This document shows, in pieces, positions 1 through 38,893 of a stretch of DNA of 38,893 bases (positions within the stretch are counted from its first letter, which is position 1; each line of letters opens with the position of its first letter). The notes beneath the pieces are model-generated. The model saw only the letters and a list, made by a program, of their open reading frames with translations, was not told where the DNA came from and did not search any database. The stretch spans positions 1 to 38,893 of the forward strand of contig CALCSS010000131.1 of NCBI GenBank assembly GCA_937893835.1. Direction: 5' to 3'. A program made the position numbers and the translations under genes. The stretch comes from an uncultured Fidelibacterota bacterium (GTDB lineage: Bacteria; Fidelibacterota; Marinisomatia; Marinisomatales; UBA1611).

Positions 1-2284
1 TGCTGCTCGGCGTGCTACTGGCCAGGGTCGCTGTGCCACCGGAGATGGCAAAGCTGAAGTCACTTGCTTCCAGAGAGCCGCTTGCGCCATTGGTGCTGTA
101 GACCGCCGCATTGAATGTGACCGCAACCGTGCTGTTGTTTGAGGCTAGACTTATTGCTGAGAACAGTGGTTTTGTACTGTCGTAGGTCCAGTTGAACTGG
201 GTGGCTGCTGCATTGGAATATCCAGAAGCATCCGTAAATGCTCCTGCTGCTACGTCAATGGTCGTTGCTCCATCTGCTGTTGGTGTGAATGTAGCAGTGT
301 AGGTCGTACCACTTCCACTAAAAGAGCTGAGACTTCCTCCACTTACCGTCACGTCACCAACAACAAAATTACTGGTGGAGGCACTGCTGGTGAAAGTTAC
401 CGTGAGCGTTGCATCATTGGTGGTAGAACCATCGCTGACCGCACTGCTGCTGCCATTGACCGCCGTGATGGCCATGGTAGGTCTCAGATCATTCAAGGTG
501 ACCGTGCTATGACTCTGAGACGTAGAGGCAGCGTTCCCTGCAACATCATAGATGGATGTGCTGGTTGGACTGATGGTCAGGGTCTCTGTTCCGTCTGGAG
601 TCCCCGAAAGGGAAATATCCAACACATACCCTGAATCAGAATTCGTGTAGAAAACCACATCTTCAGCATTTCTGCCAGTTACCACAGCATCCAGGTCACC
701 ATCTCCATCCACGTCAGCGACCTTTACCTCCGCTATTCCATCTAAATTATTCTCTATCGTGTTGGCGGTGAAAGTCTCTGATCCATTATTCTCATACCAT
801 ATTAGATCTCTTTCATTGAACATGGTAGCAAGAATGTCTTGATCATCATCTCCATCCACGTCAGCCACCTGCAAGTAATTTGTCAAACCTGCATTAGAAA
901 TAACATTTGAAGTGAAGTTTTCTGATCCATCGTTCGAATACCAGACCAGATCATCTCCACTATCAGTACTTGAGGCTGCTACCACGTCAAGGTCTCCATC
1001 ACCATCAATGTCGGCGACCAGGACATCGCGAGCGGATAGAAGATCGGAATCTATGGTATTTTTGGTGAAACTCTCCGATCCATCATTCTGATAGAATACT
1101 ACATCGTTGGCATCAAGCGCGGCAACCACTAGGTCAAGGTCTCCATCTTCATCAACGTCCTTGACATCAAAATTACATGGACCGTCAATGCTATTATCGA
1201 TCACATTTTCGGTAAAACTCTGAGAACCGTCATTCTCATACCAGACCATCTTATTAGCGTCCCTTCCAGATGCGATCACGTCCATGTCTCCATCTCCGTC
1301 GAGATCGTTCACCCTTACATCGTAGGCTGCACCCAGAGTTCCTATACTGGGTTTTTGATTAAAACTTTGTGATCCATTATTCTCATACCACTCAACAGTA
1401 TTCCCAACAAATGCGGTAGCAAAAATATCAAGATCCCCATCTCCATCGATGTCATTGATCGCCAAACCCAACGCACCATTCAAATTTTCCTCGATGGATC
1501 TTTCCGTAAAATTCTCAGATCCATCATTCTCATACCAGTTGATGTCATCACCGTCTAATCCAGTTGCAACAACGTCCATGTCTCCATCAAAATCCAGGTC
1601 AACGATCTCTAGACCATATGCACCTCCGAGGTTGTTATCTAGGGTTGCAGAACTGAATGTAGGCGTATCCTTGGCTATGGCGGTGGGGTTTGTACTTCCA
1701 AGTGTGGCTGTACCGCCTGAGATGGATAAAGTGAAATCTCCTACCTCCAGGGCACCACTTCCTGCATCGGTGTCATAAACTGTCTCACTTAGACGGATCT
1801 TTACCTTACTGTTATCAGCAGTTACATACGTGCCTGATAAGTAGACAGGTAGAGTCCCATCGTATGTCCAATAGAAGGGAATTGAATTTATGTTATTATT
1901 GCTGCTTGCATCTGTATACACTTCCTTTGGAATGTAGATCGCAGTATTTCGATCTCCTGAAGGAGTAAACGTAGAAGTGTAGGTGGCATTGCTGCCACTA
2001 AATGAGCTCAGGCTGCCACCAGTGGCGCCAATGTCACCAACTGCAAAACCACTTACGTTTTCATTGGCAGTGAAGGTCAGGGTGATAGTTGCGTCATTGG
2101 TAATTGAATTATTGGCAATGGTATTCGAGCCATCCGATGCGGTAATGGTAATGATGGGTGAATCAGTGTCACTTTGTACACTTGCTTGTGCGCCTTGAAA
2201 TGTTGGTAGTCCAAATTGAGGTTTTGCACCATTCAACATGGATAGGTGAAAGAAGAGGACACATGAGAGACACCTGAATATCAT
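1..2284 (-). CDS. Partial (C-terminus beyond left edge) secreted FG-GAP/VCBS-repeat protein with bacterial Ig-like (Big_12-type) domains
   Basis: Open minus-strand frame from ATG at 2284 ([25 protein letters not shown] signal peptide) with no stop to position 1, so it is missing from the supplied ORF track. About seven repeats of the form [38 protein letters not shown], flanked by [33 protein letters not shown] and [33 protein letters not shown]. Confidence 0.9.
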
Positions 2285-2404
2285 TTTAACCTCAGCATCT
2301 TCTTTGTCTGACAGAGATCTATCGCTATCAGGAATGAATTAACAATGAATGGTAGCAGTGTCTTTCTGCCGATCATTTTATCATCAACATTTTCTTTGTC
2401 TGAC
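2281..2404 (-). repeat. Direct repeat of sorting-tail coding sequence, 92 bp apart
   Basis: tcattttaacctcagcatcttctttgtctgac (2281-2312) vs tcattttatcatcaacattttctttgtctgac (2373-2404): 28/32 identical, encoding QTKKMLRLK* and QTKKMLMIK*. Confidence 0.85.
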
Positions 2405-4202
2405 GAAAACCTCGCGCCCTCAGCTCTGAAAAATAGACCCCTGAGGATACTGGCCTGCCTAACTGATCCAGTCCGTTCCACGTAACCGTGTGAAATCCAT
2501 ATTCCATGTTCTCTGAAACCAGGGTCCTGATCTGTTGTCCCATGAGGTTATAGATGACAATGGAAACGTCTCCGGTTCTTGGTAATGCAAAGTCCATCTT
2601 GGTGACCGGGTTAAAGGGATTGGGGTAGTTCTGACCGAGAGAGTATTGCTCTGGTATGTCTGCAAGGAGATCATCGATCATCTGCAAGAGGTAACTCTCG
2701 TCTCCTGCTATGAGGATGATGTCATGGACATGATCGATCCTGCCCTCGATCGTTAGGTCTTGCTGAGAGAAGTTGCTGATGACCTCTCTGTTTGGGACAT
2801 CAATGATCGCGAATCTCAGGTCTGTTGGTGTCCCACTCATTGAGGAAGCGGTCAGCCTTATTGGACCCGGGTCATCATTGCCTTGGATCTGCATGTTCCA
2901 GACGCCATTGAATTCATCGGTAGATCGAATGTCTGAGCTGTGGGCGTAGGTACCGCTGGATCCAATGTCCATCAACAACCTAAGCGAATTACCTGGCGAG
3001 GGTAGTAGAGAAACGTCGTAGGGGTCAATATTCTCATCTGCACCATTCATCCTTCCAATGGTACCGGTCCTATCAAAATATTCAGCACCTATCACATCGA
3101 TCTCCATCCTCCATCCATCTTGGACGGATCTGGCCACGATGCTGGAATCAGAGAACGGCTTGAACGTGATGGTCCCATTGTCTGTTGGACTTTCTACGGC
3201 GTATCCTGCCCAAGGCTCGAAGACAGTGGTGTCTGCCCATCCTTCCTTATTTCCTGACCCATATCTGTGGGGCCGGGACACACCTTCGCTGTACTCAGCC
3301 TGAACCGGAAAGGAGAAGGGACTTCCTACCATGTTACAGCCCTTATCAAGCTGAATGGTATAGTCTTCCAGAGGAACGGCATATCCTGTACTGTCCTTGT
3401 TCTTGAATAGGACCGGATCTTTGTATCGATGCTTGAACCAGTAGCCTTTACCAGTTTTAAGAGTGTCTGGTTTTATCCATGTGTTGTTATTTGGGTCCCA
3501 GTCATAGAAAACATGTCCATCCTCAAGTTCAGATCGTTCTACTTGATTCATATTGAGTTCACCAGGGAAGGAGAACATTCTCCATGATTCAGAACGGATG
3601 CCGTCAGGATAATAACTAAACGTGTCTTGCATGGTCAACTCTTCCACATCAAATCCCATGTATGGAGAATTAAATGCGGTCGTGGAGATATTCTCCATCC
3701 CATCTTCGCTTACGAAATGGGCGCGAAAATTGAGGACGGTCCTGAGGCTGTCTGAGATGGAGACACGATAGGTCGAGTCATCCAAGGCCTCCATGGGTAG
3801 GATGATCACATCCTGACTCCCACCAAACTGTACATGCAACTCTGTTCCCTTGATCCCATTGATGTCTGTCACCACGGCCTGGGCATACACATCCTTTGCG
3901 CGTCTTTCAACAGTGTCTGGGAATGATGCCTGGATCGTGGGAGGTGAGGAATAAAGACCCGATGCTATGTTCCAGAGGCCGCCTTTGAGTGTCAGGGTAT
4001 CACCGTTCCCGGTATGAACAAAATTCTTACCAAGAGATCCCTTTAGGACCAATGAGTCAGAGGTCATGGGGCTCTGGCTGAGAGAGACCTGCTGGGTGAT
4101 CACCTTGTAATCCTGCGCTGTGAGTATACAGAGGATGATCGGTACCGTGATAAGCGTTCTCACCCTATTGAAATAGCTTATTTCGTTGCCTTTCAAGCGC
4201 AT
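2373..4202 (-). CDS. Secreted protein with T9SS type-A-like C-terminal sorting domain
   Basis: 609-aa ORF; C-terminus SLGQNYPNPFNPVTKMDFALPRTGDVSIVIYNLMGQQIRTLVSENMEYGFHTVTWNGLDQLGRPVSSGVYFSELRARGFRQTKKMLMIK is a classic PNPFNP / GVY / KKMLMIK sorting tail; hydrophobic N-terminus. Confidence 0.88.
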   Translation of the reverse strand: MRLKGNEISYFNRVRTLITVPIILCILTAQDYKVITQQVSLSQSPMTSDSLVLKGSLGKNFVHTGNGDTLTLKGGLWNIASGLYSSPPTIQASFPDTVERRAKDVYAQAVVTDINGIKGTELHVQFGGSQDVIILPMEALDDSTYRVSISDSLRTVLNFRAHFVSEDGMENISTTAFNSPYMGFDVEELTMQDTFSYYPDGIRSESWRMFSFPGELNMNQVERSELEDGHVFYDWDPNNNTWIKPDTLKTGKGYWFKHRYKDPVLFKNKDSTGYAVPLEDYTIQLDKGCNMVGSPFSFPVQAEYSEGVSRPHRYGSGNKEGWADTTVFEPWAGYAVESPTDNGTITFKPFSDSSIVARSVQDGWRMEIDVIGAEYFDRTGTIGRMNGADENIDPYDVSLLPSPGNSLRLLMDIGSSGTYAHSSDIRSTDEFNGVWNMQIQGNDDPGPIRLTASSMSGTPTDLRFAIIDVPNREVISNFSQQDLTIEGRIDHVHDIILIAGDESYLLQMIDDLLADIPEQYSLGQNYPNPFNPVTKMDFALPRTGDVSIVIYNLMGQQIRTLVSENMEYGFHTVTWNGLDQLGRPVSSGVYFSELRARGFRQTKKMLMIK

Positions 4203-4279
4203 GATTCAGCCCCCAGGACCTCTGAAGTAGGCATTGAGTGAAAAATTGATGAAATAACCCTCCCTAGAGGAGATAATGC

Positions 4280-4521
4280 ATGACAACTACCATTTTTTTG
4301 TAAAATATCCCATCTTCCAGCAATGGTAGTCATTATAACAACTACCCTATTATTTAATGACGACAAACTAAAATGATCTCCGCTACCAATTCCTATGGGC
4401 GGTGGGGGATCGACCTCATTCTTCAAATACTTGGTAGTCGTTATTAAATAATGGGTAAAATGAGCGAATTCTGTGAAAATTCGACCACTTTTCATGGAAA
4501 TTTCAGTGAATGACCTATTCA
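4280..4521. repeat. Cluster of inverted repeats in the largest intergenic gap
   Basis: tacccTattatttaatGacgac (4343-4364) vs gtcgttattaaataatgggta (4437-4457), near-perfect; atgacaactaccatt (4280-4294) vs aatggtagtcat (4322-4333); cgaatt...aattcg (4465-4483); tgaat...attca (4507-4521). Confidence 0.7.
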
Positions 4522-4561
4522 TGTGAATTTGTATGCTGACCATTGTCTGTCTGTCCACCAG

Positions 4562-7500
4562 TTATGATGATGTATCCCCTGAGACCACAAAGACATCACT
4601 TCCCAGATGCACCAGGGTCATGATCGCATATTGCCCCGCTGTCTTGCTACCATTACGGTTGTTCAAGGTCGTACTGGACGCACTCAGCGATATCTGTCCG
4701 CTTCCATTCTGAATGATCATGCAGTTGAATCCAGATGGTAGACTTGCTGGTACCGTGATTGTTATGGCGCTACTGCTTGAGCACACGATGATCGTACCAT
4801 TGTCTGCAGCGGCCAGGGTCTTTGTGGTTCCTGACTCCGACTGTAGGTCTGCTCCATAGCCCGTGATGGCATTATCATTGAAGTCTGCCTTTCCATCGAT
4901 CACGATCGTACCATCTGTTGCGTTTGTGATCGTTTCATCATTTGCCAGACTAATTCCAGCAGCATAGACAGTGGCACCCTTGTCCTGGGCCATATAGACC
5001 GCGGTCACGTCCGCATTGCCAAGAACTACCGAATTGTTCGCCTGCCCCGATGCTCCATAGCCGATCACGGTCTGATTGGTGCCGCTATTCTCGCTTGGGT
5101 CTGCAGCATTTCCTATTATCGTATTATTTGTACCGCTGGTAATTAAATCACCAGCATAATATCCAGCCGCTACATTCCCATCCCCAGTAGCATTATACAA
5201 AGAATTTCTACCCACTGCTGTGTTATTATTGCCAGTTGAGTTGTTAAACAAGCTGTTTACTCCCACAGCGGTATTATCATCTCCAGTAGTGTTAGTCTCT
5301 AAACTCCTAGCACCAACACTAGTGTTATAGCTCCCTCCTGTAGCAGTGCTCAACATACTTTGAAATCCCATGGCTGTATTAAATGTTGATGAAGTGTTTG
5401 CCTCTAAAGCCTTGTACCCTGTCGCCGTGTTATAACTTCCTGCGTTGTTTGTAGCAAGTGCATTATATCCAACAGCAACATTCTGTTGTCCAGTATTATT
5501 TGCAGTTAGTGCGTCATATCCAACAGCAACATTATTATCACCCGTTGTGATCGCATCCAGAGCAGTTGCGCCAACCGCCAGGTTGTAGTCTGCTTCGTCT
5601 GTTGTGGATGATGGATCTTGTCCAACATACATAGAATTGTCTTCAATAAGTGCGTCAGAGAGATCGGTTATTGCGGACACCCCAGATGCAGTAGCCCATG
5701 AAAGAGCTCCAGAGCCGTCGGTCTTCAAGATCTGATTCGCAGAACCATCAGCCGTAGGAAGAACCCAGACCTGATCAGCACTTAAGGTAGGCGCTTCAAA
5801 GCCTACATAATTACTGCCTTCATAGAAACGTAATTCATTATTGCTTCCACCTACACTAAGATCGCCGGCCGTAGTTAAAGCGCCGCCATCTGCAATCGCT
5901 AAAGCATCGTCTCCATCAGTGTATTCTATGAGAGGAGTCTGTATGGATGTAGATCCTTTAAATGTGGCACCGTAAGCTGTTGCACCAATATCCTGGGCCA
6001 TGTAGACTGCGGTCACGTCCGCGTTTCCCAGAGTAACGGAGTTATTTGCTTGTCCTGTTGCTCCATATCCCACCACAGTCTGGTTACTGGTACCAGTATC
6101 AGCGCTAGGATTCGCTCCAGATCCAATAATCACATTTTGATTGGCGCTTGTTGCACTTTTTGATGATTCGTAACCTAAGGAAACGTTATTTTGCCCAGAA
6201 TTAAGAAGGTAACTACTGGCGTGTCCAACTGCTGTATTGCTATTGGCCGTTGTATTTCTCTCTAATGCACTTGAACCCAAAGCCACATTTGTGATCCCAG
6301 ACGTGTTTGATTTTAAGGCATTCTTACCCACAGCTGTATTTCGATTTCCCCCTTCATTTACAGTCAGAGCATTATGTCCAATGGCCGTATTATTATCTCC
6401 AGTGGTCACAGCGCTTAGAGCAGTTGTTCCTAGCGCCACATTATAGTCAGCAGCATCCGTCGTTGAGGATGGATCATTACCGACATACATGGAACCCGTG
6501 TCCTCGACCAGTGCATCAGAGAGACCATTTATGCTCGTTGCGGAAGAGCCCCAGGACAATGTCCCACTTCCATTGGTCTTTAATACCTGATCCGAAGAAC
6601 CATCTGCAGTAGGGAGTGTCATGGACGTTGATCCAAAACCTAGTGCAGCGGCGTAGACCGTTGCACCCTTATCTTGGGACATGTATACCGCGGTCACGTC
6701 AGCATTTCCTAGTGTGACAGAATTATCTGCCTGACCTGATGCGCCGTAGCCAACGATTGTCTGATTGGTTCCTGCTTCGTCCGAAGCCGCGGTACTTGCA
6801 CCCAATAGGGTATTCTTGTTTCCTGTTGTTATATCATTTGTACCTGTGTTTCCTGCTTGATAACCTAGCGCACTATTATAACCATCTTGGTCTGCTGTCC
6901 TGTTGGCATCATGGAGGGATTCAAAACCCATTGCTGTATTATAATCTGAAGTTGTGTTCCCGTAAAGAGATCTATAGCCCATTGCAGTATTGTTATCCCC
7001 TTCGGTATTAACCACTAAACTCTGAAATCCCGAAGCAGTATTGTAAGTACCAGATGTATTAGCTCTTAAACTTCGCCATCCAAAAGCAGAGTTTCCGCTA
7101 TTTGTATTAATGTATAAAGCTTCAAAACCAACCGCAGTATTGTAAGATCCATTAGTGGTACTTTTTAAGGCCCTGAACCCCAAAGCAGAATTCTGTTCAC
7201 CAGTCGTGTTGTCAGATAAAACATCATATCCTACTGCAGTATTCTTATCTCCCGTTGTAATAGCATCTAAGGCAGTGACCCCTACAGCTAAATTGTAGTT
7301 TGCATCATCCGTTGTTGATGATGGATCATTACCGACATACATGGAACCCGTGTCCTCGACCAGTGCGTCAGAGAGCCCATTGATATTAGATGCTGCTGAG
7401 TTGGTTGCCCAATCCCCTACACCATCCCCGTCCGAGGTCCACACCTGGCCACTTGTTCCTGCCGAAGTGATGAAATATTCATTGTTCTCTACCTTGCTCG

Positions 7501-10324
7501 CTGACAATTCACCGTCTGCAAGGTCCGCAAGATCATCATCCGCGGCCTGTTTGGCATCCAACTGCGTCTGGACAGAGGAGGTCACGCCATCCATGTATCC
7601 CAATTCCGTGAGCGTCACTGTGGACGTATCCACCTTACCGCTGGCATTGGATATCAATGCGCGAGATGCGGTCAGATCCTCACTGTCGATCGTTGAACCC
7701 GCTCCGGTCAATCCCGCTGGGTCACCCCAGTCTCCTGCACCGTCCCCGTCTGAGGTCCACACCTGACCATTCGTTCCTTCTGTCGTGATGGCGTATTGTA
7801 CCTTGCTCGCTGACAATTCACCGTCTGCAAGGTCCGCAAGGTCAGCGTCATAGGCCTGCACGTCCACACCGATCTCAAGACCAAGGTTGATACGAGCGGT
7901 GGCAATATCTGATGCTCCCGTACCACCATCTGCGACCGCAATGTCTGTTATATCTGTCACCGAGCCACCCGTGATCGCGACATTGTCTGCTGCCTGAGTG
8001 GCGATGGATCCAAGACCCAGAGAGGTTCGTGCATCGGCACCACTCTCAACGGTCCAATCAGTGCCATCAGAGACAATGATGTTCCCATCTGCATGGGCAA
8101 GACCTGCGATATCAGCCAGGTCTGAAGACTTGGCCTGTTTGCTATCCAATTGTACCTGTAGGTTCGAGGTCACACCCTCGACGTAGCCCAATTCTGTCGT
8201 TGTCACCTCTGAGACGGCTATCTTACCTTCCGTGTTCGAGATGACCGCTCTAGAGGAAATGAGGTTCTCGGTATCGATCGTGGTGGCACCACCTGTGATA
8301 CCTGCCACATCGCCCCAGTCTCCGGCTCCGTCTCCGTCTGAGGTCCATACCTGTCCATTTGTACCATCGGTCGTGATGAAATATTCTGCATGCTGTACCT
8401 TGCTGGCCGAGAGTTTTCCATCTGCGAGATCTGCAAGATCAGCGTCATAGGCCTGCACGTCCACACCGATCTCAAGACCAAGATTGCTCCTGGCTGAGGC
8501 GACGTCTGAAGCGCCTGTACCACCATCTGCGATCGCAATGTCTGTTATGTCTGTCACCGAGCCACCCGTGATCGCGACATTGTCTGCCGCCTGAGTGGCG
8601 ATGGATCCTAGTCCCAGAGAGGTCCGTGCATCGGCACCGCTCTCAACGGTCCAACTGGTGCCATCAGAGACAATGATATTTCCATCTCCATGGGCCAGAC
8701 TGGACAAGGTCACTGCATTGGAGTCCATCTTCGCATCCAACTGGGCCTGTACATCTGATGCCACATTCTCCAGGTATTGGACCTTGCTTGCTGTTAATGT
8801 ACCATCAGATAGATCCGTGAGATCAGCGTCATAGCCCTGAATGTCCACACCGATCTCAAGACCAAGATTTTGTCGGGCCGTGGTGATGTCAGAGGCGCCG
8901 GTACCACCATCTGCGATGAGGATGTCGATCACGCCAGTGACCCTTCCACCAGATATGTCCACATTCTCCGATGACTGGGTCGCTATTGACCCAAGTCCCA
9001 GTGACTCTCTGGCATCAGACTCTCCCTCTATGGTCCAGCTCGTGCCGTCAGATACTATGAAATGATCATGGTTTTGCTCCAGGCCCGCCAAGGTGGTCAG
9101 ACTGGCACTGAGATCCTGCTTTGCGTCAAGCTGATCTTGGATGCTTGATGTGACGCCATCAACGTAGTTCAATTCTGTTGAATCTGCGGTGACCCCTAGA
9201 TCCTCAAGGCTGTTGACCGGTCCGGCACCAATGGCATCGATCTGCGCCTGTACGTCGGAGGTCACATTCTCAAGGTATTCTACCTTCTCTACTGACAAGG
9301 ACCCATCTGCCAGGTCAACGAGATCCGCATCATGGGCCTGTACATCCACACCGATCTCAAGGCCAAGGTTTGACCTTGCCGTGCTATTGTCAGACGCACC
9401 GGTCCCACCATCTGCGATGGCCAGGTCCGTTATGTCAGTTATGGATCCCCCCGTGATGGAGACATCATCATAGTTTTGCTCTGCCAGCGTTCCCAGACTG
9501 TCCTTGTTCACAAAGTTCGCCAGGGTGTCACTCGACACGTAGGACCCTAGAGTATCCAGGCCCGCATACTGGCTCAGATCGGGGAGATTGGTCAGGTCGT
9601 TGTAGTCACTGGTCAGTGCCACGGCGGCAAGGTCTGAGGTCAGAGTATAAGAGGAGAGACTGTCAGACATGACATAATGACCCAGACTATCAGACATGAC
9701 ATAATGACCCAGAGTATCAGACTCTAGGATATTGGAGAGATCTGGAACACCTTCCAGGTCATCATAGCTCCCAGTGAATGCCACTGAGTCCAAGCTACCG
9801 GTCTGAGGATAATTAGAGAGCGTGTCCCTTGTCGCATATACGGACAGGTCAGGCCGATCATCCAGGTCCATATAGTTACCTGCCTGTGAGTATTTTGCCG
9901 TATCGGAGACCACAGAATAGAAGACAGATGTCATCTCCTGCCTAGGAGACAGCGTCGTCTCATCTATCGTGATCTCTAGATATGAATTGGCAGGCACGCC
10001 GCCGATGGGATTGACAACACCAAGAGTGGCGCTGATCACACCATCAGAGATGCCTATGCCCTGGGTCTCCTCCCAGAACGCTGTTCCACCGCTCAATTCC
10101 TTGAACAGTCTGAATGTGACCTGGTATGTACCGTCACTGACAGCCCTGCCATTTGCCTTTGTCAAAAGGCCCTGATAGGACAAACGCCGAGGGACCGCAT
10201 CTAGCATGGAATTTGTTCTAATTCCAGCGTCTATGACACTGCCCAATGAAGGTTCAGATTGATTGTTCTTCTGCGCAAGGGACAATGACCCCAGCAAAAC
10301 AGAGATGAGTATTAACTTTCTCAT
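4562..10324 (-). CDS. Giant surface/fibre protein: 'SYQGxL' N-terminal domain, phage tail-fibre-like GTGAxxxxxARxNLGL repeats, YadA-head-like NTAVGxxAL repeats, fibre-like C-terminus
   Basis: ORF track gives 1922 aa starting at a TTG at 10330. The ATG at 10324 has AGGAG six nt upstream and gives MRKLILISVLLGSLSLAQ. Repeats include IADGGTGASDxxxARxNLGLEIGVDVQAYDADLxDLxDGxLSxSKVQ (x4) and NTAVGYxALxxNTTGxxN (many, in three blocks). Confidence 0.9.
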   Translation of the reverse strand: MRKLILISVLLGSLSLAQKNNQSEPSLGSVIDAGIRTNSMLDAVPRRLSYQGLLTKANGRAVSDGTYQVTFRLFKELSGGTAFWEETQGIGISDGVISATLGVVNPIGGVPANSYLEITIDETTLSPRQEMTSVFYSVVSDTAKYSQAGNYMDLDDRPDLSVYATRDTLSNYPQTGSLDSVAFTGSYDDLEGVPDLSNILESDTLGHYVMSDSLGHYVMSDSLSSYTLTSDLAAVALTSDYNDLTNLPDLSQYAGLDTLGSYVSSDTLANFVNKDSLGTLAEQNYDDVSITGGSITDITDLAIADGGTGASDNSTARSNLGLEIGVDVQAHDADLVDLADGSLSVEKVEYLENVTSDVQAQIDAIGAGPVNSLEDLGVTADSTELNYVDGVTSSIQDQLDAKQDLSASLTTLAGLEQNHDHFIVSDGTSWTIEGESDARESLGLGSIATQSSENVDISGGRVTGVIDILIADGGTGASDITTARQNLGLEIGVDIQGYDADLTDLSDGTLTASKVQYLENVASDVQAQLDAKMDSNAVTLSSLAHGDGNIIVSDGTSWTVESGADARTSLGLGSIATQAADNVAITGGSVTDITDIAIADGGTGASDVASARSNLGLEIGVDVQAYDADLADLADGKLSASKVQHAEYFITTDGTNGQVWTSDGDGAGDWGDVAGITGGATTIDTENLISSRAVISNTEGKIAVSEVTTTELGYVEGVTSNLQVQLDSKQAKSSDLADIAGLAHADGNIIVSDGTDWTVESGADARTSLGLGSIATQAADNVAITGGSVTDITDIAVADGGTGASDIATARINLGLEIGVDVQAYDADLADLADGELSASKVQYAITTEGTNGQVWTSDGDGAGDWGDPAGLTGAGSTIDSEDLTASRALISNASGKVDTSTVTLTELGYMDGVTSSVQTQLDAKQAADDDLADLADGELSASKVENNEYFITSAGTSGQVWTSDGDGVGDWATNSAASNINGLSDALVEDTGSMYVGNDPSSTTDDANYNLAVGVTALDAITTGDKNTAVGYDVLSDNTTGEQNSALGFRALKSTTNGSYNTAVGFEALYINTNSGNSAFGWRSLRANTSGTYNTASGFQSLVVNTEGDNNTAMGYRSLYGNTTSDYNTAMGFESLHDANRTADQDGYNSALGYQAGNTGTNDITTGNKNTLLGASTAASDEAGTNQTIVGYGASGQADNSVTLGNADVTAVYMSQDKGATVYAAALGFGSTSMTLPTADGSSDQVLKTNGSGTLSWGSSATSINGLSDALVEDTGSMYVGNDPSSTTDAADYNVALGTTALSAVTTGDNNTAIGHNALTVNEGGNRNTAVGKNALKSNTSGITNVALGSSALERNTTANSNTAVGHASSYLLNSGQNNVSLGYESSKSATSANQNVIIGSGANPSADTGTSNQTVVGYGATGQANNSVTLGNADVTAVYMAQDIGATAYGATFKGSTSIQTPLIEYTDGDDALAIADGGALTTAGDLSVGGSNNELRFYEGSNYVGFEAPTLSADQVWVLPTADGSANQILKTDGSGALSWATASGVSAITDLSDALIEDNSMYVGQDPSSTTDEADYNLAVGATALDAITTGDNNVAVGYDALTANNTGQQNVAVGYNALATNNAGSYNTATGYKALEANTSSTFNTAMGFQSMLSTATGGSYNTSVGARSLETNTTGDDNTAVGVNSLFNNSTGNNNTAVGRNSLYNATGDGNVAAGYYAGDLITSGTNNTIIGNAADPSENSGTNQTVIGYGASGQANNSVVLGNADVTAVYMAQDKGATVYAAGISLANDETITNATDGTIVIDGKADFNDNAITGYGADLQSESGTTKTLAAADNGTIIVCSSSSAITITVPASLPSGFNCMIIQNGSGQISLSASSTTLNNRNGSKTAGQYAIMTLVHLGSDVFVVSGDTSS
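9664..9717 (-). repeat. 27-bp tandem duplication (2 copies) encoding LGHYVMSDS LGHYVMSDS
   Basis: cagacatgacataatgacccagactat followed by cagacatgacataatgacccagagtat; in frame within the giant fibre-like protein. Confidence 0.9.
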
Positions 10325-10368
10325 GATCAACTCCTTTGGTGATCTAATAATATGAAAAAAACTTATGG

Positions 10369-12678
10369 TTAAAACGGGAAGTCAGGTGGAAGATCGATGG
10401 GCCCGCCATCGCTCAAGGCCGCGGAGATCCCCTGATTCAATAAAAGCAACAAGAGTCCAAGTAGCATGGGGTGGCTCTTTAGATACGCACCCATCCTACG
10501 ATTCCTATCAGATATCCTCTTGAATATAGACCTCTTCTCCTTCGGGATCAGACCCTCCAACGCAGACTCGACCGCGGTCTTGATGGGCTCCTCCAATCCG
10601 TAAATGCCTTCCTTTAGAATAATATAGTATGGGTAATGAACATAGTTGAACTGACTGCTGTTGGAGATGGTCCTATATTCTATACGCGTGAGTCTGTGGT
10701 CTAAGGTGTGGGTGGCATACAGCGTGGTCAGTCCATGGTTGTTCACCCTGAGCTGTTCCACGTCCATCACACGATTCTCATTATCGGTGATCGTATTGAT
10801 GATCCCATCGGTCGTCACGACCCGTATCGATCCAAAGGTATTGTCGGCGATATAAAGACGATTGAGATCGTCAAAGTCTATGCTCACAGGTGAGCCAAGA
10901 TATGACTCCAGTGCCATGACCCCATCCATCGCGGTAGCGAGGCTACTCTGAGTTCCCGCAACTGGGATCACTGATCCATCCATCGCAACCCTGAAGATCT
11001 GCCTCAAGGTCATGCTGCTCACGAATAATGAACCATCACTTGAGAGTGCAATGTCAGACGGATCCTCAATGGTGCCAGGGGCCAACATCACGGACCTATT
11101 TCCCTTGGGATCAAACTGATGAACAGAGCCATCACCCTCAAACAGAACGATGACATTCCCCTCAGGGTCTACCCTGATGCTCGTCGGTGCACTGGGCTCT
11201 TCATTCAAGAGCACACCGTGCTCATTCCGAGGTGTTGAATAGAGGGTGGTCGCCTTACCCTCGTATATTTTTTTGATCGAGTGATCGTCCTTGTCGGTCA
11301 CATACAGCTCCCCAAGGTAACCTGCGCAGACCCCAGACGGATAGGAGAGACCTTCCGGGCCCTGATCTTCTGAGATCGCGCTCTTCGGGTGCATCTCATG
11401 GCCCAGCCTGTTCACACTCTGTCTGTTGCCAGAGACGGCCACCATGGAGCCATCGGACTCAAATGCGATGGATGAAGGATAGCGCAGTGTGCTATCGGCA
11501 AAGGGGCTCAGTACGATCGTGTCTGCATCCCAAAAGCTCTCAGGCTCATTCTCATATATGTCACCCAATTTGAAATAGTGGAACTCGAGCTCAGAATAAT
11601 CATTTATGCCCCACGTCAAGATCTGGCCCGCGCGCTCTAGATAGGCATTCTCTGCCGCACAGTCATAGGATCGACAATTAAATTGGTAATACAAGGATGT
11701 GTCGATCACCTCGGTGTAGTAGAGGCTGTCAATGGAGGTGACCGTTTCATATCTCCTGTAGATGTAAGAGGTGTCTACGGTCTTTGTCGTATCATCCAAT
11801 TGACTCTCACTGAGGATCGTGTCGAGAGGTGCACTGGTAAAACTAGATCGATCCTCCCTTGAAGACAGTGTGTCATTGTAGACCAGAAGAACCGTATCTG
11901 GCTCGACCCTTATTCGTTCATATACCTTGTTTATCTCTATCTCAGAGGGGATCTTCCTACTGGGATCGAGGACATTCTCTGTGCCACGGGTTTTTAGAAA
12001 GTCATAGATGAAGGAATTGATTATGTCCACCTCCATCGGGTTGAGCCTGTGCTTGTTGAGGGCCTGAATGGTAAGATGACCAGCATTGATCACTGTCTCC
12101 GTCAGGGGCTGTCTATCTTCCACTACCTCTTCCAAGACCACAAAATTTGATTCATCATCTGAGAGTGGAATATCTGAGAATTCTTCGCTAGCGTCAGTAG
12201 AGATAGGGGCCTCTACCATGATGATCAGTGTGTCACTGTCACTGGATCCTGTATGATTCTGGACTCTTAGAATGACCCCGAATTGGGAACCACCCTCTGT
12301 ACTGGGAAGGTCCAGCTCAATATATTTGTTTCTGGTGATGATCTTCTTTATGCTTACGCGACCACTGGGGTCGAGTCCCTCTATCTCAGCCTCTGAATAG
12401 GGGATGATGTCGTCAAACTCTTCAAACCGATAATCATCCTGGAACAGGAGATTGGGCGCAAATGACCATTCATAGATCAGTGATCCATTGCTGGGTTGCG
12501 AACGCGACCCATCAAGGATGACCGTCGAAAGCGCTGGCCCTTTAATATCAGCACCTAGGTCACATACCACCTTACGCGATCGTAGGTTACTACCTGCCTC
12601 ATCATAGAGCAGTTCCTGCCCATTGATCATACTGGACAGAAAGAGCAATATAGAGATACTAGTGTATGTTCTTTTCAT
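10369..12678 (-). CDS. Secreted PKD-like + NHL/beta-propeller-repeat protein with C-terminal hydrophobic segment
   Basis: 769 aa; signal peptide MKRTYTSISILLFLSSMINGQ; PALSTVILDGSRSQPSNGSLIYEWSF (PKD-like); NHL-like repeats LSYPSGVCAGYLGELYVTDKDDHSIKKI, GSPVSIDFDDLNRLYIADNTFGSIRVV; C-terminal HPMLLGLLLLLLNQGISAALSDGGPIDLPPDFPF. Confidence 0.82.
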   Translation of the reverse strand: MKRTYTSISILLFLSSMINGQELLYDEAGSNLRSRKVVCDLGADIKGPALSTVILDGSRSQPSNGSLIYEWSFAPNLLFQDDYRFEEFDDIIPYSEAEIEGLDPSGRVSIKKIITRNKYIELDLPSTEGGSQFGVILRVQNHTGSSDSDTLIIMVEAPISTDASEEFSDIPLSDDESNFVVLEEVVEDRQPLTETVINAGHLTIQALNKHRLNPMEVDIINSFIYDFLKTRGTENVLDPSRKIPSEIEINKVYERIRVEPDTVLLVYNDTLSSREDRSSFTSAPLDTILSESQLDDTTKTVDTSYIYRRYETVTSIDSLYYTEVIDTSLYYQFNCRSYDCAAENAYLERAGQILTWGINDYSELEFHYFKLGDIYENEPESFWDADTIVLSPFADSTLRYPSSIAFESDGSMVAVSGNRQSVNRLGHEMHPKSAISEDQGPEGLSYPSGVCAGYLGELYVTDKDDHSIKKIYEGKATTLYSTPRNEHGVLLNEEPSAPTSIRVDPEGNVIVLFEGDGSVHQFDPKGNRSVMLAPGTIEDPSDIALSSDGSLFVSSMTLRQIFRVAMDGSVIPVAGTQSSLATAMDGVMALESYLGSPVSIDFDDLNRLYIADNTFGSIRVVTTDGIINTITDNENRVMDVEQLRVNNHGLTTLYATHTLDHRLTRIEYRTISNSSQFNYVHYPYYIILKEGIYGLEEPIKTAVESALEGLIPKEKRSIFKRISDRNRRMGAYLKSHPMLLGLLLLLLNQGISAALSDGGPIDLPPDFPF

Positions 12679-12710
12679 TTTTCATCACCATATTAATTTT
12701 AAATTCCATT

Positions 12711-12740
12711 AAAAAAAAGATCCCAGAAAATCTGGGATCT
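12711..12740 (-). terminator. Rho-independent terminator of the minus-strand cadherin/barrel gene
   Basis: Plus strand aaaaaaaa gatcccaga aaa tctgggatct. On the minus strand this reads AGATCCCAGA-TTT-TCTGGGATCT-TTTTTTT, a perfect 10-bp stem followed by a T-run. Confidence 0.88.
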
Positions 12741-12841
12741 ATTAAATATCTTTCAACCCATGAAACGGTCAGCATTTCAGTGAACCCAATTATTAATGAC
12801 AGAAATAAGGTATCCACAAAATACTTCTAAAAAGCTTTTCT

Positions 12842-15187
12842 CTAGAAATTTGCCCTGTAATTAAGACCAAACCAGAATTTTGAGTCCGGCATCCAGTTCC
12901 CCTTGAGATCACTATTCTTTGATAGGTTTGATAGGGACAGACCAATGTCATCGGTGATATTCAGATTTAATTTGGTGATCATGTTGAGTCCAGAGATGAA
13001 TTGCAGTGAGAGCTCATAGAACGGCACCTTTGATACCTGAATAAAGTCCATGAACGATAGCCTCTCAATGAACTTTGGTTTTTCACCGATCTTGCCTGTC
13101 ACATCAAATCGGATATAGAAGGAACTCAGTCTCGTGAATGAGTCTCCCTCACCGTTCAGATCCTCTTGACTCCATGACACGGTATCACCAGGAGTAAGAA
13201 CCTGGTTGTAGAAAGTCCTTTCGTAGAGCTCTTGGTTATTGTCTATGGCCACTTGCCTGGTATCCTTCAAACGGTGTGCGATCTTTAGATAGTGAAACCC
13301 GGGAGCTGCTGTTATCCGACCAACAGATGGAAGTTTAACTGGCACCTCAACCGTCGTTGCGGCGAGGGCATAGCTATCCAATATATTGATGTTCTCTGTC
13401 TCATCCTTGACCGTGTTCCAATAGGCGGTGTCCGTTGTCGACACATTGGAGATATCAGAGGGTGAAAACAGTTTATCTCCAGAGCTTGGAGGATAAAAGG
13501 TAAATCCTATCAGTCCATGGAGACTGGTCCGTGTCCCAAAGAGATTGTCAATGTTGCCCCTGGCATACAGACCCAGGTAGTCGGAGCTTGCCACGTCAAC
13601 ACCATCATAGTTTCCGCTTCCTAAATCAAATGCAACTGGAAGACGCACTCCAAACTCTGATCGCTGAGTTGCAATACCCAATTCACTCGACCCGGCCAAT
13701 AGACCAGGCAGACCTATCAATGAATTTCCCACCCGCATGTTTGCCGCATACTGGATGAGATTGGAACGAATTGAAAAAGAGAAGAGGGACGACATCTTGA
13801 AATTGTTTGCGTGCCAGACGGAGAATATCGATCCGTATCCAGCCATAAGCCTCTCGCTCTCGCTCTTGTGAAATACGGTCTCAGACTCACTGGTGAGGTA
13901 CTCGTCCTTTGCGATCAATACCTTTTGAATGTCTTGGCTAAAGACCCAGTCAACTTTCTCACGATCAATGATGGAAAAATCCAATCCATTCCCATACCAT
14001 ATCTCATGTATCTCATCTGAGTTGCCCTTTTCCTGTACAATGATGATCTGATCGGTGGGGGACATCTCACGTATTGAGGTATCCTCACCATCCTCTATGG
14101 CATCACCATCGCCTGCGTTGATGTATTTCAGTGCCATATAGTTTTGTATGGCATCTTCCATGATTATGTGGTAGGGTTGATGGTCAACCGCCCACGCTAC
14201 GTACTTTCTCTTGTCCAGCGCAATGACCTCTGTCTCTTCAGCGTCCTTCACTTTTACATTGACGCTCCCGGAGACATGTAGCTTGTCATCCTTGCTGTCA
14301 ATGGCCTTGTAGGATATCTGGTAGACATTGTCCTTGTTCCTGTCCACGGGACCTTCGTAGTCGGGATCTCTCAAAAATGCAAGGTCTCCCGCACGTGTGA
14401 TCTTGAAATGTTCTTTGTCATCGCTCTTCGTTAGTTTGAATTTCACACTGGACTGGTTCTCATCGGGATCCTCAACCTTCAGCCTCCCTACGATCTTTCC
14501 AAGATTCTCAGAGTGACTGAAACTGGTCTCCTTTGCACTGACCAACACGGGAGCCTCATTCTGATCTTTGACCGTGACAGTGACATTTTCCACGATCTTC
14601 TCATCGCCAGAGTCCGAGACCTGCACAGCGATCGTGAAGGATCTCTCCTCCTCAAAGTCAAAGGGACGCTTGGTCAGCAGATTAGATCCATCAAGGCTGA
14701 AATCATCTCTATTGTCCTTTGCGAGACCAAACTTGAACTTGTCATCCGGGTCGGGATCTTCGACCTTCAATCTTCCTATCACTGTTCCCGCAGCGGCATT
14801 CTCCTTTACCTGGCTTTCACTCAGGGAGAGACCGGTGGGAGCGTCATTGACGGGGTTGATGTTTACCCGTACCTGAGCGGTTCCGGTCTCGAGGCCGTTG
14901 TCGACCTTATAGTCAAACTTATCAACACCAGAGACATCTGGCTCCGGTGTGTATAGGATCTTCTCACCTTGAACCTGGACCTTGCCCTTCTCTGGCTCAG
15001 TAACGATCTCTATGGCGACATTGCTCTTATCCTTGAGATCATCATTCTTAAGGACATTGATCTTGACAGACCCGTCCTCCTGAACCTGAGCATTGTCAGC
15101 CTTTATCTTGAGGCCTGCCTGTGAAAAGGCCACGCTCAAAATGATCATGGATGAAAAAAGAACTTTTAATTTGGTTAATATGTTCAT
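12842..15187 (-). CDS. Cadherin/Ig-like repeat protein with probable outer-membrane beta-barrel C-terminal region
   Basis: 781 aa; signal peptide; KINVLKNDDL...GVDKFDYKVDNG...VNINPVNDAP, two cadherin-like units (VKENAAAGTVIGRLKVEDPDPDDKF, SHSENLGKIVGRLKVEDPDENQSS); C-terminus MPDSKFWFGLNYRANF ends in Phe like a BAM signal. Confidence 0.8.
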   Translation of the reverse strand: MNILTKLKVLFSSMIILSVAFSQAGLKIKADNAQVQEDGSVKINVLKNDDLKDKSNVAIEIVTEPEKGKVQVQGEKILYTPEPDVSGVDKFDYKVDNGLETGTAQVRVNINPVNDAPTGLSLSESQVKENAAAGTVIGRLKVEDPDPDDKFKFGLAKDNRDDFSLDGSNLLTKRPFDFEEERSFTIAVQVSDSGDEKIVENVTVTVKDQNEAPVLVSAKETSFSHSENLGKIVGRLKVEDPDENQSSVKFKLTKSDDKEHFKITRAGDLAFLRDPDYEGPVDRNKDNVYQISYKAIDSKDDKLHVSGSVNVKVKDAEETEVIALDKRKYVAWAVDHQPYHIIMEDAIQNYMALKYINAGDGDAIEDGEDTSIREMSPTDQIIIVQEKGNSDEIHEIWYGNGLDFSIIDREKVDWVFSQDIQKVLIAKDEYLTSESETVFHKSESERLMAGYGSIFSVWHANNFKMSSLFSFSIRSNLIQYAANMRVGNSLIGLPGLLAGSSELGIATQRSEFGVRLPVAFDLGSGNYDGVDVASSDYLGLYARGNIDNLFGTRTSLHGLIGFTFYPPSSGDKLFSPSDISNVSTTDTAYWNTVKDETENINILDSYALAATTVEVPVKLPSVGRITAAPGFHYLKIAHRLKDTRQVAIDNNQELYERTFYNQVLTPGDTVSWSQEDLNGEGDSFTRLSSFYIRFDVTGKIGEKPKFIERLSFMDFIQVSKVPFYELSLQFISGLNMITKLNLNITDDIGLSLSNLSKNSDLKGNWMPDSKFWFGLNYRANF

Positions 15188-15199
15188 GATTGACCTGTT

Positions 15200-16939
15200 C
15201 TAAAAATTGACTGATATGTATGGTGAGATCAACAATGACCCACCTTTTTTATCGTTCTCATCGGGCCCCGTACCGGGATACCACTTCCAACTGCTTTTTG
15301 GATCATCTCTATCATCCTGGAACTCGATGAAAGAGTTATTGGGATAGAGCGTGCAGTCCATCCCGAGGTTGACCATCCTGTAGACATTATGCTCAAGCCC
15401 AAAGCTAAAGGCCTTGAATCCACTCGCTGATACATTGATCTGAAGATACCCCTTTGACCTCTTGTCATCTGTGACACCCTCTACCTTTGCATAGACCCCG
15501 ATCGCATCTGATCCTGTGACCCGATCGGTGACAGAGACCTGATCATCTAGATTCACATTGCCATGTAAGAACTGTGTAAAGGCCAGCCCCGCTTTCAGGC
15601 GCATGGAGCCATAAGGCTGCGAGACCCTTAGCTCTCTGCCTTTACCACTTCTTGCCCTCACAATACCCGTCGCAGCCCTGACCATCTGCTGGTCCTCAGG
15701 CGAGAGGGACTCAAGGGAGACCGCCATGGTCGTTTCACCGTCCCACTTCAATCTTGCGACGAATGCCCTGTCCTCCTCACTCAGATCCTTGATCTTGAGC
15801 ACCATGGTAAAATTATCCTTTTCACGATTGAGTGTGACCTTCTTCTTGTCACTCTTTTTTAAAGAGGCCTTGACCGTACTGCCCGAGGTGGTGGTCCACT
15901 CTCTTCCCTTCTCGGCCTGCTTGTGGGCCTTTTCATCTTTCTCGACCTGGATCGTTACAACATTACTCTCATCAAGGCCAAGAAAGAGACCATTATATTC
16001 GGCGTCATCCACAGCCCAGGTCCTACTTTTGGCGATCAACTTCTCTGCCTTGGCCTTCTGTTTCTTCTGATCCTTGATCTTTGTTCCGTAATTCGAATCA
16101 ACTTTTCTATTGATCTGAAATGTATTGCTCCAATATAATATGCCGCTGCTGGACGGAAGGACCAGATGCTTGCGGCTGAACATATCTGCCGCGGTATACT
16201 CTTGTCCATCCACATCCATATAATTGACCTGGCCGCCTAGCTTGTGAGTGTCAAACTTGAAACCAAATCCATAGTTTCCCTCCAGAGGATGACCAATTCC
16301 CTTTGAGACCGTCATTGTATTGCCTGGTACGATCAGATAGGAGCTGACTATGTCATTCGACAGCCCCAGCATCAGATTCTCTGAAAGTTGCCTGGAAAGA
16401 CCCAGGTCCGTGAATCCTTGCTCAAGCCTGAACGCCAGGCTCCCACTCTTTTGACGAATGAAGAATTTCATGGCCGTGCTCGCACTGACCTGTGAGTTTG
16501 ACCACCAAAAGGCATCTCTGGCATCCTTGAAGCTCCGCTCCTTGAACACATTGTCAACGGTACTGAATTGCTCAAGCTCTGATAGATCTCTCCGGCTCAC
16601 ATCCTTCCACTTGTACTCTCTGGACATGATGGTACTCAACTGAACTGGGTTCATCTTCTCGACCTCAGGCATGTCGAAGGAGATGTACTGACCCATTTGA
16701 TAGTCTTTTGCCTTTAGCTTCTTCAGTTCGATCTTCTCATCCTCAATGTCCATCTGGACAATGATGGAGAAAGAGGCCTGGATGCTATTCTCCTCGAATT
16801 TATCAACCTCGATCAACCTGTTTATGTAAGCCTCAATGAACTCACTATTTACGATGGGGTCTGCGACCTCCCAGAAAAGGGATTCTTGCCCATGGACCGA
16901 GACCATGAGCAGTGACCCGAGGATAACTTTTTTGATCAT
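15200..16939 (-). CDS. Probable outer-membrane/envelope protein with SHD1-like domain(s) and barrel-type C-terminus (GldM-downstream position)
   Basis: ORF track start at 16996 overlaps the upstream gene; the in-frame ATG at 16939 gives MIKKVILGSLLMVSVHGQ, a clean signal peptide just past the upstream stop. GREWTTTSGSTVKASLKKSDKKKVTLNREKDNFTMVLKIKDLSEEDRAFV matches the SHD1 pattern; C-terminus GGSLLISPYISVNF. Confidence 0.75.
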   Translation of the reverse strand: MIKKVILGSLLMVSVHGQESLFWEVADPIVNSEFIEAYINRLIEVDKFEENSIQASFSIIVQMDIEDEKIELKKLKAKDYQMGQYISFDMPEVEKMNPVQLSTIMSREYKWKDVSRRDLSELEQFSTVDNVFKERSFKDARDAFWWSNSQVSASTAMKFFIRQKSGSLAFRLEQGFTDLGLSRQLSENLMLGLSNDIVSSYLIVPGNTMTVSKGIGHPLEGNYGFGFKFDTHKLGGQVNYMDVDGQEYTAADMFSRKHLVLPSSSGILYWSNTFQINRKVDSNYGTKIKDQKKQKAKAEKLIAKSRTWAVDDAEYNGLFLGLDESNVVTIQVEKDEKAHKQAEKGREWTTTSGSTVKASLKKSDKKKVTLNREKDNFTMVLKIKDLSEEDRAFVARLKWDGETTMAVSLESLSPEDQQMVRAATGIVRARSGKGRELRVSQPYGSMRLKAGLAFTQFLHGNVNLDDQVSVTDRVTGSDAIGVYAKVEGVTDDKRSKGYLQINVSASGFKAFSFGLEHNVYRMVNLGMDCTLYPNNSFIEFQDDRDDPKSSWKWYPGTGPDENDKKGGSLLISPYISVNF

Positions 16940-16940
16940 T

Positions 16941-18380
16941 TTAATCATAATATTCGAACTCATTATCTGAAACGGTTTCTTTTTTGTATTTATCAACGAC
17001 CTTGATCCTTATCTCGGTCGTCTCACCAAACTGTGGCTCATCCATCTCAAAGCTATACTTGGCCACCCTCCGGTTCCCAATTCTCTTCTCTGGCTGTTCC
17101 TCATCAAGCTTACCGTATATGCCAGACAGAGGGACCACTGCCTTCTTGCCATTCTTATTACCATAGGTCGTCACGGTCAGCAGCATGTTGTTCGTCCCCT
17201 TGCCCATTCTCTTGAACTCCATCTTGGGTGGAGGGACCTTCCTCACCTTCACCTCATGGTTGAGACCCTTGACCGAGTTGCCATCCACAAAGGTCTCGAA
17301 CATCACCTTCCCTCTGCTCTTTGGTTTCAGCTTGGCCTGGTAGGAGTTGTAGGTCTTCGTATTCACCGCAGACCCAGATATCTTGACAGAGATCCTGTCC
17401 CTGTCCACATCCTTGACCCTGCTGTCAAACACGTAGTCCTCTCCTATGAAGATCTCCTTGTCCTCTGATGGTGAACTATACTGCGGATCGACAACGACGA
17501 TCTTGGCAGACGTGATGCTTGAACTTTTATCTCTTTTCCTTAGACCGACCACCTCGACCATCCCGCTGCTTGTGCCCTTACCGGTTATGAACGCACGGGG
17601 CAGACCTGAGACAAGATCCTTGACAAGATCCTTCCCGCTTGCTAGCTCCATGCTGAAATCAGCATCGGAGTTGACCCCACCTACACTGAAGGGGATCTCC
17701 CAGTCAAGTCCTCTGAGCACCGTGTATTTTTCCTTGTCGAACAAGACAAAGAACTCAGACTGTTGTCCGTCCATGTATATCAGGGTCACAGGGGTATCAA
17801 ACTGACGCTTGATGGAGAAACTACCCTCACGCGAGACCTCACTATCGATGATCTTCAATAACTTATCTGTGATCTTATAGTCCCCGAATGCGACGGACCA
17901 TTTGCCGTAGGTGACCGTATCAATGTCCGGGATGAACCTGATCCCCAGGTCGACGTTATAGGGTTGATTTAAATAATTCTCATCGACAGAGCTTAGATCA
18001 ACTCTCGCAACATAACGATTCTCGTCACCCTCATCCTCATAGGGCTCGACCACTACGGAGTCCAGCTCCCAATCATAATCATCATCGACACTTACCTCCT
18101 CGCCCTCGACCTCTATGATGGAGGTAGTGAAACTTGGTGTGAACTCGATCTTCCCTCTCTCATACTGGCCCTCTACATCAAAGAATAGCCTGTAATGATC
18201 TGGGTCCTCGTAATTTGATTCGACATTGTTGATCTCAACAAGGGTCTGGAGTTTATCCTGGGCAACATTCTTCAAGATATCATCCTGCCTGCGCATGTAG
18301 ACCGCCAACTCACCCTCAATGGCAAATAGACTCAGGATCGCTCCTAGATTTATCAAGAAGTAAACTTCTACTTTTTTCAT
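16941..18380 (-). CDS. GldM-like single-TM periplasmic Ig-domain protein (putative motor stator/shaft partner)
   Basis: 479 aa; one N-terminal TM (VEVYFLINLGAILSLFAI), then beta-rich periplasmic domains. YTVLRGLDWEIPFSVGGVNSDADFSMELASG and VKGLNHEVKVRKVPPPK resemble GldM D2-D4 motifs (VLYxGVDNPIxIxxPGV; FxVxxxPxP). Immediately downstream of a GldL-like gene. Confidence 0.62.
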   Translation of the reverse strand: MKKVEVYFLINLGAILSLFAIEGELAVYMRRQDDILKNVAQDKLQTLVEINNVESNYEDPDHYRLFFDVEGQYERGKIEFTPSFTTSIIEVEGEEVSVDDDYDWELDSVVVEPYEDEGDENRYVARVDLSSVDENYLNQPYNVDLGIRFIPDIDTVTYGKWSVAFGDYKITDKLLKIIDSEVSREGSFSIKRQFDTPVTLIYMDGQQSEFFVLFDKEKYTVLRGLDWEIPFSVGGVNSDADFSMELASGKDLVKDLVSGLPRAFITGKGTSSGMVEVVGLRKRDKSSSITSAKIVVVDPQYSSPSEDKEIFIGEDYVFDSRVKDVDRDRISVKISGSAVNTKTYNSYQAKLKPKSRGKVMFETFVDGNSVKGLNHEVKVRKVPPPKMEFKRMGKGTNNMLLTVTTYGNKNGKKAVVPLSGIYGKLDEEQPEKRIGNRRVAKYSFEMDEPQFGETTEIRIKVVDKYKKETVSDNEFEYYD

Positions 18381-18389
18381 GATCTGAAC

Positions 18390-18791
18390 CTATTTATTTA
18401 TGGCTTTTGAAAGGATCTCGTTCACTTCTTTTTTGATCTCTTCTCGCACTTTACCTTTTGCAAGATTAGATAATCCCTCACCCATTTGAGCCACCTTGAC
18501 CACTGCCTTTGTCAACTCTGAGAGTTCCTTGCCATTCATGTCAGCGACCCCACCTGAGGGAGCGCTATCTCCTCCACCACTATCAGGCCCAAGATTGTAG
18601 ATGCTTTGAGCGTACAGCAGCAAGAGACAGAATTCAAGTATGATGGCGCCAATGGACAAGTAGGTCATCACCCCAACATGATCAGGGTCCAGGGTCGCGA
18701 TTATGGATCTAAATCCAACTATCATGAGCAAGAAAGCAGCACCTCCATATACCATGGCCGTTCTTGCATTCATATCAGATCTGAGTTTCAT
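18390..18791 (-). CDS. GldL-like two-TM inner-membrane protein
   Basis: 133 aa: TM1 AMVYGGAAFLLMIVGFRSIIA and TM2 VMTYLSIGAIILEFCLLLLYAQSIY with Glu53 inside TM2, then a cytoplasmic-type helical tail. Compare GldL YGxGAxxVIxGALF / LTIGLxTEAFIF. Adjacent to the GldM-like gene. Confidence 0.62.
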   Translation of the reverse strand: MKLRSDMNARTAMVYGGAAFLLMIVGFRSIIATLDPDHVGVMTYLSIGAIILEFCLLLLYAQSIYNLGPDSGGGDSAPSGGVADMNGKELSELTKAVVKVAQMGEGLSNLAKGKVREEIKKEVNEILSKAINK

Positions 18792-18816
18792 TTTAATTTC
18801 CTTTATTTATTTATAA

Positions 18817-20172
18817 TTATTCTATTGTAAGCGTTCGTATTGCGGTGGAGGTGTAGCATCCATCACTAATATTGAACGGGATATCATAGCTACCGACATG
18901 ACTCGAGGTTGGTATTGCTGTGATGTTCCCAGAGTTGTCCCATGAGAACCAAGACCAATTCTCGGTCACGTTAAAGTTGATCACATCATTGTTGGGGTCT
19001 TGCCACTCCACGTCAAATTGAAGCGTGTCTCCTGGGGCCATGGTCTCAGGAAAGTTCCCAAGATTGTTGAACTCAGGAGCGTCGTTGGCCAAAAGCTCTA
19101 GGTCAAAGGAGTGCTCTGTTGTCAATGGCCTGCTGGGCCTGTCATCCTCCAGGGTCACGGAGATGGATGTCACTCCCGCATCTCCATTCTCAGGGGCCCT
19201 GACACAAAAGAGCTTACCATTGTCATCGTTGTCAAAGCTCAACCACTCGGCAGACTCTGTTCCCTCGTGCGTGAATGTGACAACCTCAGTACGATTGAAG
19301 TGAGGTTTAGAATTATTTGGGTCACTCCAATTGAGATCGATGATGTCGTCATTGTCATCGTAACAGCCGACCCTTATAGAGCTTGGTATCGAGTTCGTGT
19401 TCGAGAACACTGGGGCCAAATTTTCCCGGACCTCTATGTTGATCTCCTCCTGGACATCGATCTCATCATCGGTGATGGTCAATAAGAATTCATGATTTCC
19501 AACGTCATTGCTCTCTGGTGGGGCTGAAGAACCTATGTTCCCTTCAGAGTCAATGGAGAGCCATCCAGGTAAATTAGAGTCAGAGAGTGATGGATTATCG
19601 CCTTCATCCGTGTCAGTCCATTCTATCCTTGGACTATCATAGTCAACGTACTCGTCTGCATATCTTGGTATTTGATCGAGATTGGTGAAGTACGGGGTCT
19701 CATTCACATTGATCACCTTGATCTTAACGGTAAAGTCACCGTCAAGGTCTGCAGGGCTATCATCGCTCACAAGGATGACCACATCAACCTGCTTTGATCC
19801 GGTAAGTGCCTCAAAATTGATACTGCCATAGGATAGTTCAAGATTTGTGACCCCGGAATTGGAGTTGAGGACAAAATAATTTACTGCCGTACCGTCCATC
19901 TTCTGACTACTGATCGAGTAGGTAAACTCATCATCAGGATTAGGGTCTGTCGCATTCAGGGTGCCAATGGTCAGTCCCGGGGCCGAGTTCTCCTTTAACT
20001 GGCCTTCTTCTTCATCCCCTTCGGGTTTATGCTCGTCAGCCCATTCGATACCACCTCTGGGCGGTTGTGGGTCTAGGTCCTGGTTGTTTCCTGGGTATGT
20101 CAGATCAACCGTCTCACAGCCACTGGAAATCATTATCAGGGATATCAATGTTATTGATAGATGCTTCTTCAT
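18817..20172 (-). CDS. Lipoprotein with tandem cadherin/Ig-like (He_PIG-type) domains
   Basis: 451 aa; MKKHLSITLISLIMISSGC lipobox; EGQLKENSAPGLTIGTLNATDPNPDDEFTYSI cadherin-like; repeated YxxxxWxDxxxxxxPxxSxxxLPxWLSIDSEGNIxxxxP modules. Confidence 0.83.
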   Translation of the reverse strand: MKKHLSITLISLIMISSGCETVDLTYPGNNQDLDPQPPRGGIEWADEHKPEGDEEEGQLKENSAPGLTIGTLNATDPNPDDEFTYSISSQKMDGTAVNYFVLNSNSGVTNLELSYGSINFEALTGSKQVDVVILVSDDSPADLDGDFTVKIKVINVNETPYFTNLDQIPRYADEYVDYDSPRIEWTDTDEGDNPSLSDSNLPGWLSIDSEGNIGSSAPPESNDVGNHEFLLTITDDEIDVQEEINIEVRENLAPVFSNTNSIPSSIRVGCYDDNDDIIDLNWSDPNNSKPHFNRTEVVTFTHEGTESAEWLSFDNDDNGKLFCVRAPENGDAGVTSISVTLEDDRPSRPLTTEHSFDLELLANDAPEFNNLGNFPETMAPGDTLQFDVEWQDPNNDVINFNVTENWSWFSWDNSGNITAIPTSSHVGSYDIPFNISDGCYTSTAIRTLTIE

Positions 20173-20260
20173 GATATTTGAACAATGCTCCTTTTGCTCT
20201 ATTTTGAAGTTAAATATTAAATATATATATCTCTTTTACTACTACGCCATTAATACTCAT

Positions 20261-22048
20261 TTACGGTACTTGTGCACCATTGTACGCAAGGATGAAACTA
20301 TCAAGGCTAACCTCTGTGTCCAAGTTTAATTTTTTTCTCAATCTATAGCGCTTATTTTCCACCGCTCGGACGGAGAGGCCCGTGACCCTCGCGATCTCCT
20401 TTGTGTTCATACTCATCTTCAAGTAGCAACACAGCTTGATGTCCGCGGTACGCAGGCCCGTGTAATGTACGCTCAAACTTTCAACAAATTCGGGATATGC
20501 CAATGAGAATTGCATTTGAAACTGGTCCCAGTCGGCCGAGTCGTCTATCTTGTTCTGTATCCTCTTTCTCAGAGGGTCCAACACCTTGCGATCTGCCTTG
20601 CTATCGATCAATGACATATGATATTCCAGATCCTTGTCTATGGAACTGAGGAGATCATTCTTTGAGACGATGTATGCCGACATCTTTACGAGCTCATCCT
20701 CCTTGCTTCTCAATTCATTTTCTGCTATCTGCCTCTCTTGCTTGTGGAGCAGTCTTTCTTGTGCCCTTGCTCTTTTTTTATTTCTATGGTTGATCACCGC
20801 CATGCCCAATAATACCATCGCAAACCCACCGAAAATGAAGAAGATCGATTCCCTTGACCTTGCCTCCTCCAATGCTCTTCGATTGACATCAAGTTGGAAC
20901 TTATAGTTGAGACTCTCCAATAGCATATCCATCCGATCGGAAGATAGGGATGCCTTTTTTTCAAGTAAGATATCGGCAGTCCCTAGAGCACTTCTATCCA
21001 ATTTATTTATTCTCAATATCTCTATCTTTTTCTCTAATAGGTCTATCTCTAGGACCGAGAGACCATTTAACTCACATATTTCCAGGGCCTTGTCTATCGA
21101 CCCAAGGGCACTGTAGAGGCTGTCCTGCTGTATTTGGATCTCGGACCTTCCAAGATAATGCTTCGCCAGTTGCAGTGGAAGTCTATGCAAGAGCCTCAAA
21201 GCAGATCTTGATTCAGAGTATGCACCATCAAAATTCTTTTGATCGGCATATACCCTCATCCTGAGTGAATGATCATACCCCAAATAACTATTTTTTTTAT
21301 TGACAATGGCCTGACTCACACCATCGCTTGTAGATGAGGGGACATGACTCAACAGAGAGTCCGAGGCCTGGAGTTGTTCCAATGACATTTCATCAAGGCC
21401 CCACTCTGCGTATAGCCCTGCCAGTCTCCCGTGCTGATAGACAACTGACAGTGCCGCACCAGGGAAGGTCGCGCTGGACCCTGTCAGAGACCGCTGAAAG
21501 ACCTTGTACCTAGCAGTACCTCGCCTAACATTCAATGCCTCCTTGTAGTAGACCAGAGCATTGTCATAGTCTTTTAGACCAAACTCCACACTACCAAGGC
21601 AGTTCAATGCGACTGCCTTTCCACTCACGTTATTCGATATTTTTTGGTCTCTCCTACTGAAGATATCCAAGGCGTGAAAATATTTTTCCTTGGCCTCCAA
21701 CCACTTTTTTTGGTGTCTGTAGACATTACCAATAGAGATATCATTCCAAGGATTGATATTTGCGTGGCTTTTTTGCTTTGCATCTAATAGACTCGTCAGG
21801 GAAAGAGAAGGCAGGCCAAGTTCGAGATATATCTCACCTAGAATATGCAGTACCCTTGATTCCAGGTCTCTATCTTCTAGGTCAAGTCCCTCCAATATCT
21901 CACGGGCGTACCTGATCGCCCTATCAGGTGCCTTGGGCCTCAAGGACCTCAAGGAATCCAGCTCGGGATATTTAATAGGACCGTCCTGTGCGACCAGCAT
22001 ATTACCTACCAGTGACAGGCAGAATAATGCTAAGGCTAATTTTTTCAA
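20261..22048 (-). CDS. TPR - transmembrane - coiled coil - LuxR-type HTH regulator
   Basis: 595 aa starting at TTG (MKKLALALFCLSLVGNMLVAQ, AAGG 8 nt upstream). TPR-like repeats, one TM (IFFIFGGFAMVLLGMAVI), C-terminal GLRTADIKLCCYLKMSMNTKEIARVTGLSVRAVENKRYRLRKKLNL. Confidence 0.85.
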   Translation of the reverse strand: MKKLALALFCLSLVGNMLVAQDGPIKYPELDSLRSLRPKAPDRAIRYAREILEGLDLEDRDLESRVLHILGEIYLELGLPSLSLTSLLDAKQKSHANINPWNDISIGNVYRHQKKWLEAKEKYFHALDIFSRRDQKISNNVSGKAVALNCLGSVEFGLKDYDNALVYYKEALNVRRGTARYKVFQRSLTGSSATFPGAALSVVYQHGRLAGLYAEWGLDEMSLEQLQASDSLLSHVPSSTSDGVSQAIVNKKNSYLGYDHSLRMRVYADQKNFDGAYSESRSALRLLHRLPLQLAKHYLGRSEIQIQQDSLYSALGSIDKALEICELNGLSVLEIDLLEKKIEILRINKLDRSALGTADILLEKKASLSSDRMDMLLESLNYKFQLDVNRRALEEARSRESIFFIFGGFAMVLLGMAVINHRNKKRARAQERLLHKQERQIAENELRSKEDELVKMSAYIVSKNDLLSSIDKDLEYHMSLIDSKADRKVLDPLRKRIQNKIDDSADWDQFQMQFSLAYPEFVESLSVHYTGLRTADIKLCCYLKMSMNTKEIARVTGLSVRAVENKRYRLRKKLNLDTEVSLDSFILAYNGAQVP

Positions 22049-22088
22049 CCGTACATCCTTTTAATTTTATCTCAAAATGCTAAAAGTG

Positions 22089-22102
22089 ACCACTTGAGTG
22101 GT
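22089..22102. promoter_or_regulatory. Palindrome ACCACT-TG-AGTGGT in divergent intergenic region, candidate operator
   Basis: 14-bp dyad between the divergently transcribed LuxR-type regulator (start 22048, minus) and HTH protein (start 22159, plus). Confidence 0.35.
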
Positions 22103-22158
22103 AGTGGCGTATTATTTTAACAATAATTCCGGTGCTAATTTAAGCAAGATCAAATACC

Positions 22159-22623
22159 ATGAAAAATATTAAATCAGACCCTAGGATTGTTGCTCGAAGA
22201 GGCATTAACAGCCTCTCATCAAAGGTTTTGGACAGACTTTATCAGGATTATCCTAAGGCGATCACATTGACCAACCTCGCAAAAGATCTAAAATTGAGGG
22301 ATAAATCTGTTCAAGCAGCGGTCAGGAAGATCGTCAACGCTGGAGTACCTATTGAGATGTCCATGAGTAATGATGATGATAGGGCATACAGAGCGGATCC
22401 ATCAGAGCCCATCTCATGGATCATCAAAGAGAAGGAGTCAGCTGAGAGGATGCTGGATCTAATTGGTGAATCACCCCTCAACGGGAATGAAGATGCCAAT
22501 AAAAAGAAAAATATCAATTACCGCATCTATGAGGAGTATGTTGAAACACTCAATGAATTGTTTGATAGATGGACATCATTGAGATTACTTGAGCAATTAG
22601 AAAGCGGAGAAGAGAGTGAGTGA
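22159..22623 (+). CDS. Small winged-helix-like HTH protein
   Basis: 154 aa; ITLTNLAKDLKLRDKSVQAAVRKIVNAGVPIEMS resembles a BirA/HTH_11-type wHTH. Confidence 0.65.
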   Translation: MKNIKSDPRIVARRGINSLSSKVLDRLYQDYPKAITLTNLAKDLKLRDKSVQAAVRKIVNAGVPIEMSMSNDDDRAYRADPSEPISWIIKEKESAERMLDLIGESPLNGNEDANKKKNINYRIYEEYVETLNELFDRWTSLRLLEQLESGEESE

Positions 22624-22636
22624 TGGCTCAAGAGGT

Positions 22637-22720
22637 ATGGTAAGGCTCATTGCAAGGACAATGATCATCATAGGTATCCTTATCGTGACCTACAATCTCT
22701 ACCAACTATTCATTATTTAG
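22637..22720 (+). CDS. Candidate 27-aa single-TM microprotein (34 aa if the GTG at 22616 is used)
   Basis: MVRLIARTMIIIGILIVTYNLYQLFII*; a GTG in the same frame at 22616 overlaps the stop of the upstream HTH gene. Confidence 0.35.
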   Translation: MVRLIARTMIIIGILIVTYNLYQLFII

Positions 22721-22746
22721 ATGATTATTTATTTATAATACAGTCG

Positions 22747-22829
22747 TACCGCGGAAAGGGCTCGAACCTTCACACCCAAAGGGCACCAGATCCTAAATCT
22801 GGCGTGTCTACCAATTCCACCACCGCGGC
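22747..22829 (-). tRNA. tRNA-Leu(TAG)
   Basis: Minus strand GCCGCGGTGGTGGAATTGGTAGACACGCCAGATTTAGGATCTGGTGCCCTTTGGGTGTGAAGGTTCGAGCCCTTTCCGCGGTA. Anticodon arm CCAGA-TTTAGGA-TCTGG (anticodon TAG), long variable arm, GGTTCGAGCCC T arm. Confidence 0.95.
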
Positions 22830-22882
22830 ATAGATCAAAAAGTTGTTAATTACTAAACGTCTATAATTTATTTATCCATGGA

Positions 22883-25800
22883 TCATTTCATCAAGATCAT
22901 TTTTTGACTAAAGATCCTACTACCTGCACTCAACTTGTATATATAGACACCTGCACCCACATTATTTCCGGAATTGTCATTCCCATGCCACTCGATCAAA
23001 TAATGTCCTGCCTCTTGGGTCTGTCCTACGAGATTCCTGATCATCCTACCTCTCATGTCATAGATATTGAGTGATACATCGGACTGGAAGGCAAGGTCGT
23101 AGGATATGATCGTGGATGGATTGAAGGGATTGGGATAATTTGGATGCAAGGCAAAGCTCACTGGTAGGCCATCACCCAGATCGACCCCGACCATTTCGCC
23201 ACTAAATTGACCAAAGTTATCCGCAACTATTGTCAATGGATTGGCATTGACATCACCAGCAGATATCGAGGTGATCATAAAGACAACAGATGGATTTGTT
23301 AGTGTATTGCTGAATTCTACCTCGACCTCTAGTATGGGACCTGTGTCTGGCTCGATCGCTGTGACAAAATCATATCCAAGAAAATAGAATGAACCGGACT
23401 CGGTCTCTCCAGAGATCCCGTCAATGGTCCCGTCTTCAAATCTGCCCAGTGGGGTAATGTTCGTGACCGTCATGAGGTCTGGCATATCGGTGATCTCAAA
23501 TTCTAGGATGTTCAGGGTCTCGATATTATCAATATGTATCTCGAAGGTTCCACTGCCTCCGGGAGTCATCTGGCCTGACACATTCTCGATCGTACAGCCT
23601 ACAGGTGGCTGACCTATATAAAATGAATGGGGATTGCCGACCGTGACCATTGGCAGGTTGTTGACATCTGCCAGGACCGCCTCGCTAATGGTTATGTCAA
23701 TGATCGTACCATCAGGTATTCCCGTAAGCACATCATATTCAATATCGACCAGATGGCCAACACCAGGCTCTATGGGATTTGACTGGGAGTTGTCATACGC
23801 CGTCACTCTGTAGCCTATGCCTAGATCTGCTCCCGATACGGACCAATTCTCCAGGTCGAGCAATGGGTTGAATGATAGATCGACCCCATTGATGAATGGT
23901 GGATCGGCAAGGATATCAAATTGCATCGCATAGACCGGTTGGGTATTCTCCAAGAATACAGAGCCAGTGGTTTGTGAATCGCTATTTCCATAGCCACCAT
24001 AAAGGCTCAGATACTGTGTCTCGATACCAACATCATATGTACCACTCTCTGCCGTCCAATTAAGGTCGACATAACCCACATCCTGAATAGAGGTACCAGA
24101 GGTGTAAGAGAGATTGACCGTGACCTCCTGCTCTGCTGTGGGATAGAGGACAGCTCGACAAACGGGGCCGTCTCCCGCTCCCAAGACCGTACCTACGCTG
24201 ATACCAGTAATTGCAATGGTCCCGTCTCCTTGATCCGCTATCTCTAGGGCCCAATCAGACGTTCTTTCTGTGGTAATGATATTCAAACTATTGATGATAT
24301 CAGGGTAATCCATGATCTCAAAGTAGAACAATCCTAGATCGGACTCGTTGTTTATGTAAAAGTCCAGGGTATCCATCTGCCCCGATAATGATGCGCCATC
24401 GTCAAACCATAGTTCGACCCACTCAACTGGGGTCGCAGAGATCGTCTCCGTTGGGCCAGACTCCGTACCGTCTGGGTATATTGCTGTAACATAGTAGTAG
24501 TAGGTCGTACTGTTCACAACATCCTCATCGAGATATGTGGTCACGTCACTGCCTACCTCAGCGATCTCCTCAAAGTCCGATGTGCCACTGAGTGATCGAT
24601 AGACCTTGAAAGCATCCAACTCCACTGGTCGTATCTCATTATTGATCGGATTATCCAGGTCAACCTTTAATTCGTGTGGGATTCCTCCGGGGAATTGTTC
24701 GATGACCTCTTCCTTTGGCGCGGACAGTGCCCACTCTCCAAGTTCAGTCAGTTCATAGTGTACATTCCGGCCAACCTCTCTAGCAGCAAATGTAATGAAG
24801 ACATCATCAACAGCCCATCCAGAGCCCCAGAATCCATTGTCATTCGAATGAAATGCAATATACAGGTTTGATACGCCTGCATGCTCTGAAAGGTCTACTG
24901 TCTCGGTCACCCATTCGGAGACAGGGTCCAAGGCATATACCTCGGTGAAGTTCGTACCGTCAGTGCTTACTGCTATATGTGCCGTTTGGCTATATGCACC
25001 ATCAAAGTAAGAGGCAAAGTTCAGTGTTATGTTCTCAGCGCCACTCACATTCAAGGGTGGTGTCACCATATAGTCCATGGAACCATCATCGTTTGCCATG
25101 TCATCATTTGAGCACATGTACCAGGTATGGGATGGGATGGCCCAGAACCCACTGGAACCATCTTGAGTGATAAACCAACCTTGTGCAGAGTTTGTGGTAA
25201 GGTCCCAATCATCGGGAACCGTTCCTTCTTCAAAGTCTTCTGAAAAATCCTCTGGTATCGGTCCAAATGGAGGATCCCAGCTCAACAAGACCTGAGCGTC
25301 CATGCCATCCTGCACCTGTAGATTATGTGGCTCCTCAATATAGCCAGGGCTTACAGTTACAGTACCTGAGTCTGCGCTTTCAACCCAATAGGTACCTCCA
25401 ATCCCATCTGTGACGGTGACATTTGAGAAATTGACACCTACATTTGAATTATATGCGTTCTCATGGATCATCATCTCCATGGTCGCAATTGAGCCTGAAC
25501 CAGTTTCAATATTTTGATTATCACCACTATACATGATCACCCTTGTGTCACCATTGTCCAGTTCATTAAAGTCAATGGTGAAGCCGGTCGAGCGATCTGT
25601 TGTTGTAAATCCGGTCACATCAAGATAGTTTGGCGTATCGTAGATATCAAACTGCAGGCCACCCACTTCGCCTGAATTCTGAAGATCAATATCCAGATAG
25701 ACCTGCTCTGAAACATCCCCCGTGTCTGTTGATGCACTTAGAATGATCACATCCCCTATCGTTATGGAGCCATTGACCACATCACCATCGACCAGGTTGC

Positions 25801-26224
25801 CATCGCCATCGCTTACTGAAAGGTCGAACACCTCTAATTCTACCACTGCAGACAATATGTCAGACCCGTCATAATGCAAGTTCAAAACAACTTCATCTCC
25901 GCCAGCGGCGATCTCACCTCCCAAACCATTATAAAAGACCACTCTCCCCGAGCCATCATCAAAGACAGTGTAATCTGCACTAAAATTATCCTGATCCACA
26001 GGAACTGCACCTGATAGAGTAATGATCGTAGGTAGAGCAATAAGATCAAATTGAAGACCCCCAACTGCATTGTCTGGATTTGTCAACGTTACTGGTACCA
26101 CAATATCCTCAGTATATCCACTTACCTGGACCTCTCCTATGGAAACGGTCACATTAGAGAATGCTGCACTACTGGCAGTTAAGATCATGATCAAAAGAGA
26201 AAGATTTCTTCTCATAAATGTCAT
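22883..26224 (-). CDS. Secreted cohesin-like / FnIII / choice-of-anchor-J-like protein with T9SS type-A-like sorting tail
   Basis: 1113 aa; repeated cohesin-like units (VVPVTLTNPDNAVGGLQFDL; VYLDIDLQNSGEVGGLQFDI; QTTGSVFLENTQPVYAMQFDI); EDFEEGTVPDDW...GWAVDDVFI jelly roll; tail NYPNPFNPSTIISYDL...GVYIYKLSAGSRIFSQKMILMK. Start has GGAGG six nt upstream. Confidence 0.9.
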   Translation of the reverse strand: MTFMRRNLSLLIMILTASSAAFSNVTVSIGEVQVSGYTEDIVVPVTLTNPDNAVGGLQFDLIALPTIITLSGAVPVDQDNFSADYTVFDDGSGRVVFYNGLGGEIAAGGDEVVLNLHYDGSDILSAVVELEVFDLSVSDGDGNLVDGDVVNGSITIGDVIILSASTDTGDVSEQVYLDIDLQNSGEVGGLQFDIYDTPNYLDVTGFTTTDRSTGFTIDFNELDNGDTRVIMYSGDNQNIETGSGSIATMEMMIHENAYNSNVGVNFSNVTVTDGIGGTYWVESADSGTVTVSPGYIEEPHNLQVQDGMDAQVLLSWDPPFGPIPEDFSEDFEEGTVPDDWDLTTNSAQGWFITQDGSSGFWAIPSHTWYMCSNDDMANDDGSMDYMVTPPLNVSGAENITLNFASYFDGAYSQTAHIAVSTDGTNFTEVYALDPVSEWVTETVDLSEHAGVSNLYIAFHSNDNGFWGSGWAVDDVFITFAAREVGRNVHYELTELGEWALSAPKEEVIEQFPGGIPHELKVDLDNPINNEIRPVELDAFKVYRSLSGTSDFEEIAEVGSDVTTYLDEDVVNSTTYYYYVTAIYPDGTESGPTETISATPVEWVELWFDDGASLSGQMDTLDFYINNESDLGLFYFEIMDYPDIINSLNIITTERTSDWALEIADQGDGTIAITGISVGTVLGAGDGPVCRAVLYPTAEQEVTVNLSYTSGTSIQDVGYVDLNWTAESGTYDVGIETQYLSLYGGYGNSDSQTTGSVFLENTQPVYAMQFDILADPPFINGVDLSFNPLLDLENWSVSGADLGIGYRVTAYDNSQSNPIEPGVGHLVDIEYDVLTGIPDGTIIDITISEAVLADVNNLPMVTVGNPHSFYIGQPPVGCTIENVSGQMTPGGSGTFEIHIDNIETLNILEFEITDMPDLMTVTNITPLGRFEDGTIDGISGETESGSFYFLGYDFVTAIEPDTGPILEVEVEFSNTLTNPSVVFMITSISAGDVNANPLTIVADNFGQFSGEMVGVDLGDGLPVSFALHPNYPNPFNPSTIISYDLAFQSDVSLNIYDMRGRMIRNLVGQTQEAGHYLIEWHGNDNSGNNVGAGVYIYKLSAGSRIFSQKMILMK

Positions 26225-26274
26225 TTTTTTCCTCCGATAATATCAAAGATGATATATTAGAATTATTAACAAAA

Positions 26275-26313
26275 AATAAAAAGTCTATTACAATGGCTAA
26301 ATTGCCAATTGTA
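26275..26313 (-). terminator. Weak candidate terminator downstream of the trans-sulfuration gene
   Basis: Imperfect inverted repeat tacaatggc-taaatt-gccaattgta (26289-26313); on the minus strand it is followed by T-rich ATAGACTTTTTATTTTTTG. The stem is AT-rich and one-nt bulged. Confidence 0.4.
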
Positions 26314-26358
26314 TTTATGTAATAATAACGATTTTATACCGATAATTCACTCATATAA

Positions 26359-27525
26359 TTATTCCCCAAGAGCTGATACAATATCCTCATAGAGGTCCTC
26401 TACGTGTTCAATCCCTATCGACAAACGTACAAGGTCCTTGGTCAGTCCCATCGACTCCTTTGTCTCATCTGGAACAGCAACATGTGTCATCTCATAAGGG
26501 ACACAGATCAGACTCTCGACACCTCCCAAACTCTCTGCAAGTGTGAATAGTCTTAATCTAGAAAGAAATTCATCGCGCCTCTCGATCGTCCCACATCTCA
26601 GTGATAGCATTGAACCAAAGATGGGTCTTCCATCAGGATCGGTCTGTTGCCTCAGCGCTAGGTCATGCTGGTCATGGCTCTTAAGACCTGGGTAAATGAC
26701 CGATTCAACAATGTCCGAACGTTCAAGTCTTTTTGCTATTTCCATGGCATTATCTGATTGTCTTTGAACCCTCAGTTCCATGGTCTTGGTACTCCGCAAC
26801 ATAAGCCAACAGTCGAAAGGACTTGGGACCGCTCCGCCTGACTTCTGGATGAAATATAACTTTTCAGCCAAGGCAGGATCACTTGTGACCAATGCACCTG
26901 CAAGAAGATCGCTATGGCCTCCAATAAATTTTGTGGCACTATGCATCACGACATCAGCACCCAGAGAGAGAGGATTCTGACCATAGGGACTCATAAAGGT
27001 ATTGTCCACTGCAAGAAGGATATCATGGTCTTTGCATATTTCAGATGTTCTTTCTATGTCACACAATTCTAATAGTGGATTGGTCGGGGTCTCAACAAAG
27101 ATCATTTTGGTGTTTGGTCTAATGGCTGACCTGACCAATTCTATTGACCTGGTATCTACAAACTCAAAATCGATTCCATGGTTTGACAGTACCTTCACCG
27201 ACATCCTGTAGGTGCCTCCATAAACATTATGGCCAATAATGGCATGATCACCTGCAGATAGTGTTTGAAAAAGAGTGGTCGTTGCAGCCATACCACTGGC
27301 AAATGCTAGTCCATGGTCGCCACTCTCAAGAGCCGCGAGATTGTCCTCCAATCGTTTACGAGTGGGATTACCACCACGGGCATAGTCAAAACCCTTGTCC
27401 TCTCCAACTGCTTCCTGCTGAAAGGTCGAGGTAAGGTGGATTGGCGGAGCTACGGCTCCTGTTTCCTTATCAGGCTCATTTCCAATGTGTATGGCCCTGG
27501 TCTGAAATCGATCTTTAGCTCCCAT
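26359..27525 (-). CDS. PLP-dependent trans-sulfuration enzyme (cystathionine gamma-synthase/beta-lyase family)
   Basis: 388 aa; TRAIHIGNEPDKETGAVAPPIHLTSTF, DNTFMSPYGQNPLSLGADVVMHSATKFIGGHSDLLAGALV, SLGGVESLICVPYEMTH. Confidence 0.93.
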   Translation of the reverse strand: MGAKDRFQTRAIHIGNEPDKETGAVAPPIHLTSTFQQEAVGEDKGFDYARGGNPTRKRLEDNLAALESGDHGLAFASGMAATTTLFQTLSAGDHAIIGHNVYGGTYRMSVKVLSNHGIDFEFVDTRSIELVRSAIRPNTKMIFVETPTNPLLELCDIERTSEICKDHDILLAVDNTFMSPYGQNPLSLGADVVMHSATKFIGGHSDLLAGALVTSDPALAEKLYFIQKSGGAVPSPFDCWLMLRSTKTMELRVQRQSDNAMEIAKRLERSDIVESVIYPGLKSHDQHDLALRQQTDPDGRPIFGSMLSLRCGTIERRDEFLSRLRLFTLAESLGGVESLICVPYEMTHVAVPDETKESMGLTKDLVRLSIGIEHVEDLYEDIVSALGE

Positions 27526-27526
27526 A

Positions 27527-30500
27527 TTAAACCTGTGTGTATCCTTTATTCAGATAGTTCTGCAATTTTTTATTCTTTATTTCGATCTCGTCACCATTCG
27601 GACCTCGGACCAATATCTTTTCATTTCTACCAACTTTCAGTTCGGTCTTTATAGGAGTACGAACCTGCTGAGGTTGATTCCCTTGTTGAGTTTGGGCCTG
27701 ACCCTGGAATCCCATTCCTGTGGTGTCCTGGTGAGAGACCTTAACGTTTCTCACAGATGAATCTGATCGTGGTGCCTGTCCCTCCATTCCCTGTATCTGA
27801 GTCCTGAACAATCGCTGGACAGTAATAGAATTCATATCTGCCATCATCTCCTGAAACATCTTGAATCCCTCTGACTTATACTCCAGCAAAGGATTTTTCT
27901 GGCCATATGCCCTAAGGTTGATACCCTCTCTTAATTGGTCCATGGCATATAGATGGTCTTTCCATTTCTCATCAATGGTCCTAAGAATAACAAATCTTTC
28001 AAATTCGCGTATCACATTTTCTGGAACAAGAGTCTCTCGTGCCTTGTAGACACTTTTTGACTGTTCCAATACCCAGTCTCCGATCTCTTCACCTGTGAGG
28101 TCATTCTTGCCCATGTCCTCGTAGATATTTTCCAATGAGACATCTACCATTAAATGGGATGCAAATCGTTGTTTTAAATGGTCCCAGTCCCAGTATTCAA
28201 CGTTACCGGAATCTGATTGCAGTTCAACCTCATCCAATATGAAATCATCCAGTATCTGAAAGACTCCCTCTTGCATATTCTCACCCGCAAGTGCCTGATT
28301 TCTGATATCATACACAACCTGTCGCTGCTGGTTCATCACATCATCGTACTCCAAGAGATGCTTCCTTATACCAAAGTTCCGGACCTCGACTTTCTTTTGC
28401 GCATTGGAGATGGCCCTCGTTACCATTCTGGCCGAGATGACCTCCCCCTCTTCAATGCCCATTCTGTCCATGATGGCTGCCACTCGATCAGAACTAAAAA
28501 GCCTCATCAGATCGTCTTCAAGTGATAAATAGAACCTCGAGGATCCATCATCGCCCTGCCGACCACTACGCCCGCGCAATTGTAGATCGATACGCCTTGA
28601 CTCATGTCTCTCAGTACCAATAATGTGTAGGCCACCTAATTCCTTGATTCCCTCAGCAAGCTTAATATCTGTTCCTCTTCCGGCCATATTGGTCGCAATG
28701 GTCACTGCACCCTTTTGCCCCGCGCGTGCCACGACCTCTGCCTCACTCTTATGCTGTTTTGCATTTAACACATTGTGAGGAATATTCTTTCTCTTGAGCA
28801 TTCGCGAAAGAAGTTCAGATACCTCGACCGATATTGTCCCGACCAATGTAGGCTGCCCACTGTGGTGACATTCTGTGATCTCATCGATTGCGGCATTGTA
28901 TTTTTCTCTCTTGGTCTTGTAAACCAGATCATCTCTATCATCTCTTGAGATAGGCCTATGAGTCGGGATAACCGTTACGTCCAGACCGTATATGGAGCCT
29001 AACTCCTCTGCCTCGGTCTCAGCGGTACCGGTCATTCCTGACAATTTATCATAAAGACGAAAATAATTCTGGATGGTGATCGTGGCAAGGGTCTGGGTCT
29101 CTCGTTCGATCCTAACATTTTCCTTGGCCTCAAGTGCCTGGTGCAAGCCATCAGAGTAACGTCTTCCTGGAAGGACACGCCCAGTGAATTCATCCACGAT
29201 CATGACCTTACCTTCCTGTAAGACATACTCCACATCTTTTTCATATAATGTAAATGCTCTCAGGAGCTGATTGAAGTTGTGGATGGTCCCACTTCGCTCG
29301 GCGTGGAGCTGGTGTGCCTTTTCCCGTTCTTGTTCCTTATCAACAGGGCTAAGATCATCTCGCTCATCTATCTCAAGTAATAATTCTCCAAGGTCTGGAA
29401 TGATAAAAGTATCAGGGTCGTCTGGAGACAATAGAGACCTACCTTTCTCAGTAATGTCCATCACATGACTTTTTTCATCCACCGCAAAGTAAAGGTCATC
29501 ATCTACTTCCTGCATCTTCTTGTCACGAGTATAAATTGATTCGATGTCTTGTGCCAATTTCAGCATTCCTGGTTCTTGAAAGACCTTCATCACTTGTCGA
29601 TTCTTCGGCATTCCACGCTGTGCCTGCAATAATTTTAGACCAGCATTGTCCTCGTCACCATCATCAAGGAATTTTTGAGCTTCACGGACTAGATCTGATA
29701 CAAGCGAGGATTGCCTCTTGACCAATTGCTGAACACCTGGCTTTAGAGTTGTAAAGGTCTCATCAACTGGGGCATCAATCGTACCAGAGATAATGAGCGG
29801 AGTTCGAGCCTCATCGATAAGAACACTATCAACCTCATCCACCACGGCGAAGGCATGTCCTCTTTGAACTTTCTCGTCCCTCTGCAGTGCCATATTGTCT
29901 CGAAGGTAGTCAAAGCCAAATTCATTATTGGTGCCATAGGTTATGTCGCGTTGATACATTTCTCGACGCTGGACATTGTCCATTGAATTCAGAATGAATC
30001 CAACACTAAGACCTAGGCGTCTATATACCTCCCCCATCCATTCTGCATCTCTTTGGGCAAGATAATCATTTACAGTGATGACGTGTACTCCTCTGCCTGT
30101 AAGTGCATTAAGATAGATCGGCATTGTTGCTACTAACGTCTTTCCCTCACCGGTCTTCATTTCAGCGACCTTTCCATTGTGTAAGGTTATCGCACCCAAC
30201 AACTGTACGTCATAGGGAATCATCTCCCAGATTGTCTCCTGTCCCGATACACGCCATGATGAACCGTACATTCTCCGGCTCGTATCCTTCACCATTGCGA
30301 ACGCCTCTTCCATGATCAAGCCAAGGGCACCTTGTTCAGCCTTCAATATCTCAGCGCTGCGTTGCAGTTTGTCCATGGTCTCAGGCAATGAGTCCTCTTT
30401 CTCTTGACGAGTTTTGGTAACGAACTCTCTCAACTCCATGGTCCTATTTATCAGGTCCTCGTCCGTCTTTGAGGACAAAGACTCATATAACTGATTTATG

Positions 30501-30571
30501 CGATCGAGAGTTGGAGTAAGTTTTTTTACCTCTCGATCTGATTTAGTACCAAATAATTTTGCTAATACCAT
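27527..30571 (-). CDS. secA: Preprotein translocase subunit SecA
   Basis: 1014 aa; LLGAITLHNGKVAEMKTGEGKTLVATMPIYLNALTGRGVHVITVNDYLAQRDAEWMG, TNNEFGFDYLRDNM, TIATNMAGRGTDIKLAEGIKELGGLHIIGTERHESRRIDLQLRGRSGRQGDDGSSRFYLSLEDDLMRLF. Confidence 0.98.
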   Translation of the reverse strand: MVLAKLFGTKSDREVKKLTPTLDRINQLYESLSSKTDEDLINRTMELREFVTKTRQEKEDSLPETMDKLQRSAEILKAEQGALGLIMEEAFAMVKDTSRRMYGSSWRVSGQETIWEMIPYDVQLLGAITLHNGKVAEMKTGEGKTLVATMPIYLNALTGRGVHVITVNDYLAQRDAEWMGEVYRRLGLSVGFILNSMDNVQRREMYQRDITYGTNNEFGFDYLRDNMALQRDEKVQRGHAFAVVDEVDSVLIDEARTPLIISGTIDAPVDETFTTLKPGVQQLVKRQSSLVSDLVREAQKFLDDGDEDNAGLKLLQAQRGMPKNRQVMKVFQEPGMLKLAQDIESIYTRDKKMQEVDDDLYFAVDEKSHVMDITEKGRSLLSPDDPDTFIIPDLGELLLEIDERDDLSPVDKEQEREKAHQLHAERSGTIHNFNQLLRAFTLYEKDVEYVLQEGKVMIVDEFTGRVLPGRRYSDGLHQALEAKENVRIERETQTLATITIQNYFRLYDKLSGMTGTAETEAEELGSIYGLDVTVIPTHRPISRDDRDDLVYKTKREKYNAAIDEITECHHSGQPTLVGTISVEVSELLSRMLKRKNIPHNVLNAKQHKSEAEVVARAGQKGAVTIATNMAGRGTDIKLAEGIKELGGLHIIGTERHESRRIDLQLRGRSGRQGDDGSSRFYLSLEDDLMRLFSSDRVAAIMDRMGIEEGEVISARMVTRAISNAQKKVEVRNFGIRKHLLEYDDVMNQQRQVVYDIRNQALAGENMQEGVFQILDDFILDEVELQSDSGNVEYWDWDHLKQRFASHLMVDVSLENIYEDMGKNDLTGEEIGDWVLEQSKSVYKARETLVPENVIREFERFVILRTIDEKWKDHLYAMDQLREGINLRAYGQKNPLLEYKSEGFKMFQEMMADMNSITVQRLFRTQIQGMEGQAPRSDSSVRNVKVSHQDTTGMGFQGQAQTQQGNQPQQVRTPIKTELKVGRNEKILVRGPNGDEIEIKNKKLQNYLNKGYTQV

Positions 30572-30579
30572 GATCTGAT

Positions 30580-31008
30580 CTAATTGATCTCCTTTTTTTG
30601 ATAATCCTTATATACCGCATCAAGTATACCATTTATAAAACCTGGACTCTCATCTGTACTATAGATCTTTGATATCTCTACCATCTCACTGATGGATACC
30701 TTGGGAGGTACGTCCTCTATGAAGAATATCTCACATATGCCCATTCGAAGTAACAAACGATCCACCTGGGCAACACGGTCAAATTCCCAATTCTGCAAAT
30801 GTGATCTAATTAGATCATCAGCCCAATTGACATTATCCATGACAGAAAAAAAGAGTAGCTGAATAAAATCTGAACTTTTCTTTCGACCTGGGTTTGACCT
30901 CAGAATACGATCAAGTACCAATTTGGGTCTCTCTTCTGAAAATTGTTGTGCAAACAAAGCCTCCAGTACTCCCTCTCTTGCATTTCTTCTTGGATGTGGA
31001 TCAGGCAT
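30580..31008 (-). CDS. nusB: Transcription antitermination protein NusB
   Basis: ORF track starts upstream at 31050; ATG at 31008 gives MPDPHPRRNAREGVLEALFAQQF and overlaps the preceding stop (31001) by 8 nt. NusB motifs VDRLLLRMGICEIFFIEDVPPKVSISEMVEISKIYSTDESPGFINGILDAV. Confidence 0.93.
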   Translation of the reverse strand: MPDPHPRRNAREGVLEALFAQQFSEERPKLVLDRILRSNPGRKKSSDFIQLLFFSVMDNVNWADDLIRSHLQNWEFDRVAQVDRLLLRMGICEIFFIEDVPPKVSISEMVEISKIYSTDESPGFINGILDAVYKDYQKKEIN

Positions 31009-32110
31009 TGTCGCGTTTGCCCATGACATTCTTCTTTGGTAGATATACATTTTTCAATTTAGACACATCAGATATCCTTTTCTTGGCAACTTTTGACGCA
31101 GCCATTTGTGTCGTGACATCATCCTCTTCAGATTTCTCATATATCGCCATTAGTGTATCGTAGATGCCTTCCTCAGCCTGAGTAAAAGCACGCTCTCGGT
31201 TATAACCTTCTATCTCATTTGCAACATTGATGAGTCCCCCTGCATTGATCGCATAATCAGGGGCATATAGAATACCTCTGTCCTTCAACATTTGAGCATG
31301 AACATCCTCTTCCTTGAGTTGGTTATTGGCAGCACCAGCAACTATCGAGCATTTTAGTTTTGGGATCGTATCATCATTTAATGTCGCTCCCAAGGCGCAT
31401 GGTGCATAAATATCAATTTCTGCATCATATATCTCATCCAAGCCTATCACATTGGCACCAAATTCATCGACCACGCGTTTTATGGATTCCTCATGAATAT
31501 CAGTGACATAAAGCTTTGCGCCCTCCCTATGCAAGTATCTACAGAGATGGTATCCGACGTGCCCAAGGCCTTGTACGCCAATTTTAAGACCAGATAATGA
31601 ATCTTTACCTAGCTTTCTCTTGACCGTTGCCTTGATTCCTGAGCAGGTCCCCAATGCCGTCACCGGAGACGGGTCGCCACTGCCACCTAGTGCGCGTGAT
31701 ATTCCAGTAACATATCGGGTCTCCATCCTTACCCACTCCATGTCCTTGACGCTTGTACCGACATCCTCGGCTGTGATGTACCTACCAGCCAGACCTTGTA
31801 CAAATCTACCAAATGAACGAAACAAGATCTCATTCTTATCTTTTTTTGAATTGCCAATTATGACAGCCTTACCACCACCTAGATTCAAACCCGCAATTGC
31901 TGCCTTATAACTCATCCCTCTTGATAGTCTGAGTACATCCTTTAAGGCGTCTTCCTCTGATTCATAATCCCACATCCTGCATCCACCTAGAGCAGGACCA
32001 ATGGTGGTATTGTGAACGGCGATAATAGCTTTTAGACCTGTGTCCTTATCATTGCAAAAGACCACTTCCTCATGGCCTCTATTTTCCATACTTTCAAAAA
32101 CTGGCAACAT
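31001..32110 (-). CDS. Glu/Leu/Phe/Val dehydrogenase (leucine-dehydrogenase type)
   Basis: 369 aa; AIIAVHNTTIGPALGGCRMWDYESEEDALKDVLRLSRGMSYKAAIAGLNLGGGKAVIIG; GVQGLGHVGYHLCRYLHREGAKLYVTDI. Confidence 0.92.
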   Translation of the reverse strand: MLPVFESMENRGHEEVVFCNDKDTGLKAIIAVHNTTIGPALGGCRMWDYESEEDALKDVLRLSRGMSYKAAIAGLNLGGGKAVIIGNSKKDKNEILFRSFGRFVQGLAGRYITAEDVGTSVKDMEWVRMETRYVTGISRALGGSGDPSPVTALGTCSGIKATVKRKLGKDSLSGLKIGVQGLGHVGYHLCRYLHREGAKLYVTDIHEESIKRVVDEFGANVIGLDEIYDAEIDIYAPCALGATLNDDTIPKLKCSIVAGAANNQLKEEDVHAQMLKDRGILYAPDYAINAGGLINVANEIEGYNRERAFTQAEEGIYDTLMAIYEKSEEDDVTTQMAASKVAKKRISDVSKLKNVYLPKKNVMGKRDNA

Positions 32111-32119
32111 ATTTACCTC

Positions 32120-33157
32120 TTAACCTTTTTTGATCACAGAATGAAGCCACCCAAATGGATCATTGATCTCTTGCCGCTGGAGAGCGGTCAATGTCTCTTT
32201 GCATTTATTGGTTATAGGGCCAATGCCGCCATGAGCGAATTCATGTACCTGACCCTCATATGTGATTCTGCCCACGGGCGTTACTATGACCGCTGTACCC
32301 GTACAAAAGACCTCATCAGCCTCTAGCATATCTCTTAGATATATATCTGTTTCCTCCACCTGAATGCCTAAGATATCAGAGGCTATCCTGCATACGGAGT
32401 CTCTAGTGACACCATCTAGTATTGACCCACTTAATTTTGGCGTTTTGATGATCCCATCCTTACAGATGAATAAATTTGCCGATCCGAGTTCTTCTACTCG
32501 CTCCCCATCTACAGAGTCCAAGTATATCACTTCATCAAAACCTTCTTTTTTTGCCATGGTCAGCGGGTATAGAGATGCCGAGTAATTTCCAATTGCCTTG
32601 GCATTTCCAATTCCTCTGGGTGCAGCACGATGATAATTTGTCTCGACCTTTAAGTTGAGTGGTTTGACCCCTCCTTTGAAATAGGAACCTACCGGGGAGA
32701 CAAAGACAATAAAAGTATATTCAGCAACTGCCCTCACGCCCAATGCTGGAGCGGTGCCCCATACAATTGGCCTGATATACATACTACCTTTGCCATATGG
32801 AGGAACATAATCCAAGTTATCTTTCACCGTTTCCATAACAGCTTGAATAAAAAAGTCAGGATCCATTTGAGGAATGCACATCCGTTTTGTGGACCACGCC
32901 ATTCTTTTCGCATTACGGTCAATTCTAAATAAAACGATATTATCCTTACTGGTGTGAAATGCTTTTGTGCCTTCAAATACCCCTTGCCCATAGTTCAAGA
33001 CGCCTGCAGCAGGGGAAAGTTCAATTTTCCCATAAGGCATGAGGGAGCCTCCGGTCCATTCCCCATCTATTGAGCAAGTTGCAATAAACATGCTCCGTGT
33101 CTCTACCGCATCAAAGCCTAGTTTATCCCAGTCAATATCTACTTTGTTTAAATTCAC
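32120..33157 (-). CDS. ilvE: Branched-chain amino acid aminotransferase
   Basis: 345 aa, GTG start overlapping the upstream stop (GTGA); LSPAAGVLNYGQGVFEGTKAF, RIDRNAKRMAWSTKRMCIP, NYSASLYPLTMAKKEGFDEVIYLDS, EELGSANLFI. Confidence 0.94.
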   Translation of the reverse strand: MNLNKVDIDWDKLGFDAVETRSMFIATCSIDGEWTGGSLMPYGKIELSPAAGVLNYGQGVFEGTKAFHTSKDNIVLFRIDRNAKRMAWSTKRMCIPQMDPDFFIQAVMETVKDNLDYVPPYGKGSMYIRPIVWGTAPALGVRAVAEYTFIVFVSPVGSYFKGGVKPLNLKVETNYHRAAPRGIGNAKAIGNYSASLYPLTMAKKEGFDEVIYLDSVDGERVEELGSANLFICKDGIIKTPKLSGSILDGVTRDSVCRIASDILGIQVEETDIYLRDMLEADEVFCTGTAVIVTPVGRITYEGQVHEFAHGGIGPITNKCKETLTALQRQEINDPFGWLHSVIKKG

Positions 33158-34296
33158 TCTAGTAGTTCTCTGCTAATGACCAGACGCTGTATCTCTGACG
33201 TGCCTTCATATATTTCCGTGATCTTTGCATCGCGCATCAACCTTTCTACGCCATACTCTTGCATATAGCCATAACCACCATGAATCTGTACGCAATCTGA
33301 TGCAGCTGACATCGCTGTGGAAGAAGCAAATAATTTTGCCATCGAACTTTCTTTGGCATGATCCTTACCTTGGTCCTTTAAAGTAGCAGCCTGCCAAACC
33401 AATAACCTCGCTCCATTGATATTGGTCGCCATATCGGCTATTTTATTTTGAATTGCTCCAAAATTTCCAATAGGTTGGCCAAACTGTTCTCTCTCCTTAG
33501 AATAGCTTAATGACTTTTCAAGTGCAGACCTTGCCAAACCTATTGATTGTGCGGCAATGCCTATGCGGCCGCCACCCAAGGCCTTCATGGCAATTGAGAA
33601 TCCTTGACCTTCATCACCGATCAGGTTCTCTTTCGAGATCTTACAATTATCAAAATAAAGTTCACAAGTGTCCGATGCCCTTAGGCCCAATTTATTTTCT
33701 TTTTTCCCAACCGTGAAACCAGGAGTTCCCTTCTCAATGATAAATGCAGATATTCCTCTAGAACCAGCTGATCTATCAGTCACACAGAAAAAAATGATCA
33801 GGTCACTATTCTGTCCGCTTGTCACCCAATTCTTCGTACCATTGACTATGAAATCATTACCATCCTTCTCAGCGAACGTTTTCATATTACTGGCATCAGA
33901 GCCTGATTGGGGCTCACTAAGGCTATATGCACCTAATTTTTCACCTGATGCAAGTGGCCTTAGAAATTTATTTTTTTGATCATCAGTACCCCAATCCAAT
34001 AAGACCTGACATACCAAGGAATTATTAACTGACATTATGGTGGAAGTTGCAAGTTCGACCGCTGCAATTTCCTCGATCGCGATCACATATGAAATTGTAT
34101 CAAGACCAGAGCCATCCCATTTTTCAGGTATCATCATACCCATAAAACCTAGTTCTCCCATTGCTTTTATCTGATCTTTGGGAAACTTTTGTTCTTCATC
34201 GCGTTCTATCACCCCTGGCAAAAGATGTGTATTGGCAAAGTCCCTTGCGGTCTCCTTTATTAGCTCTTGTTCAGGTGATAAGCTAAAATCAATCAT
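33154..34296 (-). CDS. Acyl-CoA dehydrogenase (short/branched-chain type)
   Basis: 380 aa; LGAYSLSEPQSGSDASNMKTFAEKDGNDFIVNGTKNWVTSG, KEREQFGQPIGNFGAIQNKIADMAT, IHGGYGYMQEYGVERLMRDAKITEIYEGTSEIQRLVISREL. Confidence 0.95.
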   Translation of the reverse strand: MIDFSLSPEQELIKETARDFANTHLLPGVIERDEEQKFPKDQIKAMGELGFMGMMIPEKWDGSGLDTISYVIAIEEIAAVELATSTIMSVNNSLVCQVLLDWGTDDQKNKFLRPLASGEKLGAYSLSEPQSGSDASNMKTFAEKDGNDFIVNGTKNWVTSGQNSDLIIFFCVTDRSAGSRGISAFIIEKGTPGFTVGKKENKLGLRASDTCELYFDNCKISKENLIGDEGQGFSIAMKALGGGRIGIAAQSIGLARSALEKSLSYSKEREQFGQPIGNFGAIQNKIADMATNINGARLLVWQAATLKDQGKDHAKESSMAKLFASSTAMSAASDCVQIHGGYGYMQEYGVERLMRDAKITEIYEGTSEIQRLVISRELLE

Positions 34297-35473
34297 CTCT
34301 TTGAATAATTAATGCTGACGCTTCACCTCCTCCGATACAGAGCGTCGCAAGACCCAATTTTGATCCTGTTCTTGTCATTCCATTTAACAAAGTAGTAAGG
34401 ATTCGTGCCCCAGAAGCACCAATGGGATGCCCCAGTGCTACAGCACCACCATAAATATTTACCTTTTGCTGATCGATGTTGAAATCTTGCATTGCGGCCA
34501 TGGCAACAACAGCAAAAGCCTCATTTATCTCCCAAAGGTCAATATCACTGGGAGCTAGGTTAACTTTTTGCAGCAACTTATCAATTGCCTTACCTGGTGC
34601 AGTGGTGAACCACTCCGGCTCATGTGCCGCAGAAGCATGTCCTATGATGGAGCCTAGTGGATCGAGGTCCAGTTCTTTTGCCCTTTGATCACTCATGATC
34701 AATAAGGCAGCAGCACCATCATTTAATTTTGAGGCATTTGCAGCTGTAATTGTACCCTTACTCTCAAATGCCGGTCTCAAATTTGGGATCTTTTCAAATT
34801 GAACTCTTGTAGGTTCTTCATCATTTTCTAAAACAAGAGCATCGCCGCTTCTTTGTTTGACCTCAACGGGTACGATCTCAGTCTTGAATATTCCTTTTTC
34901 ACTCGCAGATATTGATCTATTATAGGATTCAATCGCAAAGTTATCCTGATCCTCACGAGAAAAATTACGATCCTTTGACAACATCTCTGCACAGTTGCCC
35001 ATATGTTGGTCATTATATACATCCCAAAGTCCATCGTGTATCATACTATCAACAAGCTTTCCATGACCTAGTCTCTTCCCTGACCTTGCATCTTGCAGTA
35101 GATATGGCGCATTTGTCATGCTCTCCATACCACCAGCAACAATGATATCAGCATCTCCACATCTTATTGCCTGATCCGCTATCATAACTGCCTTTAGTCC
35201 GGAACCACACATTTTATTTATGGTCAAGGATTCAATAGAGTTCGGGCAACCACTTTTAATTGTGGCTTGTCTCGCTGGAGCCTGGCCTTGGCCCGCAGAC
35301 AAGACATTGCCCAAAATGACCTCATCTATTTGATCAGGCTGAACTTGCGCGTCAATTAATACCTGTTTGATCACTATGGACCCGAGGTCAGATGCAGACA
35401 AGGACGAAAATTGACCCTGAAATGCTCCGATTGGAGTACGTTTTGCCGCAACTATTACTGATTTTCGCTGCAT
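34289..35473 (-). CDS. Acetyl-CoA acetyltransferase (thiolase)
   Basis: 394 aa; KRTPIGAFQGQFSSL, TINKMCGSGLKAVMIADQAIRCGDADIIVAGGMESMTNAPYLL, NEAFAVVAMAAM, NIYGGAVALGHPIGASGARIL, LCIGGGEASALIIQR. Confidence 0.96.
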   Translation of the reverse strand: MQRKSVIVAAKRTPIGAFQGQFSSLSASDLGSIVIKQVLIDAQVQPDQIDEVILGNVLSAGQGQAPARQATIKSGCPNSIESLTINKMCGSGLKAVMIADQAIRCGDADIIVAGGMESMTNAPYLLQDARSGKRLGHGKLVDSMIHDGLWDVYNDQHMGNCAEMLSKDRNFSREDQDNFAIESYNRSISASEKGIFKTEIVPVEVKQRSGDALVLENDEEPTRVQFEKIPNLRPAFESKGTITAANASKLNDGAAALLIMSDQRAKELDLDPLGSIIGHASAAHEPEWFTTAPGKAIDKLLQKVNLAPSDIDLWEINEAFAVVAMAAMQDFNIDQQKVNIYGGAVALGHPIGASGARILTTLLNGMTRTGSKLGLATLCIGGGEASALIIQRDD

Positions 35474-35581
35474 AATTATTGTTTATAAAACATTTATAAA
35501 ACAGATTGGAAATTAAGGAATATTTTTATTTTTAATTAAAAATTTAGAAAATGAAATTATAGCATAAACCAATATACTAAT

Positions 35582-36523
35582 TCACTCTTTGTCATAGGCT
35601 TGAATGATCTTCATGACCAAGTGATGACGAACAACATCTCGTTTATCTAACTTAACAAATCCAATACCTTCGACGTCTTTAAGTATTTCGGAGGCTTGTA
35701 ATAATCCCGACTCTATAGGATTCTCTAGATCTATTTGAGTAATGTCACCAGTGATAATTGCTCTAGATCCAACTCCAAGCCGAGTAAGGAACATTTTCAT
35801 TTGCAGTGGCGTTGCATTTTGAGCCTCGTCTAAGATCATATAAGCATTGTCCAATGTCCTGCCTCTCATATATGCAAGAGGCACTATCTCAATGACCTTG
35901 CTCTCTAATAATTGAGATAGCCTAGCCTGTGAATAAAGCGTGTGAAGGGAATCATAAAGTGGAGCGAGATATGGATCAACCTTTTCCTTTAGATCCCCAG
36001 GAAGAAAGCCCAAACTTTCTCCAGCCTCGACAGCAGGTCTACAAAGAATTATGCGATCGACCTCATGACCATCTAACGCGGCTAATGCAAAGGCAACTGA
36101 AAGGAATGTCTTACCTGTCCCAGCAGGGCCAATGCTAAAGACCACATCATTATTCTTGACCATTTCAAAATATCGATACTGGCCTTCAGTTTTTGGACTC
36201 ACTGCACCTTTTATCCCAAAATAAATAACAGAATCAGGAATCTTGTCACCATCTTCCATTCCCATTGATTCTGTTTTGGACAAAGTTATCAATTGTTGAA
36301 CATCTCTTGCAGTGAGATCACCCCTTGTATTTAATGTTTGCATCATTTCATACAAAACCTCGTGAGCACGTTTAACATCTAATTCTTCACCTTGGATCTT
36401 GATCGTCTCGCCTCGTGCAATGATCTTAGCAGGAATTGAATCCTCTATAAGTTTTACATTAGAATCTCCAACTCCCAATAAAGTAGTGGGTTCCATTGTT
36501 TTTAATTCAATGACCTTTTCCAA
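35582..36523 (-). CDS. phoH: PhoH family ATPase/RNA-binding protein
   Basis: 313 aa from TTG 36523 (alternative ATG at 36496); VFSIGPAGTGKTFLSVAFALAAL, RPAVEAGESLGFLPGDLKEKVDPYLAPLYDSL, EIVPLAYMRGRTLDNAYMILDEAQNATPLQMKMFLTRLGVGSRAIITGDITQIDL. Confidence 0.95.
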   Translation of the reverse strand: MEKVIELKTMEPTTLLGVGDSNVKLIEDSIPAKIIARGETIKIQGEELDVKRAHEVLYEMMQTLNTRGDLTARDVQQLITLSKTESMGMEDGDKIPDSVIYFGIKGAVSPKTEGQYRYFEMVKNNDVVFSIGPAGTGKTFLSVAFALAALDGHEVDRIILCRPAVEAGESLGFLPGDLKEKVDPYLAPLYDSLHTLYSQARLSQLLESKVIEIVPLAYMRGRTLDNAYMILDEAQNATPLQMKMFLTRLGVGSRAIITGDITQIDLENPIESGLLQASEILKDVEGIGFVKLDKRDVVRHHLVMKIIQAYDKE

Positions 36524-36570
36524 TATCCTCTATATCCCTTAATTTCATATGATAAAATATAATAGTTAGA

Positions 36571-37437
36571 ATGACTTATTACTTGAAACAAAATTTTCTC
36601 AAAGTGGTCTCGGTCGCAATTTTTTTAAGTTGTGCTGGGAGTGATATTAATATCAAAGAGAATAGGGAGGTTATTGACCAATTGATCTCTCAAGCCAATT
36701 CATATTGGGACCAACGAACAGATCCAAGAGCCTTAGATAAGGCAGAAAATCTCATTATAAAAGTTCTTCAACAACGTCCCACTGATTTTGAGAATACTAT
36801 ATTTCTAGCAAAAATTAAATTCACCCAAGCATATTTTCTAGAGAACGATCCTGCTAAGCAAAATATTTTATTCTTTGATGGTAAAGAAATGTGTAGAAAA
36901 GCGGTAATGGACCATCCAGATTTTGCTTCGATATATATCAATACTGAAGGAGATAGCTCTTTTAAACTATTATCATCCTTGACTGATGCACCAAGATCTA
37001 TTTTACCTGGATTATATTGGTGGGGTGAAAACCTCGCACACTATTTGAATGCCAAGCCTGTAATGGAGAGATTAAATCACCGTGAATTACTTGAGGTTAT
37101 CATGCACCGTGTCATTGCCCTAGATCCAGATTTTCATTATGGTGGCCCATATCGCTTTTTTGGAATGCTCTATACGCGAATTCCGGGTCTGGACATTTCC
37201 CAATCTCATTCCTATTTTGACCAGGCATTGAACACGAACCCACAATATTTAGGTAATAGTGTATTGATGGCACAGTTTTACCATCAAAAGGCGGGTAATC
37301 GAGAACAATTTAACGAAATTCTAAATAGGGTTTTAAATACCAATCTGACAAAAAATCCTGAAGTAATGACTGATAATTGGTTCTATCAAAAAAAAGCACA
37401 GATGCTCTTAGATAATGAGTCTTCTCTCTTTGAATAA
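36571..37437 (+). CDS. TRAP transporter TatT-component-like TPR lipoprotein
   Basis: 288 aa; FLSCAG lipobox; EVIDQLISQANSYWDQRTDPRALDKAENLIIKVLQQRP, GLYWWGENLAHYLN, DFHYGGPYRFFGMLYTRIPG, YFDQALNTNPQYLGNSVLMAQFYHQKAGNREQF. Confidence 0.8.
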   Translation: MTYYLKQNFLKVVSVAIFLSCAGSDINIKENREVIDQLISQANSYWDQRTDPRALDKAENLIIKVLQQRPTDFENTIFLAKIKFTQAYFLENDPAKQNILFFDGKEMCRKAVMDHPDFASIYINTEGDSSFKLLSSLTDAPRSILPGLYWWGENLAHYLNAKPVMERLNHRELLEVIMHRVIALDPDFHYGGPYRFFGMLYTRIPGLDISQSHSYFDQALNTNPQYLGNSVLMAQFYHQKAGNREQFNEILNRVLNTNLTKNPEVMTDNWFYQKKAQMLLDNESSLFE

Positions 37438-37439
37438 TT

Positions 37440-37479
37440 GGAGATCAAAAAATATCCCGTTATTTGTTTTTGGATCTCC
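37440..37479. repeat. Inverted repeat between TatT-like and CBS genes
   Basis: ggagatc-aaaaaata-tcccgt-tatttgttttt-ggatctcc; arms revcomp GGAGATCCAAAAACAAATA vs GGAGATCAAAAAATA. Confidence 0.7.
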
Positions 37480-37484
37480 TATGA

Positions 37485-37490
37485 TATAAT
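37485..37490 (+). promoter_or_regulatory. Candidate -10 box TATAAT upstream of the CBS-domain gene
   Basis: gaTATAATttt 30 nt upstream of ATG 37520; -35 poorly defined (ttgttt). Confidence 0.4.
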
Positions 37491-37519
37491 TTTGGTTAAT
37501 TTGATTTTTGGAGTACGAT

Positions 37520-37933
37520 ATGAAAATAAATTATTCAATTGAAAAATTCATGGCAAAAGATCTAATTACATTCCAATTAGATACGCCTATTGAAACTGCA
37601 ATGGAATCCTTCCTTAGTAATAAGATCTCTGGTGCTCCAGTTCTAGATGAGAGTGGGTCACTTATTGGTATTCTTTCAGAGAAGGATTGTATGAGAACAT
37701 TATTTGAATCCTCCTATTACAATAATCTAGGAGGTCTAGTTAAAGAATATATGTCCAATGATATTACTACCGTTAATATTTATGATACCTTATCTGATGT
37801 GGTAGACCTATTCATGAAATCAAGATATAGAAGATTCCCAGTGATCGAAGGAGAAAAACTTGTGGGCCAAATAAGTCGAAGAGATGTCTTGAGAGCAATC
37901 GTACAATTATCCAAAGAGGAAAATCCAGCATGA
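37520..37933 (+). CDS. CBS-domain pair protein
   Basis: ORF track start 37508 is a TTG lying within the Shine-Dalgarno region (ttttGGAGtacgatATG). ATG at 37520 gives MKINYSIEKFMAKDLITFQLDTPIETAMESFLSNKISGAPVLDESGSLIGILSEKDCMR; second CBS MSNDITTVNIYDTLSDVVDLFMKSRYRRFPVIEGEKLVGQISRRDVLRAI. Confidence 0.93.
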   Translation: MKINYSIEKFMAKDLITFQLDTPIETAMESFLSNKISGAPVLDESGSLIGILSEKDCMRTLFESSYYNNLGGLVKEYMSNDITTVNIYDTLSDVVDLFMKSRYRRFPVIEGEKLVGQISRRDVLRAIVQLSKEENPA

Positions 37934-38232
37934 GAATATTAAGTTTGATTCTTATCACTGGTATTTTAATTGCTGATAATTCTGATTCATTGTTAAAGGC
38001 AACTGCAGCATTAAATGCAGGTATGTTTGAAGAAGCCTTGCTCCACATAAAAAAAGCCCAAAGTGAGAGCCCAACCAGTCCCGACGTGCATCAAATGAAA
38101 GCTCTACTACATGAGGCACTCCATGAACCTAAAGAAGCACTAGGTTCATGGAAAAAATGCCTAAAGTATTCAAAAGATAAAAAGGTAAAACGAGAAGCAA
38201 AAATACATATACGAATTTTATCTGAAGAATGA
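37930..38232 (+). CDS. Small exported TPR-like protein
   Basis: 100 aa; ATGA overlap with CBS gene; signal MRILSLILITGILIADNSDS then ALNAGMFEEALLHIKKAQSESPTSPDVHQMKALLHEALHEPKEALGSWKKCLKYS. Confidence 0.75.
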   Translation: MRILSLILITGILIADNSDSLLKATAALNAGMFEEALLHIKKAQSESPTSPDVHQMKALLHEALHEPKEALGSWKKCLKYSKDKKVKREAKIHIRILSEE

Positions 38233-38861
38233 TGAATAAGAAAAATTCAATAATCTTATTCCTATTGTTTTCATGTTGGTCTGGACCAGGAGATCCTGCA
38301 ATACTATCAAAATATGATTTTGATAATGTTGGCAGATTATATGTGAAAAATATCCGTGACCATTCAAATATGCTAGGGTCAGGTTCGATGATCTTAAATA
38401 GTGTAACACATAACTTTTTAAAATATGGTTATCCTGTAAATGAAATAAATGATGACCTGTTTGAAGTTCAAATCAGTAATGGAGCACTCTCATTGGAACT
38501 ATCATGCATTATCACAGAATTCACGGATTCTGAGATGATCGTAATCCCCTTTCGTCATGAGGACCGTGGCTATACAAAGACTACAGTGCAACAAACAGCA
38601 GAGATGGATGACGAAAAGGAAAAATCCCAATCATCACAATTACAGACATCAACTACCACAACACATGCGGGTAAAGTGAGGGAAGGGAATAAAGTGGAAT
38701 ATACCCAAAGTAGAGTAGGATTGATGTTAAAAATGATCGATCAACAATCAGGAAATATGGTCTGGTCTAATTCGTATTGGTATAGTGGCCTAGAATTACA
38801 ACGTACGATTGACCTATGTATCAAAAATAGTGTGGTACAGATAAGAAAATTATTCCCCTAA
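38229..38861 (+). CDS. Putative lipoprotein, CsgG/LpoB-like fold suspected
   Basis: 210 aa; ATGA overlap with upstream gene; NKKNSIILFLLFSCWSG lipobox-like; C-terminal VGLMLKMIDQQSGNMVWSNSYWYSG...IDLCIKNSVVQIRKLFP resembles the 'lxlrlvDxxtGxxvWs' strand pair of CsgG/LpoB-type lipoproteins. Confidence 0.6.
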   Translation: MMNKKNSIILFLLFSCWSGPGDPAILSKYDFDNVGRLYVKNIRDHSNMLGSGSMILNSVTHNFLKYGYPVNEINDDLFEVQISNGALSLELSCIITEFTDSEMIVIPFRHEDRGYTKTTVQQTAEMDDEKEKSQSSQLQTSTTTTHAGKVREGNKVEYTQSRVGLMLKMIDQQSGNMVWSNSYWYSGLELQRTIDLCIKNSVVQIRKLFP

Positions 38862-38893
38862 AAAATGAAGAAATGATGTTGCAAAATATTATT

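What the first reader, a model, noticed from the sequence alone, without database searches (positions are those of the whole stretch)
12842..20172. gldKLMN-like operon order with non-canonical outer partners (candidate new motor-powered envelope system)
Seen: same-strand order lipoprotein (451 aa, cadherin/Ig-like) - L-like - M-like - exported protein ending ...LLISPYISVNF - cadherin-repeat protein ending ...WFGLNYRANF, closed by a strong terminator at 12711-12740. The geometry matches lipoprotein(K)-L-M-N, but by eye the lipoprotein lacks a GldK-type FGE/sulfatase domain and the gene after M does not look like GldN. Inference: a GldLM motor coupled to a different periplasmic/outer-membrane ring or barrel, used for a surface machine other than canonical T9SS, or a lineage-specific T9SS branch.
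Basis: partly seen in the sequence, partly recalled or inferred. Interest (0 to 1): 0.9.

Follow-up and report, generated by a model that had tools for sequence, protein, structure and literature searches.

The report
GldLM-like motor cassette with paired barrels
A conserved block of four unnamed genes in some marine Fidelibacterota (Marinimicrobia/SAR406) looks like an inner-membrane motor pair coupled to two outer-membrane barrel proteins: built like the Bacteroidota gliding/secretion motor, but not detectably related to it in sequence.

Summary
The five ORFs and the terminator exist as described. The conserved unit is four genes, L-M-N-E. Wherever a contig spans it, the order is intact, across six families of one phylum and in one candidate-division KSB1 contig, with M down to about 25% identity. 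The 451-aa lipoprotein is a lineage-specific add-on. L, M, N and E match no Pfam, NCBIfam or PDB family. L has two TM helices with an invariant glutamate in TM2. M has one N-terminal TM helix and a modelled string of Ig-like periplasmic domains. N models as a periplasmic domain plus outer-membrane barrel, and E is its tandem paralogue. This matches GldLM in layout only: profile-profile tests found no homology. SprA is in 234/246 genomes of the phylum and PorV-like proteins in 120/120 sampled, but canonical GldL/M/N are essentially absent. The cassette is in only 40/246, so it is not the phylum's general T9SS motor. Best reading: an uncharacterised, probably ion-driven, inner-membrane motor linked directly to a pair of outer-membrane barrels, with lineage-specific accessories. 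Motor activity and output are inferred, not shown.

The parts
18817..20172 (-). K: lipoprotein with Ig/cadherin-like repeats; lineage-specific accessory, not core
   Evidence: ORF and lipobox; He_PIG/cadherin; homologues only in the f1/f15 loci
18390..18791 (-). L: two-TM inner-membrane protein, invariant Glu53 in TM2, cytoplasmic coiled-coil-like tail; candidate motor ring subunit
   Evidence: no profile hit
16941..18380 (-). M: one N-terminal TM helix plus a string of about four periplasmic beta/Ig-like domains; candidate shaft
   Evidence: no profile hit
15200..16996 (-). N: exported protein, N-terminal alpha/beta periplasmic domain plus outer-membrane barrel ending in Phe; in this lineage an insert of about 150 aa with weak SHD1 resemblance (annotated TTG start; an ATG near 16963 is likelier)
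12842..15187 (-). E: homologue of N (barrel plus N-terminal domain) with a lineage-specific N-terminal extension of cadherin/Big_9 repeats
12718..12740 (-). Intrinsic terminator closing the cassette
20261..22048 (-). TPR protein with LuxR/sigma-r4-type HTH at its C-terminus; likely linked regulator in f1 lineages
10369..12678 (-). NHL beta-propeller protein, downstream of the cassette in 7 f1 loci; association uncertain
4562..10330 (-). 1922-aa exported repetitive fibre-like protein (NTAVGY.AL repeats), downstream in 5 f1 loci; possible surface fibre, association uncertain

Best explanation
L-M-N-E is an uncharacterised four-gene trans-envelope module. Proposed working: several L subunits (two TM helices, a protonatable Glu in TM2, cytoplasmic tail) form a ring around the single TM helices of an M dimer; ion flow past Glu53 drives movement of M; M's string of Ig-like domains crosses the periplasm and pushes on the N-terminal periplasmic domains of two related outer-membrane barrels, N and E, which pass the motion to the surface or gate what passes through them. 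Lineages attach different accessories: a cadherin-repeat lipoprotein here, a ParA-containing block in family f12, a TonB_C protein in f30. Shown: conserved four-gene order, L-M co-occurrence, TM topology by hydropathy, invariant TM2 Glu, modelled Ig-string for M, modelled barrel for N, and N-E homology. Inferred: ion-driven motion, stoichiometry, M-N/E contact, and the output (most plausibly movement or display of a surface protein).
For: Intact L-M-N-E order wherever the contig spans it, with M down to about 25% identity, and in KSB1. L and M occur in the same 40 of 246 genomes; the one extra L hit is spurious. L: two TM helices in 38/40, basic N-terminus, acidic periplasmic loop; invariant G17 A18 A19 G26 E53 F54 Y60 A61 in TM1/TM2. 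This is the layout of GldL, whose TM2 Glu49 is essential (PMC8986121). M: one TM in 40/41, helix 2-45 continuous with the TM and then a string of beta domains, pLDDT 82, best PDB matches multi-Ig chains. N: N-terminal domain plus barrel, the listed PDB matches almost all outer-membrane barrels, last residue F in 34/38. E homologous to N over 373 columns, hhalign 94%, E 2e-7, BLASTP to 8e-9.
Against: No sequence homology to GldL or GldM: L versus GldL matched only the coiled coil, the TM hairpins scored no better than shuffled columns (73/200), and M versus GldM gave 1.4% probability, though the GldL/GldM reference sets were small. M's first periplasmic domain is mainly beta, with one helical hairpin, unlike GldM's helical D1. 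No GldM among the 50 listed fold matches. M's TM has no conserved acidic residue mid-membrane. Two-TM proteins with a buried Glu need not be motors. No experimental data exist.
Confidence: 0.47

Rival explanations
1. A passive trans-envelope tether: L anchors M in the inner membrane and M bridges to the N/E barrels for envelope spacing or positioning, with no ion-driven motion.
For: Multi-Ig M and cadherin-rich K and E look structural. No homology to any motor protein was found.
Against: Strict conservation of a buried Glu and of polar or small TM residues in L is not needed for an anchor. A two-TM partner plus a single-TM shaft is the layout of known motors.
Confidence: 0.22
2. A dedicated TonB/ExbBD-like energised transport system: L-M energises the two barrels for import or export of a substrate.
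For: In f30 a TonB_C-domain protein lies immediately upstream of L in 12 loci. N models as a barrel.
Against: The TonB_C gene is absent from the other lineages. M lacks an ExbD domain. N and E are not TonB-dependent receptors by any profile.
Confidence: 0.15
3. [quoted passage not shown]
For: SprA, PorV-like proteins and T9SS tail domains are widespread while canonical GldL/M/N are essentially absent. Layout resembles gldLM followed by outer partners. One locus has a PorE-like OmpA protein downstream.
Against: Only 40/246 genomes carry the cassette against 234/246 with SprA, with a sharp boundary and no weak intermediates. Not seen adjacent to sprA in the loci read.
Confidence: 0.13

Closest known systems
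GldL/PorL and GldM/PorM (T9SS/gliding motor of Bacteroidota)
   Same: Adjacent genes; two-TM protein with an essential or invariant TM2 Glu and cytoplasmic tail; single-TM partner with about four periplasmic domains
   Different: No profile or profile-profile match; D1 of M is mainly beta; no gldK/gldN beside it; no sprA linkage seen; patchy distribution
GldK/GldN and SprF/PorG
   Same: Outer-envelope partners of a motor
   Different: N/E are a tandem paralogous barrel pair with their own periplasmic domain; no FGE domain; no conserved cysteines, so the GldK-SprF/PorG disulfide coupling (PMC12635249) cannot apply to N or E
Other 5:2 motors (MotAB, ExbBD, TolQR, AglRQS, ZorAB)
   Same: Inner-membrane pair with a TM acidic residue is the proposed principle (PMC9389320)
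   Different: No family match; L has two TM helices; M's TM lacks the mid-membrane Asp of MotB/ExbD-type subunits

Membership tests
GldL/PorL | Match to curated model TIGR03513 or Pfam | tested here: not met
GldL/PorL | Two TM helices, both termini cytoplasmic | tested here: met
   hydropathy (38/40 with two TM helices) and charge distribution
GldL/PorL | Strictly conserved Glu in TM2 | tested here: met
   E53 invariant; compare GldL E49 (PMC8986121)
GldL/PorL | Detectable homology in profile-profile comparison | tested here: not met
   10% probability, coiled coil only; TM hairpin no better than shuffles
GldM/PorM | Match to TIGR03517 or GldM Pfam domains | tested here: not met
GldM/PorM | One N-terminal TM and an elongated multi-domain periplasmic part | tested here: met
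GldM/PorM | Helical first periplasmic domain | tested here: not met
   M residues 47-185 are mainly beta, with one helical hairpin (155-185)
GldM/PorM | Profile-profile homology | tested here: not met
   1.4% probability, though collinear with the D3-D4 region; GldM set only 5 sequences
GldK | FGE/sulfatase-modifying domain in the lipoprotein | tested here: not met
   K has only Ig/cadherin repeats
GldN | Match to TIGR03523 | tested here: not met
5:2 ion-driven motors | Pentamer-dimer stoichiometry and ion-driven rotation | not testable with these tools
   needs cryo-EM and functional assays
T9SS (as its motor) | Co-distribution with SprA | tested here: not met
   234/246 SprA versus 40/246 cassette

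The most novel reading that the evidence does not exclude
A separate class of ion-driven trans-envelope motor, unrelated in sequence to GldLM or MotAB/ExbBD, that drives a pair of outer-membrane barrels directly without a GldKN ring, and powers surface fibre movement, gliding or secretion in Fidelibacterota and KSB1.
Probability: 0.3. Interest if true: 0.87.

Novelty: new variant of a known kind. Interest (0 to 1): 0.64.

Why it matters
Few ion-driven motors that act across the cell envelope are known. A module with the GldLM layout but unrelated sequence and a simpler outer part (two sister barrels instead of the GldKN ring or track) would show how such machines vary or arise independently. 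It also exposes a testable gap: a whole phylum keeps SprA and PorV-like proteins while lacking the canonical GldKLMN energy module.

Tried and rejected
GldM_1st hits in the own genome were below cut-off; the better one lies in threonyl-tRNA synthetase. Viral-contig scans for GldM and M found nothing. The cassette as universal T9SS motor was rejected on distribution. Search for L-like hairpins without M found none. GldK model hits in 84/120 genomes are taken as generic FGE-family matches: none over cut-off, and the model also rings in controls. Weak GldL hits in about 20 genomes cover mainly the coiled-coil part. A KSB1-phylum search could not be centred. GldLM homology by hhalign tried and not supported. 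Papers searched: no report of this cassette found in the held library.

Full report
What is there. The five minus-strand ORFs lie as described: K 18817-20172, L 18390-18791, M 16941-18380, N 15200-16996, E 12842-15187. They are tightly packed and closed by a terminator hairpin at 12718-12740. The window belongs to a roughly 2-Mb, 71%-complete genome whose nearest named relatives are Candidatus Neomarinimicrobiota/Marinimicrobia, now Fidelibacterota.

Conservation. A search with M as single protein and as profile gave the same 40 of 246 genomes, with no weak intermediates. They fall in six families: f1 17, f12 7, f15 1, f24 1, f28 1, f30 13. Reading the surroundings showed L-M-N-E in this order and strand wherever the contig was long enough, even where M is only 25-30% identical. 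A scan of 85,462 species genomes found 39 loci, nearly all Fidelibacterota and one candidate division KSB1 contig (L110), which also carries L (9520-9984), M, N and E in order. A profile of the L hairpin alone hits the same genomes (one extra weak hit is spurious), so L and M travel together.

What varies. The lipoprotein K occurs only in f1/f15-type loci. In f12-type loci five other genes precede L: a possible zinc-ribbon protein, a 240-aa protein, a ParA/MinD-type ATPase, a 476-aa and a 326-aa protein. In f30, a TonB_C-domain protein with a possible lipobox precedes L. In G130 a PorE-like OmpA/PD40/M23 protein follows E. In K-bearing loci, and in G138, which has the f12-type block upstream instead, N has an insert of about 150 aa and E has an N-terminal cadherin extension; other lineages have the short core forms. 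M types do not strictly follow families: G130 and G138 (f1) carry divergent or f12-like versions, so transfer or contamination is possible.

What the proteins are. None of L, M, N and E reaches a cut-off in Pfam or NCBIfam apart from E's cadherin/Ig repeats, and none has a credible PDB relative; NCBIfam was run on the window proteins and on all M members. L: two TM helices, basic N-terminus, acidic loop, invariant Glu53 in TM2. M: one TM helix inside a long helix 2-45, then a string of beta domains; model pLDDT 82, pTM 0.45, best fold matches multi-Ig chains. N (modelled on an f12 member without the insert): a domain at about 35-121, then a barrel; pLDDT 74; the listed PDB matches are almost all outer-membrane barrels, with low TM-scores, so the fold class is supported but not a specific relative. 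N and E are homologous over 373 columns and by BLASTP. E was not modelled; its barrel is inferred from homology with N.

Is it GldLM? By layout yes, by descent not shown. GldL's TM2 Glu49 is essential in Flavobacterium (PMC8986121), and L has an invariant Glu in TM2. But profile comparison gave no support, and the TM hairpins matched no better than shuffled columns. The GldL and GldM reference sets were small (6 and 5 sequences, part of them taken from PDB alignments printed), so a deeper test could still find kinship.

Link to T9SS. SprA occurs in 234/246 genomes of the phylum including this one, PorV-like proteins in 120/120 sampled though below the PorV cut-off, and T9SS tail domains lie in this window. 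Canonical GldM occurs in 2/246, GldN in 1 and GldL in 1 above cut-off; these sit on contigs in G166 and G103 that carry Bacteroidota-like gldKLMN genes and may be contamination or transfer. The cassette, in 16% of genomes, cannot be the general replacement motor.

Mechanism. The most likely working is that L and M form an ion-driven inner-membrane motor whose M shaft acts on the periplasmic domains of the N/E barrel pair. The structural anatomy is shown or modelled; energy coupling, stoichiometry, contacts and output are inference. The long repetitive fibre-like protein at 4562-10330, downstream in five f1 loci, is a possible client, but the link rests on neighbourhood alone.

Noticed in passing
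phylum-wide; own genome G000:C82 (L117): SprA in 234/246 Fidelibacterota genomes but canonical GldL/M/N essentially absent: a T9SS translocon without the known energy module.
   Followed up: partly
L115 (G166:C9), L120 (G103:C43), L053 (G164:C9): Bacteroidota-like gldKLMN, gldK-L-M and a full-length SprA in three genomes; likely contamination or transfer.
   Followed up: partly
window 4562-10330: 1922-aa exported protein of NTAVGY.AL-type repeats, fibre-like, no family assigned except a sub-threshold DUF7460.
   Followed up: partly
window 22883-26224 and 2373-4202: Proteins with T9SS type A sorting domains flank the region.
   Followed up: partly
window 15200-16996, residues about 310-455: N insert resembling two SHD1-like modules, below Pfam cut-off; by strand counting probably in an extracellular loop.
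   Followed up: partly
L043:2203-6579 and other f12 loci: Conserved five-gene block with a ParA/MinD-type ATPase upstream of L, the other four genes without any family over cut-off.
   Followed up: partly

Follow-up and report, generated by a model that had tools for sequence, protein, structure and literature searches.

Can a small domain sit inside another copy of its own kind? The question is raised by one gene in the window, the 38,893-nt stretch of DNA analysed here, which belongs to a Ca. Neomarinimicrobiota (Marinimicrobia) assembly. A first-pass annotation had proposed that a complete SHD1 domain is nested between the two halves of another SHD1 domain; to our knowledge no such SHD1-in-SHD1 arrangement has been described, and a literature search with partial coverage of the literature found none. 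The three segments quoted in that annotation, in the order given there, are the exact translation of 15674-16027 on the minus strand (SRTWAVDD...DQQMVRA), a stretch of 118 residues corresponding to aa 324-441 of a 598-aa open reading frame (15200-16996, minus strand) that begins with TTG at 16996. Alignment with relatives suggests that the true start is the ATG at 16948, which would yield a protein of 582 aa (Table 1).

Table 1. Coordinates of the nested module, its host gene and the neighbouring genes (positions in the window).
Feature	Position	Strand	Basis
Barrel-like protein CDS carrying the nest	15200..16948	-	ORF and relatives; 582 aa from ATG 16948
Whole insert, about 150 aa	15629..16090	-	Missing from short orthologues/paralogue; short-form profile matches end at ~aa 285 and restart at ~aa 441
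Charged leading helix KDQKKxKxKAEK	16031..16072	-	AlphaFold2 helix 2-15 of insert model; K/Q positions invariant
Outer SHD1-like first half, strands 1-3 (SRTW...VTIQVEK)	15938..16027	-	AlphaFold2 strands 18-22, 25-34, 39-44; hhalign to inner unit
Linker helix, invariant H-K-x-A-x-K-G, from outer strand 3 to inner strand 1	15908..15934	-	AlphaFold2 helix 48-56; invariant columns
Inner complete SHD1 domain (GREW...AFVARL)	15749..15907	-	Pfam in relatives, Foldseek 2HBP, profile vs 2HBP
Outer SHD1-like second half, strand 4, 3-10 turn and helix (WDGETTMAVSLESLSPEDQQMVRAA)	15668..15745	-	AlphaFold2 strand 116-120, helix 126-136; hhalign
Basic low-confidence tail, returning to the next barrel strand	15608..15667	-	pLDDT < 50, insert residues 140-158
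Lipoprotein with Ig/cadherin-like repeats	18817..20172	-	Lipobox ISSGC; Pfam He_PIG/Cadherin
GldL-like, pair of hydrophobic helices with invariant Glu53 in helix 2	18390..18791	-	Alignment
GldM-like, one N-terminal TM helix and long beta-rich extracytoplasmic part	16941..18380	-	Layout, operon position
Second barrel-like protein, N-terminal cadherin/Ig domains	12842..15187	-	Pfam; presence/absence across loci

The inner unit is a genuine SHD1. Among the families matched by the insert family, Pfam SHD1 (PF03983) is the commonest, with hits in seven of the 13 members and a best E-value of 3e-6, and the inner unit taken alone matches it in 8 of 12 members; the window protein itself scores 16.8 bits (E 0.006), the cut-off being 23.7 bits. 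A profile of the inner unit gives a full-length alignment with the Sla1 SHD1 chain (2HBP) at 17.5 bits. In a Foldseek comparison of the AlphaFold2 model of the insert with the PDB, yeast Sla1 SHD1 (2HBP) ranked first, that is, the family to which the sequence had already pointed, with an rmsd of 1.7 Å over 55 columns, a probability of 1.00, a TM-score of 0.70 on the target, 27% identity and a modest E-value of 6.6e-3. As modelled, the inner unit adopts the Sla1 SHD1 fold, and the 55-column match shows the predicted domain closing on itself. It is important to point out that a PF03983 search of 245 genomes of the phylum returned nothing above the cut-off; the model is so strict that it misses even these proteins, and an outside SHD1 alignment could therefore not be built. 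Antibody chains found in a single-sequence PDB search of the insert were treated as chance matches, and a search of a viral structure library gave nothing useful. Two phage proteins in the PDB, 36za_6 (gp32) and 11fg_B (gp146), match the inner SHD1 profile at 24 bits, above Sla1, and this profile similarity makes it possible that these structural proteins represent SHD1-like domains in phage particles.

The outer unit has to be assembled from two segments. Once joined, the outer halves align with the inner unit collinearly and end to end over 51 columns in hhalign (probability 86.7), with a score reached by none of 300 column permutations; in swapped order they match through half 2 only. Most of the joined score is supplied by half 2, which on its own scores 25.8 against the inner unit. 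The score of half 1 alone is reached by 9 of 300 permutations (p~0.03), and the gain obtained by adding half 1 to half 2 by 5 of 300 permutations of half 1. Judged by these profile comparisons, the similarity of half 2 to the inner unit is secure and that of half 1 suggestive. A W, a G and an LSxxD-type motif are conserved in the outer flanks. When the outer halves are joined, Pfam SHD1 recognises them in 2 of the 13 members, at E 0.094 at best, and gives no match in the other 11, the window member included. Because the Pfam score falls short but the predicted strand/helix order (AlphaFold2, DSSP) and the similarity (hhalign) are those of SHD1, the outer domain is called SHD1-like here. A contrast in charge between the outer and inner units, acidic and basic in the window, was considered and rejected, as it fails across the relatives, where only the inner basic charge holds.

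The AlphaFold2 model of the insert was built from 13-15 sequences and has a pTM of 0.55 and an overall pLDDT of 79.5, with values of about 80-90 over most of the two domains and about 75-90 in both flanks. Its elements follow the order E-E-E / H / [E-E-E-E-H] / E-H, in which the outer first part (E18-22, E25-34, E39-44, then H48-56) precedes the inner domain (E58-62, E67-75, E79-84, E90-94, H100-108) and the outer last part (E116-120, H126-136) follows it; an AlphaFold2 run on the whole protein returned the same order. Strand lengths are 5/10/6/5 in the outer and 5/9/6/5 in the inner domain, the second halves of both share the DSSP string EEEEE-HHH-E-x-H, and the outer domain is broken only at the beta3-beta4 hairpin, which spans 71 residues as opposed to 5 in the inner one. 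Since the inner unit closes alone and the strand assigned by DSSP needs a partner, outer strand 4 would most simply pair with the outer first half.

Nesting of a complete SHD1 within an SHD1-like domain is probable on this evidence, because the joined halves align end to end (0/300 permutations) and repeat the inner strand/helix string in two AlphaFold2 runs. The structural comparison suggested in the first-pass annotation did not refute its proposal, the element order being of the insertion type and Sla1 SHD1 heading the Foldseek ranking. Its further claim that the outer halves complete one another stands for half 2 and in the structure model; half 1 is weak in sequence (5-9 of 300 permutations), and its place in the predicted outer domain rests mainly on the model. 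One may ask whether the inner unit is the sole SHD1, its flanks being mere linkers, on the N-terminal side an arm rich in strands and on the other a degenerate repeat of the second half, which form no joint domain. The blindness of Pfam to the joined halves in 11 of 13 members and the weak permutation result for half 1 alone are what such a layout would predict, but the confident modelling of both flanks in SHD1 strand order with the same DSSP string, the conserved W, G and LSxxD-type motif and the end-to-end alignment of the joined pair with the inner unit make it unlikely. A crossed, strand-swapped double domain, in which half 1 would pack with the inner second half and half 2 with the first half of the inner unit, fits the a-a-b-b order in the sequence and has precedents in the intertwined SH3-fold pairs of the ARID4A/B and JMJD2 Tudors (PMC8038949); it is very unlikely here, since the close match of the model to 2HBP (55 columns, 1.7 Å, 27% identity) indicates a self-closing inner unit.

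The host protein has relatives in about 16 genomes at 44-87% identity. Foldseek matches of its low-confidence whole-protein AlphaFold2 model are outer-membrane barrels, and the protein is likely to be one of these; a firm barrel assignment from this model was dropped, the model being too poor (pLDDT about 25-60). PF11751 (PorP/SprF) matches neither the barrel protein nor its short forms. The nest would occupy a periplasmic loop, on the side of the barrel C-terminus, because six strands separate the insert from the C-terminal Phe in the low-confidence whole-protein model; the membrane side is a parity argument only, owing to the poor barrel model. The annotation's picture of an exported protein beside a motor pair is broadly correct, with a probable outer-membrane barrel as the host.

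The gene is part of a cluster in the order lipoprotein, GldL-like, GldM-like, nest-bearing barrel and second barrel with cadherin/Ig domains. In T9SS operons, the slot held here by the lipoprotein is that of PorK/GldK. The GldL-like and GldM-like proteins are 67-93% identical between genera, and the GldL-like protein has the two TM helices and the TM2 glutamate of GldL, Glu53 lying in the second of two hydrophobic stretches read by eye; in GldL, the proton-path glutamate is Glu49 (E49) (PMC8986121). In the genome, the GldL model TIGR03513 finds nothing at E <= 10, and the GldM model TIGR03517 is likewise without a match. The genome encodes SprA (TIGR04189, 727 bits), with its neighbours in the frame, and 31 NYPNPFNP T9SS-type motifs, the reversed control giving 0; it contains both a SprA/Sov translocon and CTD substrates, the marks of a T9SS. 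Glu53, SprA, the NYPNPFNP motifs and the T9SS sorting domains in two window proteins make a divergent T9SS/gliding motor module the best reading of the cluster, one that draws on gene layout and context and not on family matches, and the motor-like pair may be the T9SS motor that Marinimicrobia seem to lack. The two window proteins are large T9SS substrates ending in Por_Secre_tail/NYPNPFNP and lie on either side of the cluster, at 2373-4202 and 22883-26224. Directly upstream, at 20261-22048, lies a gene for a TPR protein that has a membrane helix and, at its C-terminus, an HTH resembling sigma-70 region 4; this protein is a possible regulator of the cluster.

A family-profile search over the 245 genomes of the phylum provides an overview of the distribution of the insert. 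Long forms with the nest occur in family f1 (many genera) and family f9; short forms of 428-456 aa occur in f8, f28 and f30, in a single distant genome of f1, and in genome G023, where the short form is a second copy. The insert is missing from the short forms as one block. Relatives with the outer domain only, anticipated in the annotation, did not appear: the relatives in these genomes carry the whole nest or nothing, and there are no inner-only forms among them. For long and short forms alike, the GldM-like gene precedes the barrel and the second barrel follows it. At nest loci, cadherin/Ig repeats totalling about 290 aa precede the conserved part of the second barrel; at short-form loci, a signal peptide leads directly into the conserved part and there are no cadherins. 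Nest and neighbour cadherins co-occur in all loci seen (the window, L018 and L052-L066), and G023 carries both versions, a long cluster with the nest (L018, G023:C99) and a short one (G023:C8) that lacks both nest and cadherins. When the insert columns are left out, the barrel tree requires two or more changes, and in it the short f8 forms group with the nested form of G032 (98/100). The tree suggests one gain followed by loss of the nest as the simplest reading, which long branches make uncertain. The nested double SHD1 module is rare.

What might such a module do? In the proposed mechanism, a divergent SHD1-like domain has taken up a complete SHD1 at its beta3-beta4 (distal) hairpin. The nested pair would occupy a single loop of a protein that is probably an outer-membrane beta-barrel and whose gene lies in a GldL/GldM-like motor operon. 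Facing the periplasm, the nest may act as a rigid two-site peptide-docking module, tying the barrel to a periplasmic partner (motor arm, lipoprotein or cell wall), with the GldM-like arm and the lipoprotein as the likeliest candidates, within a divergent T9SS/gliding-type machine. Bacterial SHD1 has been described as a domain of SH3 fold that occurs in extracellular proteins and belongs to a radiation of such domains linked to peptide binding (PMC5906684). We infer the barrel topology, the periplasmic side, the docking role and the partner. The explanation as a whole, that is, nest, barrel loop and docking in a T9SS/gliding-type machine, stands at about an even chance, and the periplasmic docking role as stated here is tentative.

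Alternatively, the nest could be real but face outwards and bind a surface ligand or adhesin, having been gained together with the neighbour cadherins as a surface-adhesion upgrade. This reading is in keeping with the joint occurrence of nest and cadherins in all loci seen, and PorP-like barrels hold T9SS surface proteins (PMC9143113); it is nevertheless doubtful, as the parity of the C-terminal strands, albeit in a poor barrel model, favours the periplasm and the short forms have only a short loop at this place. A third idea, that the nest recognises the NPF core within T9SS sorting domains (NYPNPFNP), is attractive because Sla1 SHD1 has NPFxD as its ligand, and if true, a eukaryotic reader of an endocytic motif and a bacterial reader of a secretion signal would share both domain and motif. 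This idea is scarcely credible, since NYPNPFNP motifs are common whether or not a genome has the nest, their numbers in genomes lacking it being equal or higher, and the bacterial motif lacks the Asp of NPFxD. Docking on the periplasmic side remains the preferred, if tentative, reading.

If confirmed, the nest would show clearly that a small domain of a bacterial protein can sit inside another of its kind, and would illustrate a simple route to a rigid two-site module, by which a domain is copied into its own hairpin or each half is doubled. The divergent motor/outer-membrane cluster of Marinimicrobia may then replace the known T9SS motor genes, and barrels with and without the insert, both forms in one genome included, would offer a natural comparison.

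Several known systems resemble parts of this arrangement. Yeast Sla1 SHD1 (2HBP, PF03983) shares with the inner unit its modelled fold (1.7 Å over 55 columns, 27% identity) and the RxW...G...A...VxL...LSxxD layout, but here the domain belongs to a bacterial envelope protein and is nested in a second copy. As with PorP/SprF and PorL-PorM of the T9SS, a probable outer-membrane barrel here neighbours a two-gene inner-membrane motor, and SprA is encoded in the genome, although the PorP_SprF, GldL and GldM models have no match here. Bacterial secreted SH3-fold/SHD1 proteins are also exported and thought to bind peptides; in contrast to the nest, those described in the accessible parts of the source are tandem or side-by-side fusions, none of them nested (PMC5906684). 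An architectural parallel is provided by the interdigitated double Tudors of ARID4A/B and JMJD2, in which the first and last strands form an outer SH3-fold barrel and the middle strands a second one (PMC8038949), an arrangement also predicted here. The Tudor pairs divide 2+2 strands, are tightly joined, have the Tudor fold and belong to chromatin proteins, whereas the Marinimicrobia nest combines an SHD1 with an SHD1-like domain, is modelled as divided into three strands and one strand with a helix, has a helix linker, is interrupted at a different hairpin and resides in the bacterial envelope. Nested SH3-fold pairs are thus already known from the interdigitated Tudors, and the SHD1 nest is a new form of them.

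What the first reader, a model, noticed from the sequence alone, without database searches (positions are those of the whole stretch)
16941..18791. Divergent GldL/GldM-like rotary motor pair
Seen: a 133-aa protein with exactly two TM segments and a lone Glu (codon 18633-18635) in TM2 (SIGAIILEFCLLLL), followed 10 bp downstream by a 479-aa protein with one N-terminal TM and only beta-rich periplasmic domains (YTVLRGLDWEIPFSVGGV..., HEVKVRKVPPPK). Established: GldL has two TMs with an essential TM2 Glu, GldM has one TM plus Ig-like periplasmic domains, and together they form the proton-driven T9SS/gliding motor in Bacteroidota. Inference: this is a remote GldLM pair. GldL is shortened (133 vs ~215 aa as remembered), so it may have been reduced to a minimal ring.
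Basis: partly seen in the sequence, partly recalled or inferred. Interest (0 to 1): 0.88.

Follow-up and report, generated by a model that had tools for sequence, protein, structure and literature searches.

The report
GldLM-like membrane pair in marine Neomarinimicrobiota
Some marine bacteria carry a compact, strictly co-inherited four-gene set in which two small inner-membrane proteins resemble the proton-driven GldL/GldM motor and sit beside two related outer-membrane-like proteins; it looks like a separate, uncharacterised cell-envelope machine rather than the known type 9 secretion motor, but that it is a motor is still an inference.

Summary
On the minus strand a 133-aa two-TM protein (18390-18791, Glu53 in TM2) is followed after 9 nt by a 479-aa protein (16941-18380) with one N-terminal TM and beta domains. 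The genome is a Ca. Neomarinimicrobiota MAG. The pair is real and conserved: 24 of 151 genomes (85% complete or better, plus the window's own) carry both genes, none only one; Glu53 is invariant down to 27% identity. It is not a demonstrable GldL/GldM member: curated HMMs, Pfam, PDB sequence search and Foldseek find no GldL/GldM, and the TM hairpin matches GldL no better than shuffled profiles. The only positive is a marginal colinear match to GldM D2-D4 (E about 0.01-0.03). The GldM D1 helical bundle is absent. It is probably not the phylum's T9SS motor: SprA is in 94/94 high-quality genomes, this pair in 9/94, canonical GldM and GldN nowhere except apparent contaminants. Two paralogous OMP-like proteins follow; the first occurs in essentially the same genomes, and a terminator closes the unit. 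Best reading: a GldLM-like, probably proton-driven trans-envelope device, separate from T9SS, driving an outer-membrane pair. Motor function is inferred. In passing: IMG/VR phage contigs carry a canonical gldL-gldM pair.

The parts
18390..18791 (-). GldL-like protein, 133 aa: two TM helices, Arg28 in TM1, invariant Glu53 (18633-18635) in TM2, short cytoplasmic helical tail
   Evidence: conserved in every genome that has the partner
16941..18380 (-). GldM-like protein, 479 aa: one N-terminal TM, then four periplasmic domains (beta domain plus two helices, then three beta domains)
   Evidence: 40-42 of 245 phylum genomes; marginal match to GldM D2-D4
15200..16996 (-). OMP-like protein 1 (listed 598 aa; real start probably about 16945 or later): signal peptide, N-terminal domain, probable beta-barrel ending in Phe
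   Evidence: found in essentially the same genomes as the pair; no Pfam, NCBIfam or PDB match
12842..15187 (-). OMP-like protein 2, 781 aa: signal peptide, cadherin/Ig domains (only in this lineage), then a core of about 460 aa paralogous to OMP 1
   Evidence: paralogy to OMP 1: hhalign probability 96.9%, E 1.4e-10
12718..12740 (-). Intrinsic-terminator-like hairpin (10 pairs, TTTTTTT tail) just after OMP 2, closing the unit
18817..20172 (-). Lipoprotein-like protein with cadherin/He_PIG domains, 451 aa, 25 nt upstream of the GldL-like gene; probable lineage-specific first gene of the operon
   Evidence: present in the window's family, replaced by other genes elsewhere
20261..22048 (-). TPR protein with LuxR/sigma-like C-terminal helix-turn-helix, 595 aa; conserved neighbour in the window's family only, possible regulator

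Best explanation
The two genes encode an inner-membrane complex that works like GldLM. The two-TM protein would form a ring whose invariant Glu53 takes up and releases protons, and the single-TM protein would be a central shaft whose periplasmic domains carry motion or conformational change to the outer membrane. Its partners there are probably not the T9SS GldKN ring but two paralogous outer-membrane proteins encoded directly downstream, so this is a separate four-gene trans-envelope device present in some Neomarinimicrobiota. Shown: gene pair, TM segments by hydropathy, invariant Glu, obligate co-occurrence, operon order, the OMP pair and their paralogy, absence of canonical GldM and GldN, patchiness against universal SprA. 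Inferred: ring and shaft assembly, 5:2 stoichiometry, proton use, mechanical output, beta-barrel nature of the partners, cargo. Whether it descends from GldLM or converged on it is open.
For: Both genes co-occur without exception in 24 of 151 genomes in fixed order. Glu53 is invariant and Arg28 near-invariant across 26 sequences down to 27% identity; in GldL, E49 in TM2 is strictly conserved and needed to harvest the proton gradient (PMC8986121). The single-TM partner has no acid in mid-TM, unlike MotB/ExbD-type shafts, and an invariant Glu at the periplasmic end (E24), where GldM has conserved E31. Four periplasmic domains, as in GldM (PMC5790014; AF2). Marginal colinear similarity to GldM D2-D4. 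OMP 1 is in the same genomes apart from contig-edge cases, OMP 2 is its paralogue, and a terminator ends the unit after OMP 2. In one genome the next gene after the module has PD40, CarboxypepD_reg, M23 and OmpA domains (L058), much of the domain set I recall for T9SS PorE. TonB_C domains occur beside the module in f30 and apparently in L036 (read by eye).
Against: No statistically sound homology to GldL or GldM. No direct evidence of oligomerisation, ion flow or movement. An invariant Glu in a TM helix can be structural. The barrel assignment rests on signal peptides, C-terminal Phe in several members and weak strand periodicity (z 2.2-3.2 in four members, about 0.5 in the two from G130).
Confidence: 0.5

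Rival explanations
1. Non-motor scaffold: the two inner-membrane proteins are a static trans-envelope tether or assembly platform for the two OMP-like proteins, and Glu53 is a structural residue that pairs with a basic residue such as Arg28.
For: No homology to a motor is provable. Arg28 and Glu53 are conserved together. In f12 the upstream genes include a ParA-like ATPase and a protein with a weak GspB/SctD-like domain, as in assembly platforms.
Against: A lone invariant acid in mid-TM2 of a two-TM protein paired with a single-TM multi-domain partner is the GldLM arrangement; simple tethers rarely need an invariant buried Glu (general knowledge).
Confidence: 0.27
2. One reading: a true, highly divergent GldLM that powers the T9SS of this organism.
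For: The organism has SprA (G000:C82) and T9SS cargo tails in the window. Weak GldM D2-D4 similarity.
Against: SprA is in 94/94 high-quality genomes but the pair in 9/94. GldN is absent. The SprA locus carries no such genes in three genomes. The GldM helical domain D1 is missing.
Confidence: 0.13
3. A MotAB/ExbBD/TolQR-type stator.
For: TonB_C domains near the module in f30 and apparently in L036.
Against: The single-TM protein lacks the conserved mid-membrane Asp, the ring protein has two rather than three or more TM helices, and no ExbB/MotA/ExbD/MotB profile matched.
Confidence: 0.03

Closest known systems
GldL/PorL (TIGR03513), Bacteroidota T9SS and gliding motor
   Same: Two TM helices, one invariant Glu in TM2, basic residue in TM1, GA motif in TM1, cytoplasmic helical tail, gene directly upstream of the single-TM partner
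   Different: No detectable sequence homology; short tail; no GldN gene beside it and no GldK-like (sulfatase-modifying-factor type) neighbour seen
GldM/PorM (TIGR03517)
   Same: One N-terminal TM, basic residue at its cytoplasmic end, conserved Glu at its periplasmic end, four periplasmic domains of which the last three are beta; marginal colinear profile match to D2-D4
   Different: The helical D1 bundle is replaced by a beta domain plus two helices; fails the HMM, PDB and Foldseek tests
T9SS core (SprA, PorV, GldKLMN)
   Same: The organism has SprA and T9SS cargo; one module is followed by a gene with PD40, CarboxypepD_reg and OmpA domains
   Different: The module is patchy while SprA is universal; it sits at a different locus, with its own OMP pair
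MotAB, ExbBD, TolQR, AglRQS
   Same: Ring-plus-single-TM layout if the motor reading is right
   Different: No Asp in the single TM; different TM count; no sequence match

Membership tests
GldL (TIGR03513) | Match to the curated GldL profile | tested here: not met
   No match in own genome; none among 26 family members
GldL (TIGR03513) | Two TM helices with an invariant Glu in TM2 | tested here: met
GldL (TIGR03513) | Profile-profile similarity of the TM hairpin above chance | tested here: not met
   hhalign 10.9 against shuffle mean 10.1, maximum 16.4; 17 of 60 shuffles as good
GldM (TIGR03517; Pfam GldM domains) | Match to curated profiles | tested here: not met
GldM | Single N-terminal TM plus four periplasmic domains, the last three beta | tested here: met
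   GldM layout from PMC5790014
GldM | Helical D1 domain after the TM | tested here: not met
   AF2 shows a beta domain 48-149 plus helices 155-185
GldM | Sequence or fold similarity of D2-D4 | tested here: inconclusive
   hmmsearch E 0.011, next rank after true GldM among 838 ORFs; hhalign E 0.009-0.03; Foldseek top 50 without GldM
T9SS GldKLMN module | Linked gldK and gldN | tested here: not met
   No GldN in the phylum above cut-off except an apparent contaminant; neighbours are OMP-like proteins; GldK was not searched in the phylum
T9SS GldKLMN module | Co-distribution with SprA | tested here: not met
   94/94 against 9/94 high-quality genomes
5:2 rotary motors | Pentamer around dimer, ion-driven | not testable with these tools
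   No complex prediction or experiment available
MotB/ExbD/TolR | Conserved Asp in the single TM | tested here: not met

The most novel reading that the evidence does not exclude
A previously undescribed class of proton-driven two-protein motor outside Bacteroidota, related to GldLM only by a very ancient split or by convergence, which drives its own pair of outer-membrane proteins independently of T9SS, for example for surface movement of an adhesin or for outer-membrane transport.
Probability: 0.35. Interest if true: 0.82.

Novelty: new variant of a known kind. Interest (0 to 1): 0.6.

Why it matters
A 2022 review states that GldLM occurs only in Bacteroidetes (PMC9389320), and GldLM has no proven relatives among the other 5:2 motors. 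A separate GldLM-like module in another phylum would give the first outgroup, show that such motors can serve outer-membrane partners other than GldKN, and raise a direct question: all high-quality Neomarinimicrobiota genomes have SprA, yet canonical GldM and GldN were found only on apparent contaminants, so what powers their T9SS?

Tried and rejected
Curated HMMs for GldL/GldM in the own genome: nothing. PDB profile searches: only influenza HA coiled-coil and CTLA-4-like Ig chance hits. A TM-only profile, made to remove the coiled-coil bias, still found no GldL. Foldseek on the full model and on the confident C-terminal two-domain model: generic Ig hits; the viral library likewise. hhalign on TM regions: no better than shuffles, so the eye-catching GA/K/E alignment is not counted as evidence of homology. 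T9SS motor identity rejected on distribution. The two canonical GldM hits in the phylum (G166:C9, G103:C43) are on short contigs carrying clear GldKLM(N) and look like Bacteroidota contamination. Plasmids hold no relative of the window protein. The first genome search used a wrong Pfam number (PF13687 is DUF4153) and says nothing about GldL.

Full report
Observation. The two ORFs exist as described on the minus strand. The upstream one (18390-18791, 133 aa) has two hydrophobic segments with Glu53 the only acid in the second (codon 18633-18635). The downstream one (16941-18380, 479 aa) starts 9 nt later, has one N-terminal TM, and is predicted by AlphaFold2 as a long TM helix, a beta domain with two helices, and three further beta domains (mean pLDDT 82; C-terminal 184 residues alone 92.6).

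Where it comes from. The window is contig C131 of an incomplete genome of 2.0 Mb.

Is it more than chance? Yes. A search of 245 phylum genomes finds the 479-aa protein in 42 (single sequence; two of these at E about 0.003) or 40 (profile). In genomes at least 85% complete (plus the window's own) the 133-aa family is confidently present in exactly the same 24 genomes. Across 26 sequences, down to 27% identity, Glu53 and the GAAFL motif are invariant and Arg28 nearly so. The order GldL-like, GldM-like is fixed. G117 and G228 carry two copies. Genomes share ancestry, so these counts are not independent events.

The module. Directly downstream are two proteins with signal peptides, here 15200-16996 and 12842-15187. 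Core versions of about 420-450 aa lie in the same place in distant families. Profile comparison shows that the two are paralogues (probability 96.9%, E 1.4e-10). The first occurs in 23 of 151 genomes: 22 of the 24 pair-carrying genomes plus G150. The exceptions are contig-edge cases (G119 and G022, where the pair lies at the contig end, and G150, where the gene itself is cut). They look like outer-membrane barrels (C-terminal Phe in several members, modest strand periodicity), but no family or PDB match confirms this. A strong terminator-like hairpin follows the second OMP gene (12740-12718), so the transcription unit probably ends where conservation ends. Neighbours differ by lineage: cadherin lipoprotein, TPR/LuxR protein and T9SS-tailed proteins in the window's family; a ParA-like ATPase and a weak GspB/SctD-like protein in f12; a TonB_C protein in f30; a protein with PD40, CarboxypepD_reg, M23 and OmpA domains in G130.

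Is it GldLM? By architecture it fits: TM count, TM2 Glu, basic residue in TM1, no acid in mid-TM of the partner, conserved Glu at the periplasmic end of the partner's TM, four periplasmic domains. In GldL, E49 in TM2 is strictly conserved and required for proton harvesting (PMC8986121); GldM has four domains of which D1 is helical (PMC5790014). By homology tests it is not established. NCBIfam and Pfam do not call it, nor do PDB sequence profiles or Foldseek. I built canonical GldL and GldM profiles from two contaminant contigs, PDB chains, a phage contig and a Parabacteroides plasmid. The TM hairpin scored no better than column shuffles (17 of 60 as good). The GldM D2-D4 profile ranked this family next after true GldM among 838 ORFs, but only at E 0.011, and hhalign aligned D3-D4 colinearly at E 0.009-0.03, with 1 of 100 shuffles as good. 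That is suggestive for GldM and nothing for GldL. The helical D1 is missing. I therefore do not file it as a GldL/GldM member, while keeping 'works like' as the best explanation.

Is it the T9SS motor? Probably not. SprA is in 94 of 94 high-quality genomes of the phylum, the pair in 9 of 94. Canonical GldM appears in 2 of 245 and GldN above cut-off in 1 of 99, on contigs that look like Bacteroidota contamination. SprA loci of three genomes, including the window's own, show no such genes. The tree places an f15 copy inside the window-family clade and a G117 copy inside f12, as expected for a mobile or repeatedly lost accessory module; short contigs and binning errors are a caution.

Mechanism proposed. 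Ring of the two-TM protein, shaft of the single-TM protein, proton uptake by Glu53, motion or strain passed through the periplasm to the two OMP-like proteins. Only anatomy, conservation and linkage are shown; assembly, proton use and cargo are inferred. The main rival is a static scaffold. In the window's family a 1922-aa surface protein with 17 NTAVG-type repeats lies downstream of the terminator; an adhesin as cargo is possible but untested.

Noticed in passing
L102:2557-4593 and L103 (IMG/VR contigs IMGVR_UViG_3300023240_000170 and IMGVR_UViG_3300022857_000101): Adjacent canonical gldL (133 aa) and gldM (530 aa) on contigs with a phage tail protein upstream and a phage GroES-like protein downstream, which suggests a phage-borne T9SS motor pair. 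The two contigs are identical over 2,151 bases.
   Followed up: partly
window 4562-10330 (-): 1922-aa secreted protein with 17 NTAVG-type repeats in three blocks and GGTGA fibre-like motifs, resembling a fibrous adhesin or tail fibre; its N-terminal part is conserved in close relatives.
   Followed up: partly
whole phylum (Neomarinimicrobiota): SprA in 94/94 high-quality genomes although canonical GldM and GldN are essentially absent; the power source of this T9SS is unknown.
   Followed up: partly
L058:4641-7568 (+): Protein with PD40, CarboxypepD_reg, M23 peptidase and OmpA domains, 12 nt after the four-gene module of G130; recalls T9SS PorE.
   Followed up: no
L046:12652-17030 (-) and the same genes in L045, L047, L048, L050: Five genes upstream of the module in f12, including a ParA-like ATPase and a weak GspB/SctD-like protein.
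   Followed up: no
L036:16959-20402 (+); L057:4588-5475 (+): TonB_C domain beside the module in two lineages: Pfam hit in L057, read by eye in L036.
   Followed up: no
L064 (G166:C9), L065 (G103:C43): Short contigs with canonical Bacteroidota-type gldKLM(N) inside Neomarinimicrobiota bins; probably contamination.
   Followed up: partly
window 2373-4202 (-) and 22883-26224 (-): Proteins with T9SS sorting tails (Por_Secre_tail/FlgD_ig) on both sides of the operon.
   Followed up: no
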